Shown: piece by piece, positions 1-64,000 of the stretch
Position numbering within the stretch: position 1 is the stretch's first letter
Layout of the letters: every line of letters begins with the position of its first letter
IMG/VR virus record: IMGVR_UViG_3300027973_000032
Coordinates: 46,289 to 110,288 of that record
Length of the DNA: 64,000 nucleotides
From: a virus
Strand: one strand, 5' to 3'
Translations under genes and position numbers: made by a program
Notes under the pieces: model-generated
The model's input: only the letters and a program-made list of their open reading frames with translations
What the model was told of the DNA's origin: nothing
Database searches by the model: none

Positions 1-2
1 AC

Positions 3-227
3 GAACTATTTGAACAACTTGCTATTGATTGTGCTGGACAATTAGAATGGGACTTTCCCAAACCTCCAGCATCTTTTACTTTCAATCGTGAAGAACTGAT
101 CAAATTCTACAAGTGTATTGTCTACGATGTTCTAAGCGAATTGACCAACGATGACTCATTAGGAAGCCCAAGGATTGACACTATTCGCCGACTGGCAGAA
201 CGATATGGTGTGGCAAACAATGAATAA
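3..227 (+). CDS. hypothetical protein, 5' end outside window
   Basis: An open frame enters from the left edge and runs 74 codons to a TAA, so the N-terminus is missing. The visible part reads ELFEQLAIDCAGQLEW and ends RRLAERYGVANNE. It is acidic, probably helical, with no membrane segment. I recognise no domain. The stop region overlaps the ATG of the next gene by 8 bases, which fits a translationally coupled string of small phage genes. It could be another small early protein of the type that follows. Confidence 0.6.
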   Translation, partial: ELFEQLAIDCAGQLEWDFPKPPASFTFNREELIKFYKCIVYDVLSELTNDDSLGSPRIDTIRRLAERYGVANNE

Positions 228-429
228 AGTAATTAGAGAATTGGCTGAACAAGTATATGGTTCAGCACACTATGATGATTTCAAGTTTGCCGAGTTGATT
301 GTTCGGGAATGTATGAGAATGTGTGAGGTTGCTCAAGTAGGGTATCTTACACACGGACTAGAAAAAGAAGCATCGGGTGCTTTTTCTGTCAAACAATACA
401 TTGAAGAATATCTAGGAGTTGACGAATGA
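220..429 (+). CDS. small phage protein, KFAELIVREC family (copy 1)
   Basis: A 69-residue protein. I chose the ATG at 220 rather than the upstream in-frame start at 175 because it sits at the end of the preceding gene and starts MNKVIRELAEQVYG, as these proteins usually do. The motif KFAELIVREC lies at residues 22-31. It recurs in the next gene and in many small proteins of T4-like phages, where its function is unknown. The gene overlaps its downstream neighbour by 4 bases (ATGA), so the two are probably co-translated. No catalytic residues can be picked out. Confidence 0.7.
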   Translation: MNKVIRELAEQVYGSAHYDDFKFAELIVRECMRMCEVAQVGYLTHGLEKEASGAFSVKQYIEEYLGVDE

Positions 430-695
430 ACGAACGAATTAAACTACTTGCTCTACAGGCTGGTGACTATGTTAATGAAGTATATACTCCTCCACCTGTT
501 AGAAGCAAGACTCCTGGCAAGATTTGGGAAGATGGACATATAGATTGGCATACTCAATTTAATGAAAAATTTGCAGAGTTGATTGTGCGAGAATGTTTGG
601 ACATTGTTAATAGACACGAGTACAGTTATCATGAGGCTGATCCACTTTGGGAAACTGCACAACTGATTAAAGAACGTTTTGGAGTTGAACGATGA
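426..695 (+). CDS. small phage protein, KFAELIVREC family (copy 2)
   Basis: An 89-residue protein starting MNERIKLLALQAGDYV, with KFAELIVREC at residues 48-57. It is a paralogue of the preceding gene: both have an N-terminal helix, a variable middle, the shared motif, and an ending of the form IEEYLGV or IKERFGV. Family members are common in marine T4-like phages and have no known role. ATGA overlaps on both sides place it in the middle of a coupled operon. Confidence 0.75.
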   Translation: MNERIKLLALQAGDYVNEVYTPPPVRSKTPGKIWEDGHIDWHTQFNEKFAELIVRECLDIVNRHEYSYHEADPLWETAQLIKERFGVER

Positions 696-895
696 ACGAA
701 CTAATAGAACATATACACGATACTGGCATTAGCTTGCCAGAAGACCTAACCGACTATCAACTACGCATCCTATGCGAAGTCATCATTAGATACTGTGACG
801 AACAGGTAAAAAACAGTCTATGGGCCGAACCTGGCGATCTGTTAGATCACTTTGAACTGGATCGTCTTGACCGTGACGAGGAGGATGAACTATGA
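692..895 (+). CDS. hypothetical acidic protein
   Basis: A 67-residue, strongly acidic protein ending LDRDEEDEL. It starts with an ATGA overlap on the previous gene and ends in the same way on the next, so it belongs to the same co-translated set. No recognised domain. Acidity and small size are common in early phage proteins that bind host factors, but nothing here shows that role. Confidence 0.65.
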   Translation: MNELIEHIHDTGISLPEDLTDYQLRILCEVIIRYCDEQVKNSLWAEPGDLLDHFELDRLDRDEEDEL

Positions 896-1041
896 TTTGG
901 AGCGCCCTAGTATTTGGATTTTTCTCAGTGTTTGGCTGGAATACTGGTCAAAAGGTCTGGGATAAGTACATTGAACCTCGAACTGAAGCACACACACCAA
1001 AGGAACAAAAAGATGACACAGGGAACTTGCCCCGTTTGTAA
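892..1041 (+). CDS. small membrane-anchored protein
   Basis: A 49-codon gene. It starts with an ATGA overlap and encodes a short hydrophobic N-terminus (MIWSALVFGFFSVFGW) followed by a charged tail, so it is probably a single-pass inner-membrane peptide. The stop lies inside the start of the next gene in another frame (overlap 29 bases). No family recognised. Confidence 0.55.
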   Translation: MIWSALVFGFFSVFGWNTGQKVWDKYIEPRTEAHTPKEQKDDTGNLPRL

Positions 1042-1300
1042 CGGCACAACTCGTACACCAGCAGATGGATACTTACACACTCGAAGCCATATCTCAGGCT
1101 ATGACAAAGACACAGATACCTTCCCCTGCACAAATTGTGGCGGACAATATATGTACGGGAAACCCCGTGGCACTGTGCCTCTTCGCCCAGATGGCACACC
1201 CTGCAAGCATGATTACACAAGCTCTAACGCAGGACGATGCCTCACTAACTACCAATGTAAATACTGCAACGACAGCTACCAAATTGACAGCGGAGACTAA
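1013..1300 (+). CDS. cysteine-rich, probable zinc-binding protein
   Basis: A 95-residue protein. The start at 1013 is preceded by AAAGGAACAAA, a usable ribosome site. The frame stays open further upstream, but that stretch overlaps the membrane gene at 892. Cysteine pairs sit at C6-x2-C9 (TCPVCNGT), C39-x2-C42 (CTNCGG) and C82-x2-C85 (CKYC), with more at 64 and 76. This looks like two zinc-ribbon or knuckle units similar to DnaJ-type CxxCxG motifs. Such proteins are frequent in phages. The ligand and partner are unknown. Confidence 0.65.
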   Translation: MTQGTCPVCNGTTRTPADGYLHTRSHISGYDKDTDTFPCTNCGGQYMYGKPRGTVPLRPDGTPCKHDYTSSNAGRCLTNYQCKYCNDSYQIDSGD

Positions 1301-1474
1301 ATGAAAACAATCATTGCACTGGCCTTGGCATTGAACTGCTTGACCTCAATGAGCATGGCCTTAGATAAAGACAAATATTGCCCAATGGGTCAACAACGAG
1401 TGCTAGTGTCAGAATGGCATCGTACTGGCACAGGGCCTTGGCAACGAACTAGCTACTGGATTTGCCAATCATAA
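1301..1474 (+). CDS. small secreted protein with signal peptide
   Basis: A 57-residue protein whose first 20 residues form a textbook signal peptide: MKT, then a hydrophobic core IIALALALNCL, then SMSMA with a likely signal peptidase I site after the alanine. The mature part is about 37 residues with two cysteines that could form a disulphide. The ATG directly follows the stop of the previous gene. A periplasmic or envelope role during infection is an inference. No family recognised. Confidence 0.6.
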   Translation: MKTIIALALALNCLTSMSMALDKDKYCPMGQQRVLVSEWHRTGTGPWQRTSYWICQS

Positions 1475-1490
1475 TATTTAAGGTTAATAA

Positions 1491-1784
1491 ATGAAAATAA
1501 TGAGTGATACTGTACTATGCAAAGATTGTAAACATAGTTTTACACCTTGGCACGCTTGGCTTCAACCAAGTAAATATGCACTACATTGCCGAAAGACCTT
1601 GGTGGCTACCCATACAAATATAGACCCAGTTATTGGTGAGGTTGAAGTAAAATCCCATTACCAAACTTGTCAAACAAATAGACTACGTAGCTTTAAAGAC
1701 GAAACTTGTGGTCCAGATGGTCGAAACTGGGAACCAAAACGTCGTCAAGATCTTTTTAAATATATCAAACACGTGAGCACATAA
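1491..1784 (+). CDS. cysteine-containing hypothetical protein
   Basis: A 97-residue protein that begins with a CxxC motif (CKDCKHSF, residues 10-17) and has further cysteines in HCRK (C33), near residue 60, and in the C-terminal third. This is consistent with a bound metal. An alternative ATG lies three codons in. The AAGGT before the first ATG is a weak ribosome site. The stop overlaps the next ATG by one base. Similar CKDCKHS proteins occur in phages without known function. Confidence 0.6.
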   Translation: MKIMSDTVLCKDCKHSFTPWHAWLQPSKYALHCRKTLVATHTNIDPVIGEVEVKSHYQTCQTNRLRSFKDETCGPDGRNWEPKRRQDLFKYIKHVST

Positions 1785-1972
1785 TGAAAATAATGATTGA
1801 TCCCCAAAATGGTTGGGAATACGACTTTCCCAAAGAATACGATCCTGATCGTGATGGCACAGACTTCTTTGCTTGGCTACTAAGAGAAGGCTATCCACAA
1901 CATATGATCGACTATACTATTGAAATACACGGTGCTTTTAAATATCGTAGCTGGGTTTCAGAAAGAGACTAA
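1784..1972 (+). CDS. hypothetical protein
   Basis: A 62-residue protein (start MKIMIDPQNGWEYDF) coupled to the previous gene through TAATG. It is rich in aromatic and acidic residues. No recognised domain. The first four residues (MKIM) match those of the preceding gene because the start regions are nearly identical (ATGAAAATAATGA), possibly a small local duplication. Confidence 0.6.
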   Translation: MKIMIDPQNGWEYDFPKEYDPDRDGTDFFAWLLREGYPQHMIDYTIEIHGAFKYRSWVSERD

Positions 1973-1973
1973 C

Positions 1974-2345
1974 ATGGAAATTATTGAACCAATCGTCATG
2001 TGCGCCATAGTATTCATTGTTGGTTACATACTGGGCCAACATCATGCTATAGATAATATCACAGACAAACTCATAGAAGATCCAGAAGGTTTTGTTAATC
2101 TAATAAAGAAAGCTAAAGCCGCAGACACTGAAACATTGGAACTAAGCCGAGACAAAGGCGTTATCTACTGCTTTGGATCTAACAAAGGATTCCTAGCACA
2201 GGCTGAAGATCTCGACACATTGGCCCAACGTATACGAGAAGCCCTACCCGGCAAAAGCTATCTCATCCCTGCACAGAAAGACTTTACCACAGACGAACTT
2301 TATAATTTGGCAAAACTCCTACAGAAAAACGTTGACAAAGCTTAA
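1974..2345 (+). CDS. single-pass membrane protein
   Basis: A 123-residue protein. I take the ATG at 1974, just after the previous stop, rather than the in-frame start at 1920, which would overlap that gene. The N-terminus IVMCAIVFIVGYILG (about residues 7-21) is a membrane helix. A soluble domain of about 95 residues follows, with no recognised fold. It is the last gene of the first operon. Its final codons carry the -35 box of the promoter for the next gene. Confidence 0.6.
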   Translation: MEIIEPIVMCAIVFIVGYILGQHHAIDNITDKLIEDPEGFVNLIKKAKAADTETLELSRDKGVIYCFGSNKGFLAQAEDLDTLAQRIREALPGKSYLIPAQKDFTTDELYNLAKLLQKNVDKA

Positions 2346-2360
2346 ACAAATTAGTATAAT
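2332..2360 (+). promoter_or_regulatory. consensus sigma70-type promoter
   Basis: TTGACA (2332-2337), a 17-bp spacer, then TATAAT (2355-2360). Both boxes match the bacterial housekeeping consensus exactly. The -35 box is inside the end of the upstream gene. It drives the HTH gene at 2382, which has an ACAGGAG ribosome site. Unlike the promoters after 8 kb it has no upstream hairpin. Confidence 0.85.
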
Positions 2361-2381
2361 TGCTACTCACAGGAGAACTTT

Positions 2382-2654
2382 ATGAAATACTTTAACCCAG
2401 AAAGCAAGACCTACAAGGTCTTCTCAGCACTCTACAACGGCGAAACTCTCACACAGGCAGAAGCTACCAAGCGTTTCAGCGTTGGCAATCTCAGCGCAGA
2501 AGCCACACGCATTCGTCAAAACGGCTATGCTGTATATAGCACCCGTCGTCGGGCAGGTAACGGCGTTATGGTCACCGAATACACTTTGGGCAAACCAAGT
2601 CGTGAAATCGTGGCCTTAGGTTACAAAGCCAAGAGCATGGGTATTACTCTTTGA
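2382..2654 (+). CDS. HTH (HTH_39-like) DNA-binding protein
   Basis: A 90-residue basic protein. Residues about 20-70 read as a winged helix-turn-helix: LTQAEATKRFSVGNLSAE, then ATRIRQNGYAVYSTRRR and a beta wing ending EYTLGKPSREI. This layout matches the small phage HTH_39-type regulators. The gene is monocistronic, with its own consensus promoter and a strong terminator, unlike every neighbour, which fits a regulator made in controlled amounts. The DNA target is unknown. Fold moderately sure, function inferred. Confidence 0.7.
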   Translation: MKYFNPESKTYKVFSALYNGETLTQAEATKRFSVGNLSAEATRIRQNGYAVYSTRRRAGNGVMVTEYTLGKPSREIVALGYKAKSMGITL

Positions 2655-2676
2655 TACTTAATAAGTATTAGAGTAC

Positions 2677-2700
2677 AGGGGCGTACAGCCCCTTTTTTTT
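2677..2700 (+). terminator. rho-independent terminator
   Basis: Perfect 6-bp stem AGGGGC/GCCCCT with a 5-base loop (GTACA), followed by eight T. A small palindrome, ATACTT-AAT-AAGTAT, lies just before it at about 2654-2668. It closes the HTH transcription unit and insulates the glycosyltransferase-like cluster. Confidence 0.85.
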
Positions 2701-2710
2701 AGACTAAACT

Positions 2711-3466
2711 ATGGCAATAAAAGTTTACTACCATATACACTGCACAGGCGATATTTACGGCGATCTCTTCCTCGTCGACGAACAACTTAAGGCCCTACAA
2801 TGGAGCCGACTACTATACTCAGCAGAAGTTAACTGCGTGATCACCGGCACTAATAGCTGGAACGTTTGGGAACTGGTGGATCGTACACTGGGTCGAGAAC
2901 GTAAACGCTGCGTTAAAACCATTGAACGCGTGGACATTGATCACGAAGAACTCTACGAAGGACGCACACTTCAACACCTCTGGCAAGATGCCAAACCAGA
3001 TGACGCCATATGCTATATACATACCAAAGGTATTAGCTACTTTATGGGTAATCGTAAGGTCAACGGCGAATTCAACGCTAGACACATTAAGGCTATCAAC
3101 GGCTGGCGACTTAAAATGGAACAGAAGATTCTCACTGAATGGCCACAAAGAGTTGCTCTGCTACCACAATGCGACACACAAGGCTGCTACTTTCGACAAG
3201 ATCCATTTTGGCACTACATGGGCAACTTTTGGTGGGCTAAGGGCAGTCATATCCGTAAATTGGCTAATCCCATAGAGTACACCGCCTTACCTTATCCTGG
3301 TGAACAATACGAAGAAACTAAACCAGCTAGAATGAAATACGAACAATGGCTATTCAGCAAGGAAGGCTATCACCTAAACTTAGAACCCTACATGGACTGG
3401 CCAAAAAGACAACCAGGCTATGCTGAAGTGTTTAATCCCTACGAAGACGACGTTAGCGAACCATGA
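2711..3466 (+). CDS. glycosyltransferase-like HTKG/GNFWW protein, paralogue 1
   Basis: A 251-residue protein, first of four tandem paralogues. Shared landmarks: a YYHI start, NCVITG (41-46), YEGRTL (82-87), HTKG (104-107), GNFWWAKGSHIRKL (171-184) and an acidic YEDD near the C-terminus. HTKG and GNFWW blocks of this kind are found in bacterial and viral proteins of glycan-synthesis loci, hence the glycosyltransferase-like call. No biochemical role is known to me. There is no clear Shine-Dalgarno sequence; TAAACT precedes the ATG, as in paralogue 3. It overlaps paralogue 2 by ATGA. It probably acts in the cytoplasm on a nucleotide sugar. Confidence 0.6.
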   Translation: MAIKVYYHIHCTGDIYGDLFLVDEQLKALQWSRLLYSAEVNCVITGTNSWNVWELVDRTLGRERKRCVKTIERVDIDHEELYEGRTLQHLWQDAKPDDAICYIHTKGISYFMGNRKVNGEFNARHIKAINGWRLKMEQKILTEWPQRVALLPQCDTQGCYFRQDPFWHYMGNFWWAKGSHIRKLANPIEYTALPYPGEQYEETKPARMKYEQWLFSKEGYHLNLEPYMDWPKRQPGYAEVFNPYEDDVSEP

Positions 3467-4302
3467 ACAAACTATTCTACCACATATACACTAGCGAACA
3501 TCCCACTGTGGGACTGATGATGATAGATCAACAGATACGCAGAATGAAATCCAGTGGCCTATACTACAACGCTGAAATGAACTGCGTGATCACAGGCCCA
3601 CACTGTAAACAGGCAGAAGAATTAGTCAAACTACACGGCGGATTTCGAATCTTAGAAGTCACAGAACGAGACGATGAACAGATCTTCGAAGGACGCACAC
3701 TGCGCTATCTATACGAACAAACACTACCAGAAGATAAAGTCTGCTACATGCACACTAAGGGCATTAGCTACATAACTGCACAGAATCGTATCAACGGCTT
3801 TATTGCTCCACGTAACGTAAGAGCAGTGAATGGCTGGCGTCATGCCATGGAATACTACTGCATAGATGAATGGCAAACTAGAACTGAACATCTAGGCGTG
3901 GCCTGCGATACTGTAGGCATTATGCTGATCTTCCACCCTTTCTACATGTACGGCGGAAACTTTTGGTGGAGCATGGGCAGTCATATACGCACACTACCAC
4001 ATCCCTTAGAATGGAAGGGCAACGACTACGAACGCACAGGCGAAAACGCTGACCCAACTCCCGAACTGACCATGCTACGCATGAGACACGAACAATGGAT
4101 CTTTGCACAACGAGAAGGCTATTTTATGAGCCTGTTTAACATACTGGACTTGCCCAAAGACGATGAACATCATCTTTGCAGCAGCTTCTGGCTCTACGAA
4201 GATGACCTACTACCTCACGTGGTCAGAGAAAGAGCTCTACACAAAGGAGATGGAGCTCTACTCCAACTACTGAACTATCGCATACAACCTCCCCCTCAAT
4301 AA
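3463..4302 (+). CDS. glycosyltransferase-like HTKG/GNFWW protein, paralogue 2
   Basis: A 279-residue protein, the longest of the four. It has NCVITG, FEGRTLRYLYEQ, MHTKGISY and GNFWWSMGSHIRTLPHP in the same order as its neighbours. A C-terminal extension continues past the YEDD motif (to IQPPPQ). Paralogues 2 and 4 share features not seen in 1 and 3: the MIDQQ/LIDQQ start, GGFRILE, AMEYY and a long tail after the acidic motif. That suggests duplication of a two-gene unit. Coupled to paralogue 1 by ATGA. Confidence 0.6.
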   Translation: MNKLFYHIYTSEHPTVGLMMIDQQIRRMKSSGLYYNAEMNCVITGPHCKQAEELVKLHGGFRILEVTERDDEQIFEGRTLRYLYEQTLPEDKVCYMHTKGISYITAQNRINGFIAPRNVRAVNGWRHAMEYYCIDEWQTRTEHLGVACDTVGIMLIFHPFYMYGGNFWWSMGSHIRTLPHPLEWKGNDYERTGENADPTPELTMLRMRHEQWIFAQREGYFMSLFNILDLPKDDEHHLCSSFWLYEDDLLPHVVRERALHKGDGALLQLLNYRIQPPPQ

Positions 4303-4305
4303 ACT

Positions 4306-5064
4306 ATGATTAAAATATACTACCACATTTGGACAGCAAGAAACGTCCCAGTTAATCTCTTCCTCATAGACGATCAACTGAAAAGACTACAACACACAGG
4401 CCTCACAGAAGAAGGCGAAGTCTACTGCACTATCAGTGGCAATAATCCCTACTCAGCACTGGACCTATGCAAGGCACACCCTTGGCTTAACGTACTGGAA
4501 TGCGTGGAAGGTGACCCCAATATGGAGTACGAAGGGCGCACACTAAAATATCTATGGAGAGACACTCGACCAGAAGATCATGTGTTCTACTTCCATACTA
4601 AGGGACTGAGCTTTCTCAGCGGCGATAGAATATGGGGCGAACTGAATCAACAACTTAGACCACGTAATATCAAGGCACTGAGCAGCTGGCGTTTGGTCAT
4701 GGAGACTGAACTACTGGACAGCTGGATTTGGCGCAGACATCAACTTAACGAAGGTGCAGACACACTGGGCTGCTACTTCTTAGGAGATCCTTTCTATCAC
4801 TACATGGGCAACTTTTGGTGGGCCCGTGGCACACACATCCGTAAACTGCCAGATCCCTTAAACTTTGACATTGCTCCATACCCTGCTATGGCTCTAATAG
4901 AAACTAGCCCACTTAGAATCAAATACGAACAATGGCTATTCCGCGCACCAGATAGCTACTACGTGGGCGTGAGAGACTGGCCATTCCACCTTCAAGACAC
5001 TAAAGAACCTGGATATAGCCCAGGAATAAACCCCTACGAAGATGACTACTGGGACTTGAAATGA
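4306..5064 (+). CDS. glycosyltransferase-like HTKG/GNFWW protein, paralogue 3
   Basis: A 252-residue protein, closest in layout to paralogue 1: YYHIWTARN start, YEGRTLKYLWRD, FHTKGLSFLSG, GNFWWARGTHIRKLPDP, and an ending of the form NPYEDDYWDLK. It starts four bases after the previous stop, behind the same TAAACT ATG context as paralogue 1 and again without an AGGAG site. It overlaps paralogue 4 by ATGA. Function as for the family: probable glycosyl transfer, not proven. Confidence 0.6.
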   Translation: MIKIYYHIWTARNVPVNLFLIDDQLKRLQHTGLTEEGEVYCTISGNNPYSALDLCKAHPWLNVLECVEGDPNMEYEGRTLKYLWRDTRPEDHVFYFHTKGLSFLSGDRIWGELNQQLRPRNIKALSSWRLVMETELLDSWIWRRHQLNEGADTLGCYFLGDPFYHYMGNFWWARGTHIRKLPDPLNFDIAPYPAMALIETSPLRIKYEQWLFRAPDSYYVGVRDWPFHLQDTKEPGYSPGINPYEDDYWDLK

Positions 5065-5852
5065 TTAAACTATACTACCACATTTACACTAGCACTAATA
5101 AGATGATCAGCCAAATGCTGATTGATCAACAACTACGACGCATACGCAACGCTGGCATTAACCAACATAACACCCAAATGAACTGCGTGATCACAGGTCC
5201 ATGGTGGCAACCCGCTAAAGAACTGGTTGAACGCTTTGGTGGCTTCCGTATCTTAGAAACTAAGAACCAAGACGAAGAAGGCTTCTACGAAGGCCGCACA
5301 CTACGCTACATTTGGCAAGACGCAAAGATGGACGATGGTATCTGCTTTGTACACACTAAAGGTTCAGCTTACCTCAGCGGAGAGAAACACGTCAACGGAT
5401 GGAACCAACCCCGTAACATCACTGCTATAAACAGCTGGCGCTGGGCTATGGAATACTACACACTGGACCTGTGGCAGGATCGCATACACAACTTGAACAC
5501 AGCCACTGACACTGAAGGCATTATGATGTACCTAGACCCATTTTGGCACTATGCAGGTAACTTCTGGTGGGCTAAGGGCAGTCACATTAGACGACTACCA
5601 GACCCTACTAGAATGGAAGCACCCTACGGTGATAGAATGAACCCCCGCGCTTGGCTTATGATCAATAAGGGACATCATATGAACTACTTTGATTGCTTGA
5701 CTCAACCACGCAGCGATGGCCGTACTGGACCATTCCGCATGCACGAAGACGACTGCATGCCACACGTACTGGCTGAACGTAAGAGACTGACCCTTCTTAA
5801 AGATGCACTACGACGCAACGACGGCGAAGCAGTTGCTCGCTACAGTAGGTAA
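5061..5852 (+). CDS. glycosyltransferase-like HTKG/GNFWW protein, paralogue 4
   Basis: A 263-residue protein with NCVITG, YEGRTLRYIWQDAK, VHTKGSAYLSG and GNFWWAKGSHIRRLPDP. Like paralogue 2 it carries the GGFRILE and AMEYY variants and a longer tail (HEDDCMPHVLAERKRL and beyond). The alternation 1-3 versus 2-4, with ATGA coupling within each pair (1-2 and 3-4), supports a pairwise duplication. The members may work as heteromers or on successive acceptors. This is inference. Confidence 0.6.
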   Translation: MIKLYYHIYTSTNKMISQMLIDQQLRRIRNAGINQHNTQMNCVITGPWWQPAKELVERFGGFRILETKNQDEEGFYEGRTLRYIWQDAKMDDGICFVHTKGSAYLSGEKHVNGWNQPRNITAINSWRWAMEYYTLDLWQDRIHNLNTATDTEGIMMYLDPFWHYAGNFWWAKGSHIRRLPDPTRMEAPYGDRMNPRAWLMINKGHHMNYFDCLTQPRSDGRTGPFRMHEDDCMPHVLAERKRLTLLKDALRRNDGEAVARYSR

Positions 5853-5859
5853 ATACTCA

Positions 5860-6090
5860 ATGAAAGACTTCGGCGAAATGATGATTGTTATGGGCATGAT
5901 GCAGGTCATTGAACAGGCCTACAAACTTAAACAACCTATCTCTTGGCGCACTGTATACAAAACACTGCGCTTAGATGAAAGCTTCTGGTCTGAAGACTAT
6001 AGCATAGACGAAGAAATTGTGATAAACAACGACGCCGAACTATACCTGATCAAGGCCACACTGGAAAGTAAATTTACTACTAAACATTAA
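5860..6090 (+). CDS. hypothetical protein
   Basis: A 76-residue protein. I prefer the ATG at 5860 (MKDFGEMMIVMGMMQVIEQ) because the frame's upstream start would overlap paralogue 4 by 50 bases. It has a methionine-rich amphipathic N-terminus and an acidic C-terminal half. The stop is one base before the next ATG. No family recognised. It is probably co-transcribed with the HTKG genes. Confidence 0.55.
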   Translation: MKDFGEMMIVMGMMQVIEQAYKLKQPISWRTVYKTLRLDESFWSEDYSIDEEIVINNDAELYLIKATLESKFTTKH

Positions 6091-6091
6091 T

Positions 6092-6646
6092 ATGCAACTG
6101 GTCTATCCCTTAGATTCATTTGAATACGAACAGACTGAAATTAAACAGATGTTTCTAGACGATTGGGACTGGATTAAAAATACTCAAAAATATAATCATA
6201 TGGGCTCTGATTTACTCAGCGAGGACTTGATAGAAAAAAACTTCCCAATATTGACAAAAAATATTCGAAAATTAATGCACGAAGACGACGTCTTCACAGC
6301 GAGATTTTTTGCTACTAGACCCCATAGCTGCGGCGACGTACATATTGATATGAGAAAAGAAAGAACTTTGGTCAGAGACTGGAGCTTGAATTTACCCATC
6401 GAGAACTGTGATAACACATATCATGAATGGTTCGATACACACAACGACCTACATACGGAGTCAAAATATAACTCTTTGTTTTGGAGAAACTACACTGCTG
6501 GCACACTGATCCACAGCCACGAACTTACTGGACCTGCCATAATGAAAGTGTCAATTCCCCATAGGATTAATAATCCCCTAGACACTTTTAGATTGATACT
6601 GGGCATACGCACAGAAAGTAATAGCTTTAACTACCCTTTGGTCTAG
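6092..6646 (+). CDS. probable 2OG-Fe(II) oxygenase-like protein
   Basis: A 184-residue protein with spacing typical of small double-stranded beta-helix dioxygenases: HID at residues 84-86 (iron-binding HxD), a distal histidine in IPHRI (157), and an arginine ten residues later (167, FRLILGIR) where the 2-oxoglutarate-binding arginine is expected. If correct it would hydroxylate a protein, sugar or small molecule using 2-oxoglutarate and oxygen. Marine phages often carry such enzymes. It ends the glycosyltransferase-like operon, and its stop codon falls inside the first direct repeat. Based on motif spacing only. Confidence 0.45.
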   Translation: MQLVYPLDSFEYEQTEIKQMFLDDWDWIKNTQKYNHMGSDLLSEDLIEKNFPILTKNIRKLMHEDDVFTARFFATRPHSCGDVHIDMRKERTLVRDWSLNLPIENCDNTYHEWFDTHNDLHTESKYNSLFWRNYTAGTLIHSHELTGPAIMKVSIPHRINNPLDTFRLILGIRTESNSFNYPLV

Positions 6647-6902
6647 CTGTGAGCCTTACTGGTCTAGAACTAATTGATACTTGATACTATTTGATCACTG
6701 ATCGAGTGTACAGAGAACTGCTTAACGGCATCTAACCAACTAGACTCTGTACAACTCCATATACTATACACGCCATAACTGACTAAGTCAACTACTAATA
6801 CAGCCAAAAGAGCTAGCTGTGAGCCTTTGCATATACAGCATATACAAATGGTCTAGCTGTGAACCTTTGCATACACAACAAATACAAAAGGTCTAGCTGT
6901 GG
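6640..6902. repeat. dispersed and tandem GTCTAGCTGTGA repeats in gene-poor DNA
   Basis: The core GTCTAGCTGTGAGCCTT occurs at 6640-6657, then a diverged copy from 6811, a copy at 6850-6889 and the start of another at 6890. The last three lie in tandem with a period of about 40 bases and share TTTGCATAYACA and CAAATACAAA segments. Between copies 1 and 2 is a perfect 8-bp inverted repeat, GTACAGAG (6708-6715) and CTCTGTAC (6745-6752). I see no convincing gene in 6647-6943. Confidence 0.7.
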
Positions 6903-6943
6903 GTATTACACATACGCACACAAGCACACAGATAAATACACAC

Positions 6944-7126
6944 ATGATGGACTACATACCTTTACTCGTGCTCGTACCCTTGGCACTCATAGTACTATAC
7001 CTAGTTGACTACTACTGGGATGAAGCCGAAGGACTGTTTACCCTCACGTACCTACTGGCCATACTGAGCATACTCATAGGCTGGACTCTGACAGCGATAC
7101 TAGACTATAACATTTTCCTACCATGA
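6944..7126 (+). CDS. small two-helix membrane protein
   Basis: About 60 residues, starting at one of two adjacent ATGs (6944 or 6947). Two hydrophobic stretches, roughly YIPLLVLVPLALIVLYLV and LAILSILIGWTLTAIL, are separated by a short acidic loop (DYYWDEAEG). No clear ribosome site. It overlaps the next membrane gene by ATGA, so the two are likely co-translated. A holin or inner-membrane modulator is possible by size and topology, but no lysin gene is nearby. Confidence 0.5.
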   Translation: MMDYIPLLVLVPLALIVLYLVDYYWDEAEGLFTLTYLLAILSILIGWTLTAILDYNIFLP

Positions 7127-7284
7127 TCCTGATCCCCCACATACTTTTGGTCATAACACTACTGTTCCTAACCACATACTGGCGCATTAAAGAAAGTCTC
7201 CTTTGGAGTGAATGGGCTATATTCACTATACTACTACTAGGCCTACTGGCGGCCTTTGTACACGAAATTATACAAAACTTTTGA
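7123..7284 (+). CDS. small two-helix membrane protein
   Basis: A 53-residue protein too short for many gene finders. It has two membrane helices (about HILLVITLLFLTTYW and IFTILLLGLLAAFV) joined by a short charged loop. The ATGA overlap with the preceding membrane gene is the main reason to believe in it. A competing frame at 7212-7418 is less convincing. Paired tiny membrane proteins are often holin-antihlolin or envelope-stress pairs in phages; that is only a suggestion here. Confidence 0.45.
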   Translation: MILIPHILLVITLLFLTTYWRIKESLLWSEWAIFTILLLGLLAAFVHEIIQNF

Positions 7285-7464
7285 ACCTACTGTGGACATG
7301 GTGGATCTTACTGTACAGAAAGATTCATAGAATCAACGTAGAACATGCTAGAACGCAAGGTGAGTATTTGTGCATAGCCAGTCTCCACCACAGTCCGCCC
7401 AAAATATTTCTACTGTAGATACAGTTTTGCAACCGTTCAAAACTGTCATTGGCCCAGAAACATT

Positions 7465-7504
7465 ACACTTTTCCACACCATTCTACACCTTTTAACACCT
7501 TTAT
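7465..7504. repeat. 10-bp phased ACAC repeats
   Basis: ACAC begins at 7465, 7475, 7485 and 7495, exactly 10 bp apart, each followed by T/C-rich sequence (units such as ACACCTTTTA). The element sits in an otherwise gene-free stretch (7285-7579). Phasing close to one helical turn would put the units on one face of the DNA. Confidence 0.6.
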
Positions 7505-7579
7505 ACGGTACTAGTAGGCTGTGAACCTAGTAGTCGAGGAGACTTATTGGGTTGGCCCGAGCCGTAGTAAATAACTAGT

Positions 7580-7774
7580 ATGTATACAGTACAGTTAGAC
7601 ACAGCCACTATAGAGGCGCACTTGGAGCAATTAGCTTGGTGTCAAAGCCAGCGTTGGGTTCCGGGTCGAGATTTTTGGTTTGTTGGGATCAAATTACCTT
7701 TTGTGCCGGTAGAATGGCATTTTCAGGATCAAAAGAAGGCTGTATGGTTTAGTTTGTATTGGACTTCAGTGTAG
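7580..7774 (+). CDS. hypothetical small protein
   Basis: A 64-residue open frame rich in tryptophan and aromatic residues (RDFWFVGIKLPFVPVEW). The composition looks protein-like, but there is no ribosome site, overlap or recognised family. It lies alone between two repeat regions, so it may be a chance frame. Confidence 0.3.
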   Translation: MYTVQLDTATIEAHLEQLAWCQSQRWVPGRDFWFVGIKLPFVPVEWHFQDQKKAVWFSLYWTSV

Positions 7775-7826
7775 TTGTTTCGTTCATAATAGTTATTGAA
7801 ATCATAATTAGGAGGTTCTGAAGGTT

Positions 7827-7944
7827 AGAACAGTCATTCAGTCCAGAACTATCGTACGAATCAGAACTATTCTGGAGACTAGAACGTTCTGAAGGCTAGA
7901 ACTATCATGCGGATCAGAACTATTCTGGATTTCAGAACAATTGT
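7827..7944. repeat. 18-bp iteron-like array
   Basis: AGAAC starts at 7827, 7845, 7863, 7881, 7898, 7916 and 7934: seven direct units with an 18-bp period and one 17-bp step. The unit consensus is about AGAACTATYNTRSGRNTC. Some units contain the inverted form GTTCT beside AGAAC. The single 17-bp step breaks any reading frame, which argues against a coding repeat. The array lies upstream of the first early promoter cassette in gene-free DNA (7775-8127), a typical place for an origin, operator or protein-loading array. Confidence 0.75.
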
Positions 7945-8127
7945 CGCGGAAAAACAACGAAGGTGCAGGAAAACAACACCGGTTGACAGAATTCTCCTTT
8001 TCCAATCCAAACTCATTCTGGAATTCATAATGACCAAACCTGTTAGGCAGCCTCGCCGTCCACCCCCAGTATGCCTGTTCGAACACATGCTCATATTATA
8101 GCTGAATCACTGTGGGCCGTCAATAGT

Positions 8128-8193
8128 GTTGCAGATTCACAACAGTAGTGAAAAAACAACAGCATTGACGTAGCCCCCAACTGACACTATAAT
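8128..8193 (+). promoter_or_regulatory. promoter-hairpin cassette 1
   Basis: GTTG/CAAC hairpin (8128-8143), a second CAAC-rich segment, then TTGACG (8165-8170), a 17-bp spacer and TATAAT (8188-8193). Seven bases after the -10 box an ATG (8200) begins the conserved leader that ends ACAGGAGCACAAG before the gene at 8227. Confidence 0.8.
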
Positions 8194-8226
8194 AACAACA
8201 TGGCGACACAGACACAGGAGCACAAG

Positions 8227-8556
8227 ATGCAAGTCACAGCAAAGATTCTTCTCTTAGACCCAGAGTACATGGGCCAGTTCTACTTCAAACCTAACCCACG
8301 TGAGACTGCACGAGAGCTGTTGGCCAAGGACCTTTACACTGAGCAAGGCCAGTTCACGCTGAACGTCACTGACAGTGAAGACGCGGCGGAGTTCTTGTTC
8401 GATCTTACCAACAATCCCAGCAAGGATGACTTGCGGGCTGTACTGTACGGACGTGGTCGTTCGCTCAGTGTGGGCGACATTGTTGACGTAGACGGTGAGC
8501 TTTTGCTCTGTGCTAACACGGGATGGCAGCGTGTTGCATACGCACAACAGGCTTGA
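8227..8556 (+). CDS. hypothetical early protein with RSLSVGDIV motif
   Basis: A 109-residue protein. An in-frame ATG at 8200 lies at the predicted transcription start. I chose 8227 because it follows AGGAG at proper spacing and the same leader precedes unrelated genes. The C-terminal third contains GRGRSLSVGDIVDVDGELL, similar to the RSLSVGD block of YodL-like/antirestriction-associated phage proteins. The last residues, AYAQQA, are encoded by the hairpin and -35 box of the next cassette. Function unknown. Confidence 0.65.
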   Translation: MQVTAKILLLDPEYMGQFYFKPNPRETARELLAKDLYTEQGQFTLNVTDSEDAAEFLFDLTNNPSKDDLRAVLYGRGRSLSVGDIVDVDGELLLCANTGWQRVAYAQQA

Positions 8557-8581
8557 CGTAGGGCCGCAAAGGCCTTATACT
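8532..8581 (+). promoter_or_regulatory. promoter-hairpin cassette 2
   Basis: TGTTG (8532-8536) and CAACA (8545-8549) form the hairpin. Then TTGACG (8553-8558), a 17-bp spacer containing GGCC-rich palindromic sequence, and TATACT (8576-8581). The hairpin and -35 box are the last codons of the preceding gene. An ATG starts at 8588, seven bases after the -10 box. Confidence 0.8.
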
Positions 8582-8610
8582 AAGAACATGGACACAAAGG
8601 AGCGAACGAT

Positions 8611-8814
8611 ATGATGGCAGGATTTAGTACTATGGCCAGTTTGGCGGCCAGTCGTGTGCGGCTATTAATGCAACAGACGGACATGGAACGTCCAGCTGAT
8701 TTGATTGCAGATATTATGCACTACTGTAAGGCAGAGGGCATTGAGTTTGATGCTGAAGTCAATGTGGCCGAATTGTACGTGTCAGAAGAAGAAGGATATG
8801 ATGATGCAAATTGA
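8611..8814 (+). CDS. hypothetical early protein
   Basis: A 67-residue protein read from ATG 8611 or 8614, behind AAAGGAGCG. The leader ATG at 8588 is out of frame here, which supports the downstream start. It contains LIADIMHYCKAEGIEFDAEV, a segment common in small phage proteins of unknown function, and ends in an acidic tail (EEEGYDDAN). It overlaps the next gene in a different frame. Confidence 0.6.
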   Translation: MMAGFSTMASLAASRVRLLMQQTDMERPADLIADIMHYCKAEGIEFDAEVNVAELYVSEEEGYDDAN

Positions 8815-9019
8815 TGGCCTAACAGATGAGCAATACGAGATTGCCGAAACTCTTTGGAACTGTGAAACAGAAGACGAAGTTAGGGAAGTCATTGACCAAA
8901 TTGGCAGTGAAGCATATAGTGTATACCAATTGATGGTGGCCGCACACTTTGATGAGAATTGTACTGATGTCAGTGAAGCGGCGGAGTATTTAAATTCAAT
9001 TAGGGGATGTTATGAGTAA
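8804..9019 (+). CDS. hypothetical acidic early protein
   Basis: A 71-residue protein (MQIDGLTDEQYEIAETLW start). Three ATGs stand in a row (8798, 8801, 8804). The last has the best spacing from the GAAGGA ribosome site. Highly acidic and probably all-helical. Overlaps neighbours on both sides by about 10 bases (upstream stop, downstream ATG). No recognised domain. Confidence 0.55.
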   Translation: MQIDGLTDEQYEIAETLWNCETEDEVREVIDQIGSEAYSVYQLMVAAHFDENCTDVSEAAEYLNSIRGCYE

Positions 9020-9272
9020 GCTTGCATTCATTGGTAGGCCTTGGGTTGCATTTGATGCAGCCAATGCTAATCATCGTCAACAGTTTGCACAATTCCAACG
9101 TTTGGGTACTTGGGGTAAGTGTCCAGTTCGTTTTATTATTTCAGATGATCACGGCGACTTAATCACTATGATACAGCGACGACTTATTGAGTATTACATC
9201 AATCAGGAGTTTGGTCGCAGTGAGTTCCTCCGTCGTACAAATACAACGGCTGTTGACACAAAGACAGCCTGA
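9012..9272 (+). CDS. hypothetical early protein
   Basis: An 86-residue protein, MSKLAFIGRPWVAFDAAN at the start, basic in its second half. Its last codons (TTAVDTKTA) are encoded by the operator-like inverted repeat and -35 box of the next cassette, so the C-terminus has been shaped by cassette sequence. No known family. Confidence 0.55.
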   Translation: MSKLAFIGRPWVAFDAANANHRQQFAQFQRLGTWGKCPVRFIISDDHGDLITMIQRRLIEYYINQEFGRSEFLRRTNTTAVDTKTA

Positions 9273-9281
9273 CGTTATACT
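9248..9281 (+). promoter_or_regulatory. promoter cassette 3 with -35 inverted repeat
   Basis: TTGACA (9253-9258), 17-bp spacer, TATACT (9276-9281). An inverted repeat GGCTGT (9248-9253) and ACAGCC (9264-9269) brackets the -35 box. The usual GTTG/CAAC hairpin is degenerate here (GTACAAATACAAC just upstream). The leader is the GAAACAGTAACGCAACGGAG type. Confidence 0.75.
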
Positions 9282-9311
9282 ATTGAAACAGTAACGCAAC
9301 GGAGCAAAGAT

Positions 9312-9596
9312 ATGTGGACCACAGACAATCAACGTGAACTGAGTGCGGCACTTGACCTCATGTATGAGGACCAAGGAGCCCAATTCACTTCAGGCTATGC
9401 TAACAGCTTGGCAGTAGAGATGTTGAACTCCTTGCCCAAACGCCGGCAAAAAGAATTCATCAAACAGGTACAGACCTTCAATGGTCGTCAGCTGGTCAAA
9501 GTAAAGCATCTGTTGACTGGTGCTGAGGTAGAGATCCGTAGGAGTGAGCGTGGTACCTGTGTTGACCCCAGCACGGAACGGTATCACACTATGTGA
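9312..9596 (+). CDS. hypothetical early protein
   Basis: A 94-residue protein behind the conserved leader and CGGAG ribosome site. It has an N-terminal helix (LSAALDLMYEDQ), a basic central segment (LPKRRQKEFIKQVQTF) and a KVKHLLTGAEVEI strand that resembles a short beta barrel. No recognised family. Expressed from cassette 3. Confidence 0.55.
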   Translation: MWTTDNQRELSAALDLMYEDQGAQFTSGYANSLAVEMLNSLPKRRQKEFIKQVQTFNGRQLVKVKHLLTGAEVEIRRSERGTCVDPSTERYHTM

Positions 9597-9597
9597 T

Positions 9598-9646
9598 GTT
9601 GTATGCATACAACGGCCTAGACAAACTGGGCCGTTGAAGTTATACT
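9598..9646 (+). promoter_or_regulatory. promoter-hairpin cassette 4
   Basis: Perfect palindrome GTTGTATGCATACAAC (9598-9613). Then AACGGCC (9611-9617) and GGCCGTT (9629-9635) form a 7-bp inverted repeat spanning TAGACA (9618-9623). A 17-bp spacer and TATACT (9641-9646) follow. The leader matches that of cassette 3 almost base for base. Confidence 0.85.
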
Positions 9647-9677
9647 AATGAAACAGTAACGCAACGGAGCAACAAAG

Positions 9678-9911
9678 ATGGCAAATTCCAGATTCCCAAA
9701 CATGAGCTATTGTATGTGTGAGAATACAGTAGCGGCCCTAGTCCAGATTATTGAGCACATGGACGAGGATCCTGAGAACTTCCTGCAAGACTTGAGCATG
9801 ACGGAATTGAATTCGTTCAATCGTTTATACGAGCTCTGCAAAGAGTTTCGTAGGACTGCGGACTTTGTTGCTGAAATTGCCGATGAACTTGCATTATCAA
9901 CTGAGGAGTAA
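9678..9911 (+). CDS. conserved phage hypothetical protein
   Basis: A 77-residue acidic protein with MSYCMCENTVAALVQIIEH near the start. SYCMxENT-type starts occur in many small phage proteins of unknown role. First gene of a three-gene unit whose members are each introduced by GAGTAATTAGC before the ATG, an internal repeat of the ribosome-site region. Confidence 0.6.
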   Translation: MANSRFPNMSYCMCENTVAALVQIIEHMDEDPENFLQDLSMTELNSFNRLYELCKEFRRTADFVAEIADELALSTEE

Positions 9912-9916
9912 TTAGC

Positions 9917-10111
9917 ATGAACTTGACATATAAAGATCTCAAAGACTTTTTAGAAACTCTTACTGCCGAGCAATTGGCCTGTAATGTGTCTGTATATACT
10001 GGAGACACTGACGAAGCCTATCCTGTATTTGCCGCTGGGTTTAATACTAAAGAGGAAATGGGCGAAGAGTTAGATACATTAGATCCTGGCCATCCTATTC
10101 TATTGTTTTAA
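9917..10111 (+). CDS. conserved phage hypothetical protein
   Basis: A 64-residue protein (MNLTYKDLKDFLETLTAEQL), with the ATG directly behind GAGGAGTAATTAGC. The pattern 'Ylely-helix, then VSVYTGDTDEAYPV, then HPILLF' resembles small phage proteins of about 65 residues that recur beside nucleotide-metabolism and early genes. Function unknown. Confidence 0.6.
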   Translation: MNLTYKDLKDFLETLTAEQLACNVSVYTGDTDEAYPVFAAGFNTKEEMGEELDTLDPGHPILLF

Positions 10112-10123
10112 GGAGTAATTAGC

Positions 10124-10417
10124 ATGAACGCAGATCAAATTGCCAAATCCATTCGTTTCACGCCCTGGACCAATGACGACCTTACCAAATTCGTTGATGC
10201 TGTCAAGTATGCGCGAGCCCAATTGGTTCGTAATAACATTAGGGAATTCGTTGAAGGCGATGCTGTTCGTTTTAACAGTCGTAAACACGGCCTTATTGGT
10301 GGCATTGTAGAGCATGTGGCAATTAAGTATGTCACAGTCCGTAGTCCAGTAGGCTTATTCCGTGTGCCAGCTAACATGCTGACACGGCGTGAACAACCAA
10401 TGGTTGCCTTTGCCTAA
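10124..10417 (+). CDS. KOW-like small protein
   Basis: A 97-residue protein with the same AAGGAGTAATTAGC upstream sequence as its neighbour. The C-terminal half, VEGDAVRFNSRKHGLIGGIV through RVPANML, reads like a KOW/SH3-type barrel (a GDxVxF strand, a basic turn, G-x-I-x-x-V). Such barrels often bind RNA or ribosomes. That fold is a guess from sequence pattern. Confidence 0.55.
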   Translation: MNADQIAKSIRFTPWTNDDLTKFVDAVKYARAQLVRNNIREFVEGDAVRFNSRKHGLIGGIVEHVAIKYVTVRSPVGLFRVPANMLTRREQPMVAFA

Positions 10418-10419
10418 TT

Positions 10420-10468
10420 GTTGTAAGAACGCAACGGGCTAGACACACTGGCCCAACGATAGTATACT
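10420..10468 (+). promoter_or_regulatory. promoter-hairpin cassette 5
   Basis: Hairpin GTTG(10420-10423)...CAAC(10432-10435), GGGC/GCCC inverted repeat around TAGACA (10440-10445), 17-bp spacer, TATACT (10463-10468). Followed by the GAAACAGTAACGCAACGGAG leader. Confidence 0.8.
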
Positions 10469-10497
10469 AGTGAAACAGTAACGCAACGGAGCACGTG

Positions 10498-10662
10498 ATG
10501 AAGAAAGGCATTTACCTTACAGTAGAGCAGACAGTAGAGATTCTCAGTAACACAGATTCGTTTGTGTTGGAAGAGATCTTAGAGCGATTGGTTGAGAGTG
10601 ATCCAGGCACTGCCTACGTGATTCAAACCATTCTCAATAACTTGGAAAAGGAAATGGCATGA
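10498..10662 (+). CDS. small hypothetical protein
   Basis: A 54-residue gene (MKKGIYLTVEQTVEILSN) behind CGGAGCACGTG. It contains two predicted helices and an acidic middle (LEEILERLVESDPG). The leader, ribosome site and ATGA overlap with the next gene support it. No family recognised. Confidence 0.6.
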   Translation: MKKGIYLTVEQTVEILSNTDSFVLEEILERLVESDPGTAYVIQTILNNLEKEMA

Positions 10663-10751
10663 GCGGTGACAAAGGTGATCGCATGGTAGCCATTGCAATG
10701 GCTGCATGTTTTGCTGTTCTTACTTGTTTGACTATTAAAGGATATCTATAA
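10659..10751 (+). CDS. tiny membrane peptide
   Basis: A 30-residue frame (MSGDKGDRMVAIAMAAC, then a hydrophobic FAVLTCLTIKG end). It is linked by ATGA to the gene before and by TAATG to the gene after, which is the reason to list it. One membrane helix. Could also serve only to couple translation between its neighbours. Confidence 0.45.
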   Translation: MSGDKGDRMVAIAMAACFAVLTCLTIKGYL

Positions 10752-11227
10752 TGGGTACTCGTAGCCGCATTGGTGTTAAGGTCAATGGTGTATACCTCAG
10801 CGTATATTGTCATTGGGATGGTTATGCAGAACATAACGGTGCAATCCTTATGGCTCACTACAATGATCAGGCCCGGGTTGAAGAGCTTGTATGCATGGGC
10901 GATATGAGCACGCTAGGCAAAGACATTGGTGAGAAGCATGGCTTTAGCAGCCGTGACATGGATATCCCATACGAGAAGTTTGAAGAACTCTATGGCGATA
11001 TGTGTACCTTTTACGGACGTGATCGAGACGAAACTGATGTAGGCTTTAAGACTGCTGCCACTGTTAAAGACTTCCTTGACCAATGTGAAAGCTGTGGTGC
11101 TGAATACTACTACATCTTCAACAATGGTGAATGGCTATATGGTAGCCTACATGAACGTGACGACGAGTACTATACGTTCGTTTCGTTGCGTACGGTATTT
11201 GCCAAGAAAGAAAGGGAAGCAGCATGA
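10751..11227 (+). CDS. conserved phage protein, MGTRSRIG family
   Basis: A 158-residue protein starting MGTRSRIGVKVNGVYLS, with YCHWDGYAEHNGAILMAHY next. This block is widespread in phage and prophage proteins without assigned function. It has clustered aromatic residues and a C-terminal VSLRTVFAKKE tail. Start taken at the ATG that overlaps the membrane peptide stop. Co-transcribed from cassette 5. Confidence 0.7.
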   Translation: MGTRSRIGVKVNGVYLSVYCHWDGYAEHNGAILMAHYNDQARVEELVCMGDMSTLGKDIGEKHGFSSRDMDIPYEKFEELYGDMCTFYGRDRDETDVGFKTAATVKDFLDQCESCGAEYYYIFNNGEWLYGSLHERDDEYYTFVSLRTVFAKKEREAA

Positions 11228-11373
11228 ACTCAGCACAAACAGTAGAAGTCATTGTGCGTCTGTATATTGAAAAGGATGCAGACGTCAATGAAGTATTGCA
11301 AGAGATGGATTACAGTTTCAAGTATCCAGGCATTCTAGCCACAGAGATTGTGGATGTGAACACAGAGATTTGA
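11224..11373 (+). CDS. small hypothetical protein
   Basis: A 49-residue acidic protein (MNSAQTVEVIVRLYIEKDAD), overlapping the previous gene by ATGA. The pattern of strand, helix (VNEVLQEMDYSF) and strand is compatible with a ferredoxin-like half fold. The stop is directly before the hairpin of cassette 6. Confidence 0.6.
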   Translation: MNSAQTVEVIVRLYIEKDADVNEVLQEMDYSFKYPGILATEIVDVNTEI

Positions 11374-11424
11374 CTGTTGTACTCTTACAACAGAGTTGAC
11401 AGGGCGTGGGGTAGGCTATATAAT
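11374..11424 (+). promoter_or_regulatory. promoter-hairpin cassette 6
   Basis: Perfect 8-bp stem CTGTTGTA/TACAACAG with a 4-base loop (11374-11393). TTGACA (11396-11401), 17-bp spacer, TATAAT (11419-11424). This is the best match to consensus in the series and drives the AAA+ ATPase. Confidence 0.88.
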
Positions 11425-11457
11425 ATTGAAACTGTAACAAAGAGTTGGAGCAAATAG

Positions 11458-12333
11458 ATGCCTAAGATGATCACTATGGAGACCATGCAGTTAAAAAAAG
11501 CACCCGTTCGCACAGAGAGCCTTGCACAAGAACCAAGTAAGAAGGTTCTCAAAGAGACTGATGACCAAATCAAAAGTCGTCTACGTGAACGTTTCCAAGT
11601 ACTTGAAGACATGACTCGTGCCGTAAAGAAAGGCCAAGTACGAGCAATGATTGTAAGTGGTCCACCTGGAGTGGGCAAGAGCTTTGGTGTTGAAGCTGTA
11701 TTAAGTAAACACGACACAATGGCCAATATCGCTGGCAATGAAAAGCTCAAAAAGTATGAAGTAGTCAAAGGTGCAATGAGTGCATTGGGTCTCTACAAGA
11801 AGCTGTTTGAGTTTAGTGGCACAAAGAATATCCTTGTGTTCGATGACTGTGATAGTGTATTGTTAGATGACTTGTCGCTGAACATTCTCAAAGCAGCATT
11901 GGACAGTGGCAAGAAGCGTATGATTCACTGGAATACGGAGAGTCATGCATTGAATAGAGATGGCATTCCAGACAGCTTTGAGTTTAAAGGTGGTGCAATC
12001 TTTATCACCAATATCAAGTTTGACAATGTAAAGAGTCGCAAACTGCGTGACCATTTAGAAGCATTGGAGAGCCGTTGCCATTATTTGGACCTGACCATTG
12101 ACACTGATCGTGAGAAGATCTTACGTATTAGACAGATCATTGAAGATGGCATGTTAGATGAGTATGAGTTTGGTGATGATGGACGTGAAGCCGTTATTCA
12201 CTTCATTGACACTCACAAGACTGAATTGCGTGAGTTGTCATTGCGTATGGTATTAAAGATTGCAGATCTCAAAGCATCGTTCCCAGACCGTTGGGAGAAT
12301 GTTGCAAAGATGACTTGTATGCGTCGTAATTAA
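11458..12333 (+). CDS. AAA+ ATPase
   Basis: A 291-residue protein. Walker A GPPGVGKS is at residues 68-75 and Walker B ILVFDDCD at about 125-132, followed by a GGAIFITN segment of sensor-1 type. The C-terminal part is helical (lid-like). Closest in architecture to small AAA+ proteins of phages and plasmids that remodel or load partners. The partner is unknown here. It is the largest early gene, has the strongest cassette promoter, and is followed by a double terminator, so it forms a single-gene unit. A role in replication or transcription takeover is plausible but unproven. Confidence 0.8.
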   Translation: MPKMITMETMQLKKAPVRTESLAQEPSKKVLKETDDQIKSRLRERFQVLEDMTRAVKKGQVRAMIVSGPPGVGKSFGVEAVLSKHDTMANIAGNEKLKKYEVVKGAMSALGLYKKLFEFSGTKNILVFDDCDSVLLDDLSLNILKAALDSGKKRMIHWNTESHALNRDGIPDSFEFKGGAIFITNIKFDNVKSRKLRDHLEALESRCHYLDLTIDTDREKILRIRQIIEDGMLDEYEFGDDGREAVIHFIDTHKTELRELSLRMVLKIADLKASFPDRWENVAKMTCMRRN

Positions 12334-12341
12334 TTCCCGTC

Positions 12342-12398
12342 AAAAACTCGTCGCTCCCGAGTTTTTGAATCCCCCGTCGCTCCCGGGGGATTTTTTTT
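12342..12398 (+). terminator. tandem rho-independent terminators with identical loops
   Basis: Hairpin 1: AAAAACTCG / CGAGTTTTT (12342-12350 and 12358-12366). Hairpin 2: TCCCCCG / CGGGGGA (12370-12376 and 12384-12390), then eight T. Both have the same 7-base loop TCGCTCC. They end the AAA+ unit. Confidence 0.85.
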
Positions 12399-12399
12399 G

Positions 12400-12448
12400 G
12401 TTGCATAGAAACAACACCATTGACTGAACTACTCAAAGGCACTATACT
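12400..12448 (+). promoter_or_regulatory. promoter-hairpin cassette 7
   Basis: GTTG (12400-12403) and CAAC (12412-12415) hairpin, TTGACT (12420-12425), 17-bp spacer, TATACT (12443-12448). An ATG at 12455 falls seven bases after the -10 box. Confidence 0.8.
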
Positions 12449-12481
12449 AAGAACATGGACAAAACGAAACTGGAGTACAAG

Positions 12482-12724
12482 ATGGCACGTAAGCAAACCA
12501 ACTACCTTTTGGAACTCATCGACAGCGGCATGCTCAGTGCTGATGACGTCGTTACTATGGCACTCAAGTACATGAGTGAAGACGAAGTCGCTGACATGAT
12601 GCGGGTTAACGACATCCTTGTTGAAGACGATGAAGAGTTTGGGGACGACGATGATCAGGCAGAAGAATGGCACGACAGCGTCAGCGAGTCACAAGAATGG
12701 CACGACTACGACGAAGATTGTTGA
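12482..12724 (+). CDS. hypothetical acidic early protein
   Basis: An 80-residue protein (MARKQTNYLLELIDSGMLS). The in-frame ATG at 12455 coincides with the predicted transcription start and has no ribosome site, so I take 12482. It contains ALKYMSEDEVADMMR, common in small phage proteins, and a very acidic tail (EEFGDDDDQAEEW). Function unknown. Confidence 0.62.
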   Translation: MARKQTNYLLELIDSGMLSADDVVTMALKYMSEDEVADMMRVNDILVEDDEEFGDDDDQAEEWHDSVSESQEWHDYDEDC

Positions 12725-12725
12725 T

Positions 12726-12774
12726 GTTGTAAGCATACAACGGGCTTGCTCAAAAGGCCCGTTGGAGTTATACT
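12726..12774 (+). promoter_or_regulatory. promoter-hairpin cassette 8
   Basis: GTTGTA-AGCA-TACAAC hairpin (12726-12741). A perfect 8-bp inverted repeat CAACGGGC (12738-12745) and GCCCGTTG (12757-12764) spans a poor -35 (TTGCTC, 12746-12751). 17-bp spacer, TATACT (12769-12774), ATG at 12781. Confidence 0.78.
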
Positions 12775-12801
12775 AAGAGCATGGACACACAGGAGCACAA
12801 G

Positions 12802-12957
12802 ATGAAGACAGACAAAGCACAACAGGCCGTAATCCAACTGCTTAAGAGCAAGTTGGCTCGGGAAGACGAAGCAACGGTAAAGGCTGCTTTCTTTAACGTG
12901 TTCAAAGACATTGATCAGAAGTTGGCTCGTGTACTGTGGCTGGAGGCAAAGGTATGA
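12802..12957 (+). CDS. small hypothetical protein
   Basis: A 51-residue basic, helical protein (MKTDKAQQAVIQLLKSKLAR). An ATG in frame 21 bases upstream (12781) sits at the predicted +1; the AGGAGCACAAG ribosome site favours 12802. Overlaps the next gene by ATGA. No family recognised. Confidence 0.58.
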   Translation: MKTDKAQQAVIQLLKSKLAREDEATVKAAFFNVFKDIDQKLARVLWLEAKV

Positions 12958-13094
12958 CCGCACAAGAATTGATTGACTTGTTGACGAAGTTAGATCCCAA
13001 TAAAGAGATACTGATCTATGATGGATCGTGGGATCAAAACAAGTCAATCAGCGAAGTAGAAGTTAACGAAGACGGCGACGTCGTTATTTGGTAA
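12954..13094 (+). CDS. small hypothetical protein
   Basis: A 46-residue acidic protein, MTAQELIDLLTKLDPNKEIL followed by a GSWDQNKS turn and VVIW end. The helix plus DPNKEI(L/V) strand pattern recurs in small phage proteins (compare the gene at 9917, which starts with a similar helix). Function unknown. Coupled to the preceding gene. Confidence 0.58.
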   Translation: MTAQELIDLLTKLDPNKEILIYDGSWDQNKSISEVEVNEDGDVVIW

Positions 13095-13104
13095 GGAGAA
13101 CATA

Positions 13105-13308
13105 ATGGCACGAATGAAAGAACTTTACGAAGATGTTAGGGAAATGTTCGAACAGGGCCTTAGCGATGCAGCCATTGCCTATGCCACTGGTCAACCCATT
13201 GAATTGATACAAGACTGCACGGCGCAGTTCATTGACGAAGATGAAGAAGGCTTTGACTTCGACCAAGTGGCTGCGGATGACTTTTCCTTCGACGAAATAG
13301 AGTATTAA
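13105..13308 (+). CDS. hypothetical acidic early protein
   Basis: A 67-residue protein with a strong ribosome site (AAGGAG). The N-terminal half is a possible helix-turn-helix (LYEDVREMFEQGLSDAAIAY, then ATGQPIELI). The C-terminal third is extremely acidic (DEDEEGFDFDQ). A DNA-mimic or host-factor-binding role could be imagined but is not shown. Confidence 0.6.
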   Translation: MARMKELYEDVREMFEQGLSDAAIAYATGQPIELIQDCTAQFIDEDEEGFDFDQVAADDFSFDEIEY

Positions 13309-13313
13309 AAAAA

Positions 13314-13350
13314 CAACAGGCTTGCTCAAACTGCCTGTTGATAGTATACT
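13314..13350 (+). promoter_or_regulatory. promoter cassette 9
   Basis: CAACAGG (13314-13320) and CCTGTTG (13334-13340) form a 7-bp inverted repeat across the -35 region (TTGCTC, 13322-13327). 17-bp spacer, TATACT (13345-13350), ATG at 13357. The upstream half of the usual hairpin is missing (only A-tract plus ACAAC). Confidence 0.72.
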
Positions 13351-13377
13351 AAGAACATGGCAACACAGGAGCACAAG

Positions 13378-13593
13378 ATGGGGTACAAGGTGGTAGCAGA
13401 CAAGTACCAAATGGACATGATGCGTGAGAAATACGGCCCACGCAAAGGTCTGGAAGGTCCCTTCAACTTCAGTGGCCGTGTTCTTTACTACGATGTCCGA
13501 GAAGGCTCCTACTACGACCCACGTACAGACTTCTACGTGGCTCAGGACGAAATGACGTCAATCCACAACCAACTACTGGACAAGATGCGATGA
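13378..13593 (+). CDS. hypothetical early protein
   Basis: A 71-residue protein (MGYKVVADKYQMDMMREKYG). I take 13378, behind AGGAGCACAAG, rather than the in-frame ATG at 13357. Rich in tyrosine and charged residues; no recognised domain. Overlaps the next gene by ATGA. Confidence 0.6.
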   Translation: MGYKVVADKYQMDMMREKYGPRKGLEGPFNFSGRVLYYDVREGSYYDPRTDFYVAQDEMTSIHNQLLDKMR

Positions 13594-13829
13594 ACTGGAA
13601 CAAAGAAGGCCAACAGGTTGCTGGAGTGTACTTGGGTGCCTACACCGTCACTGGTGTGGTTCAAAGCAGCCGTGTCAAATACGGCGGCAAGGTCCAACAC
13701 CGCGTCCTGCTAGACAAGCCCGTTATGGTGTTTGGCCGTGAGGCAGAGGAACTCCTGTTGGACGACGAAGAACTGTTCACCAAACCCCGTAAGGGCATGA
13801 TGGATGTTGTATTTGAACAACAGGCTTGA
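13590..13829 (+). CDS. hypothetical early protein ending in QQA
   Basis: A 79-residue protein. The centre (VYLGAYTVTGVVQSSRVKYG) and the following basic segment look like a small beta barrel. The last codons (VVFEQQA) and the stop are formed by the hairpin and -35 box of the next cassette, exactly as in the unrelated gene ending at 8556. Function unknown. Confidence 0.6.
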   Translation: MNWNKEGQQVAGVYLGAYTVTGVVQSSRVKYGGKVQHRVLLDKPVMVFGREAEELLLDDEELFTKPRKGMMDVVFEQQA

Positions 13830-13854
13830 CGATTTGAGCAGCCGACGTTATACT
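13805..13854 (+). promoter_or_regulatory. promoter-hairpin cassette 10
   Basis: TGTTG (13805-13809) and CAACA (13818-13822) hairpin, TTGACG (13826-13831), 17-bp spacer, TATACT (13849-13854), then the TTGAAACAGTA leader. The hairpin and -35 lie in the end of the preceding gene. Confidence 0.82.
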
Positions 13855-13883
13855 ATTGAAACAGTACAGCAAAGGAGCAACTA

Positions 13884-14108
13884 ATGTTCGCAGTAGTAGA
13901 TACCAAAACAGAAGAACCCATTAAGACTTATAAGACATTTAAAGGCGCTGCCATTGCCATGCGAGCAATGAACAAGAAGGCAGGCTTTCCAATACGAATG
14001 ACTCGTTGCTGGACACGCGGACTGAGCTTGGAATGGTGCCGCACAATGAACGATGAATACGAATACGGTCCCTACGCTGTGGGCGGCCAAATCCATTACG
14101 TAGGTTAA
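13884..14108 (+). CDS. hypothetical early protein
   Basis: A 74-residue protein starting MFAVVDTKTEEPIKTYKTFK and continuing with AAIAMRAMNKKAG, a strand-strand-helix pattern seen in several small phage proteins. Slightly basic N-terminal half; a C-terminal GPYAVGGQIHYVG strand. Function unknown. Followed by an AAGGAG ribosome site for the next gene. Confidence 0.6.
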   Translation: MFAVVDTKTEEPIKTYKTFKGAAIAMRAMNKKAGFPIRMTRCWTRGLSLEWCRTMNDEYEYGPYAVGGQIHYVG

Positions 14109-14118
14109 GGAGAATACA

Positions 14119-14607
14119 ATGCCTAATTGGTGTAATAATACTGTCACTATCAAACATAGTGACCCAAAGATGATTGCTCGTGTACGCGATGCCTTTGAAC
14201 AAGAACGGCTGTGCAATGAGTTCCTTCCCAATCCCAATGGTGAATGGTCGTGGGAACACTCGGTGAACACTTGGGGAACCAAATGGGAAATTGCCGGAGA
14301 GATTGACAGCATTGAAGACGGAGTAGTCCTCACCTTTGATAGTGCATGGGCTCCCCCAATTGGCCTATACGAAAAGCTCTACTCACTGGGCTATGAAGTC
14401 ACTGCTCGTTACTATGAACCAGGTATGGCCTTTGCCGGCACATACGAAGATGGTAGCGATGACTGCTACGACTACAGTGGCATGAATGCTGATGAGATTG
14501 AAAAGTACCTCCCAGAAGAACTGGACCAGTACTTTGGCATCAGCGAGACTGTGAGTCAGTGGGAAGAAGAAAACAACGAAGAAACGGTTGACAGCAACGA
14601 CGATTGA
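14119..14607 (+). CDS. Api92-like ferredoxin-fold protein
   Basis: A 162-residue protein that begins MPNWCNNTVTIKHSDP and has the WSWEHSVNTWGTKWE and FDSAWAPPIGLYEKL blocks of the Api92-like (DUF1281-type) family. Members occur in phages, plasmids and some bacteria; the fold is ferredoxin-like and the function unknown. The acidic tail (EEENNEETVDSNDD) contains the -35 box of a weak promoter for the next gene. Confidence 0.75.
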   Translation: MPNWCNNTVTIKHSDPKMIARVRDAFEQERLCNEFLPNPNGEWSWEHSVNTWGTKWEIAGEIDSIEDGVVLTFDSAWAPPIGLYEKLYSLGYEVTARYYEPGMAFAGTYEDGSDDCYDYSGMNADEIEKYLPEELDQYFGISETVSQWEEENNEETVDSNDD

Positions 14608-14616
14608 TGTTACTAT
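14588..14616 (+). promoter_or_regulatory. probable promoter without hairpin
   Basis: TTGACA (14588-14593), 17 bp, TACTAT (14611-14616), inside and just after the end of the Api92-like gene. No GTTG/CAAC hairpin and a leader unlike the others, so less certain. Confidence 0.5.
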
Positions 14617-14661
14617 ATTGATACTGCGAAAGCACGTACACACACTAAAAGGAAATTGAAA

Positions 14662-15057
14662 ATGGCTACTGATAAGACTTTTACCGTTGCAGGTGTATCC
14701 AAACACAAAGGCGAATACAAGGTTCGCTTTGCCAATGATGTTATGCGAGTTAAGGTACTGACTAAAGGCGGACACGAAGATATTCGTCTTGTTGAACTAG
14801 ACGAACCCCTCTCCAAGCTTGATGCAGTTCTGGCAATTAAGAACATGACTGAGTTCGCAGACGTCAATGCACAGAATGCATTTTTGGAATACGTTGAACG
14901 TAATGTGCCAGCTGCCAAACCAGAAAGCACACCCTCTGCTACCAAAACCAAAGCAGTCGTTGCTAAGGCAAAGGTAAGTACAGTGACCCCACAAGTGCCT
15001 GCACTGAAAGGCATGACCCCGTTGGGTTTTAAAGATGTAGAGGACGCACCGTTTTAA
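14662..15057 (+). CDS. conserved phage protein with Ala/Lys/Thr tail
   Basis: A 131-residue protein (MATDKTFTVAGVSKHKGEYK). The ATG at 14662 has AAAGGA at good spacing and is preferred over a TTG two codons upstream. Residues 1-90 look like a compact beta-rich domain. A flexible linker rich in Ala, Lys, Thr and Pro follows, and a short conserved end (GMTPLGFKDVEDAPF) that looks like a linear interaction motif. Similar two-part small proteins occur in T4-like phages. Partner unknown. Confidence 0.62.
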   Translation: MATDKTFTVAGVSKHKGEYKVRFANDVMRVKVLTKGGHEDIRLVELDEPLSKLDAVLAIKNMTEFADVNAQNAFLEYVERNVPAAKPESTPSATKTKAVVAKAKVSTVTPQVPALKGMTPLGFKDVEDAPF

Positions 15058-15058
15058 T

Positions 15059-15247
15059 ATGAGCTGGGAAATGTACGAAGTCTGGGCCGTTGACCTCAAC
15101 GGTCACGAGACACTGATCGACACTACTAAAGACATCAAACGAGCAAGGCTACTGGCCAGAGAGTCGTTGGATGAAATCAATATAGAATGTATCATCTATA
15201 AAGAGACTGAGGATGGTGAATTAGCATTGGTGGAAAGACTTCAGTGA
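15059..15247 (+). CDS. hypothetical early protein
   Basis: A 62-residue protein (MSWEMYEVWAVDLNGHETLI), starting one base after the previous stop. Strand-turn-strand-helix-strand pattern with an acidic C-terminus. The stop is six bases before the first tRNA, so tRNAs and gene are probably one transcript. Confidence 0.6.
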   Translation: MSWEMYEVWAVDLNGHETLIDTTKDIKRARLLARESLDEINIECIIYKETEDGELALVERLQ

Positions 15248-15253
15248 TGTACG

Positions 15254-15331
15254 GGGCCTCTAGCTCATGTTGGTTAGAGCAGTGGACTCATAATCCATTG
15301 GTGCCGAGTTCGACTCTCGGGGGGCCCACCA
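15254..15331 (+). tRNA. tRNA with CAT anticodon (Ile2 or Met)
   Basis: Full cloverleaf: acceptor GGGCCTC/GGGGCCC (one G-T), D stem GCTC/GAGC, anticodon stem GTGGA/TCCAT with loop CTCATAA, T stem CCGAG/CTCGG, encoded CCA. The CAT anticodon could read ATG or, if modified to lysidine, ATA. The other two phage tRNAs read AT-rich codons, which favours Ile(ATA), but the sequence alone does not decide. Confidence 0.92.
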
Positions 15332-15335
15332 ATTA

Positions 15336-15420
15336 GCCCGGATGGTGAAATAGGTAGACACAAGAGACTTAAAATCTCTCGCCGAAAGGTGTGCCGGTTC
15401 GAGTCCGGCTCCGGGCACCA
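15336..15420 (+). tRNA. tRNA-Leu (TAA)
   Basis: 85 nt with encoded CCA. Acceptor GCCCGGA/TCCGGGC, anticodon stem AGAGA/TCTCT with loop CTTAAAA (anticodon TAA at 15370-15372), a long variable arm typical of class II tRNAs, T loop TTCGAGT. Reads TTA, a frequent codon in the AT-rich late half of the window. Confidence 0.95.
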
Positions 15421-15423
15421 TAT

Positions 15424-15499
<76 letters not shown>

Positions 15500-15516
15500 T
15501 TGATATAACCATGGGG

Positions 15517-15567
15517 GTGTTGTAAAAATACAACACTCTTGCTTTTTTTTACGAGCTGTGCTATAAT
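15517..15567 (+). promoter_or_regulatory. promoter-hairpin cassette 11 (after the tRNAs)
   Basis: Perfect 8-bp hairpin GTGTTGTA-AAAA-TACAACAC (15517-15536), TTGCTT (15539-15544), 17-bp spacer with eight T, TATAAT (15562-15567). The hairpin plus T-run could also end the tRNA transcript, so one element may terminate and restart transcription. Confidence 0.75.
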
Positions 15568-15604
15568 TTACACATACTAAATTAACACACAGAGAGTTCT
15601 AAAA

Positions 15605-15895
15605 ATGCAAAAGCTTACAGCTACACACATTACTAAAATTAATACCATTATGCTTGATACTATTAGCACGTACATTAAACAGTACAACATTGCTAATACT
15701 TACGATCCGCTCTTAATTACGGATACTTTGCATAACACTTATGCATTGCATAAGTTTAATAATACAAAAAACATACAAGAGTTGCATAACGCAATTATTG
15801 CACAAGACACCTTAGTACGCGAGTACTTTGTTAATGTACTTCGTTATATTGAAAATAACAATTTAATCCCTGCTAGCAAATTTTGCTGTAGTTAA
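15605..15895 (+). CDS. hypothetical early protein
   Basis: A 96-residue protein (MQKLTATHITKINTIMLDTI), mostly helical, rich in Asn, Thr and Ile, with a CCS end. Codon use is more A+T-rich than in its neighbours (many ATT, AAT, ACT). The leader (TACACATACTAA, then ACACAGAGAG) is shared only with the gene at 16017, so these two form a third leader class. No family recognised. Confidence 0.6.
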   Translation: MQKLTATHITKINTIMLDTISTYIKQYNIANTYDPLLITDTLHNTYALHKFNNTKNIQELHNAIIAQDTLVREYFVNVLRYIENNNLIPASKFCCS

Positions 15896-15907
15896 AAACG
15901 ATATAAC

Positions 15908-15980
15908 AAGTGTTGCATAAAAACAACACTTGTTGTAATAAAACAACAGCATTGACAAAAACAGATCCAGACACTATAAT
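15908..15980 (+). promoter_or_regulatory. promoter cassette 12 with double hairpin
   Basis: Two adjacent hairpins: AAGTGTTG/CAACACTT (15908-15915, 15924-15931) and TGTTG/CAACA (15931-15935, 15944-15948). Then TTGACA (15952-15957), 17-bp spacer and TATAAT (15975-15980), both perfect consensus. Confidence 0.85.
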
Positions 15981-16016
15981 ATACACATACTTAGTTAACA
16001 CAGAGAGAGAAAGAAA

Positions 16017-16265
16017 ATGGCTACAATGGCAAACGTATACAAACGTATTATTATTAACTGCTACGGCAAAATTTATGCACGAGGCGATGCAGGCTTAGAC
16101 TACATGGATAGGCATGAGGCAATGCTTGCAGACGATTTAGATGTGCTAATGCAACATGTATATAACGATGAGTTAGATACTGTTAGCACAGATAAATTAC
16201 GTGCGCTTGCAGATGCATTGCAAGTCGTTGTCTACGACGCTGAGTTTGACTTAGAGTCTTTTTAA
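16017..16265 (+). CDS. hypothetical early protein
   Basis: An 82-residue acidic, helical protein (MATMANVYKRIIINCYGKIY). Start at 16017 behind GAGAGAGAAAGAAA; a second ATG lies three codons in. It contains DKLRALADALQVVVYDAEFD. No known family. Same leader class as the gene at 15605. Confidence 0.6.
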   Translation: MATMANVYKRIIINCYGKIYARGDAGLDYMDRHEAMLADDLDVLMQHVYNDELDTVSTDKLRALADALQVVVYDAEFDLESF

Positions 16266-16278
16266 TACAGGTACTATA

Positions 16279-16341
16279 ATGCAAGGCCAATGGATTTGCG
16301 TCAATGGCAAATGGATCTTTATTAGAGACAACGAACAATGA
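16279..16341 (+). CDS. possible 20-residue leader peptide
   Basis: A tiny frame (MQGQWICVNGKWIFIRDNEQ) that overlaps the next gene by ATGA. Size and position suggest translational coupling rather than a functional protein; the composition (two WI motifs) is not random-looking. Low certainty. Confidence 0.3.
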   Translation: MQGQWICVNGKWIFIRDNEQ

Positions 16342-16649
16342 ATAAAGTTATTAGAGATGGATTTGTTGCAGTACTATACAGCCCAGGCTACGGCGCAGGT
16401 TGGTATACTTGGCATAACATTCCAGAACTCATATACGATCCAACTATAGTTGAAATGATTGAACAGGGTCGTCTCAACGACGTCGAAGCTTATTGCGAAC
16501 TCACATACCCCTCCTTTACCAAATGCTATATGGGCGCATCTGATCTCGAGATCAGCTGGATTAAAGAAGGTCGCGTATTCCTTATAGAAGAATACGACGG
16601 CAACGAAAGCATCCGCTTCAGAGAAGACATCCACTGGCTTGTTGCTTAA
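16338..16649 (+). CDS. conserved phage hypothetical protein
   Basis: A 103-residue protein beginning MNKVIRDGFVAVLYSPGYGA and continuing GWYTWHNIPELIYDPTIVE. The VAVLYSPGYGAGWYTW block is common in phage-encoded proteins of unknown function. The final codons LVA and the stop fall in the hairpin of the next cassette. Confidence 0.7.
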   Translation: MNKVIRDGFVAVLYSPGYGAGWYTWHNIPELIYDPTIVEMIEQGRLNDVEAYCELTYPSFTKCYMGASDLEISWIKEGRVFLIEEYDGNESIRFREDIHWLVA

Positions 16650-16689
16650 CTACAACAGGGTAGACATAGGGCCCAACTGGCCGTATAAT
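16640..16689 (+). promoter_or_regulatory. promoter-hairpin cassette 13
   Basis: TGTTG (16640-16644) and CAACA (16653-16657) hairpin, TAGACA (16661-16666), a 17-bp spacer containing GGGCCC and TATAAT (16684-16689). An ATG at 16695 is six bases after the -10 box, out of frame with the gene. Confidence 0.82.
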
Positions 16690-16722
16690 TACTACATGGA
16701 CAAAGCAAACAAGGAGCAGGCA

Positions 16723-17097
16723 ATGAGCGAATACACTTACAAGAGCTGGGACGAGTACACTCCATTGGAGCAGGCTGCCATGACCTGGTGGGATATGTAC
16801 AAGGACGCCTACGGCGTTCGCCCACGTGGCACAGACACCAGCTCCTGGACACTGGAGAAGTTTGAGAGTGAATTCAAGTACCTCCAGGACGTGATCCACT
16901 GCAACGAACGCCAACGTGAACTGGACGAGGCCTTCAACATCAAACGGTTTGAAGAGCGCGTGGCCAAAGTCATTGAACTGGGTGCCAAAGACCGCGCAAT
17001 GGCCCTGCGTTGGATCCACGAGGCTGAAGGCAGCAACGGCGACGACGAATACCTTTGCTTCTGCGTTGGCGTTCCATACGGCTATATTAAATCTTAA
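16723..17097 (+). CDS. hypothetical early protein
   Basis: A 124-residue helical, charged protein (MSEYTYKSWDEYTPLEQAAM). ATG 16723 follows AAGGAGCAGGCA; upstream in-frame starts fall inside the cassette and are rejected. Several tryptophans in the first third (WWDMYKDAYG). It resembles small phage proteins only in general layout. Function unknown. Confidence 0.6.
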   Translation: MSEYTYKSWDEYTPLEQAAMTWWDMYKDAYGVRPRGTDTSSWTLEKFESEFKYLQDVIHCNERQRELDEAFNIKRFEERVAKVIELGAKDRAMALRWIHEAEGSNGDDEYLCFCVGVPYGYIKS

Positions 17098-17118
17098 TCC
17101 TAAACTGAGGACTACGCA

Positions 17119-17364
17119 ATGACTGCATCACAGAAACAACAGGCCTTCCAGGAAATCATTAGCTGGCTAATGTGGCGTAAAGACACTAGGAAATGTAAGT
17201 CTGTAACACGTAAGGCCATTGTATCCTATTACGAAGCTGTCAGTAAACAGATCACTGGCGTATTTGAAATAAAGGTACTAGAGGCTACCCATATGAACTC
17301 ACTGGCGCAGGCCACAGGCGGCGTCTATGTCGTATCCAAGCACAAAGGCAGTATCAAATACTAG
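17119..17364 (+). CDS. hypothetical early protein
   Basis: An 81-residue basic protein (MTASQKQQAFQEIISWLMWR), helix-rich, with a C-terminal strand pair (GGVYVVSKHKGSIKY). Second gene of the cassette 13 unit, behind TGAGGACTACGCA. No family recognised. Confidence 0.58.
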   Translation: MTASQKQQAFQEIISWLMWRKDTRKCKSVTRKAIVSYYEAVSKQITGVFEIKVLEATHMNSLAQATGGVYVVSKHKGSIKY

Positions 17365-17365
17365 T

Positions 17366-17414
17366 GTTGTAATAGCACAACGGGCTAGACATCATAGCCC
17401 ACCGATGCTATACT
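17366..17414 (+). promoter_or_regulatory. promoter-hairpin cassette 14
   Basis: GTTG/CAAC hairpin (17366-17381), inverted repeat GGGCTA (17382-17387) and TAGCCC (17395-17400) overlapping TAGACA (17386-17391), 17-bp spacer, TATACT (17409-17414), TTGAAACTGTAAC leader. Confidence 0.82.
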
Positions 17415-17442
17415 ATTGAAACTGTAACAAAGGAACAACGCA

Positions 17443-17778
17443 ATGACTACTACTGCTAACATCCCCGCACTCCACGTTGAAGCCTCACGTAAGGCAGCTG
17501 AGAAGGCACGTGAACTAAACGCTACACTGGGACAAGCTTGGCCCTGTGGCTTTGCTTGGGTTAACATCAGCGGCGTTAAGCTGAGCACTAGGCAAGGCAA
17601 GGAGTTTGCCAAGCTGGGCTTCCGTAAAGCATACGGCTACCCCAACACTGTACAACTGTGGAACCCCAGCGGACACCCTACACAGAACATGGACGTGAAG
17701 GAGATGGCTGCTGATGTTTACGCTGAAGTGTTTCGTCAAGCTGGCTTCAATGCTTTTGCCGGCTCGCGTATGGATTGA
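17443..17778 (+). CDS. hypothetical early protein
   Basis: A 111-residue protein (MTTTANIPALHVEASRKAAE). An N-terminal helix is followed by CGFAWVNISGVKLSTRQGK, a segment found in small phage proteins that pair a helix with a beta-hairpin. A C-terminal helix ends FNAFAGSRMD. It is the last gene of the early block and is followed by a strong terminator. Function unknown. Confidence 0.62.
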   Translation: MTTTANIPALHVEASRKAAEKARELNATLGQAWPCGFAWVNISGVKLSTRQGKEFAKLGFRKAYGYPNTVQLWNPSGHPTQNMDVKEMAADVYAEVFRQAGFNAFAGSRMD

Positions 17779-17809
17779 TTGTGCTCGCGTTTGTTTGGTA
17801 AATCCCTTT

Positions 17810-17835
17810 AACTCCACTTCGGTGGAGTTTTTTTT
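17810..17835 (+). terminator. rho-independent terminator (TTCG loop)
   Basis: Perfect 8-bp stem AACTCCAC/GTGGAGTT with a stable TTCG tetraloop, followed by a run of T. It ends the early (+) block. A GGTGGTGGTG-rich stretch follows to about 17861. Confidence 0.92.
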
Positions 17836-17878
17836 GGTGGTGGTGATGATAGGTGGTGGTGGCTTATAAAAAGAAAAA

Positions 17879-17898
17879 CTGTTGTAAAAAAACAACAG
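17879..17898. repeat. orphan cassette hairpin CTGTTG/CAACAG
   Basis: CTGTTG (17879-17884), 8-base loop, CAACAG (17893-17898), the same hairpin as in the promoter cassettes, but no -35/-10 pair at the usual distance. It may be a decayed cassette, or the hairpin half alone, next to the HNH gene. Confidence 0.6.
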
Positions 17899-18024
17899 CT
17901 ACTAGCACCCCCAAAAAAGGACCCATATAGGCGAAAACACCCCCTGGAAACTCTAAGTACTTTGTAGCAATTTTTCGTAGCGCAGAAAAAAAGAGTGCAG
18001 GGCCCATTTCAGCTAACTAGTATT

Positions 18025-18783
18025 ATGAAAATCTGTAAAACTTGTAATCAAGATAAACCAATAAATGAGTATTATAAAAATCGATCAGTCTGTCGAGCTT
18101 GTTTAAGTATAAAATATCATACCAACAAACCCCCTAGTCAAGGTCCCCGTATATACAAGCCCAAGCCGATGCCTGAACATAGAACTTGCCGAGGTTGCGA
18201 TCAAACTCTCTCGATAAGTGAATTTAGTATGTGGCAACCTAAAAAAAGAGTTAGTTTAAGAATTGACACAGTATGTAAATCATGTAGAAAAGAATACTAT
18301 TATAAAAACAGAGAAACAATAAGAGCCAAAGCTGCTAGTAAGCGTATACCAAAACCCAAGCCGCCAAGGAGAACTATTGAAGAAGTTCGCGCTAGGACGG
18401 CTGCATATAAAAAGCGTAGGCGTAATGAAGATCCTTTATTTAGGTTGCGTTCTAATATTGGAACTGCCATCGCTAATGCATTATCTGCCATCAAACATAG
18501 GAAGAGTAATTCAACTGAAGAAATTATTGGTTGTTCTTTCGCTCAGCTCAAAGAGCATTTAGAGTCACAGTTCCTGCCTGGTATGAATTGGAGTAATCGA
18601 GAGTTATGGCATATAGATCATATTGTTCCTCAATCCTTAGCCACTACAGAACAACAAGTGATTATGTTAAATCACTATACTAATCTACGTCCATTGTGGA
18701 TTATTGACAACTTGCATAAAGCAGCCGCAATAACAGAAGAAGTAAAAACTCATTCCTTATATACTAAACTTTATACCCTGTAA
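18025..18783 (+). CDS. HNH endonuclease with cysteine-rich N-terminus
   Basis: A 252-residue protein. Two zinc-ribbon-like units at the start (CKTC...CRAC, then CRGC...CKSC), a basic middle, and a C-terminal HNH-type nuclease core: HIDHIVPQSLA at about residues 196-206, then YTNLRPLWIIDNLHKA. ATG 18025 (MKICKTCNQDK) is preferred over the upstream in-frame start. Free-standing HNH genes in T4-type phages are often homing endonucleases that cut related phages lacking them. It sits at the border between early and late regions, next to an orphan hairpin. Alternatively it could act in DNA packaging or degradation. Confidence 0.8.
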   Translation: MKICKTCNQDKPINEYYKNRSVCRACLSIKYHTNKPPSQGPRIYKPKPMPEHRTCRGCDQTLSISEFSMWQPKKRVSLRIDTVCKSCRKEYYYKNRETIRAKAASKRIPKPKPPRRTIEEVRARTAAYKKRRRNEDPLFRLRSNIGTAIANALSAIKHRKSNSTEEIIGCSFAQLKEHLESQFLPGMNWSNRELWHIDHIVPQSLATTEQQVIMLNHYTNLRPLWIIDNLHKAAAITEEVKTHSLYTKLYTL

Positions 18784-18830
18784 ATTTTTCGCGCGCCAAT
18801 TTTTTTGGGCTGTAGACCCGGTTCGGATAG

Positions 18831-18838
18831 TATAAATA
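18831..18838 (+). promoter_or_regulatory. T4-late-type promoter box
   Basis: TATAAATA, the exact T4 late consensus. Only four bases separate it from the ATG at 18843, so a transcript from it would be leaderless or nearly so. Confidence 0.6.
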
Positions 18839-18842
18839 CTGG

Positions 18843-19586
18843 ATGCAATTACGTGAGTTATTTAAACCTAGTCCAGTGTCAGACCAGCATGTGAATTCTT
18901 GGGAGTGGCGTTTTCGCAATGACCAATTTGCTCAAGCTCTATTTAAAGTTGGTAGCATAGTCTACATGTTCAGTGCCACCAGTGATAATGAAGATGGGGA
19001 TGAAGGGGATTGGTCCATTGAGTTTCAATCTATGAAACGGGTCAAAGGCATTTCAGGATTTGACAACACTGGTACGGGCAATGAAGTAGAAGTATTCAAC
19101 ACAGTCATTGACATCATACGGACCTTGATAGCAGACTTGGGCCATAGAGTACAGCGATTAAATTTTTCAGCAGCTACCTCAAGAAGAAAAAGTTTGTATG
19201 CACGAATGGCTCATAGGTTATTGCCCAATTGGCAGTTAGATCAGTATGGTGATCATTTTACATTAACCAGACCACAACCTCAACATAAGCATCAACCTAA
19301 ACCTCAGCCCCAAGAGCATCCAGTAGATGAGGATTGGAATGCAGTAAATCGTCATGATCATACTGATGGACTTAGTAAGGGTGCAGTCAGTGCATATCGT
19401 CGTGAGCATCCTGGTAGTAAGTTACAAACAGCAGTAACTACCAAACCCTCAAAGTTAAAAGCTGGTAGTAAAGATGCAAAACGACGTCGTAGTTTTTGTG
19501 CTCGTATGTCAGGTAATAAGGGACCAATGGAAAAAAATGGTAAGCCCACACCTAAGGCTCTGTCCTTACGCCGTTGGAATTGTTAA
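18843..19586 (+). CDS. late protein with DUF6321-like C-terminus
   Basis: A 247-residue protein of two parts. Residues 1-150 (MQLRELFKPSPVSDQHVNSW) are an unknown alpha/beta domain; then comes a Pro/Gln/His linker (QPQHKHQPKPQPQEHP). The C-terminal block runs GLSKGAVSAYRREHPGSK, SKAxKRRxSFCARMSG (here KDAKRRRSFCARMSG) and a final RRWNC. That block matches the DUF6321-type domain frequent in marine phages, function unknown. The basic tail may bind nucleic acid. Expressed from a late-type box. Confidence 0.7.
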   Translation: MQLRELFKPSPVSDQHVNSWEWRFRNDQFAQALFKVGSIVYMFSATSDNEDGDEGDWSIEFQSMKRVKGISGFDNTGTGNEVEVFNTVIDIIRTLIADLGHRVQRLNFSAATSRRKSLYARMAHRLLPNWQLDQYGDHFTLTRPQPQHKHQPKPQPQEHPVDEDWNAVNRHDHTDGLSKGAVSAYRREHPGSKLQTAVTTKPSKLKAGSKDAKRRRSFCARMSGNKGPMEKNGKPTPKALSLRRWNC

Positions 19587-19623
19587 AATAAATAAATATA
19601 CGTATTAATAGAGGAACATATTC

Positions 19624-20322
19624 ATGAGTGCCATTTTCAGAGTTACCAATGAGTCCAGTGCATTAAGTACCAGTGTAGACTATGCCTTAAGTAGAGCCAT
19701 CAACAGTTATCGTGAGTTACCAGATGCATGTATCAGTGTAGTGGGTTATAGTGGATACAAGACACGTTATTTTATCAATAATCTAATGAGAAAAATCATA
19801 GCACCCAAGTATTTACAAGTGGGTTTATGGAAAGGCAGTATGTTCTGTTCAGCCATTGGTGGGGTGCCAGGTATCACAGCCTTGGGCATTGACAATTTTA
19901 GTTTAAGTCCAGACCGTGATGCATTAGATTCAAACATCAGTCTAGTCAAGTATAGTTCCACCACAGTTGACGTATTAGATCAGGATTTCAGCACAGTAAA
20001 TTTCAGTGGTCGTGGTCCTTTCAATGTCATGGTCTATGATGGTGGACGTGGTATTGCGCCTGATAGTATTCTTCCCACTGTAATCGATGCCATGGACAGT
20101 AGTTTTGTGTTTGTAGTACAGGATTGGGATCATGCATATGGTGGTGGATCTAGTCCTTTAAATGCTGGTGTATTAAGTAGTATTGCTGACCTAGGCCTGA
20201 CCACACAGTATTATACAGATGTACAAAGTGGTGGATATTATGAGAGTGGTGGGAACAATTCCAGTGATGTCTACTATACCGACTGGCATAATGGACTAGG
20301 CATATTTGTTTTAACTAAGTAA
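19624..20322 (+). CDS. class I SAM-dependent methyltransferase-like protein
   Basis: A 232-residue protein. YLQVGLWKGSMFCSAIGG (from about residue 60) followed by ALGIDNFS matches the motif I region of methyltransferases of the Methyltransf_24 kind (E/VG-x-x-x-G then a GIDxW/F acidic strand). FVVQDWDH later on fits the motif IV region. These proteins are common in glycan and capsule loci. The acidic residue that usually ends motif I is Val-Gly-Leu here, so activity is not certain. ATG behind AGAGGAACATATTC. Probably late-expressed with its neighbour. Confidence 0.6.
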   Translation: MSAIFRVTNESSALSTSVDYALSRAINSYRELPDACISVVGYSGYKTRYFINNLMRKIIAPKYLQVGLWKGSMFCSAIGGVPGITALGIDNFSLSPDRDALDSNISLVKYSSTTVDVLDQDFSTVNFSGRGPFNVMVYDGGRGIAPDSILPTVIDAMDSSFVFVVQDWDHAYGGGSSPLNAGVLSSIADLGLTTQYYTDVQSGGYYESGGNNSSDVYYTDWHNGLGIFVLTK

Positions 20323-20341
20323 TAGTAGCAGTTAATGGAGT

Positions 20342-20375
20342 AAAAAATCGCTAAAAGCGGTTCGCTGCTTCGCAG
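20342..20375 (-). terminator. weak terminator between convergent genes
   Basis: Two small hairpins, CTGC/GCAG and CGCT/AGCG, followed on the minus strand by six T. It lies between the methyltransferase-like gene and the convergent gene at 20379. The short stems make it a weak prediction. Confidence 0.35.
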
Positions 20376-20378
20376 TCA

Positions 20379-20810
20379 TTACAGCCACATTTCTCTAAAT
20401 TCGCCTTGGCTATGTAACACCGTCCAAGCAACTTCAGCTAGGAAATCAAAGTGATCTCTAAGTTGTTGTATTTCATGATCTGGTCCAATCTGTGCCAGTA
20501 CTCTAGTATAACAGCCCTGTCCCAAGTCTGTATAGTAGCTGGCACTAATGCCTCTTCGTGATCCAATATCTGGGAATACAGCTCTAGTAAACCAGCAAGT
20601 ATCTCCTAGAGCCATAGTAGCTTCTATGCCGCGTACAGTCATGTATTGTTCAGCGTAACTGGGTTGTGGTTGCCAAGGGTTTTGATCTATCTTGCTGACC
20701 AAAACTTCTACCATATGTTGTTGTAATTTTTGGGGAATATGCCATCCCTGACGATCTAATGTGTCAGACATCAATGTGGTAAAAGCCTTTTCAACGCCTT
20801 TATGTTTCAA
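20379..20810 (-). CDS. conserved hypothetical protein, TTG start
   Basis: A 143-residue protein. The TTG at 20810 is supported by GAGGA eight to ten bases upstream and by a TATAAATA box further up; the first ATG would be 13 residues in. The centre, LGDTCWFTRAVFPDIGSRRG followed by SASYYTDLGQGCY, matches a conserved bacterial and phage protein of unknown function. It lies alone on the minus strand amid plus-strand late genes. Confidence 0.6.
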   Translation of the reverse strand: MKHKGVEKAFTTLMSDTLDRQGWHIPQKLQQHMVEVLVSKIDQNPWQPQPSYAEQYMTVRGIEATMALGDTCWFTRAVFPDIGSRRGISASYYTDLGQGCYTRVLAQIGPDHEIQQLRDHFDFLAEVAWTVLHSQGEFREMWL

Positions 20811-20829
20811 ACTGTATTCCTCGACTAGA

Positions 20830-20837
20830 TATTTATA
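20830..20837 (-). promoter_or_regulatory. T4-late-type promoter box
   Basis: TATAAATA on the minus strand (TATTTATA on plus), 20 bases before the TTG start at 20810, the usual distance for a late promoter with a short leader and ribosome site. Confidence 0.65.
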
Positions 20838-20848
20838 ATAAATATGGT

Positions 20849-21076
20849 ATGAACACTGTACAAGAACAATATGGGCAATATGGTGCTGCCGAAGTCAATC
20901 ATGGCGGCAATGCCAGTCCTGTTGGTTCAAAAGCCACTTCTGATAGTGTGTCAGATAATGATCAAATTCAAAAATTGCAACAGCAAGTTAATATGTTGCA
21001 TCGTGAAATACGTAAGTTACATAATCGCCATCGTGAAATGCACAGTGAGTTACAGCGTTTACGTCAGAGGGATTAA
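20849..21076 (+). CDS. small coiled-coil protein
   Basis: A 75-residue protein. The first half is low-complexity (Gly, Ser, Asn); the second half, from about residue 38, is a clear coiled coil (IQKLQQQVNMLHREIRKLH, heptads of L/I/V) with histidine- and arginine-rich faces. Start at the second of two close ATGs. It precedes the cyclase by two bases and is likely co-expressed with it; it could be a partner or dimerisation factor. That link is inference. Confidence 0.6.
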   Translation: MNTVQEQYGQYGAAEVNHGGNASPVGSKATSDSVSDNDQIQKLQQQVNMLHREIRKLHNRHREMHSELQRLRQRD

Positions 21077-21078
21077 TC

Positions 21079-22305
21079 ATGGACAGTAAACAGACCACCA
21101 TACTATGTAGTGATGTCATAGGGTATAGTAAAATGATGGGTATGGATGAGCAAGGTACCTTAGTCAAATTAGATGCTTGCCGTGCCATAATTGATCCATT
21201 AATTATAGAGTACAGGGGTAGGTTGTTTAATACTGCTGGTGATAGTGTATTAATGGAGTTTGCCAATCCTGTAGATGCCATTAGGTTTGGTGTGGAAATG
21301 CAACATCGTATTGGTGAATTAAATAACGGTATGCGTTGGCGTATTGGAGTACATATTGGTTCAGTTTACGTTTATGGCACCAATCTTTTAGGTGACACAG
21401 TGAATCTCGCTGCTCGTATAGAAAGTCAAGCCGACTATGGCGGAATCTGTTTGAGCAGTAGTGTATATGAAGTTGTCAAAACTGCTGTCGATGATTTAGT
21501 TATTGAAAATCGTGGACTACAAGAATTTAAAAATATAGATAAACCCATTAACATATATGCAGTAAAAATGCCAGGATCAGAGATCAATCCGTCTGTCAAA
21601 GTCAAACAGACTGTACGTTATAGTAGGGAAGAATTAATCAAGGGTGTGGTAAATGATCGAGCTGCACAGGGTCGTAGTTTTGCAGAAGCTCAGCATTATA
21701 AATTAGATCGTAATTACAGGGCTACAGTACGTATTCTAATGTGGCGTTTAACACGTAAGTGTATGGACAGTATGACTGAGTTATTTGACATGGCTGCAAA
21801 GGGGCTAGTGCCGGAAGAGTTACGTGATCCTTGTGTAGCTGTAATCACTGAATATTGCAAGGGCATAGACAGTGAAAATGCCATGAAGATTAGCAAGTTG
21901 TTAGAGGGGCCGTTAGGCGCTCATCGTGCTTATAGTTTGTATTTCTTAACATTGGCAGCAAAGACTAACGTAGAAGCTCTAGTGCGATATTTTGACATAG
22001 TCATAGAAGATTCCGCCAGTAGCCTACGTGAAATTACAGATGCTGTGGAGAGATTAACGGAAGCTGCTCATAGAAAGCACGTACCTGCTATATTAAGATT
22101 AGCCCAGCATTATGCCTTAGATGGCAATAAGCGTGAGCAGTTTAAGTGGTTATGGGTAGCACGTAGTATGCGTGATGAATCAGCACAGGAAGAATTACAA
22201 AAACTAGCCAATAGTATTAGCAAGAGTGATTTTAATAATTACAAGTTTGATGCAGAAGCCTTGTTGGACGAGGTCAATTTCAATCGTTCAACCAGTATAT
22301 ATTAA
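21079..22305 (+). CDS. class III nucleotidyl cyclase with helical C-terminal domain
   Basis: A 408-residue protein. Residues 1-165 are a class III cyclase catalytic domain: metal aspartates D12 (CSDVIGYS) and D55 (AGDSVL), and the transition-state pair N109/R113 (GDTVNLAARIE). At the two purine-contact positions, where adenylate cyclases usually have Lys and Asp, I read N51 (FNTAGDS) and N102 (TNLLGDT). The first change is common in proteobacterial cyclases, the second is less so. Residues 170-408 form a helical region, partly Sel1/TPR-like (AILRLAQHYALDGNKREQFK). It should make cAMP or another cyclic nucleotide during infection. Its stop overlaps the convergent holin-like gene. Confidence 0.8.
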   Translation: MDSKQTTILCSDVIGYSKMMGMDEQGTLVKLDACRAIIDPLIIEYRGRLFNTAGDSVLMEFANPVDAIRFGVEMQHRIGELNNGMRWRIGVHIGSVYVYGTNLLGDTVNLAARIESQADYGGICLSSSVYEVVKTAVDDLVIENRGLQEFKNIDKPINIYAVKMPGSEINPSVKVKQTVRYSREELIKGVVNDRAAQGRSFAEAQHYKLDRNYRATVRILMWRLTRKCMDSMTELFDMAAKGLVPEELRDPCVAVITEYCKGIDSENAMKISKLLEGPLGAHRAYSLYFLTLAAKTNVEALVRYFDIVIEDSASSLREITDAVERLTEAAHRKHVPAILRLAQHYALDGNKREQFKWLWVARSMRDESAQEELQKLANSISKSDFNNYKFDAEALLDEVNFNRSTSIY

Positions 22306-22619
22306 TAGTCCTCTTCTTCGTCGTCTTCGTTAGGTCCACTGTTAATACGACGATCGGCCAGTATACGTTCCATTTCAATGGTCTTACCACGTAGTTCCAT
22401 CACAGTAACAACCTTTTGATTTAGGCGTATGAGGTCGTTGTCCAACAATCTAATACGATCAATCAAGTGTATAATAGTTTCATTAGTTTCTTTAATAACG
22501 GGTTTAATTTCTGTGGTAACCCAGTGCCATACATAATAGATTAGGTATGCCATGCCACCAGCAGCTACCACTGGAAATCCGTATTCGTTGATAAGATCGG
22601 TAATAGCACTAGTTTCCAT
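22302..22619 (-). CDS. holin-like membrane/coiled-coil protein (BhlA-like), copy 1
   Basis: A 105-residue protein with an N-terminal membrane helix after YGFP (VVAAGGMAYLIYYVWHWV), then a coiled coil (IIHLIDRIRLLDNDLIRLN) and an acidic end. The layout matches BhlA/UviB-type small holin-like proteins. It is a paralogue of the adjacent gene. Membrane location is clear; a lysis function is inferred. Confidence 0.6.
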   Translation of the reverse strand: METSAITDLINEYGFPVVAAGGMAYLIYYVWHWVTTEIKPVIKETNETIIHLIDRIRLLDNDLIRLNQKVVTVMELRGKTIEMERILADRRINSGPNEDDEEEDY

Positions 22620-22891
22620 TAGTCTTTCCTATGATCAATCTGTTCAGCTCTGGCTATGCGTTCATAGTCAGGTTCTAGGCCTAGTGCATGACTAACTTTG
22701 ACATCAACTCTTGTTAGTTGATTGGTCATAACATCCACACGGATTTCTAAATTTTTAATAGTACTACTCATGCTATGGATACTGCTGGTCACGCCATCCA
22801 GTATGAATTTCAGTGTAAGGAATACAAAGTATCCTGCCATTAGGCTAGCAGCAATGGGAAATCCTACATCAGTGATTAATTTAAAATCCAT
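22619..22891 (-). CDS. holin-like membrane/coiled-coil protein (BhlA-like), copy 2
   Basis: A 90-residue protein with the same plan as copy 1: a GFPIAA start of the membrane segment (SLMAGYFVFLTLKFIL), then a coiled coil (IKNLEIRVDVMTNQLTRVD). It overlaps copy 1 by one base (TAATG type). Two adjacent diverged copies may work as a hetero-oligomer or as holin and inhibitor. Confidence 0.6.
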   Translation of the reverse strand: MDFKLITDVGFPIAASLMAGYFVFLTLKFILDGVTSSIHSMSSTIKNLEIRVDVMTNQLTRVDVKVSHALGLEPDYERIARAEQIDHRKD

Positions 22892-22947
22892 GGCTTTTCC
22901 GTTATATACATATTTAAATGTACTCGTGGAAAAGTTAAACTAGTAGA

Positions 22948-24348
22948 TTATTCGTTAAATTTGTTTAGCAGTTGTTTTAGTTTAGTGCTTTCTACTTCGA
23001 CCTTTCTAGGTGCTGACACACCTTCAGAAGGTTCATCTCTCTGTGCTGCTGAGCGTTGTTTAATAGTGTTAAGAATATTGCTGCCACTTCTAACATCTAC
23101 TGGTTCAGCATCCTCATTAAGGTCACTGATACGTAGACTATCCAAATCAAAAGCCAATTCAATCTTCTGTCCAACTCCACTACTGCTACGAGTTTTCAGC
23201 AGTTGTATTTGATATCTGCCATGATCTCGCATACCTCTGCTAATGTAAATACCAAACACGTTGTCAGCTGTTTGAATCTTACTAATACCACCGCTGATAT
23301 GGCTGTGGTCAAATTCAACTTCTTCCACTGCACCTCTGTTCAACTGCGCCGCTGTAACTAGCACACAGTTCTTTTCTACTGCCAAATTGCGTAGTTCTTC
23401 TGACACGTATTTGTCTTTGATAAACAAATTTTCAGCACTGATCTTCTTGCTCATGGGCATGAGTAAGTCCAAATAATCTACCAGTAGTACGTCAGTCTTA
23501 CGTCCAATTTTAATTTCAAATTCCTTCATGAAGCTGCGTATATCGTTAACAGTCTTGCCTGCGGGCATGTATTTGATCTGATAATTGCCGCTCTTTTTAC
23601 CTATTACACGAACCTTCATTTCTACTTCATCAATCTGTTTGAACACTTCTCTAGTACTGATTCCAGTGCTCATACTGTCTAGTCTTAGCCCCACTAGTTC
23701 TTCACTAAGTTCCAATGTCAAGTATACTACATTAAGTCCAGCTAGTGCCCAGTTAAGTCCAAGATTGGCCAAGAACAAGCTCTTACCAGCGCCTGAACCA
23801 CCAGCAAAAATGTTTAGTTCACCTCTGTTAAATCCACCAAATAGTTTCTGATCTAGACTAGACCAGCCTGTACTGACCTGTCCATTTTTATCCTTAATGC
23901 GTAGTAATCTGCTACGTGGATCTTCAAAGTAGTCAGTGCCTAGATCTTTTTGCAAGCCTATTTGTACTGCTTTCTTAATGAGATCTTCCACTGGTCCATA
24001 TTCGCCTTGTTCCAGCAAATCAGCACTGGCCAATATGGCTCTGCCCAAGCTTTTGTGTCTAATAAAAGTTTCAAAGCTGGTCAGTAGCCAGTCATAGTGT
24101 TGTTCTTCTAGTTCGCCAACTTCTTTAATTTCAATGCCAGTGGCAGCAGTCACTATGTCGTAAGTGGGCATGATGCTATGATTAGTCACATAGTCATGTA
24201 TAAATTTTGCTGCTGGTTGTAGTTTACGATCAAACAGTTCACTGTCAAAAATGCTTTGGCAGCGTACAAAGGTAGCGCTGTCACTCAGCATCATTTCCAA
24301 GTATAGTTTCTGTACGTCGTAGCCGTATTCTGGATTCTGTGTAGCCAT
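22948..24348 (-). CDS. 41: replicative DNA helicase (gp41/DnaB type)
   Basis: A 466-residue helicase. An N-terminal helical domain (1-140) precedes a RecA-like core: TGWSSLDQKLFGGFNRGELN, Walker A GGSGAGKS (183-190), a long central segment, Walker B VLLVDYLDLLMP (about 290), LVTAAQLNRGA (motif 3) and an arginine-finger region near QLLKTRSSSG. This matches T4 gp41, the hexameric 5'-3' helicase that works with the primase. The primase gene lies two genes upstream on the same strand, as expected for a primosome. The tail after residue 410 is charged and probably disordered. Confidence 0.9.
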   Translation of the reverse strand: MATQNPEYGYDVQKLYLEMMLSDSATFVRCQSIFDSELFDRKLQPAAKFIHDYVTNHSIMPTYDIVTAATGIEIKEVGELEEQHYDWLLTSFETFIRHKSLGRAILASADLLEQGEYGPVEDLIKKAVQIGLQKDLGTDYFEDPRSRLLRIKDKNGQVSTGWSSLDQKLFGGFNRGELNIFAGGSGAGKSLFLANLGLNWALAGLNVVYLTLELSEELVGLRLDSMSTGISTREVFKQIDEVEMKVRVIGKKSGNYQIKYMPAGKTVNDIRSFMKEFEIKIGRKTDVLLVDYLDLLMPMSKKISAENLFIKDKYVSEELRNLAVEKNCVLVTAAQLNRGAVEEVEFDHSHISGGISKIQTADNVFGIYISRGMRDHGRYQIQLLKTRSSSGVGQKIELAFDLDSLRISDLNEDAEPVDVRSGSNILNTIKQRSAAQRDEPSEGVSAPRKVEVESTKLKQLLNKFNE

Positions 24349-24365
24349 ACTATATTATAACTTCT

Positions 24366-25313
24366 TTAAACGTTAATTTCAATGTGTTTGACAGGATCCC
24401 ATTTATAATCCCATACTCTTTGTGTTGTATGATATAGTACTGCGCCAATGCTGCTACTTGGATCTCCTGGATTTGGCAAGCTCCATCTATACTTAAACAA
24501 TGGTTCAACTACAGATTTATTAGCCTTGCTATTCATAGCACATCCTCCCATATAAACTAAACAATCTGTATTAGTAAGTTGTTTTGCTGTGGTCATTACC
24601 ATTTTAACTTGCTCTTCAAATACCTGTTGTACTGCGGCTGCCAAATCGCATTGTTCTTCTAATGTTGTTAATTCATTATGTTCCCAACGCAATACTCCTC
24701 GATGAAAGTTTGTATTAGAGTTCAATACACTAGCATTAAAGTAACTTCTTACATACTGTAAGAATTTAGATGGGCTGCCTCGCTCTGCCATTTGTTGTAG
24801 TAAATATTCATCTTTGATCGGAGTTAATCCTACAAATTTTGTGAATGCACTGTAGAACAATCCAAGACTATGTGGATAACTTCGACGCCATACCTTTGTC
24901 ATTTTGCCTTGAGCACATTTCCATATGGTAGCACATTCAAATTCTCCAATTGCATCTAATACAACTACTGCACAATTATCGAAGGGGCTAGTATAATAGC
25001 CTGCGGCAGCGTGGCTACCATGATGTGGAGTATAAGTCACAGGAACATAATTAAACTGTGTTAGATGGCGTTTAGGCAATACCTGCATGTCCAATGCTGT
25101 TGAATATTGGCCAGCATAGAATTGCCTTGCTTTTTTAAGCCAAGGTCTTTCGTACCAAAAAATACGATTGGGCTGACCATGGGCCAATGCTGAATTATAT
25201 AGAGTACTATCTATGTAATCCAAAGTACTTGTAGTCTGTGACAGTAGTTTTCCCTCTTTAAACACAGCAAGACTACTGCCGTGATTAAGAGCGTTTATGC
25301 CCCAGTTAATCAT
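24366..25313 (-). CDS. carbamoyltransferase-like protein (Kae1-like domain only)
   Basis: A 315-residue protein. It starts GINALNHGSSLAVFKEGKL, the ASKHA fold of NodU/CmcH carbamoyltransferases, has the metal-binding PHHGSHAAAGYY motif, VLDAIGEF, and near the C-terminus VYMGGCAMNSKANK and GDPSSSIGA. Bacterial members are about 550-600 residues; the C-terminal carbamoyl-phosphate domain is missing here. It may still activate a carbamoyl group, act with another subunit, or be a short phage form. Likely target: a sugar or modified base. It is coupled (ATGA) to the tiny gene upstream and lies between helicase and primase. Confidence 0.7.
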   Translation of the reverse strand: MINWGINALNHGSSLAVFKEGKLLSQTTSTLDYIDSTLYNSALAHGQPNRIFWYERPWLKKARQFYAGQYSTALDMQVLPKRHLTQFNYVPVTYTPHHGSHAAAGYYTSPFDNCAVVVLDAIGEFECATIWKCAQGKMTKVWRRSYPHSLGLFYSAFTKFVGLTPIKDEYLLQQMAERGSPSKFLQYVRSYFNASVLNSNTNFHRGVLRWEHNELTTLEEQCDLAAAVQQVFEEQVKMVMTTAKQLTNTDCLVYMGGCAMNSKANKSVVEPLFKYRWSLPNPGDPSSSIGAVLYHTTQRVWDYKWDPVKHIEINV

Positions 25314-25426
25314 TTGTAGATAAATGGATCACGTTTGCGTAATTCTTCAAGACGACGTTTAAATCGTTGACGTTCTTGCCAACGATGATACGGATACAAT
25401 ATGAAATTTTTAATTTTTTCTAGCAT
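25310..25426 (-). CDS. tiny basic conserved phage protein
   Basis: A 38-residue protein: MLEKIKNFILYPYHRWQERQ, then a basic helix with FKRRLEELRKRDPFIYK. It overlaps both neighbours (7 bases with the primase, 4 with the carbamoyltransferase-like gene). Peptides ending RKRDPFIY occur widely beside replication genes of marine T4-like phages. Amphipathic basic helix; possible membrane-surface or nucleic-acid binding. Confidence 0.65.
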   Translation of the reverse strand: MLEKIKNFILYPYHRWQERQRFKRRLEELRKRDPFIYK

Positions 25427-26379
25427 TTAAACCACTCCCTAGCTATTAATTTTATTTTAACGTCGTTGGTAATTTCAGCTTGTTTAATCATCAACAACGT
25501 GGTCAATTTACCATATGTTCGAACTGCATCATTGATATCTTTTATGCCTTCATCCCAGTTAGGCATACTCACTGACCAATTATATTTAACGGCTTCTTCT
25601 ACTAATTTTTTACCTGCATCGTCTCTATCTGGGACTAGAATAATTCTTTTGTTTAACCGTTCAATAATGTATCTTTGTTGACTGTTTATTTCTGATCCCA
25701 TAATAGAAACTGCATCAATACTTATAGCATCTAATGGACCTTCACAAACAATTATGCAATTTCTATCAGTTTGATGATCCAAATTAAAAACGTATCCTGG
25801 TTGTTGTTCACTCAAGTATTTGGGAGTGCCTGATCTAATATGTCTAGCAGTATATCCTACAATGCGATTTTGATAGTAAAATGGCACAATCAATCTACTG
25901 ACAAAAGCAGGTTCAGGACTCCAATAAAATTTATAATCCTCAAGATATAAGTTTCTACTCAGTAAGTATTCTAATACTGGGATTAAGCTTTCAGGTGGAT
26001 CATTTATATAGTTTTCAATAGGTTCTGCGCCTATGGGTAATGATTTGGTCAAAAATGTAGGTGTTAGCTGTTTGGGCGTATATGAGTCTGAATTCTGTTC
26101 TCTTAGTGCTTCAATAAAACATTTGGAAATAATGTCATCAGGTACATGCAGTTGTTGCATGAGTTTGTGTAATTTGGAACTAATTGTTCTACCAGGTTGC
26201 CAACTGGCTTTGAAACCGCAGTTAAAGCAATGATAGCTAATGACTTCATTTTCCATAATAATGCCACCACGTTGCCTATCATCTTGGCAGCAAGGTGCAT
26301 TGAAACTGATCCAGCCGCTGGGAGTTTGTTTTCTTTTAGGCGGCAGATAATTGGTGATTATTTCACTGACATAGCTCAT
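25420..26379 (-). CDS. 61: DNA primase (gp61-like)
   Basis: A 319-residue protein. An N-terminal zinc-finger region (NAPCCQDDRQRGG, then YHCFNCGFKASW) is followed by a helical linker and a TOPRIM domain with CIIVCEGPLDAISIDAV (catalytic Glu) and ILVPDRDDAGKKL (the DxD pair). This is the T4 gp61/DnaG-like arrangement: it makes RNA primers on the lagging strand together with the gp41 helicase. Minus-strand replication cluster. ATG at 26379. Confidence 0.88.
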   Translation of the reverse strand: MSYVSEIITNYLPPKRKQTPSGWISFNAPCCQDDRQRGGIIMENEVISYHCFNCGFKASWQPGRTISSKLHKLMQQLHVPDDIISKCFIEALREQNSDSYTPKQLTPTFLTKSLPIGAEPIENYINDPPESLIPVLEYLLSRNLYLEDYKFYWSPEPAFVSRLIVPFYYQNRIVGYTARHIRSGTPKYLSEQQPGYVFNLDHQTDRNCIIVCEGPLDAISIDAVSIMGSEINSQQRYIIERLNKRIILVPDRDDAGKKLVEEAVKYNWSVSMPNWDEGIKDINDAVRTYGKLTTLLMIKQAEITNDVKIKLIAREWFKC

Positions 26380-26387
26380 GCTATATT

Positions 26388-27212
26388 TTACACACTTAGT
26401 ATAGCGTAGTCAACTTTTCCGGTGGTATTAGTGTATTTTAATCTAAGATAAGTAACTTCGGTTACGTCTATGTTATCAAATATTACGGGAGTATTTCTTG
26501 CTTGTGTAAATGTTTGAGTTTGAATTGGATCTTTCAAAAATGATTCGTGGCTAAAAGTTTCAGTTTGCGTTGACTGTATACTAATTGTACCTATAAAGTC
26601 TGTGACATATGCTGTGACTTTTAAAGTAGTGGTCGGTACAGCTTCATAAAATCTCACAGGCATGGAGTCGCTATAGTAGGTAATAATGTGGTTTTGATTT
26701 GTTTGGTAGTTGGTTTCTTGTTTAAAGTTATCGTAGCGTTTGTTTAGACTGGGTTTGGCATTCAAGCCATTAAGTAAGTCAATAGTACCTCTGGCTCCAT
26801 ATTTGCTGTCGCCATAGAGTATTTCCAGTGTGGCATCCTCATTGTGCATATAAACAATAAAGCTAAAAGATTGAGGAATCAGATTTTCTAAATCAGTGCT
26901 CATTATGTTTATTCTTGCTAGTCCTTTGCTGGTTTGACTGCTATCATCTTCCAAATTAGTAGCAAGGTATCTATTAACTTCGTTATTAGCTTGATCAAAA
27001 ATAACCATATAAATCTGTTTGCCCAATAGACTAATACGTTTTTGATCATTATTTTTAACGTCTACTTCCAAGACATTATCAATGCCTTTATAAATTTTTA
27101 TTGTACGTTGATACACGATACGCCACTCCACTTGGTCATTGTTAGATTCTTCATCCAAATTGGTGAGTAACTGGATTCGATTTGGATATAAATAACTTGA
27201 TATTTTTTGCAT
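26388..27212 (-). CDS. probable structural protein, beta-rich
   Basis: A 274-residue protein rich in Thr, Asn, Asp and alternating hydrophobics, as in baseplate or fibre proteins. It starts MQKISSYLYPNRIQLLTN; the N-terminal 130 residues (VEWRIVYQRTIKIYKGIDN onward) resemble the N-terminal barrel of tail-associated proteins that describe 'material property' domains in marine phages. No catalytic motif. It is placed among replication genes, as seen for some T4-like genomes. Role inferred only. Confidence 0.5.
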   Translation of the reverse strand: MQKISSYLYPNRIQLLTNLDEESNNDQVEWRIVYQRTIKIYKGIDNVLEVDVKNNDQKRISLLGKQIYMVIFDQANNEVNRYLATNLEDDSSQTSKGLARINIMSTDLENLIPQSFSFIVYMHNEDATLEILYGDSKYGARGTIDLLNGLNAKPSLNKRYDNFKQETNYQTNQNHIITYYSDSMPVRFYEAVPTTTLKVTAYVTDFIGTISIQSTQTETFSHESFLKDPIQTQTFTQARNTPVIFDNIDVTEVTYLRLKYTNTTGKVDYAILSV

Positions 27213-27232
27213 AGTATCACCTAATATTATTT

Positions 27233-27610
27233 ATGACAATAAAACTCAAGGATGTAGCCCAAGAAAATTTTCCATTTATCAGTGTTATCAATTACGGTGA
27301 CAATGAATATGTGGGTATCATTATCAATCAAGATCAGCATGTGACCAGTTTCTACGACATCAATGCCATACATAATGTTGACGATAAAAACCAGTTCCTA
27401 CTCATGGGAGAAACATGGTGGTGGGAAAGCAATAGACAAATACCCATAAATATATTTCTCAAAACAGAAATAGAGCAATTCAAATATTGTATTAAGACAT
27501 TCAATAGTAAGGGTGTTAGAATAGTTCTAGGACCCACAGTAAACGTCTTAAATCTCAGCTATAAACGACCCAAACGTAAGAGTGTAGAATTAGTTAGACG
27601 AGTAGATTAA
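27233..27610 (+). CDS. conserved phage hypothetical protein
   Basis: A 125-residue protein, the only plus-strand gene between 22.3 and 33.7 kb. MTIKLKDVAQENFPFISVIN at the start, WWWESNRQIPINIFLK in the middle, a basic end (YKRPKRKSVELVRRVD). The C-terminus overlaps the convergent gene by four bases. Similar single genes occur at this position in marine T4-like phages; function unknown. A CATAAATA box faces the other way just upstream (for the minus gene at 26388). Confidence 0.6.
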   Translation: MTIKLKDVAQENFPFISVINYGDNEYVGIIINQDQHVTSFYDINAIHNVDDKNQFLLMGETWWWESNRQIPINIFLKTEIEQFKYCIKTFNSKGVRIVLGPTVNVLNLSYKRPKRKSVELVRRVD

Positions 27611-28170
27611 CCATAGTCGTAGCTAACGCTTTCACAGATTAAATTCATCTGCACTACCACAGCCATAGCATAGGCAATGGCATGTGCTTTCTTAAAATAA
27701 TATTCGTTGTTGTCAGGTTTCGTCCAAACTTGACTCATGATCTCCGTCCATGATTTCCCAATCAAATGTTTCTTTGCTGGGCGGATCATAGCTAGGACGG
27801 CAGCTAATTGTTCCAAAGAAGTTGGGCAATTCATCTTCAAAATTGAACTGTGGCCATTCAAATGAAATAGTAGATCCACAAATTCTTGTTGTTCGAGTAG
27901 GTCCCATAGTGGTTCAGTCTCCATTAAAGTTTTAAGATGTAGTTCATCTCTAATGTCTTTATAAACATTGAGATTTAAAAAATCAATTTTAAAATATCCT
28001 CTATTTTCCGCTGTTTTATAATCTATACTGGCAATATTATTTACTGGATCATGTGGTATATGTTGTGCGTATATGCCTGTATTATGATGTGCGTGATCTC
28101 TTCTTGCTCTAATATGTGGTATAATATTTAATATTTTTTCTCTATTTGCAAAGTCTATATCAATGTCCAT
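27607..28170 (-). CDS. DnaE-like mini-protein (C-family polymerase relic or accessory)
   Basis: A 187-residue protein that starts MDIDIDFANREKILNIIPHI. The DIDIDF block equals the PDxDxDF active-site strand of bacterial DNA polymerase III alpha. KIDFLNLNVYKDI resembles the DFLGLxxL segment after it, and the C-terminal KKAHAIAYAMAVVVQMN resembles the NKSHAxAYAxxxYQxA helix. Full DnaE exceeds 1,000 residues, so fingers, thumb and the third aspartate region are absent or unrecognisable. Short proteins of this sort are known in cyanophage-like genomes. Polymerase activity is unlikely; a replication-accessory role is possible. Confidence 0.6.
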   Translation of the reverse strand: MDIDIDFANREKILNIIPHIRARRDHAHHNTGIYAQHIPHDPVNNIASIDYKTAENRGYFKIDFLNLNVYKDIRDELHLKTLMETEPLWDLLEQQEFVDLLFHLNGHSSILKMNCPTSLEQLAAVLAMIRPAKKHLIGKSWTEIMSQVWTKPDNNEYYFKKAHAIAYAMAVVVQMNLICESVSYDYG

Positions 28171-28334
28171 TAATGCGCTACCTCGCTATTGAAGAAAATT
28201 AATCTAGCATGTTTATGTAAGAATTCACAATATTTTTCTGCGTCCTCTAGGGTGTCAAATCCTTTTAATGCAACATGAACGGATTTTTCATCCTCATCAA
28301 TTTCAAAACTTATTTCTAATTTAGTATAGTTCAT
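28170..28334 (-). CDS. small hypothetical protein
   Basis: A 54-residue protein (MNYTKLEISFEIDEDEKSVH) read from CAT at 28332-28334. It overlaps the neighbours on both sides (TAATG with the DnaE-like gene, 4 bases with the zinc-finger gene), which supports it. Strand-strand-helix pattern, acidic N-terminal half. Function unknown. Confidence 0.6.
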   Translation of the reverse strand: MNYTKLEISFEIDEDEKSVHVALKGFDTLEDAEKYCEFLHKHARLIFFNSEVAH

Positions 28335-29011
28335 AAATTACTTTCTTTGGCAATTTGCCTAGCAAAATCCGCATCATCTGGCATGGTTCTAAATTTTTTA
28401 TACCAAAAATTTGGATCAATAGTTGTGCCAATCGACACCAATTGTTCATCATTTAATGTGGTCAATAACTTTTTACCAGTGTCGCTGTTCAATAAAATCC
28501 AAGGGCTAATTTTTCCATCTTTAATGTCAAAAGTTGCTCTATTTGTGGACACATAAAGAAAATAATGATTCCAAACGCTGTCATGTGTACTAGCCCAATC
28601 ATTCATGTGCATTATGGATCTTTGTAGGGCAACTTCAACAGGTTCGTTTTTAATCAAATTTAATATGTATTCTTCATATAAACTTTCTCTACACCAATGA
28701 TCTAGTTTTACTCCGCTAGTAACCACATAGTCAATGTATTTTTCTGGATATAATGGATTTACATTACTTAGAAAACTGCCAAACTTAACAAAGGCATTAT
28801 AGTAAGGACTTTGTGCGAATTCTTCGTAGGTTTTTGTTTTATCATTCTTTTGAGCAAGTTTATAAAATTTATCGTATGTTTGATAGGCCAGTTGTACATG
28901 TTTTTCATTTTTGGCCAAGTGTCTACGTTTTTGTTCACACATATGTACAAACAAAGTTTTTTCTTTGGTAAACTTTGCATTACAGTGGTCACAATTATAT
29001 GCTATGGTCAT
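28331..29011 (-). CDS. C2H2 zinc-finger conserved phage protein
   Basis: A 226-residue protein. The N-terminus YNCDHCNAKFTKEKTLFVHM is a C2H2-type zinc finger (C7, C10, H23 plus a following Cys/His). The body contains SPYYNAFVKFGSFLSNVNPL, LYPEKYIDYVVTSGVKLD and KISPWILLNSDTGKKLL, blocks strongly conserved in cyanophage-like T4 relatives. Function is unknown; its constant position in the replication cluster suggests DNA binding or transcription. Coupled to the next gene by overlap. Confidence 0.7.
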   Translation of the reverse strand: MTIAYNCDHCNAKFTKEKTLFVHMCEQKRRHLAKNEKHVQLAYQTYDKFYKLAQKNDKTKTYEEFAQSPYYNAFVKFGSFLSNVNPLYPEKYIDYVVTSGVKLDHWCRESLYEEYILNLIKNEPVEVALQRSIMHMNDWASTHDSVWNHYFLYVSTNRATFDIKDGKISPWILLNSDTGKKLLTTLNDEQLVSIGTTIDPNFWYKKFRTMPDDADFARQIAKESNL

Positions 29012-29475
29012 GGAAAATATTTTTTAATTTCTTCGTCACTCCATCCAAAACTAACAGCTAATTCTTTTAATTCTTTAGTGGAATTAATTTTAGCCAAGGT
29101 TTCAATATCACTAGATTTTAGTTCAGGATAAAGTATTTCTAAAAATTTTGTTTTTTTGTTATTGCCAGTTTTCTTTTTAAAACCAATCCATTCATGAAAA
29201 TAGTTTTCCTTAGTTTCATAACCACACATGCAAAGCAGTTGCCAAAGCAATTTGGGATGTTTGCTCAATGAATAAAAATGTTTGTTGAAATATTCATTAG
29301 TGGCCAACACATAATGTTCTTGAATATCTCTTTTAGGATTTTTTACTGAACTAACGTATCGATTCAAAAGAAAGAATTTTACCTCTTTTCTTTGTTCATC
29401 GTCAAGTAGATCCCAAATATCTCTGCCACCTTGATCGATAGCAGATAGTATTTCACTTAGTGTTATTTTGCTCAT
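29008..29475 (-). CDS. 62: probable clamp-loader small subunit (gp62-like)
   Basis: A 155-residue protein; ATG 29475 (MSKITLSEILSAIDQGGRDI) preferred over one three codons upstream. The block DDEQRKEVKFFLLNRYVSSV, then KHPKLLWQLLCMCGYE and a C-terminal helix with GWSDEEIKKYF resemble clamp-loader gp62 of marine T4-like phages, which anchors the gp44 ATPase ring. gp44 is not in the window. Assignment from sequence memory, so moderate. Confidence 0.5.
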   Translation of the reverse strand: MSKITLSEILSAIDQGGRDIWDLLDDEQRKEVKFFLLNRYVSSVKNPKRDIQEHYVLATNEYFNKHFYSLSKHPKLLWQLLCMCGYETKENYFHEWIGFKKKTGNNKKTKFLEILYPELKSSDIETLAKINSTKELKELAVSFGWSDEEIKKYFP

Positions 29476-29713
29476 GATTGCCACTTAATTTGTGTATTAG
29501 TATAGCACGATCAAGGGCCTTTTGTAAAGTAGGATTGGTCTTCGCTGCTGCTCTAATCTCTTGCCAAAGCATAGTTTGTTCAGCTTCCACAAGCAGATCA
29601 CGTGCTCGTTCACTTATGGAGTGAAGTTTTCGATCAGTAGATCCAAATGGCCTACTGTAAACAGTTTCACCTCCATCAGGACTTTCGTAAACTATCCTAT
29701 CTTGATTTATCAT
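29453..29713 (-). CDS. conserved phage hypothetical protein
   Basis: An 86-residue protein. The start, MINQDRIVYESPDGGETVYS followed by RPFGSTDRKL, is typical of a small conserved family in cyanophage-like genomes. A helical C-terminal half (ALDRAILIHKLSGNHEQN) overlaps the clamp-loader candidate by 23 bases. Function unknown. Confidence 0.62.
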   Translation of the reverse strand: MINQDRIVYESPDGGETVYSRPFGSTDRKLHSISERARDLLVEAEQTMLWQEIRAAAKTNPTLQKALDRAILIHKLSGNHEQNNTK

Positions 29714-30216
29714 AATATTTTACTTACATCTATGAGTTCACTTTGACGACTGACTTCCTTGATAAAAAACACGCATTCTGGTTTTTCTTCAAATCCCATC
29801 GGGGTAACCAATAATTGATTGTTACGCATTTTAGGAAAGTACCATTTGACATCATTGTAAAAATTTACTATTTCAATCGGTCTATAATCGATTTTAAAAC
29901 TGCTTAGAGGGTTAAAAGCAATTGCGTCAAATCCTCTGTCATTCAAGCTGGTCAATGGTAAGATTTCTGCATCTATGTTACTGGTACTGTCGCCCACAGC
30001 AATACTCCAATCTATGGGCATGGAGATTTCGTTGTCACCAATTCTTAGTACAATTGCTGGACTATTAAAACTTTCTAAAAAGATCAAGGGTACAAAAAAG
30101 AAATCTGGGTTTTTTGGATCACTGTTGTCTAGTACTGCAAACCGAGTATTTTCGTCTACTTGTTCTGGAAGATTATTCAATGAGAACAATTTATTTTCTA
30201 ATGTTAGTATCTGCAT
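29710..30216 (-). CDS. conserved phage hypothetical protein
   Basis: A 168-residue protein. ATG 30216 directly follows the UvsW stop and is chosen over an upstream TTG. Beta-rich: FDAIAFNPLSSFKIDY, NDVKWYFPKMRNNQLLVTPM and ECVFFIKEVSR form a pattern conserved next to uvsW in marine T4-like phages. Function unknown. Confidence 0.6.
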   Translation of the reverse strand: MQILTLENKLFSLNNLPEQVDENTRFAVLDNSDPKNPDFFFVPLIFLESFNSPAIVLRIGDNEISMPIDWSIAVGDSTSNIDAEILPLTSLNDRGFDAIAFNPLSSFKIDYRPIEIVNFYNDVKWYFPKMRNNQLLVTPMGFEEKPECVFFIKEVSRQSELIDVSKIL

Positions 30217-30218
30217 GA

Positions 30219-31688
30219 TTATTTTTGCCAATCTATCTTTTCTAAAGAGAAAGGATATTGTGCGTCCTTATAAAATTTTTTGCGTTCTGTGAGATGACGT
30301 TTGGCAAATTTGCAAGTGCTGGTAATATCCCAAATTTTCACAAAGTCTTTGTCTTCGGCTCTTCTAATTCCTCTTCCAATGCTTTGAATAACTCGGACAA
30401 AACTTTTTCCTGGTTCCAAAAGGACCAGATTAAAAATCCTGGGTATATTAATCCCAACGGCAGCAACGCCATAAGTGGCCACGATAATTTTGTTGTCACT
30501 TGTTTTAATTTCGTCATATTCTTCTTTCCTATCTTTGGTCTTTACTTCGCCTGAAATAAACACACTGTCTTCGATTTCATTTACTATAAATTTGCCTGAG
30601 TCTATTCTGTTTACTAATACTAGTGTGTTGCCTGAGTCTGCTATTTGTTTGATTAATTTACTTACGAAGATCATTCTGTCTTCATCTGTAACAAGATACT
30701 TTAATTCTTCTGCATATGTCCTAAATTCAGCCACATCCAACAATTGTGAAATGGTAACGTGGCAATTACTAAGCACACCTTTTTCCTGCAATTCATGTGC
30801 AGCAATGCCTCCAACTACTGGCCCAATTGATGCAAAAATCACTTCGCTTTCATGTTTGGCTTTGGGAACAGTACCAGTCAAACCCCAACGTATACAAGCA
30901 TTATTCAAGTTACGTGTCAGTAAGTTCTTTAGTACATCTGCTTTGGCCATGTGTACTTCGTCAACAATTACTGCTCTAACACCGTCTAAAAATTCAGCCA
31001 AAGTCAGTTGATCCTCTACTGCACCTTTGCTTTTTTTATCTAGTATATTGAGGCTTTGCCAAGTACAGATTGTATGAGTTTTGTTTAAATCTTTGCGATC
31101 ACCATAGTATACACCCACATCTAATCCTACGTTAATATAGTCTTCCTCTGTTTGTTCTACTAGGCTTTTGTTGGGAACAATAGTAATAGTTCTGCCATAT
31201 TGTTCACATAATTGACTCAATGTGGCAGTGGTAATTGTTTTGCCAGCGCCTGTGGCAATTTCCTGTAAACTATGTGGATTTTTTAAGAATGTATTAATTG
31301 CGTCAACTTGATAATCACGTAGTAAAATAGGCTGACCTGCCATTTGATGCCCTTCTGGCCATACTTTACCCTGATCTTTCCAATATGTTTCTGTTACAGG
31401 TTGAAAGTCAATGTTTATAGCTGTCCTGTTGTCATTGACGTCAGTAACTTCAATTTTCATCTCTTCCAGCAGTTCTAATATCTTTTCTATTTGATACAAG
31501 TAACCACTGCCGCCAATACTAAACATGCTAATTGAGCCGTCCCAGCGTCCTAATTTGTAACTGGGACGATGTCTTGCAGTGGGATCTTGAAATTTAAAAG
31601 TATTAGCCAACTTTCTTCGTGCTTCAATAGGAAGCCCTTCCAGTTTGATGTTTACTTCATCCTTAATGATTAATTTACATGATGTCAT
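30219..31688 (-). CDS. uvsW: UvsW-type SF2 helicase
   Basis: A 489-residue helicase. The N-terminal UvsW domain (1-100) has YKLGRWDGSISMF. Motor core: Q-like RDYQVDAINTF, Walker A ATGAGKT (about 145-151), DEVH box VDEVHMAK, the LTGTVPKA motif III and VIQSIGRGIRR motif VI. UvsW unwinds branched DNA and R-loops and drives the switch from origin to recombination-dependent replication in T4. ATG 31688 overlaps the upstream gene by 14 bases. Length close to T4 UvsW (about 500). Confidence 0.92.
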   Translation of the reverse strand: MTSCKLIIKDEVNIKLEGLPIEARRKLANTFKFQDPTARHRPSYKLGRWDGSISMFSIGGSGYLYQIEKILELLEEMKIEVTDVNDNRTAINIDFQPVTETYWKDQGKVWPEGHQMAGQPILLRDYQVDAINTFLKNPHSLQEIATGAGKTITTATLSQLCEQYGRTITIVPNKSLVEQTEEDYINVGLDVGVYYGDRKDLNKTHTICTWQSLNILDKKSKGAVEDQLTLAEFLDGVRAVIVDEVHMAKADVLKNLLTRNLNNACIRWGLTGTVPKAKHESEVIFASIGPVVGGIAAHELQEKGVLSNCHVTISQLLDVAEFRTYAEELKYLVTDEDRMIFVSKLIKQIADSGNTLVLVNRIDSGKFIVNEIEDSVFISGEVKTKDRKEEYDEIKTSDNKIIVATYGVAAVGINIPRIFNLVLLEPGKSFVRVIQSIGRGIRRAEDKDFVKIWDITSTCKFAKRHLTERKKFYKDAQYPFSLEKIDWQK

Positions 31689-32841
31689 CAATTTTTACGC
31701 TCAATGGTGTGGTAGCTGTATAGTATACAATAAGATCACAGGCATTGCAATAGGTTACACTTCGATTATTTCTAAAACTATTTGTGAATGTTATTGCAGC
31801 ATCTGGGTACCATTCATTATCAATCATAAATTTTGGTATTTTTCCATTTGCAATACCTACAATTTTGGTATTTTTGTCTAATTTTTTATTAAAAGAATTT
31901 TCTGCAATTAGTTTATTAAATTCTTTTCCATCACTTTTGTTATCAAATCTAAAATAAATTCCCACATTATTTTCACATAATTCATTTAGGGAATTTTTCA
32001 CATTTTTTAGTTGTTCTACGCAATCTACTGGTTTATACTCGTCAAAAATCAGTAAAATTTTGTCTCTTTTTAATGACAGTAAATTTTTTAAAATGTCAGT
32101 TAGAGTGACCTGTTTAGGGTCCAAGTACACTGGAGCTTTTTTTCTACTAGCAATTTTATAGGCCAAACTTTCTTCAGTATTTTTGTCAAATTTTGGTGAA
32201 AAATGGTATTGATAGCGAATTTTTCGATCTAAAATTAATAAGTCATTTTGTAAAATATCTTCTTTGATTTTTTCTTGATTAAAATTAGTAAAATTAAATT
32301 TTGATTGAATTTTTTCAACATCAACGTTTTTAACTTTTTCTAAAATTTCTAAAAAATCGTCAGAAAATTCAAAATTTAGTGGTTCTAACACCTTATGTAT
32401 ATTGACACAGGCTCTTTCCTCCAATACAAAAAAGATATGTTTTCCCTCATTGTACTTTTTGTCAATTTGAGCAACTTTTTCTAAGCCTTTTAAAATTTTT
32501 ATGATCTCACTGTCATAGCTAAAATACACATCTATCAAAAAATTCTTATTTGGGGATTGAATAACGCTGACTTTTCTAATTACTTCCAGAGTTTTAAATT
32601 TTTTCCTCCAAGTAGGATTTTTTATAGCAAAAACCAAACTGGGACCAATAAAAGTCAAATAGTCTAAATTATTTTTTAGAATTTTTAAAATCAAATTAGC
32701 TTGACTTTCGGTAATATAGGTGTCGGAGTTTAACAAAACTGGCATATTTTCCAATATGCGTCTATCTCTATGGGAGACACATCGATTTAAGTTTTCAACC
32801 CCAAACTTATCTAATTCAAAAATGATATCATCTACATACAT
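31675..32841 (-). CDS. hypothetical protein upstream of uvsW
   Basis: A 388-residue Lys/Asn/Ile-rich protein (MYVDDIIFELDKFGVENLNR). Segments such as KILKNNLDYLTFIGPSLVFA and a C-terminal VTYCNACDLIVYYTATTPLS recur in proteins next to uvsW in marine T4-like phages. LLIFDEYKPVDCV has a Walker-B-like look but no Walker A is visible. Base composition is more A+T-rich than the replication genes. Function unknown; overlap suggests it acts with UvsW. Confidence 0.55.
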   Translation of the reverse strand: MYVDDIIFELDKFGVENLNRCVSHRDRRILENMPVLLNSDTYITESQANLILKILKNNLDYLTFIGPSLVFAIKNPTWRKKFKTLEVIRKVSVIQSPNKNFLIDVYFSYDSEIIKILKGLEKVAQIDKKYNEGKHIFFVLEERACVNIHKVLEPLNFEFSDDFLEILEKVKNVDVEKIQSKFNFTNFNQEKIKEDILQNDLLILDRKIRYQYHFSPKFDKNTEESLAYKIASRKKAPVYLDPKQVTLTDILKNLLSLKRDKILLIFDEYKPVDCVEQLKNVKNSLNELCENNVGIYFRFDNKSDGKEFNKLIAENSFNKKLDKNTKIVGIANGKIPKFMIDNEWYPDAAITFTNSFRNNRSVTYCNACDLIVYYTATTPLSVKIDDIM

Positions 32842-32858
32842 AAGGCAATTATATACGA

Positions 32859-33716
32859 TTAAACTAATGGTGTCAACTTAACTTTACTTAATAATCTTTC
32901 TAAAGGTAAGCCTGATGCAATTTCTTCTTGGGTCCACTCGGTATGCACAATTTTTTTGAACCATTCAGTTCTATCTACTAGTATTGGCTCATTAATTTGG
33001 TCAAGACTGATTGAAACTTCATGTGCCAAACTGGAATGGTCTGTAAGTACTGGTGTGCCATTCAAGGCTGCTTGTACAGCAATACCGCTATTATAGTTGA
33101 TTACAACGGAATAGTCAAAATCTAAGTCATATTTGTCATAGGTATTGGCAATCTTAGTAGGCGTACTCATGAATATATTATTTCCTGTAAAATTTCCAAT
33201 ATAAAATCTTGGATGCGGACGAACTACGATAGGTCTATCTGTATATTGCCTTATTTTTTCTATTTGTGCCTTAATCCATTCACGTACAGTCAATGGCGAC
33301 GTCCATTGTAGGCTATTTTCATGTTGTGCTGCAATCAATATAGGTGATTGACTGTCAATTTTCCTAGTAACTAAGTTAATATCTAATTTTTTACTTCTGT
33401 CTGCGTCTAAATTTTCAGTATTGGCATAATCACCATATTTTGTAATATTGTTTAAGGCAACTTTCCAAGTTCTTCCACGATCCAATGCACCTACTTCAAT
33501 TATGAAAACAGGTTTTCCTTGTTTTCTGTAATGTTCGTAGACTAACTGATTTTTTTCCATCCTACCTTGCCATAGTACACTCCAAATTAAAGCTGCATCA
33601 GCTGTCATGCTATTTTCCACGGCAGTGATATTAAATTTTTTGCAGCTATCTAAAAAACTTTGCCAAATTGGTTGAGATTTCTGAGCTGTTTGGTCGGGAA
33701 AGTAGGATATATACAT
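32859..33716 (-). CDS. capsule-synthesis-like glycosyltransferase (KpsS/KpsC type)
   Basis: A 285-residue protein. The C-terminal half has PIVVRPHPRF, FDYSVVINYNSGIAVQAAL and GTPVLTDHSSLAHEVSIS, the signature of GT-B capsule polysaccharide proteins (KpsS/KpsC-like, beta-Kdo or related transferases). The N-terminal half (AALIWSVLWQGRMEKNQLV) matches the same family in phage versions. It begins the carbohydrate island on the replication side. Acceptor unknown. ATG at 33716. Confidence 0.68.
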   Translation of the reverse strand: MYISYFPDQTAQKSQPIWQSFLDSCKKFNITAVENSMTADAALIWSVLWQGRMEKNQLVYEHYRKQGKPVFIIEVGALDRGRTWKVALNNITKYGDYANTENLDADRSKKLDINLVTRKIDSQSPILIAAQHENSLQWTSPLTVREWIKAQIEKIRQYTDRPIVVRPHPRFYIGNFTGNNIFMSTPTKIANTYDKYDLDFDYSVVINYNSGIAVQAALNGTPVLTDHSSLAHEVSISLDQINEPILVDRTEWFKKIVHTEWTQEEIASGLPLERLLSKVKLTPLV

Positions 33717-33732
33717 ATATTATTATTTAATC

Positions 33733-34542
33733 TTGAAACTACCACCTTTATTAGGGGAATTCCCCCAAACTGATGTTTGTTTTTATGTAGCTGCCGATGA
33801 AACGTATTTTAATCAGCATGCCAAGCCTTTGATTGGCAGTATTAGGCAGTATTTTTCATATCCCATACACTTTCATTTATATAATCCTAGTGATGTGTCA
33901 AAAAAATGGTGTGGAGTCAATGATATCAGTTATAGTTATGAAGTTGTTGACATAAAAATTGTAGATCCAGCATTTGACATTTATCGCAACATGCCCACTG
34001 ATGTAGAATTACAGCGACGTCGCAGCAAAATGATCAAGCCTGGTGAAAATGTTGAAAAAATTCGTAATGAGTTGATAAAAACATATTATGCCTGTACTAG
34101 ATTTGTGAGATTGAGTGAATTATTGATCAAGCCTACTTATATTATTATGTTAGACACTGACAGTTTAGTTAGAAATAAGTTTTACTTATTAAGTAAGGAT
34201 TGTGACATTCATATCTATGAAAAAAATCATAGAAGCCATGTAAACTATACTCAACATTTAGCCAGTACTATATTTTATACTGGTACACAAGGTAGTTTTG
34301 ATTTAATTCAAGATCATGCTAGATTAATCTTAGAAGAATACGTTAAAGATACACTATATTGGTTTTTAGATCAAGAAACATTAGATGTAGCCATACAAAA
34401 GTATTCTAAACAGCCATTATCATTAAGTTTCGTAGACTTTGAAATGAAAGACGCCAGTAATATATGGTGTGCCAAAGGTCCTAGAAAGAATTTACCTGTT
34501 TGGTTGGGCGAAATCAAAAAGTACATGCCTATAAACATCTAA
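33733..34542 (+). CDS. GT-A glycosyltransferase-like protein, TTG start
   Basis: A 269-residue protein, the only plus-strand gene of the island. A DxD motif in YIIMLDTDSLVRN (about residues 136-148) follows a nucleotide-binding-type start (TDVCFYVAADETYFNQHAKP), as in GT8-like enzymes. The C-terminal DASNIWCAKGPRKNLPVWL is typical of phage-encoded members. No ATG fits the conserved N-terminus; TTG 33733 is the likely start, without a clear ribosome site. Its 3' end overlaps the convergent GatZ-like gene by 51 bases. Confidence 0.6.
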   Translation: MKLPPLLGEFPQTDVCFYVAADETYFNQHAKPLIGSIRQYFSYPIHFHLYNPSDVSKKWCGVNDISYSYEVVDIKIVDPAFDIYRNMPTDVELQRRRSKMIKPGENVEKIRNELIKTYYACTRFVRLSELLIKPTYIIMLDTDSLVRNKFYLLSKDCDIHIYEKNHRSHVNYTQHLASTIFYTGTQGSFDLIQDHARLILEEYVKDTLYWFLDQETLDVAIQKYSKQPLSLSFVDFEMKDASNIWCAKGPRKNLPVWLGEIKKYMPINI

Positions 34543-35517
34543 AACTGAAAATATTTCTTTTTTTAAATTAATTTTAAATTGATCTAAATTTATCAGATTT
34601 AGTAATTGTTTAGCTTGTGGTGAATTTAAAAAATAGTGACCACTCACTAATAATTTAGTTTCATCGTCATCTATATTTGAAGTGATCCATTTTTTCCATA
34701 CTTCTTTTTTAAGTACATATTCTTTAAAAATATTATATTCTATTTTAAAATATTTGCCTAAGTTCAGTAAATTTTTTGTATGAATTACACCTAATTGAGG
34801 GGCAATATTTAATGAATCTACCCCGGCTTGTTTACGCAAACTAATATTTGCTGCTGTTAAATAGTCAGCATTATGTTCTTTAAACAAAAAGTCATTAGAA
34901 TGAATAATATCAGCTAGTTTAGTGTTGTTTAATAAGGAAAAATTTCCTACTTGTTCATGTTTAGTAAGACTGCCAGTTCTTCCAACTAGGAATTTTATAT
35001 TAGATTTATATTTTTTACTAAACTCAATATCGTCATATATTTGATTAATATTTTCTTCTTCAGAAAGATTATCCTCGCTGCCAAATTCTAAAAATATTTC
35101 ATTATTCAATTTTAGAATGTGACTGATAAACTCATCTGCTATGATATATTTTTTTTCATCAGAAACTCTACTAGGGTCTATATGAATCAAATCAAAATCA
35201 TTTTTAATGTCAGATTCAATTGTGCTGATACAATTTTTTACAGCGTCTTCAATTGATAAGTTGTTATCAATATCTGCATAGTAAGGACCACAATGATCTC
35301 TACATATAAGTATCCTATTAGGATCATAGTTTATATTAGATTTGACAAAATTTACTAATTTTTCTGTAGTAAATGAATATCCAGTATAAGCGTCAACCTG
35401 ATTTCTACTGGCAATGATCATCATAGGGAAATTATTAACTTTGCTATATTCTAAGCAAATATCAACAATTTCTGGGCTCATAGGCCCTATACCTAATTTA
35501 AATTTGCTCAAGTCCAT
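34492..35517 (-). CDS. GatZ/KbaZ-like TIM-barrel protein
   Basis: A 341-residue protein. It opens GIGPMSPEIVDICLEYSK, FPMMIIASRNQVDAYTGYS and continues with ILICRDHCGPYY and FDLIHIDPSRVS. These are the conserved blocks of the GatZ/KbaZ family, called the non-catalytic subunit of tagatose-1,6-bisphosphate aldolase. FLVGRTGSLTKHEQVG and FKEHNADYLTA follow in family order. A GatY-type zinc aldolase partner is not visible in the window, so it probably acts alone in an unusual sugar pathway. It is last in a coupled six-gene set with phosphatase, dehydrogenase and nucleotidyltransferase. Confidence 0.72.
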   Translation of the reverse strand: MDLSKFKLGIGPMSPEIVDICLEYSKVNNFPMMIIASRNQVDAYTGYSFTTEKLVNFVKSNINYDPNRILICRDHCGPYYADIDNNLSIEDAVKNCISTIESDIKNDFDLIHIDPSRVSDEKKYIIADEFISHILKLNNEIFLEFGSEDNLSEEENINQIYDDIEFSKKYKSNIKFLVGRTGSLTKHEQVGNFSLLNNTKLADIIHSNDFLFKEHNADYLTAANISLRKQAGVDSLNIAPQLGVIHTKNLLNLGKYFKIEYNIFKEYVLKKEVWKKWITSNIDDDETKLLVSGHYFLNSPQAKQLLNLINLDQFKINLKKEIFSVLDVYRHVLFDFAQPNR

Positions 35518-35983
35518 TTATTACTTTTTCTAAATACAAACATGCATCTAAAACAGCACCCTCGCCTGCACGAGAGCATGTTACATATTTTGCTGCTTCT
35601 CTTGCTTCTATTCTTGCCGAAATTGGTGCTATACCAATTTTAACTCTTTTCAATATAGGCGCATCATTATACCCATCAGCTATGTATGCTGTAGTGTCAA
35701 AATTGCAGTTTTTTTCAAACCATCCCATACGATCCTCTTCTGTAACTAATAATAATTGCGAAGGATCATATTTCCAATCTTTTACAATTCGGGCATAAGT
35801 TATGTCCCAACCAGTTACATCTGCTGTAATAAAAGTAATATCATTCAAATATTTTTTTATTATTTTAAATCCATCTTTGTCATGTGGACCAAAGACTTTG
35901 AACATTTTTCCTTGACTGCTATATAAAATATGTCCAGTGTTAAGTACTCCGTCAACATCTAATACTAGTTTATTAATTATCAT
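35498..35983 (-). CDS. HAD phosphatase (KdsC-like)
   Basis: A 161-residue protein starting MIINKLVLDVDGVLNTGHIL. DVDGV (residues 9-13) gives the nucleophile and acid aspartates of HAD hydrolases; YIADGYNDAPILKRV is the third motif (GxxxND). Size and capless layout match KdsC, which dephosphorylates Kdo-8-phosphate. Motif 2 (usually a T/S in ITGR) reads FITADVTGW, so the substrate may differ. ATG 35983 preferred over an upstream TTG. It overlaps the AroE-like gene by 11 and the GatZ-like gene by 20 bases. Confidence 0.75.
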   Translation of the reverse strand: MIINKLVLDVDGVLNTGHILYSSQGKMFKVFGPHDKDGFKIIKKYLNDITFITADVTGWDITYARIVKDWKYDPSQLLLVTEEDRMGWFEKNCNFDTTAYIADGYNDAPILKRVKIGIAPISARIEAREAAKYVTCSRAGEGAVLDACLYLEKVINGLEQI

Positions 35984-36671
35984 CTTCAATTTCCAATTGA
36001 CTCAAAGTTATTCCAGTGTAAATTTCAAATTGTTTTTTAAATTGTTGTTGGTAAAACTCTTTTCCGCCTACATATTTAATACTAGATAATGTGGCCTGTT
36101 TTTTTAAATCATTTTCATTTATAGCCAAATCAATTATGTAATTTATTTTTGGCAATTTGGTAAAAGGACTGTCCTTGGTAGAAGTTCCCAAGCTTGTGCA
36201 GTTTATTACCGTTCCAGTTAATGAGTATATTTTATGCCAGTTGCCCAAGGAACGACTATAGACATTAGCTCGATTATTTAAAATCTTTTTGAACATATTT
36301 CCCATTGCACCGTTGCCTAATATATTAATAGGCTCATATTCTGGCACATTTTTCAATACATGTATTGCTCCATAATAATCAGTGTTATAACCAATATATT
36401 TTTGATCAATATTCACTACTGTATTACAGCTATTGAATTGTGTAACTAATTTATCTACTGAATCTAACAACGATATCACCGACGATTTATAAGGCATGCT
36501 TACACTAAATCCATTAATATTAGATTTTTTTAATTGAGTTACACTTTCAATTATATTTTCGCATGCTAAGGCATTATAAGTATATGGTAAATTTTTTAAA
36601 GTAAAAAACTTACGATAATAGTTTTCTCCTGTTTTGCCAGGATATCTACTTAAACTAACATAATTTTTCAA
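35973..36671 (-). CDS. shikimate-dehydrogenase-like (AroE fold) protein
   Basis: A 232-residue protein. It has SRYPGKTGENYYRKFF, GFSVSMPYK (54-62, catalytic Lys62), CNTVVN, GYNTDYYGA (94-102, catalytic Asp98), LGNGAMGNMF (118-127, nucleotide loop) and INCTSLGTS. These are the AroE landmarks in order, with both catalytic residues present. AroE proteins are about 270 residues; this one is slightly short. In this setting it more likely reduces or oxidises a sugar, cyclitol or polyol than shikimate. Confidence 0.75.
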   Translation of the reverse strand: MKNYVSLSRYPGKTGENYYRKFFTLKNLPYTYNALACENIIESVTQLKKSNINGFSVSMPYKSSVISLLDSVDKLVTQFNSCNTVVNIDQKYIGYNTDYYGAIHVLKNVPEYEPINILGNGAMGNMFKKILNNRANVYSRSLGNWHKIYSLTGTVINCTSLGTSTKDSPFTKLPKINYIIDLAINENDLKKQATLSSIKYVGGKEFYQQQFKKQFEIYTGITLSQLEIEDDN

Positions 36672-36672
36672 T

Positions 36673-37587
36673 TTACAATAAACTATGTTTAGTTATGTAT
36701 TCAGCTAGTTCTTTAGCCCAAATTGCATGTCCTTCAGGACTAGGGTGTATTCCAGTAATTGGGTCATCAATATTAGAATTTTCTATAAAAGATTTGAATG
36801 AGTTACTAGTCTGATTTTTGTTATAATATCTAATATCGTCAATTTCTGCCCAAAGATTTGAAAAATGAAATGGGGAAGCCTGTCTAACACCTAGATTTTT
36901 AGAATCAAAAAAGTTTGTATAACCCAACATAGAATTGTCTAGCTTTTTTAGCTCATCATGTAAATCTAAATCTGTCCAATTACTAATATGCCTTACACCG
37001 CCTTCTCGAATTGTCCCGTTTCCTTGATAAAATGCATTAAAGTGTAAAAATTTAATTCCATTTGATTTACAAAAATGTTCAAATGTGAGTAAATTGATTA
37101 TATGTCTCACTATATATTCTTCAGGATTCCAAAAATTCATAGCATAAATTTTCCAAAATTTATAAATGTCAGAATCCGTTGGGAAGCCAATACCATGCGG
37201 GCTAAGTCTATATATAAAACTTTCTGATGGATTTGTTGGATTTTTGTACCAAAATTCTCTACGCTCCGGGGTAGTCCAACCGTGTATTATCATCAAGTTA
37301 TCACTGGTAAAAGTTTTATTTTGTAATCCTTGAAGTACAAAATTTATAGTTCTATTTAAGATTGCATTGTTATCATCAGCTACTCTACCAATATTAATTG
37401 TTCGTACATTTAGTTCCCTAGACAAACAAGTTGGCCAAATTCTATCAACTCGATAACTATCATTTTCTATTAACAACTCAAGTTCCCAAACTGATTTTTC
37501 AGGGTATTTTGTAAAGAGCTCTGGTAGAAATATTTCAGAACCATATGTCCAACTGTCACCATTACAAATAATTACTTTATCATTCAT
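36673..37587 (-). CDS. SGNH/GDSL-type hydrolase
   Basis: A 304-residue protein. CNGDSWTYGSE (block I, nucleophile Ser12 in GDS), NIGRVADDNNAIL (block II-like), LMIIHGWTTPERREFWY (block III-like) and a C-terminal GIHPSPEGHAIWAKEL with the D/H dyad region of block V (here DPITGIHPS). SGNH enzymes in glycan loci add or remove acyl groups on sugars. Likely an O-acyl esterase or transferase acting on the island's product. It overlaps the nucleotidyltransferase-kinase by 8 bases. Confidence 0.7.
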   Translation of the reverse strand: MNDKVIICNGDSWTYGSEIFLPELFTKYPEKSVWELELLIENDSYRVDRIWPTCLSRELNVRTINIGRVADDNNAILNRTINFVLQGLQNKTFTSDNLMIIHGWTTPERREFWYKNPTNPSESFIYRLSPHGIGFPTDSDIYKFWKIYAMNFWNPEEYIVRHIINLLTFEHFCKSNGIKFLHFNAFYQGNGTIREGGVRHISNWTDLDLHDELKKLDNSMLGYTNFFDSKNLGVRQASPFHFSNLWAEIDDIRYYNKNQTSNSFKSFIENSNIDDPITGIHPSPEGHAIWAKELAEYITKHSLL

Positions 37588-39133
37588 ATTCTATTCCTTG
37601 AAATAATTTAATTCCTAAATACCATAAAAATAAATCAAAAGGTGCGGCATGTAGAGGACTCATGTTCCAATATATGATTGGGATTAGCGTTTGTACTTTT
37701 TTGTAATCGTATCCTTGATTTATTATAAATTCTTTAAGTTGTTTTTGATATATTGTAATTTGATCTACACTTGGGATAGATAAAGTAACATTATCATTGT
37801 CTATTTTAATATCAAAATTATGTTCTTTAATTTTAGAATAGTTAATTATTAATCCACCTGCTAATTTAGCTAGATCATAATAGATATCGCCAAACTCAAC
37901 TACATTACCAAATTCATGTCTCCAGTCTATTACTTTGAATTCACCGTCATTATTGATAATAGTATTATCAAAATGTAAATCACCATGAATGAAACCTGGC
38001 AATGTAGTATTGCTCAAATAGTCCCAATCAATCTTATCTAAATAATAGCCATAATCATTAACTTTTACTCCATCAATAAAATTAATTTGTTTGAGGTTTG
38101 GATATTTTTCTAAAAACTTATTGACTCGTGATAGAGTTTTATTTTTATAAAATTCAATCGATGCATTAGTAATATCTATGTCTACCAACAACCAAACATC
38201 ATCTTTTAACCAATTAAGATATGAAGCAAATATATTTGAATCATTACGTTCATATAATATTTTACCATCAAAATAATCATATGCCATAAAGTTACCAATA
38301 TGTTCACAATTGGATGGGAAAACTGAAGGATTTTTTAATGTTTTAATATATTTTTTCTTTGGAGTTGATGAATCTAGCCACCATTTAACTACACGATTAT
38401 TACAGATATAGGTTAATTCATTTTCTTTAGTGAAATCAAATTTTTGGCTTTTATTCAATTCAATTTGATAATTTATAGGATTACCAAAGTCCTGCCATGA
38501 GTTTAAATTGGCCACATTATCACCTAACTGTATCGAGTAAATTAATTCTTCAGAATTAATTTGTTCTAAACTATCAAAAAAATTCTTATACTCATGTATG
38601 TACATTAGCCCAGTAAAGGCCTTATTTGTATGCGGGGTATGTTGTTTAAATGTTATTTTACTAATTTTTTGATTGTCATCCACGTCAAACATAGTATACA
38701 AATGTGTGTCTTTTTCTAAAATTGTCTTTACAAAATAACAATTTTTATCTGTTACTTTATCAACAATTGATTCATTAAAATAAGTATCACAGGGTACGTA
38801 CCAAAATGGACCGTTTACCTTTTCTCTGCAATGTCGTAATGTATATGAAGTTCCAGATTTACTACTAACATAGTCATCTATTTGAACAAATTCAATATCT
38901 CGATTAGCATACGCTATTTTACAAAAGTCTTTAATTTGATCGGCCAAGAAACCAACTGGAATGATAAATTTAGCATCTACAGGAAATTGATCAATAATGT
39001 GTGATATGACTGGTTTAAATTTATAGGGCAGTAATGCTTTGTTAAGATTTTTTGTATAATTTTTCATTCTACTGCCCAATCCAGCAGTAGGTATAATAAC
39101 AATGCTATTCGTGCTCGTATCTAATTCTACCAT
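37580..39133 (-). CDS. nucleotidyltransferase-kinase fusion
   Basis: A 517-residue two-domain protein. N-terminal domain: IVIIPTAGLGSRMKNYTKNL and SGTSYTLRHC, a sugar-phosphate or phosphocholine-type nucleotidyltransferase. C-terminal domain: GFIHGDLHFDNTIIN (Brenner motif, catalytic Asp) and FKVIDWRHE (metal Asp), a choline/aminoglycoside-kinase fold. One polypeptide could phosphorylate a small alcohol or sugar and activate it with CTP or another NTP. I start at ATG 39133 because GAGG stands 8-11 bases upstream; an earlier ATG at 39172 would overlap the cupin by 68 bases. Confidence 0.78.
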   Translation of the reverse strand: MVELDTSTNSIVIIPTAGLGSRMKNYTKNLNKALLPYKFKPVISHIIDQFPVDAKFIIPVGFLADQIKDFCKIAYANRDIEFVQIDDYVSSKSGTSYTLRHCREKVNGPFWYVPCDTYFNESIVDKVTDKNCYFVKTILEKDTHLYTMFDVDDNQKISKITFKQHTPHTNKAFTGLMYIHEYKNFFDSLEQINSEELIYSIQLGDNVANLNSWQDFGNPINYQIELNKSQKFDFTKENELTYICNNRVVKWWLDSSTPKKKYIKTLKNPSVFPSNCEHIGNFMAYDYFDGKILYERNDSNIFASYLNWLKDDVWLLVDIDITNASIEFYKNKTLSRVNKFLEKYPNLKQINFIDGVKVNDYGYYLDKIDWDYLSNTTLPGFIHGDLHFDNTIINNDGEFKVIDWRHEFGNVVEFGDIYYDLAKLAGGLIINYSKIKEHNFDIKIDNDNVTLSIPSVDQITIYQKQLKEFIINQGYDYKKVQTLIPIIYWNMSPLHAAPFDLFLWYLGIKLFQGIEYE

Positions 39134-39545
39134 GCGTTCTACCTCGATCATCTTGTAATCTAAAAACATCATCTAGCTCAGGAGAACTCATCTCGATAAA
39201 TTCTAAGTCTGTATTTGAATTTGCTATAACACGATGTACATATCCTGGGAATATATGAAAAACTATGCCAGGACTGAGCAGTATTATATCAAATGTTTTT
39301 TCATATTCTTCCACTTCATTGGCAGGCATACCTTTTTCTAAAAAAGTTGATATATCAAATACCTGTTTACTGCGACGTAAAATCCCAGTGCCATTTAATA
39401 CATAACTAGTTTCTATTTTATGCTGATGTACTTGAAGACTAGTTCGATGTCCGGCCAAAAATAATATTTTTTTACCAGCGTATGGGGTACTTGTACCATC
39501 AGCTATCCATAATTCTTCACCCCAGTGTTTTTTTACAATTTTCAT
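39105..39545 (-). CDS. cupin, mannose-6-phosphate-isomerase-like
   Basis: A 146-residue protein (MKIVKKHWGEELWIADGTST). A single cupin barrel with HRTSLQVHQHKIETSYVL (motif 1: H-x-H, E) and FHIFPGYVHRVIA (motif 2: P and H). SSPELDDVFRLQDDRGR is a signature of type II phosphomannose isomerase-like cupins found in sugar clusters. It may isomerise a phosphosugar or bind one. ATG 39545 chosen over an upstream start; a TATAAATA box lies six bases upstream but would give a leaderless RNA, so I do not count it as a promoter. Confidence 0.72.
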   Translation of the reverse strand: MKIVKKHWGEELWIADGTSTPYAGKKILFLAGHRTSLQVHQHKIETSYVLNGTGILRRSKQVFDISTFLEKGMPANEVEEYEKTFDIILLSPGIVFHIFPGYVHRVIANSNTDLEFIEMSSPELDDVFRLQDDRGRTHGRIRYEHE

Positions 39546-39559
39546 ATTTTTATTTATAG

Positions 39560-40357
39560 CTATCCTGGTCCTTGCCAAATAAAGGGGGGATCACTGCCAT
39601 AGTATTGTTGTTCACAATCGTAACACTCTTTAAAATTTAATGGATCAAGGTGTTTGCATTCTTCTCGAAATATTGAATATCCATTTTGATATTCAATAAT
39701 GTCATTTTTAATCTTTTTATATTTGATATTCATTAGTTTCATATAATCTATAAATTCTAATGTTTTAAAATCATTTTCTAACCAATATTTATACAAGTAA
39801 AACCAATATTCACTAGCTTTTAACATATTACTAGCACTAGCAACCCAAAATACATCATCGATTCTAGTATCAATTAAATTATCAACTAAAAATATTTCTT
39901 GATTTAAATTATATTGATTTATTGCATTTTTTAAACTTCTATAAGAAGGAAATATAACATCAGTTCTTAATTTTACCATTACATCATATTGTTGATACTC
40001 AGAAGCCATTAAGACACTTTTTTGCCACGAATAAAATAATGGGACCCAATTCCCCCCAATTGATAATTTTCCATGTTTAGCTTCTATGCTAGATAAACAT
40101 TCATTATAATTTTCAATTTCAATTTTTTTAGGCTGATATATCTGTTTAAGTTCTTCAAATCTTTCCATTGGGACTTGTGTGACTGGTCTAGGCTTAAAGG
40201 CTGTTGGACCCCAATGCTTACTTCGTAACTGCTCAATATCCCATGTGTGTATAAAAAAATCGCATTGGTCCCACAAATCTCCTATAAATCTTTTTAGATT
40301 AATAGATGATAATGTAGAAGTTCGAGTCTGACCACTAAAACATATTGCTATTTTCAT
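39560..40357 (-). CDS. CFSGQ-type glycosyltransferase-like protein 1
   Basis: A 265-residue protein beginning MKIAICFSGQTRTSTLSSIN, then CDFFIHTWDIEQLRSKHWG, and YDVMVKLRTDVIFPSYRSL in the middle. The ICFSGQxRT and xxKxRTDxxF blocks mark a family often found in marine viral and bacterial glycan loci and probably GT-A-like. It ends in a cysteine-bearing tail (EECKHLDPLNFKECYDC). ATGA overlap with protein 2. Acceptor unknown. Confidence 0.6.
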   Translation of the reverse strand: MKIAICFSGQTRTSTLSSINLKRFIGDLWDQCDFFIHTWDIEQLRSKHWGPTAFKPRPVTQVPMERFEELKQIYQPKKIEIENYNECLSSIEAKHGKLSIGGNWVPLFYSWQKSVLMASEYQQYDVMVKLRTDVIFPSYRSLKNAINQYNLNQEIFLVDNLIDTRIDDVFWVASASNMLKASEYWFYLYKYWLENDFKTLEFIDYMKLMNIKYKKIKNDIIEYQNGYSIFREECKHLDPLNFKECYDCEQQYYGSDPPFIWQGPG

Positions 40358-41028
40358 CTTAAATCTCTAGGTATAATATTTTTTATAGCCAGCCATTTCC
40401 AAACTAATGCTTTATAATGCATGTTCTTATAAGCGGAGTCATAATAATCTGATTTTAATATTTGATACAGTGCTCCGTTACTATAATATCTATGAAAATT
40501 ATTAACGACATCCATGGTCAATGAAGAACCAAAACAAAAGTCAGTATTAAATCTAGGAGTTTTGTAATCAGAATATTCTACACTATATTTCCCAAATACA
40601 CTATTAGGATAATTATCAATGCCTATATTTGTAATAGTATTAAATAATTCACCTTGACAATCAACGCTAAAATTAATATTTACTACAATATTGAATACTA
40701 TGTCATGATCTATTTCATATTTCCTTTTTAAGGTATTCACTTTCATCATACTATTAGTTATATCTGTATATTTGTCGGGTCTATTGTGTATTGCAGTTAC
40801 TTCAGTTAAACAACTTGGAACGGCGTTCAATTTAATATTCAAATCCGTATAATATTCATTATCTTTTATGACATAGGGTGTATCTATAATAGTAGATGTA
40901 AATCCATCATTATTAAATTCAGTATATGAATGAGCAAATAGGCAATAGTTGCTTACTTTAGGATAAAGTAAATTTCTCATATCCTTATAGTTAAATCCAT
41001 TACCAAATAAACAAATTGCTATATTCAT
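40354..41028 (-). CDS. CFSGQ-type glycosyltransferase-like protein 2 (diverged)
   Basis: A 224-residue protein (MNIAICLFGNGFNYKDMRNL), shorter and more diverged than its two neighbours: the SGQ is FGN and the R-x-D block is replaced by FNIVVNINFSVDCQ. It keeps the FCFGSSLTMDVVNNF region. The missing basic-acidic motif suggests loss of activity or another role, perhaps as a partner in a complex. ATGA overlaps on both sides. Confidence 0.5.
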   Translation of the reverse strand: MNIAICLFGNGFNYKDMRNLLYPKVSNYCLFAHSYTEFNNDGFTSTIIDTPYVIKDNEYYTDLNIKLNAVPSCLTEVTAIHNRPDKYTDITNSMMKVNTLKRKYEIDHDIVFNIVVNINFSVDCQGELFNTITNIGIDNYPNSVFGKYSVEYSDYKTPRFNTDFCFGSSLTMDVVNNFHRYYSNGALYQILKSDYYDSAYKNMHYKALVWKWLAIKNIIPRDLR

Positions 41029-41807
41029 ATGCTCGTATTTAATATTTCATTACCTTGAAGGAATCCCTTTCGTGCCATTGATTCAGCAGTAACTACGACT
41101 CTAGGATCAACGTTTGCAAAATCTAAATCTATCCCGATACTTTTTATATAATAATAAAAAATATATTCAGGAGGGGATCCTGGAATTAAATCTATTTCGT
41201 CTATAAATCTTAATGCATCAATAAACCAACTAATTTGATCAAATGTAAAACTATCACAATGATAATATACATCGCCTATTGCATATTTGTCTAATTCCTT
41301 AGAAAATCTTCTATGTATAGTATACACTGTGTTAGGTTTTACTTTGTCAATAGTTGGTCTGCTCTCAAATATAGAATCAGGACGCATACGAATAACAATA
41401 TCATATTCAAAATTATTTTCTAATTCATACTGTCTTTTTAAATTCGCCGATTTCATTAAACTATAAAATTGATTTCGATGCCAAGGTATTAATCTATTGG
41501 CTACTTTTTTTGAATACCAATTTTCTAAATTTGGCAAAACTTGAACATCGCCCCATATCTTTTTAGATCCAAATTCAATTTTTTTAGGCTTTAATGAATC
41601 TATTATAGTTTGTTTTTCATCAGCAGTTAATAATACATCCTCTGGAATTTTATCATATCCATTTTTAGATCCTTCAGGAACTGAGTTATAATCCCAAAAA
41701 TGGCAGAAATAATCAACATCCCCAAGCGGGGTTAAATTATCTATCCAATTTTGATAACAATATTTCCAAGTTCTTACTTGGCCACTAAAACATACTGCTA
41801 TTTTCAT
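41025..41807 (-). CDS. CFSGQ-type glycosyltransferase-like protein 3
   Basis: A 260-residue protein, the best preserved of the three: MKIAVCFSGQVRTWKYCYQN, VDYFCHFWDYN, YDIVIRMRPDSIFESRPTID and YHCDSFTFDQISWFIDAL. The RMRPDS block resembles the DxD-equivalent segment of related transferases. ATG 41807 forms an ATGA overlap with the SGNH gene; an earlier ATG lies three codons upstream. Probably transfers a sugar to the island's product. Confidence 0.6.
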   Translation of the reverse strand: MKIAVCFSGQVRTWKYCYQNWIDNLTPLGDVDYFCHFWDYNSVPEGSKNGYDKIPEDVLLTADEKQTIIDSLKPKKIEFGSKKIWGDVQVLPNLENWYSKKVANRLIPWHRNQFYSLMKSANLKRQYELENNFEYDIVIRMRPDSIFESRPTIDKVKPNTVYTIHRRFSKELDKYAIGDVYYHCDSFTFDQISWFIDALRFIDEIDLIPGSPPEYIFYYYIKSIGIDLDFANVDPRVVVTAESMARKGFLQGNEILNTSI

Positions 41808-42781
41808 TTTTTCCATTTTTCGAGTAGCTCTTGAAAGTACTGTTTTTTGACTAAATGATCATAAATTTGTTCAGAAAAATTGAAATGAGAGTTAGGTCCC
41901 CAATGCAGTGCATCACGAGCAATTTCATATGGAAATTTTTTTTTATAAATACCTGGATAAAATCTATCAAACTCTTTGTCAAATACTAGTGAACCTGGGA
42001 TATAGTGATCTTGCAATTCGTACGGAATGGATGTATCTAGATTTAAATTTCCTTCAACGGCATTAGAAATCATATCTGAGTTGAATTCACCATTCCAAAA
42101 AGCAAATGCCCAATTAATTTGCTCAGTCATTAAAAAATATTTCAAAAACAATAAATTTTTAAAAGCTGAGTTATAACTATCTCTATAATTAAGCATGCCT
42201 AATAATGCTGAATGAGTTCGTTTTAGCTCAACGAATGCATCATTTGGGGGAGTATAGTTATGTATAAAATTAAAAGTTGTCATCCTATTTAAGGGTTTAC
42301 AATCTAGTATTACTTCTTTTCGCGTAACTCCTGGCATCATAAAAAAAACAAAATCAGGTTTAAAATTATTTTTAATTGTTAGATATGTGTATCTAACCAT
42401 TGAATCAATTGCGTGACCTCCACGTGATACATTATATAGGTTTATTGGTTTTCCTATTTCTTTTGAAATTTGATCATTTAAAAAACTAGCCCAAATATGT
42501 TCTATTGGAAGACCAGTTCCCTCGGTTACTGAACACCCCACGTACAATATTTTAATAGGATCATGATTGTCAAATTCAGATGATCTAAAACCTAAAGAAT
42601 TAAATTTATAAACAAATTCGTCTTTACCATAAGTTTTAATATTTTTTTTTATATTTTGAGCCCATGCTTCCTCATTGTCCGCCCCAGAAGAGTTAAAAGT
42701 TTTATTTCGAAGAGTATATTCATGATAATTCATGCCAGTATCCAGTGTATCCCATAAATTAATTACATTAAGCATACTCAT
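41804..42781 (-). CDS. second SGNH-like hydrolase
   Basis: A 325-residue protein. ILYVGCSVTEGTGLP is a GDS variant (GCS, nucleophile Ser), NVSRGGHAIDSMVRY is block II (Gly), DFVFFMMPGVTRKEV takes the place of block III (usually GxNx), and RDALHWGPNSHFNFSEQIYD carries the D-x-x-H dyad of block V. A second acyl-handling enzyme in the island, with the radical SAM genes upstream. The Asp-to-Cys change in the nucleophile motif is unusual but tolerated, since the Ser remains. Confidence 0.6.
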   Translation of the reverse strand: MSMLNVINLWDTLDTGMNYHEYTLRNKTFNSSGADNEEAWAQNIKKNIKTYGKDEFVYKFNSLGFRSSEFDNHDPIKILYVGCSVTEGTGLPIEHIWASFLNDQISKEIGKPINLYNVSRGGHAIDSMVRYTYLTIKNNFKPDFVFFMMPGVTRKEVILDCKPLNRMTTFNFIHNYTPPNDAFVELKRTHSALLGMLNYRDSYNSAFKNLLFLKYFLMTEQINWAFAFWNGEFNSDMISNAVEGNLNLDTSIPYELQDHYIPGSLVFDKEFDRFYPGIYKKKFPYEIARDALHWGPNSHFNFSEQIYDHLVKKQYFQELLEKWKK

Positions 42782-42785
42782 TTTA

Positions 42786-44372
42786 TTAGATATTTCCTTT
42801 TTTTTCTATGGGATTTTGGTATCCTTCTATTGGTTTAACATAGTTTTTACTACCTGGATTTGGATGAGTTGGTTTTAAAATCCATTTTTCTTGATTTGCC
42901 TTTTCTATTAATTGTTCTAGATGACTTGATTCCAATACGCTGTCTCCACTAATTAATTTTATTAATGGAGCAATATTAGTTTCAGGAATAGAATCATACC
43001 ATTCTGAAAGTTCTGGAAAAACTTTTTTAAAATCCTTACCTCTTCTTTGATCATATTGCATGAAAAAACTTTTAAAATCTCTTTGTCTAGATTCTAAACT
43101 ACTAGTATGGTTATGCCCTACATTCAATTCTCGAAGATAGGATACAAGCCTTTTGATCCCTTCATATTCCATTTGATTTATAAGTCGATTGCCTTGTAAA
43201 TCTACATTTTCTTGTCCACTCCATTTAGCATCAATCCAAGTTTCTATTTTATTAGATAGTTCAACTCTTATATTTTCTGGTAATACTAATGGACTCATAA
43301 AACTAGGAAAACGTAATATATTAAAACTCATATGACAATGATCACGCCCATATTGACGTCGAATAGACAACATTTCTTCCATGAATTCCACAATACTAAA
43401 AAGACATAGAGCATTGATAGTCATCATGATATGTGTAGATTTACATTTTCCCTTAGAAATCATCATACGTAAATTATCTAGCCAAACAGACCAATCTAAC
43501 CCGTCTCTAATATATTCTGCTTGATTGCCAAAGCATTCATTACTGGTATATAAACGAAAATTTTTAAAACTATGTGTAGATTTGCATAATCTTTCAATAA
43601 GCTGTTGTTTGGCTCCTAAATTGCTATTAACTGCCAATCCAACATCACATTCAGGATGCTGTTCCCACCAATCTATTAATCGCCAAAAATCTTGGCTCAT
43701 GGTGGCCTCGCCGCCAGTAATTCTTAATTCACGTAGGCTATGTTGTAAATCACCTTCCCACCATTTCCAAAATGCAGCTATGTATGGATTATCTAAGTTT
43801 TTGATTCCATAAGGCTGAGCCCAAGTACCATCCTGTTGATATGCCCCTCCGCCATCGCTAACTAAGTTTTGATAAAAGCCATGAGTTTTGATGTCAGTCA
43901 TCCAAGTAGTGCTAAAACTAGGATTACAATAGCTACAGGCAAAATTACAATTAGCATCAAACGCTATTTCCAAAGTCTTTAAATCTACATCTAAGTTACT
44001 GCCAAAAATATTTTTAGCATCTTGTAATTCCTGCTCTGTGTAAAGTAAACTTTTATAAACACGATCACTAACCTTATCCTCGCCCAACCCCTCAATTTTC
44101 CAACAATAATCACATTCTTCGGGTTTCTTACCTTGAAGCATTTGCTCTCTCATTAATTTTTTATATTTGGTATTATGTAATGCTTTTGGGTTATCCCTTA
44201 ATTCTTCTAAAGGTATTTTATGTGAAGGTGGATGATGGCAACTAGTTGTTGTGCCACTTCCTAACCAGATAGTTGCATTATACCATTTAGCCCCACAAAA
44301 ACCAGGGCCTATAGAATTTAATACTCTATCTCTATATTCTACGTTACTTTCGTTATTTGGTTTATGCATCAT
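42786..44372 (-). CDS. twitch-domain radical SAM protein 1
   Basis: A 528-residue protein. The cluster motif is CNFACSYC (C142, C146, C149; CxxxCxxC), followed by a RITGGEATMSQDFWRL block (GGE, SAM binding) and a helical C-terminal part. Four N-terminal cysteines (26, 45, 87, 90; in FCGAKW, SCHH and CDYCW) look like a SPASM/twitch auxiliary cluster placed before the barrel. Such proteins occur in marine phages; their substrate is unknown. In this island, radical chemistry on a sugar or a peptide is plausible. Starts at one of two ATGs. Confidence 0.72.
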   Translation of the reverse strand: MMHKPNNESNVEYRDRVLNSIGPGFCGAKWYNATIWLGSGTTTSCHHPPSHKIPLEELRDNPKALHNTKYKKLMREQMLQGKKPEECDYCWKIEGLGEDKVSDRVYKSLLYTEQELQDAKNIFGSNLDVDLKTLEIAFDANCNFACSYCNPSFSTTWMTDIKTHGFYQNLVSDGGGAYQQDGTWAQPYGIKNLDNPYIAAFWKWWEGDLQHSLRELRITGGEATMSQDFWRLIDWWEQHPECDVGLAVNSNLGAKQQLIERLCKSTHSFKNFRLYTSNECFGNQAEYIRDGLDWSVWLDNLRMMISKGKCKSTHIMMTINALCLFSIVEFMEEMLSIRRQYGRDHCHMSFNILRFPSFMSPLVLPENIRVELSNKIETWIDAKWSGQENVDLQGNRLINQMEYEGIKRLVSYLRELNVGHNHTSSLESRQRDFKSFFMQYDQRRGKDFKKVFPELSEWYDSIPETNIAPLIKLISGDSVLESSHLEQLIEKANQEKWILKPTHPNPGSKNYVKPIEGYQNPIEKKGNI

Positions 44373-44381
44373 AATTAATTC

Positions 44382-45836
44382 CTAGTAAGGTCCTTGTGTT
44401 TGCCACTTTTTAGTATACATTTTACATTTCTGATAAAAATCAGCTAATTCTGGAAAAGTTTCTTTAAAATTAGTGCCGCGGCGTCGATCATATTCTGTGA
44501 TATATTCTGCAAATTGTGCTCTTAATGGATCAATCCTAGAAGGATCAGAATGGTTTCTTATCATTTCATCCCTCACAGTATAAAATACACGCTCAATTCT
44601 ATTTACTTCGTAATCAAAGAAGCCTTTACCACAAAGTGGTGGCCAATTTAGTTGATGAAGATTTTTAAACATATGGGTAACTACGTCTTCAAGCATGGGC
44701 AAAAATTTGACATCAGCGACCCATGGTGCTAAAAACTCAGGCCAACGAATATAAGGTACATCCAATGATACTGGATTTTTACGAATAGGTTGTTGAGTAT
44801 ATTGACATTTCATATCAATGATATCATTCATCAATAATTTAAAACTGGGCAAACTAAGAATATTGTAAGCAGCCATAATTGTTAATTGACTATCAGGAAT
44901 TTCAGATAATACGCGATGACAATTTTTTAACCATTGATCATAATTTAATCCAAATCTAATATATTCAGCCTGTTTGCCGTGTGCTTCATTACTGGTATAA
45001 ATTTTAAACTTTCGTATTGCTTTTTTTTCTTGAACAATTTTCATCTTATCAATAAATTTGTTCATAATCTCCAGAGGAACATCAAGATTAGTATTAATAT
45101 TAAATTCTAAATTTGGTTGAGGATTATCGATTAAATGATCCAATACTCTAAATACTTGTTTACTTAATAATGGCTCTCCACCTGTAATTCTAAAAACATG
45201 TAAATCTTTAACAAGATCAGGCCACCATTTCCAAAAAGCTTCCATGTATGGATTGTGATGTGATACTGGAATTGGCATCGAGCCCTTTTCTTTTAAATAA
45301 TCTAAACTATGCATTGTCATATTTGTCAAATTATAAGGACCATGCTGTTCTATTTCTTGACGCCAAGTAGAAGAAAAAGTTGGTGAACAATAAGCACACT
45401 TAAAATTACATACAGTATCAAATGATACTTCTAGATATGTAGGGTTGACGTCGAAATCCCAAGGTTTAGATTGAATTTGTTCTAGATATGGTCTAGCCCA
45501 AGGCTCAGCACTTTTTGTAATTCTGTCACTAAAAACAACATTTTCATTAATATTTGTTTGAGCATCCTCTACTCTCCAACAATAATTACATTCAACAGGT
45601 CGTTGGCCTTCCATCATCTGTTTTCTTAATAATTTTTTATGTAAAGTGTTATGTAAAGCAGTATGATTTTCTTCTACTTCTTCTATAGGTATTTTATGTG
45701 GTGCTGGATGATGACAACTATGCGTTAACCCTGCTCCTAGATGAAGTGTAACTTGATTCCATTTAGCTAGACAAAAACTAGGACTAGTTTTATCAAGTGA
45801 TTCCTTTGTTTGTCTAAATGCTTCAAAATTATCCAT
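44382..45836 (-). CDS. twitch-domain radical SAM protein 2
   Basis: A 484-residue paralogue of the adjacent gene. Cluster motif CNFKCAYC (C143, C147, C150), FRITGGEPLLSKQVFRVL (GGE), and the same N-terminal cysteine set (C22, C41, C83, C86: FCLAKW, SCHHP, CNYCW). Both end in a YDRRRGTNFKETFPELADFY-type segment, so the duplication covers the full length. Two intact copies side by side argue for different substrates or a heterodimer. Confidence 0.72.
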   Translation of the reverse strand: MDNFEAFRQTKESLDKTSPSFCLAKWNQVTLHLGAGLTHSCHHPAPHKIPIEEVEENHTALHNTLHKKLLRKQMMEGQRPVECNYCWRVEDAQTNINENVVFSDRITKSAEPWARPYLEQIQSKPWDFDVNPTYLEVSFDTVCNFKCAYCSPTFSSTWRQEIEQHGPYNLTNMTMHSLDYLKEKGSMPIPVSHHNPYMEAFWKWWPDLVKDLHVFRITGGEPLLSKQVFRVLDHLIDNPQPNLEFNINTNLDVPLEIMNKFIDKMKIVQEKKAIRKFKIYTSNEAHGKQAEYIRFGLNYDQWLKNCHRVLSEIPDSQLTIMAAYNILSLPSFKLLMNDIIDMKCQYTQQPIRKNPVSLDVPYIRWPEFLAPWVADVKFLPMLEDVVTHMFKNLHQLNWPPLCGKGFFDYEVNRIERVFYTVRDEMIRNHSDPSRIDPLRAQFAEYITEYDRRRGTNFKETFPELADFYQKCKMYTKKWQTQGPY

Positions 45837-45838
45837 TA

Positions 45839-46744
45839 TTAATCCGTTTCTATTAGATCAACTCTATTATGAGGTTGATATACTATTTTAAAAAATTTAG
45901 ATTGAACACTATCTAAAGTAGTCACACTTAAATCTAAATCATTAATTAGCTCTTTGGCATAAAAATTCAATCTTTCAACAAGATTCACTTCTTTAACTTG
46001 ACTATGCCACATGTCAGTCAAATAGTCAAAATCTCTTACATTACGATAATCCCAATCAGTTAAATTGGTCATATAACAACCTTGTCTAGCACCCATCATA
46101 GCCCATAACCCATTATCTACATCACTGCCAATATTACACCAAATCATTAGTCTATGTAAATTTTTCCAATGTACGCCTTCTTTAACTGAAACTTTAGTTA
46201 GCTTGACTCCACGATCTAGACTCATTTTAACACCTTCTCTAAATCCTGCTCGCCATGCTTGAAAAGCAGTAGCATTGTTATGTACATCACTATAACAATC
46301 ATTCATTTGAATATATTGATGGTCCCAACAAAAATCAACTTGACCTACGCTATCTTTGGGATCAGCATTTTCATGTGTACGCATATTCATGACAAAGTCT
46401 ATAGTCCAACATTTTAATCCGCCATTACCATACATTAGGCCATTGATGATATTATAGCCACTCCAACTGATTACACTGTTTTCTAAATTGGGATATTTGG
46501 CTATGTCTATTTCTATGTTTAAAAAATCTGGACGAATTATATTGTCGCCATCCACTGTGGTAAATCTTGGAGTCTCGCTTAATCGAGCACAGGCTTTGTG
46601 AGCACTATCACTACCTTTGACCCCGTGAACACGTTTGGCCCAAGGCACTTTGGTTAATAAATCTGCGTAATTTTTCTCAGCATTTGGTTCATCATAGCTA
46701 AGATATATGATATCATAATCAAGTGGTCTGAATATTTTTGTCAT
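45839..46744 (-). CDS. glycosyltransferase-like protein (VDGDN type)
   Basis: A 301-residue protein. DYDIIYLSYDEPNAEKNYAD, RVHGVKGSDSAHKACARLS and FTTVDGDNIIRPDF (DGD at 65-67) form a GT-A nucleotide-sugar site. SGYNIINGLMYGNGGLKCW and MRTHENADPKDSVGQVDFC follow. This arrangement is known from proteins of marine phages and algal-virus-like glycan loci. Probably a sugar transferase. It overlaps the next gene by ATG-stop. Confidence 0.62.
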   Translation of the reverse strand: MTKIFRPLDYDIIYLSYDEPNAEKNYADLLTKVPWAKRVHGVKGSDSAHKACARLSETPRFTTVDGDNIIRPDFLNIEIDIAKYPNLENSVISWSGYNIINGLMYGNGGLKCWTIDFVMNMRTHENADPKDSVGQVDFCWDHQYIQMNDCYSDVHNNATAFQAWRAGFREGVKMSLDRGVKLTKVSVKEGVHWKNLHRLMIWCNIGSDVDNGLWAMMGARQGCYMTNLTDWDYRNVRDFDYLTDMWHSQVKEVNLVERLNFYAKELINDLDLSVTTLDSVQSKFFKIVYQPHNRVDLIETD

Positions 46745-47403
46745 ATTTTTGTTTTAATATATTGATATTTTTCAAATATTTTTCTTGCATATACACTAAC
46801 CCTAATCTCATCTTCATCTACTCGATCAAATGGTAGTATGCAATAAAAATTATTAATTAACTCAGTCATAGGAACTTTTAATGTTTTATATAACACGTTA
46901 GGGTCATTAAATTCTGTTAAGTAAATTTCGTAAATTTGATCAAAATATAATTTTCTATCACGTAATGATCGAGCTAAATTACCATTAATATATATTTTCC
47001 AACAAGTATCTGTATAGTCTTGTATAACAGTAATATCATTGGTAAGATCATACTCTAAAGGCACACTAGTGTCTATTATGCATGGAAATTGAAATATCAC
47101 ATCATGTATGCTTTGTAATATTTCTTCTTGCTCATCTAATCGAATAAATGCGTAGTCTTTGGCATCTGGACTAAAAATAACTTTATAGTTATGTATGACA
47201 TCTGTGCCTTCTAGCAAGCTTTTAACTTGACTAAAAGTTACAGTAACAGATGGCAATGCTTGATCATTGGCCATATTAGATATGCCTTTTATTTCACCAG
47301 TCTCGGGTTCATAAAAAACAAATCTAAAATCATCTTGTTTGATTTTGTCTTCGTAGGATTTTAAATCTTCCTCGGTGATGTCCCACTCTACTTGTAACAA
47401 CAT
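46741..47403 (-). CDS. hypothetical beta-rich protein in glycan island
   Basis: A 220-residue acidic protein (MLLQVEWDITEEDLKSYEDK). The middle (DTCWKIYINGNLARSLRDRK) and the ending (KIFEKYQYIKTKI) suggest a beta-sandwich like those of fibre-associated proteins. FVFYEPETGEIKGISN near the start resembles phage tail proteins. It may be the acceptor or scaffold for the flanking transferases. Role is a guess. Confidence 0.45.
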   Translation of the reverse strand: MLLQVEWDITEEDLKSYEDKIKQDDFRFVFYEPETGEIKGISNMANDQALPSVTVTFSQVKSLLEGTDVIHNYKVIFSPDAKDYAFIRLDEQEEILQSIHDVIFQFPCIIDTSVPLEYDLTNDITVIQDYTDTCWKIYINGNLARSLRDRKLYFDQIYEIYLTEFNDPNVLYKTLKVPMTELINNFYCILPFDRVDEDEIRVSVYARKIFEKYQYIKTKI

Positions 47404-48246
47404 TTAATTTATTCCTGTAATTTTTTCTAATTGATTTATTATATGATCTGTTAAAAAACTATATTCTGTATAATGGAATAAGCCTTGTTGTTGATAATTG
47501 CCTATTTTAAGTTCACATTTTTTGTCAAAATATGCCCCAATGCTATCCTGCCAAGATTCAGTTGGGCTCTCCCAATTTTGAATCATGGGCTTCATATGAG
47601 TAAAAGTTATAGGTGCATTTTTATGACTAACTAGATTTTCGCAATCTAAAATTTTGGCAGCTAAACTAACAGTTACATCCATACTGGGCAATTTAGGATA
47701 ATTTACATTAACATAACGCCCATAAAACAATTCCCAATTATTACTGATATCTTCGACCCAATTAAAATATTCTTTTGCATAATCGCTCTTTTTAAAATAA
47801 GCAGCACCAAAGTAAAAGTTTGGTAAGTTATTACTATCAAATGTTTTTCTGTAATATCTCCCAGTTATAATTTTTCCTCTGTAGTCTAATACATTACTGG
47901 TTAAAAATACGTCATAATCTTTTAAATATTCCCACCAAATATCCAAGTTAGAAAACGCCAACATGTCTGCATCCAATACAATAGTTTCGTCATATGGACT
48001 ACAATGATAGAGTTTCCATCTATCTTCTGTTTTAAAAAATGTAGTTGTTTTATTTCTATCACGCCATGGGACTGGGACAATTTGATCGAATACTAAACGA
48101 TATTTTTCAGGAACTTTATTGTCAGTGACCAAACTTATGTTACTATCAGGCATATGATTTTTTATACTCAATGCTAATGCATAAGCAGATCTTGTATACT
48201 TTTTTAACTTGGCATCCTCAGCGAATATCAAAAATCCTTTAGACAT
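47404..48246 (-). CDS. GT8-like glycosyltransferase
   Basis: A 280-residue protein (MSKGFLIFAEDAKLKKYTRS). ISLVTDNKVPEKYR and SPYDETIVLDADMLAFSNLD carry the nucleotide-sugar and DxD (DAD) sites; FGAAYFKKSDYAKEYFNWV is the acceptor-side helix. It is a paralogue of the larger neighbour at 48239, which has the same domain with an insertion. Overlaps that gene by 8 bases. Confidence 0.65.
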   Translation of the reverse strand: MSKGFLIFAEDAKLKKYTRSAYALALSIKNHMPDSNISLVTDNKVPEKYRLVFDQIVPVPWRDRNKTTTFFKTEDRWKLYHCSPYDETIVLDADMLAFSNLDIWWEYLKDYDVFLTSNVLDYRGKIITGRYYRKTFDSNNLPNFYFGAAYFKKSDYAKEYFNWVEDISNNWELFYGRYVNVNYPKLPSMDVTVSLAAKILDCENLVSHKNAPITFTHMKPMIQNWESPTESWQDSIGAYFDKKCELKIGNYQQQGLFHYTEYSFLTDHIINQLEKITGIN

Positions 48247-49894
48247 TTAGTTCCTCATTTAATATTCTGCTTATACTAAATTTATTCATTACATGCACAT
48301 TAATACTCTTAGTTTTCATTAATGTATATTCACCTCGATATTTTTCTTTTTCAATTAAAAATTTCATCTCAGTATCTTCATGTTCAAGTAATATGTCTTT
48401 GTCAATGGTATAGTATAATTTTCCTGGCAGATCATGGGACCATGTGCCATTTTGATATCCATTCATGACATGTATAGCGATACTAAAAGCAAAGTCATTT
48501 CTATATAACCCTTGCTCAATTTGATAGATATATCTATAATAATTCCAGTTTTCTTGTATATGTCCTAGGTAATTAAAAAAGATTTCTGTATTTTTATTTT
48601 TTCTAAAAAAGAACACAGTGGCCCAATAGAAGTCAATGCTTTTATCGCTTAAAGTAATTAATCTTGGGTCATACCTATAACCACTAAGATCTACTGCCTG
48701 TTTATGTATTAAAAAATCATGGGGCTGTTGCCAGCAATATTTTAATATATCGTTATTGATTAAGTAGTCGCAATCAATAACCAAAGTTTCATCAAATGGA
48801 CTCAATTCAAAACTTTTAATACGAATATCATTTTTAAATCTTAGTTTTTTATGAGTCATCGCACCATCAAAATATTGACGATATTGTGGAGCAGAATCAT
48901 ATACTAAAAATCTTTCTTTGGTATTTTCCCACAAATCATATCTAATTTTATCTTTAGTGTTATTATGTGCAAGATCATAATTTATTAATGATATCCATAA
49001 AACTCTTTCATGAAATAATATATCACCTTTGGTAAATTTAGTTTGCTGCGTTAATTCCTTGACATTTTCTAAAACAACGTCATATTGGTCTAGGCTAAAT
49101 TTTTCTTTTTCCTCATATTCATTATGGCATCTATATAAAGTGTTTTCATACCAAACGTGTTGGCCTACCAAATAGGGTAAATTAGGATACCATTTATCAA
49201 TGTCAATACCTTCATAAACTCTAATAAAATTATCCTCAATTTTATAAGTTTTTTGAATATTAGTATTGCTTGCAGATATTTTATCAATTTTACTCATCCA
49301 TAAAGTACGATTAAACAGAACAATATCACCTTTAATTATTTCTTCAATGACTTCGCTATCTCGAACACGATCAATTAATGAAATATATTTGTCTTTACTA
49401 AATATTTCTCCTTCAGTATATTGTATAGCACATCTATATAACGTGTTTTCATACCAAACGTGTTGGCCTACCAAGTAAGGCAAGTTTGGGTACCATTTGT
49501 CGATGTCAATGCCTTCATAAACTGGTTCAAAGTCTTCTTGATTAAAAGTGTAAACTTCTTTCTCAGCGACTTCAACAACTTCAAGAACTTCAAGAACTTC
49601 AGGACCTTCGTTAATTTTGTGCCATATAGTACCATTATAAAAAGCCAAACTGTTTACAGGATATTGCCAGGTCGATGTCCAAGGCTGTACTTCCGCATCT
49701 TGAACAACTTTTATGACCATGTCAACGTCGTCTTTATAATTGGGATATTGTTGATATAACCAATCAGCACTATCTGTGACTAAGGCTACAGGCACACCTA
49801 AGTACTGTTTTACTCGTCTCGCAGCATTTAACGCCAATTTAGCATAGTCAATCTGCTCATTGTTTAGAGCATAGATTAGAACTCCTTTGCTCAT
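48239..49894 (-). CDS. GT8-like glycosyltransferase split by carbohydrate-binding-like repeats
   Basis: A 551-residue protein. Residues 1-72 (MSKGVLIYALNNEQIDYAKL) and about 330-551 (SPFDETLVIDCDYLIN, DxD at 374-376) together equal the neighbouring 280-residue enzyme. Between them, 75-325, lies an insert with a 31-residue segment repeated without a single change (125-155 and 226-256; core WYPNLPYLVGQHVWYENTLY) and weaker units (NSLAFYNGTIWHK, VLFNRTLWM). The V-x-Y-x-x-x-LY-x-C/W pattern resembles CBM5/12-type chitin-binding modules. So a transferase may carry its own sugar-binding domains inside the catalytic fold. Confidence 0.65.
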   Translation of the reverse strand: MSKGVLIYALNNEQIDYAKLALNAARRVKQYLGVPVALVTDSADWLYQQYPNYKDDVDMVIKVVQDAEVQPWTSTWQYPVNSLAFYNGTIWHKINEGPEVLEVLEVVEVAEKEVYTFNQEDFEPVYEGIDIDKWYPNLPYLVGQHVWYENTLYRCAIQYTEGEIFSKDKYISLIDRVRDSEVIEEIIKGDIVLFNRTLWMSKIDKISASNTNIQKTYKIEDNFIRVYEGIDIDKWYPNLPYLVGQHVWYENTLYRCHNEYEEKEKFSLDQYDVVLENVKELTQQTKFTKGDILFHERVLWISLINYDLAHNNTKDKIRYDLWENTKERFLVYDSAPQYRQYFDGAMTHKKLRFKNDIRIKSFELSPFDETLVIDCDYLINNDILKYCWQQPHDFLIHKQAVDLSGYRYDPRLITLSDKSIDFYWATVFFFRKNKNTEIFFNYLGHIQENWNYYRYIYQIEQGLYRNDFAFSIAIHVMNGYQNGTWSHDLPGKLYYTIDKDILLEHEDTEMKFLIEKEKYRGEYTLMKTKSINVHVMNKFSISRILNEELNV

Positions 49895-50238
49895 TGAGTC
49901 AATGCCTCTACGCTTCTATTCTTTTTAAGAAGTTGATAATCGTTATAATAACTGTTTGAAGCAATAAAATATTGATCAATTACATCATCTAAAAATTTTT
50001 GTAAATCACTTACTCTAACAGGCAAGTCATTATCATCAATCACAACTACATCAGTAGTATTGCCCATGTCTATTAGTGTTTTAAGAAAAGTAATGAGATC
50101 TTTGGTAATTGTAAATGTACCACCATTTTGGTAGTATACACAATCAGTATGATATTTTTCTTTTAGAGATCTTTTTTGATTATTTAGAGTTACCATAAAA
50201 TTGGCAAACTCTAGAGCCTTTTCCAGTCTTTCGTCCAT
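49891..50238 (-). CDS. conserved phage hypothetical protein
   Basis: A 115-residue protein (MDERLEKALEFANFMVTLNN). KYHTDCVYYQNGGTFTITKD and LITFLKTLIDMGNTTDVVVI are typical of a small family found next to fibre genes in marine T4-like phages. Helix-hairpin-helix layout. It links the glycan island to the tail genes; coupled by ATGA to the transferase. Could be a fibre-assembly or chaperone factor, not shown. Confidence 0.58.
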   Translation of the reverse strand: MDERLEKALEFANFMVTLNNQKRSLKEKYHTDCVYYQNGGTFTITKDLITFLKTLIDMGNTTDVVVIDDNDLPVRVSDLQKFLDDVIDQYFIASNSYYNDYQLLKKNRSVEALTQ

Positions 50239-50291
50239 AGAAACTCCTGCATTGTATATTAATTATCTGCTAGGAGTTGGTGTTAGAAAAT

Positions 50292-51104
50292 TTATGGACC
50301 GCTAGTAGTAGTTACTGTGGGCGCTGTCACTGATACATAAGAACCAGTGGCACGATAATGACTTACAGTGCTGGTAGTTGTTCCATCAACGTCTTCGTCA
50401 ATGTTACCAGTTGAACCTGTGTCTGCAAATGTCATAGTTAAATAAAGATTAGTAGAGTCTGCTCTAGCCTGTACCCTAAAAATATTTCCAGAATAAGTAC
50501 CAGTATCTGTAAAAGTAGTTATTGTTTGATCACTACCAGTCATAGCCGCCCAATTTGAGTAGTTAAACGTCACTGTACTAAAAATAGCAGCCCATCTTCC
50601 GCCTTTTGAAACAGAGCTAGTATAGCCAGTTTGACTGGGTATAATTTTTATTGTACTACCACTATTGAAAAAATATCTTGCCGCATCTGCAGATGCAAAT
50701 GTCACTCTTACAGCATGAGTTCTTGTTCCATTCCAATTAGTAAAAGTTGGATTTACTCCAACAGTTTCTGTTGCTTGAGCACTGCTTAATGTAAATTTAT
50801 TAGTTTGTAACGTAGTTGCTTGACTAGAGTAAGTGCTCCAATCACTGGCCGTAATACTGCCCCCAACTGACACACTAGGAGCTGTGCTTGCTGCATTAGT
50901 TTGATGGTAGGAAATTTTATCCAAATCAGTTTTTAAATTTTGCATTTGACTGGCTGTTATGGTGTTGTCTGCTGCTACTTGACTACTAGTTACTGATTGT
51001 CCATAACCTGATTGGCCACTGCCAGACCCCAACACTGTAGACACTATGGTCTGTATTGCGTTATAATCTGATGCTAAAATTGTATTGCCGGCGCCAATGG
51101 TCAT
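50292..51104 (-). CDS. tail-fibre-associated protein
   Basis: A 270-residue protein of Thr, Ser, Gly and Asn (MTIGAGNTILASDYNAIQTI). The N-terminal third has two repeated segments (NTILASDYNAIQT, NTITASQMQNLKTD, and GSITASDWSTYSSQ) of helical coil type. The rest is a beta-rich domain (RTHAVRVTFASADAARYFFN) seen in phage tail proteins of marine T4-like phages. Behind GAGAGGAATAAAA and a TATAAATA box, so late-expressed. Structural role likely. Confidence 0.65.
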   Translation of the reverse strand: MTIGAGNTILASDYNAIQTIVSTVLGSGSGQSGYGQSVTSSQVAADNTITASQMQNLKTDLDKISYHQTNAASTAPSVSVGGSITASDWSTYSSQATTLQTNKFTLSSAQATETVGVNPTFTNWNGTRTHAVRVTFASADAARYFFNSGSTIKIIPSQTGYTSSVSKGGRWAAIFSTVTFNYSNWAAMTGSDQTITTFTDTGTYSGNIFRVQARADSTNLYLTMTFADTGSTGNIDEDVDGTTTSTVSHYRATGSYVSVTAPTVTTTSGP

Positions 51105-51119
51105 TTTTATTCCTCTCGT

Positions 51120-51127
51120 TATTTATA
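51120..51127 (-). promoter_or_regulatory. T4-late-type promoter box
   Basis: TATAAATA on the minus strand, 16 bases before the ATG at 51104, with AGAGGA between. One-mismatch versions lie before the genes at 52982 (GATAAATA, 53002-53009) and 58344 (AATAAATA, 58364-58371). Confidence 0.7.
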
Positions 51128-52982
51128 GTATTAAACACTCTACTAATTTAATACCAGCTTCAACATTAGTTTCCAATGCAATAGCAAATGCGTCATTGTG
51201 ATTACCAAATGCCTGCGCTGTACCATTAGGAGCTGCTACTAATCTTTGTCCTTTGATGACACTGCCTGCAACTTTAACTGGCACACGGCCTTTCAGCGCA
51301 ACTGCTACCCCGCCCTCTAATTCATTATTCATCAAATAAGCTGGACTTTCAGACACAACACCTACAGCACGAAATCCTGTTTGTGCTGCTGTAACTTCTT
51401 TTTCTCCGCCTACCATTAACACAGTGCCAACATCATAATTGGCATCTGGCAAGTATTTTTCTGCCAAGTCTGCATATTTTGCTGATGTTGATACACCACT
51501 AAAAATGGCACATCTTAATGTGTTTGTGTTTGGATTATAGGTAAATCTGTCATCATCAACTCTTAGTGTTTCACTACTAGTTTTGCCACTGGTAAATGTA
51601 ACATAATAATCAGCATTGGTGTCTGTGGTATTAGTAACACTGATACTGGTAGCTTGTCCTACGTTAAATAAGGCGCTTAATGATGTCCAAGTTGGTAATC
51701 CATTCTTAACTGCCAACACTTGATCTGTTGAGCCAATAGTTAAAAAGTTTGTTAAATTCTGTGAACTTTGATAAACAAGTGATCCAGTAGCACCACCACT
51801 GATTGTGCTAGTAGCGTCTACAAGACCAATAAATCTACGGGCTGTGATATCACCGTTACCATCCCTGACTGTTACAGTATTAACTGTTGCCGCTGTTGCC
51901 GCAGCTCTATAAGTTCCGCCGACATTTAACAGATCTGCTCTACTGGCAGTGCCGCTAAGATCACCATTAAAATTAACTGCATAAATATTGCTAAATTTAT
52001 TATCACTTGACCCTATAGTACTATATTCAGAACCAGGTAATAGTGCTAACCCTTGTAATTTAATTGGGGTTTTTTCAGTTGCTCCCCCACCTAAAACATT
52101 GACGGTAGTTTTAAAAATTATAGGTTTGTCAGCTGAATTGTTCTTGATAACAGCGTTGGTATTATCAATAAAAACTGCTAAGTCGTTGTTATTCCCAACA
52201 GTAAATCCTGGATCAAGAAATCTTGTAAGATTAACAAAACTAGGAGTGCCTACTTTGACAAAGTCGTTAGCTGTTAATAAAGTTGATCCGTTGCTGTCAA
52301 CAATTCCTTTGGCTGCACTGGCTGTGCCCCAATAAACATAATCATTAGAACTAATCCCACTATTACTAGGAGTATTGGCTAAAGTGATACCCTTTTTAAT
52401 TGTAGTGAATACTCTTTGAGTATTTTCAACAAGATCAACATCTAGCAGAGCAATATCTGTTGGTAGATTGAATGTTGTTTTACTTATGATAAAAACAACT
52501 TTGCCATCAATAATGCCTTTGATGATTGGATGCGGATCGCCTTGATCATCATCAACGCTAGTACTCTTAAGTTCAGTAGTTTGTGCATTTTGTACGGCCT
52601 GTGGCCCAATAAGCACAAAGTTATCGTCTCCAGAACAGCTATACAATTGATTTGTATCAGTGTTATACCAAAAATCGCCCACCGATAACCCGCTTGGTTT
52701 TAGTGCTCCTATTTCAGTTCCGCCTGCACTTTTGAATTTATTGCCATCAAAAAACTTTAATTTTTTAACACGAGTATCGTACCAAATTTGACCTGTGATT
52801 TTTCTAGGTGGTTCAGTGCCACTGGCAAAATTTTCTAAAAGATGCACTAGATTTTCATTTTGAACTTCGCCATACCCAGCGTAATTTCTTCCAATTAGAC
52901 TGATGTCTAATGTATTATCCACAGTGCCGTCTTCTACAACTGCAACCAGTGTACCATCATATTTGTTAATATTATATGGCAT
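51123..52982 (-). CDS. tail fibre protein with Peptidase_G2-like C-terminus
   Basis: A 619-residue protein. Residues 1-75 are the shared fibre module: YDGTLVAVVEDGTVDNT, SLIGRNYAGYGE, NLVHLLENFAS, ITGQIWYDT. A long beta-rich shaft follows. The C-terminal KYADLAEKYLPDANYDVGTV then VMVGGEKEVTAAQT-type block matches the Peptidase_G2/intramolecular chaperone domain of phage fibres, which trimerises and may cut itself off. Tail-fibre function is well supported by type; receptor unknown. ATG at 52982 behind GGGTTTAGGGA. Confidence 0.8.
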   Translation of the reverse strand: MPYNINKYDGTLVAVVEDGTVDNTLDISLIGRNYAGYGEVQNENLVHLLENFASGTEPPRKITGQIWYDTRVKKLKFFDGNKFKSAGGTEIGALKPSGLSVGDFWYNTDTNQLYSCSGDDNFVLIGPQAVQNAQTTELKSTSVDDDQGDPHPIIKGIIDGKVVFIISKTTFNLPTDIALLDVDLVENTQRVFTTIKKGITLANTPSNSGISSNDYVYWGTASAAKGIVDSNGSTLLTANDFVKVGTPSFVNLTRFLDPGFTVGNNNDLAVFIDNTNAVIKNNSADKPIIFKTTVNVLGGGATEKTPIKLQGLALLPGSEYSTIGSSDNKFSNIYAVNFNGDLSGTASRADLLNVGGTYRAAATAATVNTVTVRDGNGDITARRFIGLVDATSTISGGATGSLVYQSSQNLTNFLTIGSTDQVLAVKNGLPTWTSLSALFNVGQATSISVTNTTDTNADYYVTFTSGKTSSETLRVDDDRFTYNPNTNTLRCAIFSGVSTSAKYADLAEKYLPDANYDVGTVLMVGGEKEVTAAQTGFRAVGVVSESPAYLMNNELEGGVAVALKGRVPVKVAGSVIKGQRLVAAPNGTAQAFGNHNDAFAIALETNVEAGIKLVECLIL

Positions 52983-53013
52983 TCCCTAAACCCCTTTAGA
53001 ATATTTATCAAAA

Positions 53014-55848
53014 TCAAGCATTATCGTAAACCCACCCTCTGGTTGCTCCAGTATATACTAAATTGAAAGCACGACCTGGAGTAGTAATATTAATATCATC
53101 AGTAGAAGCATTAATCAAATTACCATTTCTTCTAATAAACAATTGAGCTGCTAAACTAATACCAGTTTGGTCAATGAATCGAATTTCATCGCCCACTGCG
53201 GGCGTTAAAGGTAATGTTACTTGAATATTATTATTAAATCTAACTGTGTCTATTAGTAAACGATCCCCGGCCTTAGCTTCATAGTTAGCCCTAATCACTG
53301 TCCAAGCAAGTGTTAACTTGCCCGGGATATCAACTACTGTATCAGCATTACCAATATTAATAGTATCTACCTGAACTCCTGTGCCAGATCCGTTGTCAAC
53401 AAAAAGATTTGCAATATTTGTTAAAGATTTGATCTGACCTTGATCTAGTATGAAATCTTCTTGTACTTCAGCATTCCAAAGCACAGCGGTATTATTGTCA
53501 CCATAAATTCTTCCACTGAGGTATATGTCGCCCAAAATCCCTAATGCACGTGATGGACCATAAGTTCGTACTAGTTCCGAAGCAGTAACTATATCGTCAT
53601 TGTCCTTGAATAATAATCCTGCCCCACCAATACCACTGGCATTAGAATCAAGATTGGGCATTATTAAATTATTATTAACGGTCAAATTATGTTGAATTGT
53701 GACCATACCACCTTCTTGTAAATTGGCAATGTCCTCAATACGACCTATTCTAATTTGACTAGCTACTGCACCAATTTTTAAGTCAGTAACATACGTTGGA
53801 AACAAATCAAACTCAGTAGTAAATTGACCTACTGAGATTGTGCCCTTACTATTGACACCACGACCGTTGATTGTAATACTACCATTGATTTCTAAATTAT
53901 TCTTAATTAGGGTTTGACCAAAAGTATTCCCCATTTCAATGTTAAATGCAGCACCACCAATGGCCAGTGAAGTAACATTTTGGTTGAATATACTGGCTGT
54001 TCTAGTATCATCAGCGGAGCGTATGTCAGCTGATGATCCACCAGTTAAAGACTTTCCTTCAATTACAATATCGCCATCAAAATAAGCCGAAGCATTACGA
54101 ATACGCAGTCGTCCTGTGGAATCCCCAATAACTATGTTGTCAGCTTTGCCACCTAAATATATGTTTTTAGTTTTAGTATCAAAAACATACATAGTTTCTG
54201 TTTTAGCTTTTAAGTAGGCTGGAGTACTGTCGTCATATCCTATGAATACTTGACCAATGACATTTAAATCGTTATTAACATAGGTATCCCCTGTTACAGC
54301 GCCTATAGTAATAAAAGTAGCTTCTCCACCAAAATATATATTTTCTACAGTATCTGGTAAAAAGTTAAAATATAACCCTGCTGGATTTGATGTAGTAATT
54401 TCAGCAGTTCCTGCCACATCAAAAATCAATTTTTTCTGTAAAATTAAGTCTTGTTTAGCCAATGCATCAGTGCTAAATTCAATAGAATTAGTAGCATCTA
54501 AAATTAAGTTGCCTGAAGTAGATCTAACAGTATTGCCTTTAATTAAAACGTTGGTAGATTGAATCTCGTTAGAAACAGTAAGACGATTCTGTATATCTAC
54601 ATCGTTTTTAAATTTAGATATACCAGTAGCACTACCAATGTTTATGGTATTAGTAACAGCACCTAAATTAATTGTCTTAACTGTGGTGTTAAAAAGATTA
54701 AAATTAGTCAATGTAGTGTTTAAACTGCCGCCATCAATATTGACGTTTTGAGTTACGCTTAAATCATTATTGATCTTAGTTGTGCCAGTGCCGGCACCAA
54801 TATTAACTTCTGTAGCAGCACCAGCAAAATTCACTGCGGTTGCTGTGGTATTAACAATGCCAATAGAACTGCTATTAGTTACAATGTTGTTACGGAAATT
54901 AGCATCACCAGCAACATCAAATGTGCTTACTGGGTTTGAATTATAAATGCCCACTCTGCTTCTGGTTGCATCAATATAGATTGCATTCCTAGATCCAGAA
55001 TTATTTTTTACATTTACCGCCAAGTCTGAATTTTGAATATTACTTTTAAGCGTGGTTAGATTAGATGCTAACTCAAATGTTAAATTATTAGATGCGCCCA
55101 ATGTCAACGGTGTATTACTGACAATGGTCAATGAGCCGTTAATAAAACTATTTCCAGTTGTCTGAACAAAGTTACTGACGTTAATAACATTGCCAAATGC
55201 ATCAATTAAGTTTTGCGCACTTAATGCTGTGCCATAAAACCCAAATCCTGTAATTGCTGGGGTAAATCCTTTTCTAATAACTCCGGTTATGCCTTCGTTT
55301 TGTAAAATGCGTCCGGTTGAAGTTAGATAGTTTGGAGTAAATGTGTCTTTACTGAATACACCTAAGAGAGCATCACCAATTTTTAATTTGATTAAAGTTT
55401 TTGTTACACCACCAACATCAGTTATGTTAATAATTTCGTTACCAGAAACACCTTGTTGTGCTGTGTAAATAGGGCCTGCTAGTCTTGTACCTTGACCATC
55501 ATTAAAATACAACTGTCTTCTTAAACTGTCAATCCAAATATCACCAGGACTTAAAGAGGGTTCGACGCTGCTGACCTGTGGTCTATTTGGTTCTTTAAAG
55601 ATGCTACCATTAAAAATTCTAATTTTTTCTTCACTAGTGTCATACCATATCTGCCCTTTAATGGGAGCTTTTGGTGCAGTTGTGCTGGCAAAGTTTTCTA
55701 ATAATTTAATAAAATTTTGATTAAATTCTAAGCCATAATTGTTAGTGCTTTTGCCTACCAGTGTTAAGTCAGTAGATATTTTGTCTACACTGTTATCTAA
55801 GATATCAGCTAATACACTTCCGTCAGTTTTAATTATAGTATATGGCAT
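53014..55848 (-). CDS. long tail fibre protein
   Basis: A 944-residue protein. The N-terminal module is shared with both neighbours: IIKTDGSVLADILDNSVDKI, LVGKSTNNYGLEFNQNFIKL, PIKGQIWYDTSEEKIRIF. The shaft has many weak repeats with NIGAxTGxTxxNNDLxV-type units (for example NINIGSATG, EVNIGAGTGTTKIN, ITIGAVTGDTYVN), each a turn of a trimeric beta-helix. A C-terminal lectin-like part ends NLVYTGATRGWVYDNA. Starts one base into the next gene's stop, so the fibres are one operon. Confidence 0.8.
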   Translation of the reverse strand: MPYTIIKTDGSVLADILDNSVDKISTDLTLVGKSTNNYGLEFNQNFIKLLENFASTTAPKAPIKGQIWYDTSEEKIRIFNGSIFKEPNRPQVSSVEPSLSPGDIWIDSLRRQLYFNDGQGTRLAGPIYTAQQGVSGNEIINITDVGGVTKTLIKLKIGDALLGVFSKDTFTPNYLTSTGRILQNEGITGVIRKGFTPAITGFGFYGTALSAQNLIDAFGNVINVSNFVQTTGNSFINGSLTIVSNTPLTLGASNNLTFELASNLTTLKSNIQNSDLAVNVKNNSGSRNAIYIDATRSRVGIYNSNPVSTFDVAGDANFRNNIVTNSSSIGIVNTTATAVNFAGAATEVNIGAGTGTTKINNDLSVTQNVNIDGGSLNTTLTNFNLFNTTVKTINLGAVTNTINIGSATGISKFKNDVDIQNRLTVSNEIQSTNVLIKGNTVRSTSGNLILDATNSIEFSTDALAKQDLILQKKLIFDVAGTAEITTSNPAGLYFNFLPDTVENIYFGGEATFITIGAVTGDTYVNNDLNVIGQVFIGYDDSTPAYLKAKTETMYVFDTKTKNIYLGGKADNIVIGDSTGRLRIRNASAYFDGDIVIEGKSLTGGSSADIRSADDTRTASIFNQNVTSLAIGGAAFNIEMGNTFGQTLIKNNLEINGSITINGRGVNSKGTISVGQFTTEFDLFPTYVTDLKIGAVASQIRIGRIEDIANLQEGGMVTIQHNLTVNNNLIMPNLDSNASGIGGAGLLFKDNDDIVTASELVRTYGPSRALGILGDIYLSGRIYGDNNTAVLWNAEVQEDFILDQGQIKSLTNIANLFVDNGSGTGVQVDTINIGNADTVVDIPGKLTLAWTVIRANYEAKAGDRLLIDTVRFNNNIQVTLPLTPAVGDEIRFIDQTGISLAAQLFIRRNGNLINASTDDINITTPGRAFNLVYTGATRGWVYDNA

Positions 55849-57737
55849 TATGCAAACCTACCAGTAAAAATTATAAATTTTAAGTTGTTTAATGGATTAT
55901 TATCAACAATATTCAATGGGCCGCCAAGATTAGGTTTAATATTAGGACTACTATTACTGAGGTTGGGCAATTTAAATACTGGAATACCGTCTCGAATAGT
56001 TTCGTTGTCTGCCGTATATTCATGACCTATTGTTGAAAACAAATCTGAATACAAACTTTGCGGCAATGCTGTGCCATCACAAATTAAATAACCAGGCGGA
56101 ATAGCAGCAGTTGGTTTGCCAGCCCAAATTGTTATTGTGCCTACTGGTACTAATGGTAAAGAATTAAGTAAGCTATTTTTAGAAATTTTACTTAATTGTC
56201 TACTACCATTTGATTCCCTACTAACTAGAAATAAATCAGTGCTAATTAAACTGGTTATTTCAGGTTTATTAGCAATCATATCTGGAGTTAATGAGATTGT
56301 CATCAAACTAGGATCTAATGTATTCAAATATAGTATATTTTCAGTATTGGTTAATTTAATATCGCCAGTAAATTTAATACCTATGCCGTTGGTTAATTTA
56401 TTGGCAAACTCAGATATTCCATTAAAAGTATCACCAGTTATCGTAGTTGCATTTATTATAGGTGCAGTAATATTATTTGCCCAAATATTATTCCATTTAT
56501 TTGCTTGCGAGCCTAAATTTGCTTGTGAGGTCGAAGCATTAGGTTCAATTTTTGGTAAAATATTAGCCATTGTGCTAGTTTCGTCAACATAAAGATTTCT
56601 ACCAACAAAAAGTGATAATTTAATTTTTGCGCCACCTTCCGTATATATGCTTGGGTAATTTGGTGCTAGAACATCACTGTTATTAGTGCCGTTAATAATC
56701 AATGATTCATTAGAGGTTATGCTGCCATTTACATCTAAACTTTGAGTAGGGGCAGTGTTATTGATACCTACCCTTCCAGTTCTAGTGTTTACTAATCCAG
56801 AGTCAATAGTAAAAATAGTTTCTGCAAATAATGATTTTTGAATTTTAAAATTTATTTTAGAGCCAGTATTTTTATTAAAAATTACACTGGTGCCATTGTC
56901 AACGCCCAAGCTTAATGATAAGTCAGTGCCTATTACTAGGCCATTGTCATTTCTAATATTAAATCCGTATTTTGTCACACTGACCTGATCAGATCTAAGA
57001 AAATTACTAGCATCAACAACTGTGTCGCCTACGATCAATGATTCTGCTTTTTCGCTAGTGCCCCAAAATTTAACTCCCTTTGCGTTAGTTTGCGGGATAC
57101 TGGAGTTTAAATTCAGCCCTTGTTTAATTATAGGAAATCCTTGCTGAACTGCTTTGGGTGTAAATTCTCTATCACTGACAATGGCCACTCTACTATTTTT
57201 AACATATAATCCCAATACTGGTCTTGTCGTATTGTCAGCAGCATCTATGATCAAATCAACTTCAGCAGTGGTTTTTTCTCCCTCATTATATTTTGGCCCA
57301 ATTAATTGCCAAGGAAAACTGCCAAATCCCGTATAGATATACAGTTGTTTTCTAGTAGTATCAACATAAAAATCGCCTAGATTAAATCCAGCAATAGGAC
57401 CTATAGGAGCACTGGCTGATTTTTTTACAATGCCTAGTTGTACCCAAGTTGTTCCATCAAATACCTTTAATCCTCTGCCTAAATTATCATTTAATGAGTT
57501 GTACCAAAGTTGACCTTTCACTGGGTTTACTGGGCCAGAGCTTATATCTGAATTGGAATTCTTAGCAGGACTAGAAAAATTTTCTAATAAATGTAAAAAG
57601 TTTTCACCAATAATCTGCGTGTATCCCGTGTAATTTCTACCTATAAAAGTTAGGCTGGTATCTGTATTCGTGCCTTGATCTGGCACTGTATATACATGGT
57701 CTAGAGCAGTATTACTTATGGGGGTAGTATTTGCCAT
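55848..57737 (-). CDS. tail fibre protein with tail-collar domain
   Basis: A 629-residue protein. It has the shared N-terminal module (LTFIGRNYTGYTQIIGENFL, HLLENFSS, VKGQLWYNSL), a shaft, and a C-terminal phage tail-collar domain: VGTITIWAGKPTAAIPPGYL then ICDGTALPQSLYSDLFSTIG. Collar domains sit at the base of short fibres (T4 gp12) and bind metal or receptor. Probable short-fibre or fibre-tip protein. Overlaps the next fibre gene by one base. Confidence 0.82.
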   Translation of the reverse strand: MANTTPISNTALDHVYTVPDQGTNTDTSLTFIGRNYTGYTQIIGENFLHLLENFSSPAKNSNSDISSGPVNPVKGQLWYNSLNDNLGRGLKVFDGTTWVQLGIVKKSASAPIGPIAGFNLGDFYVDTTRKQLYIYTGFGSFPWQLIGPKYNEGEKTTAEVDLIIDAADNTTRPVLGLYVKNSRVAIVSDREFTPKAVQQGFPIIKQGLNLNSSIPQTNAKGVKFWGTSEKAESLIVGDTVVDASNFLRSDQVSVTKYGFNIRNDNGLVIGTDLSLSLGVDNGTSVIFNKNTGSKINFKIQKSLFAETIFTIDSGLVNTRTGRVGINNTAPTQSLDVNGSITSNESLIINGTNNSDVLAPNYPSIYTEGGAKIKLSLFVGRNLYVDETSTMANILPKIEPNASTSQANLGSQANKWNNIWANNITAPIINATTITGDTFNGISEFANKLTNGIGIKFTGDIKLTNTENILYLNTLDPSLMTISLTPDMIANKPEITSLISTDLFLVSRESNGSRQLSKISKNSLLNSLPLVPVGTITIWAGKPTAAIPPGYLICDGTALPQSLYSDLFSTIGHEYTADNETIRDGIPVFKLPNLSNSSPNIKPNLGGPLNIVDNNPLNNLKFIIFTGRFA

Positions 57738-57738
57738 A

Positions 57739-58344
57739 TTATGTTCCTAGACCAGTTAAACTTTGAATTCTAACTGTGTAATCTATTTGAATTAGACGGT
57801 TTAAACTTTTTTGTACTGGATGAAATACCACATGAGTTAGCAATCTACTTTGATTAGTGTCGCTATATGATTTTAATCCAAGCTCATCAAACACATATTC
57901 TGATTCATTATTATTCGTATTATCAAATGCACTTTGACCACTGGGCTCGCCGTAATCTAAAAAGCAGGTGACAAACACATCTGTATAATTTGTACCAGTA
58001 ACATGTCTGGTTTCTATGTAATTTCTTATGGGATCAATGTTAGTAATACTTCTATCATCGACCACTTTGGTATAAGTTGGATTGTATAAATCGGCATTAA
58101 TACCAGTAGAATTTGGAGTCAAGTACGTGATAATGCCTGTAGGGTCTACAGCAGTGCCACCGTTACCAAAGGCCATTTCATAAATAAATCCCTTCCCTGA
58201 ATTAGATATACTGTTGGCCAGGGCCACGCTCATATTTTCATAATGTATGGCATTACGCTTATTGATGTATATTTCTTTAGAACTAGGGTCCCAAATTTTA
58301 ATATGTCCTTCTATGTGAATTCCGCCAAAGTCTTTGTTTTGCAT
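57739..58344 (-). CDS. conserved baseplate/tail protein
   Basis: A 201-residue protein (MQNKDFGGIHIEGHIKIWDP). NAIHYENMSVALANSISN and IYEMAFGNGGTAVDPTGIIT are conserved in cyanophage-like T4 relatives directly before the collar fibre gene. It probably connects baseplate wedge and fibre. The C-terminus (RLIQIDYTVRIQSLTGLG) forms a strand pair. An AATAAATA late-type box lies upstream. Confidence 0.65.
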   Translation of the reverse strand: MQNKDFGGIHIEGHIKIWDPSSKEIYINKRNAIHYENMSVALANSISNSGKGFIYEMAFGNGGTAVDPTGIITYLTPNSTGINADLYNPTYTKVVDDRSITNIDPIRNYIETRHVTGTNYTDVFVTCFLDYGEPSGQSAFDNTNNNESEYVFDELGLKSYSDTNQSRLLTHVVFHPVQKSLNRLIQIDYTVRIQSLTGLGT

Positions 58345-58371
58345 GATTATTTCTCTATCAAAATATTTATT

Positions 58372-61300
58372 TTATCCATTATTCAGTTTTTTAGGCTTAA
58401 ATTTTAAAAAATATGCTATGCTATTGCTTGAATTAGCTATATCTTTGCCTGGATCGTTCCATAAGGTCAATGTCTTTCTAACAACCTGTGTTTTAATTCC
58501 CACCCTTGGTGTGCTATTTAAGTGTAACTGGGCTGTATTTTCATCAATTGTAAAATCTGCAGGATAGTTTACATCTCCCTCAGGACTTTCTGGATGAATT
58601 CTTGCATCATGTAACACATATGGATTCTTTCTTTGTCTAACACCGCCCACAAACACCTCAATATTATCCTTACTGAGAATATAAGGTAATCTAGTATTTG
58701 GATCCCATTCCTGCACATCTGTTTTATCTTCATAAGGAATAGTTTCTGCCACACCAATATCTAATACTTCTGTTCCTGTACCATGTATAGTTGGCACACC
58801 AGTGCCCCAAGTTCCCCTACGTAATTGACTAAGTTTATTTTGATTTTTAATAAAATATTCAATTCGTTCGCCATTAATATAAATTACTCCTGGCTGATTT
58901 AGAACAATATTTGGTTCATTCAATGCTGTTGGATCACTAACTTCAATTTCTTTATCAGAAACTTTTAATTCTTTAGTCAAATAAGTTGTTCTATTTTTGC
59001 TTATTCTTTTATAATGTGATCTATTAAGAATATCTTTAAACTGCATGAATGAAATTGGATCTCTAGTAGTGTTAGATCCAAATGTCATCACTGAGAATCT
59101 ATCTTGATCAGTTGGGATTACATTTAAAATTATTTCTGTTTTGTTTTCAGACAATACATAGTCTATATTAGGTATTAATAAAGTTTTATTTTTAATAACC
59201 CATACATAGTTAGCATTAATTATTGGGGCATTTAAGGTCAATATACCGCCACTAACTCTAATAGCGTCTAAATAAAAAACGCTATTTTGATAACTTTCTA
59301 TGTTGGCTTTAATTTTATAATCACTACGTTGAATATTTAATACGTCATGATTGTACATGGAGATAACTTCAATTTGAGTATTATCTGGGTAAGCTGTTTT
59401 AAATTCAATATAATTAGAATCGTCATCTTTAGTTATGGCATAGTCTGAATATTTCACCAATGTAACTATAACTTTAGAATTTTCTGAGTAATAATTTGGT
59501 TTAATAATGACCTTTTGCGTAATTAGGTCTATATTATATGCATCACCTAATTGAACTTCATTATTATCAATATAGACCTTATAGTCTTCGATGATGTTAA
59601 ACACTTCTGCATCAGTAACACTGCCCTTACCTAATGGAATATCATAACTGTACACATTGTCTTTTAATATAAAAGAGAATGAATCAGTGGAAGTTAATAT
59701 TTCATTACCAACTCTAACAATGGTATTTTGTGTTAGTGGCAAACTTTTGCCAACAGGATTGAATAAATTGTATCTTAAAGTAGTACCATCTGTAATAATT
59801 GTTTCTCTACTTACTACACTAGTAGAAATGCTTGCTGTCTTTTTAAAAATTATATAATTTACTACCTGTCCTACACTAATTTCATCTACAAATTTAATGG
59901 CCAATTTATTTTTAAGTGAGTAAGTGTCATCAGTTTTAAATATGGTAAAGTTTGCAATTTCACCAGAAACTAATACCATTAATTCTAAATCATCTCTCCA
60001 ATTAAAATTCAATAACAATTCTTTAGTGGCAGTTTCTATAATCTTATGATCAATTTCTAAAATATTATCTCCGTTAAATCCCACATTGATAATTGATATA
60101 ATTTTTCCTTGAGCTGGGATGCTAGTTAAACTGACTGATAAATTATCAAAGTTCACAGTGTAATCTAATTTTGGACGTAATATATCAGCCCCAACTTTGA
60201 TAATCACTGCTGATTTATTATTAGGATATTGACTTATTTTATAACTAGTGGTTGCACCATCAGAGATATAATTGTCACAAGCAATATCTGCAGATTCGTT
60301 AATTAAGAAATCTGATACCTTAATGACCAGTGTATCTGCCACATGTCCTGGCAACATTTCTTCTGGCGCTGGGCTAGTCAATGGGCTAATAAAACGATCG
60401 CCATCAATAATGATGTCATCAGCATTAAATCCTGAAGCAGTTATATAGGGTGTATTACCATTCTTTCCAAATTTACCACCTTCAATTAAGGCATCATAGA
60501 TTCTAGTATCATCATTGGCTGTTCTAGGATCCCATAACTTTTCACCCCAAGGGTTATTTTCACTATCCCATTTTTCAGGTGGATCAAAGTTTATGCCTAC
60601 AATGCTAACTCCGCCGTAGTCAATGCCTGTCATTAATTGGGCAAAGTCACGACCTATCATACCACTTTCTGGATTATAGTAATAAGTAATCCTATCTAAG
60701 GCCTTTAAATGATTAAAATCTTTTGCATAATTAACTGTTATAATGGAGCCATTTACTGGAGGAGTATTAAAAACTATTTGTCCATAATGCACAGTATGAC
60801 TGGCATCCCCGCTTAGTTTGCTGGTTTTTACCAAAGAATATTCATCTGATATAACGTCTACAGTGATCATATTAATTTCTTTTGTCACTGAAGTTCGACC
60901 TTTTTCAATATTTGGACTATAGATAAGATCGTATGCGATAGTGGCACCATCACCTAAGAAAGTTTCAGTTTTAGTCAAAGGCAGTATATTTTCTATTGGT
61001 TCCTTGGCATATCGATCAAATTTTAATACCATAGTATTAGACCTAACTAGATCATTTTTTATTACTGCTGTTGCTCTAGCTGGTATTCCATCAACATCTA
61101 GATGACCTTTTATAACAATGGTAGGTGCTGTATAATACCCAGATCCTTCATTTAGAACTTGAATGGCAATGACCTGTCCATTGGCAATAAATGCTCTAGC
61201 TGTTGCTGGTATTACACAATTGCCCACAATTTCGACTAATGGTCTAGAAAGATATCCGCTACCCCCGTCATAAACTTTGATTTCTTTAACAGAAAAACCG

Positions 61301-63999
61301 GCATTTTCTCGCCATAAGCGCCAAGGGTAAGTATCAACTATATTGTCAAAATAGGATAATTGATCCGATGCTCTTGTTTGAATAGCTGTTAATTGAGTTT
61401 GAGAAACATATGATGGCAAATCAAAGTCAGTAATCAAACTTTGTGTGTTTTCCATGTTATTATATACGCTGACAAATTCTCTTATTTTAGTACGATATGG
61501 TTTGACTTCAGCAATGTAATTTTCAAAATCTTCCAAATTGTCATTGTTGTATGTTACTTTTTGACGTAATTCACCTACATTATGTAATGCTTTGACAAAA
61601 CTAGTTTTAAAAACCCAATCTACAAATGGTTGCTCTGATAGAGCATACTTGATACTTAAAAAGAAAAGATTTAAGTAAAGTATTCTACGATTATCTATTA
61701 AGATTTTATCTTTGAGTGTGTTTAAAATAATTCTTAATTCAATACTTCCTGAATTATCAAATTTATTAATGTCATACAAACTGCTGTCGTAGCCAAGTTT
61801 ATTATATTTAAAATTATAAAATTTATCGCTTAATTGTAATGTTCCATTTTGACGACCTATTACTTGAAAACTTTGAGTATAGTCTATTGATTCTACATCG
61901 GCATATTTTTTCAATAATAGCCATCCTGCACTGCCTACATTTTTAACTTTGACAATTTGACCTATTTTATAGATATTTGTAAACAATTGATAAGTGCTAT
62001 CCACTACATAATCTATCTTGGTAAATTGATTATATCCATCTTCGTACCAATCAATATAATGCCAAAACCCAGTAACATCATATTCTTGAATTTTAATTTT
62101 ACTCCAAGTATTGTTACTATAGGTATAAATGCACCAACTTCCAAATATTGTACTATCACTGCGTACTAAGACTGTTAGATTTCTTATTGAAATTGCAGTG
62201 TTTGAAATATCATAGCCTTCGCCCTGTGACAGCACGGTGACGCTGCTTATTCCGCCTGTGGCATTTAACTTTGCTTGGACTTTGGCATTTAGTCCAAGAC
62301 CCACAATGATTATCGGTGGAGCATATTGATAGCCGTATCCACTGTCCAATATACTCACTGACACAATTTTGCCGTTTTCAATGTTCAAAGAAAGACTGGC
62401 TTTTTTAAATGAATCAACATTGATAAAACGCAATTCTTTTTCAGTGTCAATTACATAATCATATAATCCAAAAACTTTAATAGGAGCTTGATCTTTCTTT
62501 AGTAAATCAGTTAAGTCTATGTTGTCTATTTGTATTTTTTTGAATTCGCTATTAAATCTTTCAATAACTTGTTTAATTGCTTCTAATCTATTGACAAATA
62601 TACTTTGTCTTGGCTTAAATTCTATGCCGTATCTTTGTTTTGGAGACAATGAAATATCAGGTACCATCTTGCCATTTTCATCAAACCCTACAAGACTATC
62701 AATCCATTTTCTTTCAATTTGTTTAGGTATTTCAGTTTTTTCATTTTCACTGATAATTTTCCATTCACTATGTATGTTTGCATTATGATCAATATTTGGC
62801 AACCAATATTGAATAGATAGTACCACATCCTTAGACGTTAACAAGGGTTTAATATTGGTTAGACTAAAGGAATTAGTGTTGATAAATTCAATATATTTTA
62901 GTCCCTGTCCTTTGGGATTACTAATAATGTTTGCAATTTCCAAAGCTGAATTTAATCTGCTATTTGCATTAGGCAGTGTTGCTTTGTTTTTTACCCAAAA
63001 GTAGTATAAAAAAGTAAATTGTTTAGATATTGAATCGTATTTTCTTTTTACGCTGTATACTGAATTGCCATATAATGTAGTTCCAGTAATATCCTGCGCT
63101 ATTCCATCAGTGGTACTTGCTATTTCGTCCCAATCTGATGGCATTAATTTAGACTCGACCCATTCATAAACGTCAATACTGCCCGAATCATATAGTGTAT
63201 TCCAAGTAGAATTTTTATAAGTTATATCACCTATGTGTGCATCTAAAAATTTAGCTCTGCGTAAATCCCACCATAGTGTACCAACTTCTTGATCCAACCA
63301 TGACATGCCATCATCCACGTTTACGTCTACTGTGGCATCTAATGCTTTGTAAGTATATGTCGCAGGATCATAATAGGTTTTATATTTGATTTGCTCTTCA
63401 GCTTTGCCTGGAATTTTACCTTGATTTATATCTACAATATCTAAATAGGCTAATAATTCGTTGGAGCGTCTATTATATAAAAATATTTTTTTGAATAGAC
63501 TTAGATCAATTTTTGCACTTTCTTGTTCAATAATTTTCCAACTGTAATCATTTCTATAATGTGTGTATACTGCGCCACTCCTATAATCATTTTGTGCATT
63601 TGGGGCTGAAACTATGATATCATTGTCAGCGGCAGCAACTTGATAACCATACTCTTCAGCCTGACTACTGCCTACTCCTAATGATTCGGCGTAGATAAAT
63701 TTACTTTCATATCTATCATATATGTCAACTCTACCAGAATCAATATTAATAGAACTATCAGCATAGCTCACTGTGCTATCATCATAGCTCACTGTGCTAT
63801 CATCATAATTAAATATATCATTTTTAGAACTATCTCCTAATTTACTAAAAATTACTAGGGTTTTTTCATTGTTGACAAATTTAATATTTTTTCCAAATTC
63901 TTCATTGGTATCACGATTATTTCTTCCAGTTAATGTTTGAAATAGAGAATAATCTTTATAAACATGTACTGCTTCATTAGAACTAATAGCCAAATATGT
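58372..63999 (-). CDS. giant structural protein, N-terminus outside window
   Basis: At least 1,875 residues, open to the right edge, so the true start is not seen. Near the visible N-terminal end is a FG-GAP/integrin-like unit (YGYQVAAADNDIIVSAPNAQ, SGAVYTHY). A 21-bp tandem repeat codes for repeated DDSTVSY. The middle has GYQYAPPIIIVGLGLNAKV and GYLSRPLVEIVGNCV, the G-Y-x-x-P-P/x-(V/I) modules frequent in very large cyanophage virion proteins, and many beta domains. The C-terminus (VGIKTQVVRKTLTLW, FLKFKPKKLNNG) resembles baseplate- or fibre-associated giants. Likely the biggest tail or virion-surface protein of the phage. Confidence 0.78.
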   Translation of the reverse strand, partial: TYLAISSNEAVHVYKDYSLFQTLTGRNNRDTNEEFGKNIKFVNNEKTLVIFSKLGDSSKNDIFNYDDSTVSYDDSTVSYADSSINIDSGRVDIYDRYESKFIYAESLGVGSSQAEEYGYQVAAADNDIIVSAPNAQNDYRSGAVYTHYRNDYSWKIIEQESAKIDLSLFKKIFLYNRRSNELLAYLDIVDINQGKIPGKAEEQIKYKTYYDPATYTYKALDATVDVNVDDGMSWLDQEVGTLWWDLRRAKFLDAHIGDITYKNSTWNTLYDSGSIDVYEWVESKLMPSDWDEIASTTDGIAQDITGTTLYGNSVYSVKRKYDSISKQFTFLYYFWVKNKATLPNANSRLNSALEIANIISNPKGQGLKYIEFINTNSFSLTNIKPLLTSKDVVLSIQYWLPNIDHNANIHSEWKIISENEKTEIPKQIERKWIDSLVGFDENGKMVPDISLSPKQRYGIEFKPRQSIFVNRLEAIKQVIERFNSEFKKIQIDNIDLTDLLKKDQAPIKVFGLYDYVIDTEKELRFINVDSFKKASLSLNIENGKIVSVSILDSGYGYQYAPPIIIVGLGLNAKVQAKLNATGGISSVTVLSQGEGYDISNTAISIRNLTVLVRSDSTIFGSWCIYTYSNNTWSKIKIQEYDVTGFWHYIDWYEDGYNQFTKIDYVVDSTYQLFTNIYKIGQIVKVKNVGSAGWLLLKKYADVESIDYTQSFQVIGRQNGTLQLSDKFYNFKYNKLGYDSSLYDINKFDNSGSIELRIILNTLKDKILIDNRRILYLNLFFLSIKYALSEQPFVDWVFKTSFVKALHNVGELRQKVTYNNDNLEDFENYIAEVKPYRTKIREFVSVYNNMENTQSLITDFDLPSYVSQTQLTAIQTRASDQLSYFDNIVDTYPWRLWRENAGFSVKEIKVYDGGSGYLSRPLVEIVGNCVIPATARAFIANGQVIAIQVLNEGSGYYTAPTIVIKGHLDVDGIPARATAVIKNDLVRSNTMVLKFDRYAKEPIENILPLTKTETFLGDGATIAYDLIYSPNIEKGRTSVTKEINMITVDVISDEYSLVKTSKLSGDASHTVHYGQIVFNTPPVNGSIITVNYAKDFNHLKALDRITYYYNPESGMIGRDFAQLMTGIDYGGVSIVGINFDPPEKWDSENNPWGEKLWDPRTANDDTRIYDALIEGGKFGKNGNTPYITASGFNADDIIIDGDRFISPLTSPAPEEMLPGHVADTLVIKVSDFLINESADIACDNYISDGATTSYKISQYPNNKSAVIIKVGADILRPKLDYTVNFDNLSVSLTSIPAQGKIISIINVGFNGDNILEIDHKIIETATKELLLNFNWRDDLELMVLVSGEIANFTIFKTDDTYSLKNKLAIKFVDEISVGQVVNYIIFKKTASISTSVVSRETIITDGTTLRYNLFNPVGKSLPLTQNTIVRVGNEILTSTDSFSFILKDNVYSYDIPLGKGSVTDAEVFNIIEDYKVYIDNNEVQLGDAYNIDLITQKVIIKPNYYSENSKVIVTLVKYSDYAITKDDDSNYIEFKTAYPDNTQIEVISMYNHDVLNIQRSDYKIKANIESYQNSVFYLDAIRVSGGILTLNAPIINANYVWVIKNKTLLIPNIDYVLSENKTEIILNVIPTDQDRFSVMTFGSNTTRDPISFMQFKDILNRSHYKRISKNRTTYLTKELKVSDKEIEVSDPTALNEPNIVLNQPGVIYINGERIEYFIKNQNKLSQLRRGTWGTGVPTIHGTGTEVLDIGVAETIPYEDKTDVQEWDPNTRLPYILSKDNIEVFVGGVRQRKNPYVLHDARIHPESPEGDVNYPADFTIDENTAQLHLNSTPRVGIKTQVVRKTLTLWNDPGKDIANSSNSIAYFLKFKPKKLNNG
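63762..63803. repeat. 21-bp coding tandem repeat
   Basis: Two exact copies of a 21-bp unit (CATAGCTCACTGTGCTATCA plus one base) lie side by side inside the giant structural gene. On the coding strand they give the seven-residue repeat DDSTVSY, followed by a third degenerate unit (ADSSI). A length-variable site is likely. Confidence 0.75.
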
Positions 64000-64000
64000 T

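What the first reader, a model, noticed from the sequence alone, without database searches (positions are those of the whole stretch)
8128..17898. Fourteen copies of a promoter-hairpin cassette organise the early region
Intergenic regions repeat the same order: a GTTG(TA/CA)-loop-(TA)CAAC hairpin, a few bases, a -35 box (TTGAC, TAGACA or TTGCTC), exactly 17 bp, then TATACT or TATAAT, then one of three conserved leaders. I count copies at 8128, 8532, 9248 (hairpin degenerate), 9598, 10420, 11374, 12400, 12726, 13314 (half hairpin), 13805, 15517, 15908, 16640 and 17366, plus an orphan hairpin at 17879. They precede unrelated genes. Known family: PeSL mobile promoter stem-loop cassettes described in T4-type phages. 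The 17-bp spacing was kept in all copies while the sequence around it drifts.
Basis: partly seen in the sequence, partly recalled or inferred. Interest (0 to 1): 0.75.

Follow-up and report, generated by a model that had tools for sequence, protein, structure and literature searches.

The report
Repeated palindrome-plus-promoter units in phage
An uncultured phage carries 14 copies of a ready-made gene switch (a bacterial-type promoter with a short palindrome set exactly 4 bases in front of it), and related palindromes sit in front of promoters in more than a hundred other uncultured phages; they look like docking sites for an unidentified DNA-binding protein rather than the RNA hairpins first proposed.

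Summary
Window 8.1-17.5 kb has 14 plus-strand sigma70-like promoters, each with CAAC 4 bp (once 5 bp) before the -35 box, then 17 bp, then TATA[AC]T. Eleven have a full GTTG-N8-CAAC palindrome. GTTG-N8-CAAC occurs 14 times there (0.3 expected) and nowhere else in the 110 kb record. One correction: the 8128 palindrome serves a divergent minus-strand promoter with the same geometry.

The "hairpin" is always exactly 16 bp, shows no compensatory pairing in an unbiased set, sits 0-32 bp upstream of -35 boxes and never inside the core promoter. It therefore looks like a dimeric protein's DNA site, not a terminator stem-loop. It is widespread in uncultured phages at other spacings. The strict 4-bp geometry gave 41 viral stretches but only 3 in 257 Gb of bacterial and archaeal genomes. 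At orthologous borders promoters persist while the palindrome comes and goes.

A second, covarying inverted repeat spans the -35 box in several copies and in relatives; it is the better PeSL analogue. Weak -35 variants (TAGACA) at this geometry were found in no other viral contig, suggesting local amplification. The binding protein and the direction of regulation are unknown.

The parts
8128..8143 (-). Palindrome GTTG-N8-CAAC belonging to the divergent minus-strand promoter
8095..8123 (-). Divergent sigma70-like promoter TTGACG-17-TATAAT, 4 bp from the 8128 palindrome
8157..8193 (+). Unit 1: half-site CAAC, -35 TTGACG (8165), -10 TATAAT (8188-8193), leader class A
8533..8581 (+). Unit 2: palindrome 8533-8548, -35 TTGACG 8553, -10 TATACT 8576-8581; palindrome lies in the 3' coding end of the ORF ending at 8556
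9244..9281 (+). Unit 3: half-site CAAC, 5-bp gap, -35 TTGACA 9253, -10 TATACT; GGCTGT/ACAGCC stem spans the -35
9598..9646 (+). Unit 4: palindrome 9598-9613 starting 1 bp after the upstream stop, -35 TAGACA 9618, -10 TATACT
9610..9636 (+). Second inverted repeat spanning the -35: CAACGGCC/GGCCGTTG (8 bp)
10420..10468 (+). Unit 5: palindrome 10420-10435, -35 TAGACA 10440, -10 TATACT
11376..11424 (+). Unit 6: palindrome 11376-11391, -35 TTGACA 11396, -10 TATAAT; upstream of the nrdC.10-like AAA ATPase (11458-12333)
12400..12448 (+). Unit 7: palindrome 12400-12415, -35 TTGACT 12420, -10 TATACT; follows a terminator-like hairpin pair at about 12340-12397
12726..12774 (+). Unit 8: palindrome 12726-12741, -35 TTGCTC 12746, -10 TATACT
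12738..12764 (+). Second inverted repeat spanning the -35: CAACGGGC/GCCCGTTG (8 bp)
13314..13350 (+). Unit 9: half-site CAAC, -35 TTGCTC 13322, -10 TATACT
13314..13340 (+). Second inverted repeat spanning the -35: CAACAGGC/GCCTGTTG (8 bp)
13806..13854 (+). Unit 10: palindrome 13806-13821 inside the 3' coding end of the ORF ending at 13829, -35 TTGACG 13826, -10 TATACT
15519..15567 (+). Unit 11: palindrome 15519-15534 (stem extended to 13 bp with a T-run, terminator-like), -35 TTGCTT 15539, -10 TATAAT
15912..15927 (+). Extra tandem palindrome 4 bp before the next one; no promoter of its own
15932..15980 (+). Unit 12: palindrome 15932-15947, -35 TTGACA 15952, -10 TATAAT
16641..16689 (+). Unit 13: palindrome 16641-16656 overlapping the upstream stop, -35 TAGACA 16661, -10 TATAAT
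17366..17414 (+). Unit 14: palindrome 17366-17381 starting 1 bp after the upstream stop, -35 TAGACA 17386, -10 TATACT
17864..18018 (+). Different composite holding the 17881-17896 palindrome: TATAAA - palindrome - AAGTACTT (17955) - ATTTTT - GGGCCCATT; no sigma70-like promoter
2382..2651 (+). HTH_39 winged-helix protein (90 aa): candidate, untested, for the palindrome-binding factor

Best explanation
Each unit is a host-RNA-polymerase (sigma70-type) promoter with a conserved leader, in front of which sits an 18-bp palindromic operator, TGTTGYA-N4-TRCAACA, read by a dimeric sequence-specific DNA-binding protein. In this phage the operator is locked 4 bp upstream of the -35 box (dyad centre near -47), so the block at 8-18 kb forms one co-regulated set of at least a dozen small operons plus a divergent transcript. 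The bound dimer most likely acts on RNA polymerase from upstream, as activators and UP-type elements do, rather than by covering the promoter. Shown here: the sequences, their non-chance number and geometry, the upstream-only placement, the lack of RNA-type covariation, and the phage-biased distribution of the 4-bp geometry. Inferred: that a protein binds, that it is a dimer, that it contacts polymerase, that the block is early. Unknown: which protein (a conserved winged-helix phage protein at 2382-2651 is a candidate) and whether the effect is positive or negative. The high copy number in this lineage most likely arose by copying one unit between gene borders.
For: Fixed N8 spacing: 14 of 14 in the window; 165 against 20-42 for other spacers of 3-16 bp in 80 relatives chosen by an unrelated gene. 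No pairing covariation at 5/12, 6/11 or 7/10 in 41 unbiased promoter-linked sites, C:A mismatches tolerated, A-tract centre. Placement: in the unbiased relatives 53 of 85 palindrome-promoter pairs have the palindrome centre 10-49 bp before the -35, and none lie within the promoter or the next 40 bp downstream. Gaps in 285 non-redundant pairs run mostly 0-32 bp with maxima at 10, 17 and 20-21. Phage bias: 41 viral stretches against 3 in 257 Gb of bacterial and archaeal genomes for the same 4-bp geometry; 0 of 369 genomes of one bacterial class for the 10-bp geometry with 2 mismatches. Works on both strands (8128). Two full copies lie in translated 3' ends. Local amplification: 4-bp-gap units with TAGACA occur in no other viral contig, with TTGCT in one; pairs of units are up to 74% identical over 80 bp.
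Against: No binding protein is identified and no transcription data exist. Among 167 promoter-linked sites 14 lie in longer stems against 7.5 expected, including 15519-type copies, so some may double as RNA hairpins. In relatives the palindrome accompanies full-consensus -35 boxes, so activation is not obviously needed. Helical phasing of the gap is ambiguous: the best period is 5.3 bp, not 10.5, and shared descent inflates it. Half-site-only copies (8157, 9244, 13314) carry equally good promoters. At the 17881-type element some relatives have different inverted repeats in the same place, which fits a structural role there.
Confidence: 0.62

Rival explanations
1. The palindrome is an RNA stem-loop: a PeSL-type terminator or processing signal that ends or trims upstream transcripts just before the next promoter.
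For: Arms are complementary by definition. 15519 has a 13-bp stem followed by T8 and 15912 a 14-bp stem. A few relatives (L163, L219, L197-type) have the palindrome in a longer stem with a T-run.
Against: Length is always 16 bp; no covariation at inner pairs; C:A mismatches leave a 4-bp stem with an 8-nt loop; outward extension is rare; most copies have no U-tract; two copies lie in translated sequence.
Confidence: 0.12
2. The second inverted repeat, which holds the -35 box in its loop, is the functional stem: a terminator fused with the promoter that insulates each unit from read-through (the true PeSL analogue). The palindrome would then be secondary.
For: Complementarity across the -35 exceeds re-pairing controls: window mean longest stem 4.4 against 3.6 (p 0.002); 261 relatives' promoters without palindrome 3.62 against 3.46 (0 of 300 permutations). 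Compensatory series GGCC/GGCC, GGGC/GCCC, AGGC/GCCT; loop often 11 nt. Forms such as AAAGACCC-TACGGTTGACT-GGGTCTT occur in relatives.
Against: Strong in only 3-5 of 14 window copies. No enrichment of T after the stems (2.87 against 2.66 of 8). It does not explain the conserved GTTG..CAAC sequence.
Confidence: 0.2
3. The units are mainly recombination modules: short shared homology at gene borders that lets the phage shuffle small genes, with the palindrome kept as homology or as a nuclease or recombinase target.
For: Units run almost exactly from stop codon to start codon (several palindromes begin 1-2 bp after the stop; leaders 27-37 nt). Palindrome presence differs at orthologous borders (0/61 upstream of the ATPase, 9/36, 6/34, 7/22).
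Against: Promoters and leaders at orthologous borders are conserved (33/34, 35/36, 20/22) as expected of vertical descent. No rearrangement with breakpoints in the units was demonstrated. Identity between copies is at most 74%.
Confidence: 0.2
4. The palindrome is the operator of a host regulator that the phages exploit, as cyanophages are thought to do with NtcA sites (PMC3037559).
For: The TTG-N8-CAA spacing equals that of FNR/CRP-type sites (own knowledge). Precedent in cyanophages.
Against: Only 3 hits in 257 Gb of bacterial and archaeal genomes, one of them on a phage-like contig; 0 of 369 genomes of one class. The hosts are unknown, so a host operator at other geometries is not excluded.
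Confidence: 0.15

Closest known systems
PeSL (promoter-early stem-loop) cassettes of T4-type phages (Arbiol 2010; Comeau 2014; papers not held, known through PMC4503421 and own knowledge)
   Same: Repeated composite units with an early-type sigma70-like promoter at many small-gene borders in a plastic region; an inverted repeat is part of the unit.
   Different: The main inverted repeat is a fixed-length palindrome without RNA covariation and is absent from the T4 and KVP40 stretches examined; the stem-loop-like part instead spans the -35 box. Mobility not shown.
17-bp dyad repeat TGTTCGG-N3-CCGAACA of Cluster O mycobacteriophages (PMC4351075)
   Same: Many copies of one short fixed-length palindrome in a phage genome, many in short intergenic gaps, function unknown.
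   Different: Those sites are also in coding sequence and are not reported to be tied to promoters at fixed spacing; here 12 of 14 palindromes adjoin a promoter at 4 bp.
HGTV-1 conserved motif (TATA-like region plus inverted repeat before most left-arm ORFs; PMC3950731)
   Same: Promoter-like element plus inverted repeat before many small genes in one arm, compared by its authors with PeSLs.
   Different: Archaeal virus and archaeal-type promoter; sequence not compared here.
NtcA sites (GTA-N8-TAC) in front of cyanophage genes (PMC3037559)
   Same: Palindromic regulator site upstream of phage promoters.
   Different: Different sequence (inner GTA-N4-TAC here); NtcA is a host activator, whereas no host regulator is known here.

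Membership tests
PeSL cassette (T4-type) | Early sigma70-type promoter in each unit | tested here: met
   14 units, -35/17/TATA[AC]T; early timing itself not testable
PeSL cassette (T4-type) | Stem-loop that acts as a terminator next to the promoter | tested here: inconclusive
   GTTG-N8-CAAC: no RNA covariation, T-run in few copies. -35-spanning repeat: significant pairing but no T-run enrichment
PeSL cassette (T4-type) | Copies dispersed between small variable genes of a plastic region | tested here: met
   Units precede unrelated small ORFs, most without database matches
PeSL cassette (T4-type) | Copies act as sites of recombination that shuffles genes | tested here: inconclusive
   Palindrome presence varies at orthologous borders but promoters are conserved; no breakpoints mapped
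PeSL cassette (T4-type) | Carrier is a T4-type phage | tested here: inconclusive
   nrdC.10-family ATPase shared with T4-like phages; no close named relative for the proteins tried, best NrdA at 61%; capsid genes not examined
PeSL cassette (T4-type) | Same palindrome in the known PeSL phages | tested here: not met
   0 GTTG-N8-CAAC in 25 kb of T4 and 40 kb of KVP40
Sigma70-type promoter | -35 and -10 hexamers near consensus at 16-18 bp | tested here: met
   All spaced 17 bp, hexamer scores 10-12 of 12 in 11 of 14 plus-strand copies
Sigma70-type promoter | Transcription starts about 7 nt after the -10 | not testable with these tools
   needs 5'-end mapping
Dimeric-regulator operator | Fixed half-site spacing and independent half-sites | tested here: met
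   16 bp in all copies; no covariation in 41 unbiased sites
Dimeric-regulator operator | Cognate binding protein | not testable with these tools
   Winged-helix candidate at 2382-2651 only

The most novel reading that the evidence does not exclude
A large, mostly uncultured group of phages shares an unrecognised regulatory code: a TGTTGYA-N4-TRCAACA operator placed upstream of sigma70 promoters and, in a second conserved element, near an AAGTACTT box. It would be read by a phage-encoded winged-helix protein, forming a phage-wide regulon; in this phage the operator-promoter unit was multiplied into a block of 14.
Probability: 0.4. Interest if true: 0.68.

Novelty: new variant of a known kind. 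Interest (0 to 1): 0.55.

Why it matters
Gene control in uncultured phages is almost entirely undescribed. A single palindrome recognisable by eye, tied to promoters in at least a hundred phage contigs and rare at the tested geometry in bacterial genomes, would give a sequence handle for predicting early operons, for finding the regulator that reads it, and for testing the PeSL idea that regulatory units themselves are the movable parts of phage genomes. The finding that the palindrome and the -35-spanning stem are two separate elements turns "promoter-hairpin cassette" into two testable mechanisms.

Tried and rejected
Megablast of the block against named phages gave only tRNA genes. Rfam gave only the three tRNAs. 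Literature searches for the motif letters gave noise, and the two PeSL papers are not held. A helical-phase (10.5 bp) test of the gap: not significant in the first set and only weak in the larger set (p 0.014; best period 5.3 bp), so not used as proof. "Weak -35 rescued by an activator": weak -35 boxes occur in the window, but relatives with the palindrome keep consensus -35 boxes, so not supported. KVP40's seven GTTG-N7-CAAC sites look like coding-sequence coincidences, with no promoter-like sequence next to them. Alternative palindromes found at the AAGTACTT element of some relatives do not reappear before their promoters, so no evidence for operator-specificity groups. A host-operator reading found no support in the genome scans. 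Checking the window's ATPase border: the promoter is usually kept in relatives (43/61) but the palindrome never (0/61).
Full report
WHAT WAS CHECKED. The window is bases 46289-110288 of a 110,288-bp virus record; the rest was read as loci L002-L004. A direct search found 14 plus-strand units CAAC - 4 bp (5 at 9244) - [TTGAC/TAGACA/TTGCT] - 17 bp - TATA[AC]T between 8157 and 17414, plus one on the minus strand at 8131-8095. GTTG-N8-CAAC occurs 14 times in 8-18 kb and nowhere else in the record; Markov simulation expects 0.30 (maximum 3 in 300 runs).

ANATOMY. Eleven plus-strand promoters have the full palindrome; three (8157, 9244, 13314) only the CAAC half. The 8128 palindrome is 13 bp from the 8157 half-site but exactly 4 bp from a divergent minus-strand promoter, so the same geometry is used on both strands. 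Several palindromes begin 1-2 bp after the upstream stop codon (9598, 10420, 11376, 12726, 17366); two full ones (8533, 13806) lie inside the 3' coding end of the preceding ORF; the distance from -10 to the ATG is 27-37 nt. Other strict sigma70-like sites to the left (window 2332 and four in L004) and one at 14588 lack the palindrome, so the palindrome marks a subset, the 8-18 kb block.

IS IT A HAIRPIN? The palindrome is always 16 bp. In 80 relatives collected with an unrelated query (the ATPase), GTTG-N8-CAAC occurs 165 times against 20-42 for other spacers of 3-16 bp. In 41 non-redundant promoter-linked sites from that unbiased set, the mirrored positions 5/12, 6/11 and 7/10 show no excess of pairs over permutation; C:A is as common as expected from independent half-sites. 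The consensus is TGTTGYA-N4-TRCAACA with an A/T-rich, often A-tract, centre. A longer outward stem occurs in 14 of 167 sites against 7.5 expected, so a small minority may double as terminators (15519 here). Palindromes lie upstream of the -35: 53 of 85 pairs have centres 10-49 bp before it, and none fall inside the promoter. This is the signature of a protein-binding site used from upstream. It is inference that a protein binds.

A SECOND INVERTED REPEAT. In several units the sequence between the palindrome and the -35 pairs with the spacer, leaving the -35 in the loop: CAACGGCC/GGCCGTTG (9610), CAACGGGC/GCCCGTTG (12738), CAACAGGC/GCCTGTTG (13314), GGCTGT/ACAGCC (9244). Mean longest stem is 4.4 against 3.6 when spacers are re-dealt (p 0.002); the effect also holds in 261 relatives' promoters that lack the palindrome (3.62 against 3.46, none of 300 permutations). 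The stems vary in sequence with compensatory changes and often have an 11-nt loop, but are not followed by more T than weak ones. This element, not the palindrome, most resembles a PeSL-type composite terminator-promoter. In RNA it excludes the palindrome's own stem in the three 8-bp cases, because both use CAAC.

DISTRIBUTION. The exact 4-bp geometry with TTGAC was found in 41 stretches of viral contigs and in 3 stretches of 257 Gb of bacterial and archaeal genomes, one of them on a contig with three palindromes and a gene start like that of the phage contigs. In 285 non-redundant pairs the gap runs almost entirely 0-32 bp, with maxima at 10, 17 and 20-21. A 10-bp-gap pattern with two mismatches gave 0 of 369 genomes of one bacterial class. 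Named phages examined (parts of T4, KVP40, PA5oct, RcRudolph, Xanthomonas X1, HTVC008M) have none beside a recognisable promoter. Four-bp-gap units with TAGACA occur in no other viral contig, with TTGCT in one, so this phage's version looks like a local amplification.

MOBILE OR INHERITED? For window genes with homologues in the fetched loci, the promoter is usually present at the same border (17443: 33/34; 13378: 35/36; 16723: 20/22; ATPase: 43/61) but the palindrome only sometimes (6/34, 9/36, 7/22, 0/61), mostly at other distances from the -35. Promoters and leaders are therefore mostly inherited, and the upstream element is what is gained, lost or moved. Recombination between units was not demonstrated.

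WHAT BINDS? Unknown. A 90-aa HTH_39 winged-helix protein at 2382-2651 is 42-76% identical in aligned homologues and has matches in 30 fetched loci, is predicted as a winged helix (pLDDT 85) and has only weak, general winged-helix matches in the PDB. It is named as a testable candidate only. Whether the site activates or represses is open: upstream-only placement favours contact with polymerase, but relatives combine the palindrome with full-consensus -35 boxes.

LIMITS. Loci share ancestry, so counts are not independent events; de-duplication thresholds were simple. Early timing is inferred from promoter type only. PeSL features rest on secondary mentions and own knowledge because the original papers are not held.

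Noticed in passing
window 17864-18018; relatives e.g. L190:9662-9846, L211:6191-6375, L240:11089-11273: A second conserved non-coding composite: TATA(A/C)A, palindrome CTGTTG-N8-CAACAG, then AAATCACC, AAGTACTT, T-run, CGCG, AGGACCCATT. In relatives it often lies about 300 bp downstream of the ATPase and is sometimes repeated; some relatives have other inverted repeats in the palindrome's place. Origin, late promoter or small RNA are all possible.
   Followed up: partly
window 21079-22302 (+): 408-aa protein with an N-terminal class III adenylate/guanylate cyclase domain (PF00211 E 2.8e-8, PDB 3mr7 E 8e-22); among the fetched loci only L242 has a homologue. Unusual in a phage.
   Followed up: partly
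window 2382-2651 (+); L423, L060, L243, L168 and others: HTH_39 winged-helix protein conserved across the group; in relatives its 5' UTR carries a short inverted repeat of changing sequence (GCTGTT..AACAGC, GTTGAT..ATCAAC, GTTGG..CCAAC) near the start of transcription.
   Followed up: partly
window 8200, 12455, 12781, 13357, 16696: Leader class A contains an ATG at about the predicted +1 that is in frame with the gene start in five of six units, which could give leaderless N-terminal extensions.
   Followed up: no
window 7809-7942: Imperfect 71-bp tandem repeat rich in AGAAC/TTCTGAA just downstream of the divergent minus-strand promoter; no convincing gene there.
   Followed up: no
L007, L009, L020, L044 and others: Many 4-bp-gap palindromes in other phages stand before a 118-aa protein (MKNLPSVGS..., SWIM-like CxC..CxH end) whose ATG lies about 10 nt after the -10, i.e. 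a nearly leaderless message; no match in named phages.
   Followed up: partly
window 24366-25313, 42786-45836: Carbamoyltransferase-like and two radical-SAM-like genes on the minus strand.
   Followed up: no

Follow-up and report, generated by a model that had tools for sequence, protein, structure and literature searches.

A conserved gene cassette of uncultured phages with a possible role in the synthesis of a nucleotide-activated sugar

In the GDP-/ADP-D-glycero-manno-heptose pathway an isomerase, a C1 kinase, a HAD phosphatase and a nucleotidyltransferase act together (GmhA, HddA/HldE, GmhB, HddC), and AmgK, of the MupP-AmgK-MurU system, is an anomeric kinase of the APH fold. In that second system, which recycles MurNAc in Pseudomonas, a HAD phosphatase removes the 6-phosphate, after which kinase and nucleotidyltransferase yield the activated sugar (PMC5371407). 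Campylobacter jejuni makes CDP-6-D-glucitol from fructose-6-phosphate for a surface polymer, using a nucleotidyltransferase and a reductase, with activation preceding reduction (PMC10918830). Among single enzymes, GatZ/KbaZ of E. coli are fructose-6-phosphate C4-epimerases (PMC11907403), and the AroE superfamily includes 5-ketofructose reductase (PMC7954740).

The window (the whole stretch of 64,000 nt of viral DNA that was analysed) carries on its minus strand, at 34492-39545, a run of six genes that an earlier note on this DNA had proposed as an undescribed pathway to an activated sugar or polyol (Table 1). All six claimed ORFs are present, and the family labels given to them agree with HMM searches (Pfam, NCBIfam). 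The genes had been described as overlapping, which applies to four of the five junctions, a 1-base gap separating the AroE and SGNH genes. Inspection of start codons places the cupin start at the ATG at 39545, the mechanical ORF extending to a TTG at 39578, while the fusion gene, with a listed start at 39172, has an alternative and possibly real start at an internal ATG at 39133. GC content is 29% in the cassette versus 37% across the window. Searches for a named host or a close cultured phage returned distant matches only; for the replication genes of the window the nearest are giant phages, PA5oct and Atu_ph07 among them (∼50-56% identity).

Table 1. Genes of the cassette and adjoining candidate consumers of its product (positions in the window).
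Feature	Position	Strand	Basis
GatZ/KbaZ-like TIM barrel, proposed ketose(-phosphate) epimerase	34492..35517	-	PF08013 2.1e-12; AF2 model
KdsC-type HAD phosphatase, proposed sugar-phosphate phosphatase	35498..35989	-	TIGR01670 1.4e-15
Shikimate-dehydrogenase-superfamily oxidoreductase, HI0607 (SdhL) type, proposed sugar(-phosphate) redox step	35973..36671	-	Shikimate_dh_N 3e-12
SGNH/GDSL hydrolase-like protein (DUF6071), accessory	36673..37587	-	DUF6071 6e-14, weak GDSL match
Sugar nucleotidyltransferase (N-terminal) and APH-type kinase (C-terminal) fusion	37580..39172	-	Arch_glmU 5e-17; APH 3e-5
Cupin of the type II phosphomannose isomerase kind, proposed sugar-phosphate isomerase	39105..39545	-	MannoseP_isomer 8e-6; GMP_PMI 8.5e-5
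GT-A-type glycosyltransferase family member (CxSGQxR...WD), likely consumer, non-core	39560..40357	-	Same family as 41025-41816
Divergent transferase-like protein, possible consumer	40354..41028	-	phmmer matches in other phage loci near the same cassette
GT-A glycosyltransferase, likely consumer of the product	41025..41816	-	AF2 model, PDB fold matches

Parts of this set recall the systems described above. MupP-AmgK-MurU shares its phosphatase/kinase/nucleotidyltransferase logic, with kinase and nucleotidyltransferase being a single protein in the cassette, but it has no epimerase, isomerase or reductase, employs another phosphatase subfamily and acts on MurNAc. The heptose pathway shares the isomerase/C1 kinase/HAD phosphatase/nucleotidyltransferase logic, whereas the cassette has a cupin in place of GmhA, an APH-type instead of a GHMP/PfkB-type kinase and a KdsC-type instead of a GmhB-type phosphatase, and adds the barrel and a reductase. 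The two-enzyme route of C. jejuni, though similar to the proposal made below in its origin, its nucleotidyltransferase and reductase and its surface polymer, includes no barrel, cupin, phosphatase or kinase. As had been supposed, no described route with this gene set was found in searches of the open-access literature.

Five of the six genes, encoding the cupin, the nucleotidyltransferase-kinase fusion and the AroE-like, KdsC-like and GatZ-like proteins, form a conserved core. The order cupin-fusion-AroE-(KdsC)-GatZ is kept in all 31 dereplicated viral loci, the KdsC gene being present in 13 and absent from 18; no replacement for it was found elsewhere within the stretches examined of the KdsC-less phages. 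In the examined part of the marine virus AG-345-E15 the cupin, fusion and barrel genes follow in that order, and neither AroE nor KdsC is present. The same gene set also occurs in contigs of CPR bacteria, DPANN archaea, Pelagibacter, Omnitrophota and Planctomycetota, and at the 26 dereplicated cellular loci GatZ is accompanied by the fusion gene (25 loci), the cupin (20) and KdsC (17). In the archaeal phylum of one of these cellular loci (L082) the barrel was found in 3 of 237 genomes and is therefore rare there. That separate auxiliary genes have piled up in a hypervariable surface-glycan island, with no pathway in common, would suit a region that is a transferase island of lowered GC, but is the least probable of the readings considered: gene set and gene order hold in phages with barrels as little as 41% identical and recur in many cellular phyla, and phage copies cluster together, both for the barrel and for the fusion gene. 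Dozens of divergent phages share this arrangement, which rules out a chance grouping. The earlier note took the genes to be one pathway-like unit, a view that the fixed viral order and the repetition of the set in cellular genomes bear out, and it would have been contradicted by genes not co-occurring elsewhere; co-occurrence is seen in phages and cells alike.

The proposed grouping of six is reduced to five, the SGNH gene lying outside the conserved unit. Its product carries GDSW and HPSPEGH motifs and the gene is found near the cassette in 24 of the 31 viral loci, but its mobile position, together with the lack of members in the cellular copies of the cassette, rules it out as part of the core. 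A 490-aa carbamoyltransferase encoded near the barrel in 26 of the 31 dereplicated viral loci was also rejected as a core member, given that the 490-aa ORF of the window, at 30219, is a helicase; the single carbamoyltransferase match found in the window lies at 24366, in an N-domain protein of 315 aa.

We consider it somewhat probable (about 0.55) that the five core genes constitute a short pathway from a common ketose phosphate to a nucleotide-activated rare sugar, for which we infer substrates, step order, nucleotide and acceptor as follows. The GatZ-like barrel would work as a metal-dependent ketose epimerase, inverting one carbon through retro-aldol/aldol chemistry, and the AroE-like oxidoreductase (an SDR in some cells) would alter another carbon in its configuration or its redox state; this reductase role is a guess, and a pure isomerase route needs no redox enzyme. 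The cupin could then isomerise the ketose phosphate, giving an aldose phosphate, and the KdsC-like phosphatase, or a host enzyme in phages lacking it, would take off the terminal phosphate. The kinase domain of the fusion would phosphorylate C1 and its nucleotidyltransferase domain would form the NDP-sugar, which the adjacent GT-A glycosyltransferases may transfer to the virion or host surface. The precedent of phosphatase, kinase and nucleotidyltransferase acting in that order in MupP-AmgK-MurU supports this proposal. Kinase and nucleotidyltransferase had already been suggested to activate what the other enzymes produce, and this part is retained; the more likely order, however, is epimerase, reductase and isomerase, then phosphatase, then kinase and nucleotidyltransferase. 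A fuller claim, namely that this is an undescribed, modular nucleotide-sugar pathway with interchangeable AroE and SDR enzymes, complete in the phage and common to large groups of uncultured tailed phages as well as to CPR bacteria and DPANN archaea, and that its rare sugar is new among activated sugars, is put forward tentatively, at not quite an even chance.

The fold of the barrel is, as judged from its AF2 model (pLDDT 94.5), of the epimerase type. The best match among PDB folds is E. coli GatZ (2fiq, Z 32.3 over 330 residues, with ∼17% identity in the structural alignment), followed by 3txv (Z 29.8), tagatose 4-epimerase (27.6), UxaE (26) and class II aldolases (at most 23.5). The full-length fold, the catalytic Asp and both metal His are shared with GatZ/KbaZ (PMC11907403): D74, H75 and H215 are the counterparts of GatZ D87, H88 and H257 and do not vary in any of the 49 sequences compared, 22 of them from phages and 27 from cells. 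For the GatZ metal ligand Glu171 the candidate counterparts are E144, which is invariant, or E148, which is E in phages and D in 26 of the 27 cellular copies. On the other hand, at the positions of E44 and K279, second-shell residues that distinguish GatZ/KbaZ, all 49 relatives have I/V and N, suggesting that substrate or reaction may differ, and scores lie far below the NCBIfam GatZ/KbaZ equivalog cut-offs (29-39 bits versus 569-707), so that the protein is regarded as a GatZ relative and not filed as GatZ. The phage cassette also differs in its biosynthetic context and in having no GatY/KbaY partner.

The KdsC-like protein belongs with the YrbI/KdsC subfamily of HAD phosphatases by its match to TIGR01670, yet at 57.5 of 107 bits it stays under the curated cut-off, and it also misses that of the KdsC equivalog NF007019 (49.7 bits versus 208). 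Its DxDG and C-terminal GAV motifs are invariant in 17 relatives, and its PDB matches are KdsC and related sugar-acid phosphatases. Routes to Kdo- or sialic-like ulosonic acids are the normal setting of such phosphatases and the barrel belongs to a retro-aldol superfamily, so that one could picture the barrel as an aldol synthase, KdsC as its cognate phosphatase and a CMP-activated keto acid as the product. This is very improbable considering that the best fold matches of the barrel are GatZ and epimerases, and that the nucleotidyltransferase, of the kind that acts on sugar 1-phosphates, is joined to a kinase, an enzyme for which CMP-ulosonate routes have no need.

The AroE-like protein finds its best PDB profile match in 1npy (HI0607, 1.7e-36), for which we know of no physiological substrate, and also matches the 5-ketofructose reductase 7cok (1.7e-17). 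Its likeness to both is one of profiles, and at 232 aa it is shorter than HI0607/SdhL. Both catalytic residues had been noted, and K62 and D98 (Lys and Asp) are indeed invariant in 17 phage sequences, yet all AroE equivalog cut-offs are missed (best 86.9 of 306 bits). Shikimate dehydrogenases hold carboxylate-binding serines in an N-terminal stretch that here reads PGKTG, the local profile match to a true shikimate dehydrogenase beginning after it. This replacement argues against a cyclitol or carbocyclic product, for which the AroE-like enzyme would have a cyclic polyol or something like quinate as its substrate and a cyclitol phosphate would be activated by the nucleotidyltransferase. It is also against such a product that none of the recurrent neighbours was recognised as a cyclase, be it of the dehydroquinate-synthase or of the inositol-phosphate-synthase type. 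Such a product, although improbable, ranks above a ulosonic acid: cyclic polyols are the usual substrates of the AroE superfamily, inositol-monophosphatase family genes lie near cellular loci L078, L084, L086, L091, L102 and L104, and the profile of the fusion also matches CTP:inositol-1-phosphate cytidylyltransferase. Among cellular loci, AroE occurs in 8 and a short-chain dehydrogenase (SDR) in another 8, with no locus having both, and no AroE-like match was found anywhere in 7 SDR-type genomes; an archaeal example of the SDR lies at L097:9971-10705. Mutual exclusion of this kind is expected if both enzymes perform the same redox step.

Q37, H39, K42, E44 and H103 of the cupin are kept without exception in 19 relatives, which come from phages as well as cells. 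The QxH...E...H metal site of type II phosphomannose isomerase is present (Q37, H39, E44 and H103, presumably the metal ligands), and although a profile search against the PDB gave no solved relative, the protein is proposed to be a sugar-phosphate isomerase of the phosphomannose-isomerase type. The fusion, in which GxGxR and the kinase HGD...N / DW motifs are invariant in 23 relatives, is likewise proposed to combine a C1 kinase with an NDP-sugar synthase. Its best PDB profile matches are, in order, RmlA, LicC and a 6-deoxy-heptose pathway enzyme, and do not establish the CTP-type activation suggested in the earlier note.

LicC is a cytidylyltransferase and ketose reduction is typical of SDRs, both of which favour the main rival to an activated sugar, an activated polyol. 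Here the ketose (phosphate) of the barrel would be reduced to a hexitol by the AroE-like enzyme or SDR, phosphatase and kinase would move the phosphate, and an NDP-polyol such as a CDP-hexitol would result. Ketose reduction has been shown for a relative of AroE (7cok; PMC7954740), and CDP-6-D-glucitol is known to be formed from fructose-6-phosphate in Campylobacter, although its two enzymes suffice without phosphatase or kinase (PMC10918830). A polyol, as first suggested, is an unlikely product, giving no job to the isomerase-type cupin that all 31 viral and 20 of the 26 cellular loci possess.

If the activated-sugar reading is true, phages carry a whole pathway unlike any described and shared with CPR bacteria and DPANN archaea, groups with reduced genomes about whose surface chemistry, to our knowledge, almost nothing is known. 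It would also provide five enzyme targets and a route to a substrate of the orphan HI0607/SdhL family, place GatZ-type epimerases in biosynthesis and give a clue to the glycan islands of many aquatic phages, be it in virion glycosylation, receptor masking or superinfection exclusion.

Transferases had been noted around the locus, and its neighbours do include glycosyltransferases. The 40354-41028 protein has no Pfam match. The model of the 41025-41816 protein (AF2, pLDDT 81) is of the GT-A fold, its top PDB folds all being nucleotide-sugar glycosyltransferases with Z about 12 (Foldseek, VIA-align), and members of its family adjoin the cassette at 45 loci in viruses and 4 in cells.

Six ORFs, all on the minus strand and overlapping at four of their five junctions, occupy positions 34492-39545 of the 64-kb window, which derives from an IMG/VR virus record of 110,288 bases. 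The ORF listing and HMM profiles bear out the families named in the earlier note, i.e. a GatZ-like barrel, a KdsC-like phosphatase, an AroE-like dehydrogenase, an SGNH hydrolase, a nucleotidyltransferase-kinase fusion and a cupin. Judging from linkage and families, all except the SGNH gene belong, with a probability of about 0.85, to a single pathway leading to a nucleotide-activated sugar-like compound. Also surrounding the six genes are unannotated transferase-like genes, replication genes (DnaB, Toprim, helicase) and virion/tail genes (Table). A transferase-like ORF (33733-34542, plus strand) overlaps the barrel gene tail-to-tail by 51 bases and runs opposite to the rest of the island. Gene direction in the window switches near 22 kb (1-22000 vs 22000-64000), and GC content drops from ~44% to 29-32% within the island of transferase genes. 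Judged by eye, other phages repeatedly have radical-SAM-like genes close to the cassette as well.

Using the GatZ-like barrel as query, 71 viral loci were recovered, and their genes were identified by profiles of the counterparts in the window. All 31 dereplicated viral loci with full flanks keep the arrangement cupin - fusion - AroE - (KdsC) - GatZ, and 13 of them have KdsC. The SGNH gene occurs near the cassette in 24 of the 31, in variable positions; thus, five genes of the six-gene unit proposed in the earlier note are conserved and the SGNH gene falls outside it. A SnoaL-like protein of ~110 residues is encoded between fusion and AroE in 14 of the 18 viral loci devoid of KdsC, versus 1 of the 13 that carry it. 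Also, 26 of the 31 loci encode a well conserved 490-residue carbamoyltransferase close to the barrel, suggesting that the sugar is carbamoylated in these phages. In phylogenetic trees the 24 phage barrels cluster together, and so do the 24 phage fusion proteins. No description of the five-gene set was found in searches of an open-access library; subscription journals may hold one.

Table. Features in the window and in loci with GatZ-like barrel relatives (L-numbers).
Feature	Location	Context	Remark
315-residue protein	window, 24366-25313	flanked by genes for DnaB helicase and Toprim primase	carbamoyltransferase N-domain match only
Two adjacent radical-SAM-like proteins	window, 42786-45836	within transferase island	weak matches
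SnoaL-like protein (examples)	L017, L020, L021; L026:6939-7277	between fusion and AroE genes	
490-residue carbamoyltransferase	L066:675-2147 and equivalents	after barrel	
Sugar C-methyltransferase-like gene	L079, L084, L094, L099	near barrel	cellular; by clustering and eye
Sugar C-methyltransferase-like gene	L060:3737-4876	near barrel	PF08484

Marine virus AG-345-E15 (MH319741; L116:4553-12300) has a cupin-fusion-barrel arrangement, with AroE and KdsC not found in that stretch, adjoining genes that by eye resemble the heptose-pathway genes HddA and HddC. Records named Listeria phage LM 4-11-1 / 4-14-1 (OR846732, OR848100 and others) contain bacterial-looking GatZ-like and AroE-like genes; the several records sharing this name may represent contigs from an entire sample instead of a single phage.

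The barrel was modeled with AlphaFold2 from an alignment of 22 relatives (pLDDT 94.5). Its closest solved structure is E. coli GatZ (2fiq, Z 32.3), followed by a S. meliloti relative (3txv, 29.8), tagatose 4-epimerase (27.6) and UxaE (26), with class II aldolases (23.5 and below) ranking after the epimerases. GatZ and KbaZ, formerly held to be aldolase chaperones, convert fructose-6-phosphate to tagatose-6-phosphate, and a zinc retro-aldol mechanism via Asp87, His88, Glu171 and His257 has been proposed (PMC11907403), a numbering with which that of 2fiq is consistent. Asp87, His88 and His257 correspond to the invariant D74, H75 and H215 of the barrel (49/49 sequences), whereas all 49 carry I/V in place of Glu44 and N in place of Lys279; the barrel is therefore an epimerase-like enzyme of a subfamily separate from GatZ/KbaZ.

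Profile matches and conserved motifs identify the fusion as a sugar-1-phosphate nucleotidyltransferase domain joined to an APH-type kinase, and profiles and conserved residues group the cupin with type II phosphomannose isomerases. Heptose pathways follow a succession of HAD phosphatase, kinase and nucleotidyltransferase. This is likewise the order in MupP-AmgK-MurU (PMC5371407). An NDP-aldose, formed via the proposed enzyme order, is somewhat favored as the product, while an activated polyol, also contemplated in the earlier note, seems unlikely. The protein encoded at 41025-41816 had no Pfam match; its model (pLDDT 81) adopts a GT-A glycosyltransferase fold, and 45 viral and 4 cellular loci have a member of its family alongside the cassette, supporting consumption of an activated sugar on the spot. 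The acceptor may be the virion or the host surface.

The AroE-like profile best matches HI0607 (1npy, 1.7e-36), with 5-ketofructose reductase (7cok) also among the matches, and K62 and D98 are invariant. The sdhL gene near an L-sorbose operon is presumably of the HI0607 type. The location of this shikimate dehydrogenase-like gene, which adjoins that operon in some E. coli (PMC12817954), gives at most a hint of ketose substrates. One relative of shikimate dehydrogenases is a 5-ketofructose reductase and another is inactive on 5-ketofructose (PMC7954740).

The cassette is not confined to phages. Searching a genome collection with the barrel alignment yielded 27 good cellular relatives and more distant ones, the carriers including Woesearchaeota, Pacearchaeota, other DPANN, many CPR lineages, Omnitrophota, Planctomycetota and Pelagibacteraceae. 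In 26 dereplicated cellular loci, some on cut contigs, the barrel is accompanied by fusion (25), cupin (20), KdsC (17) and AroE (7). Where AroE is missing, a short-chain dehydrogenase (SDR) often occurs instead: among 24 loci AroE is found in 8, SDR in 8 and both in none, a pattern with a chance of roughly 0.017 if loci are taken as independent. Seven SDR-type genomes, which may be incomplete, gave no AroE-like match anywhere. In another cellular subset, and in L060, a sugar C-methyltransferase-like gene lies near the barrel (Table), a hint that these cassettes yield branched-chain sugars.
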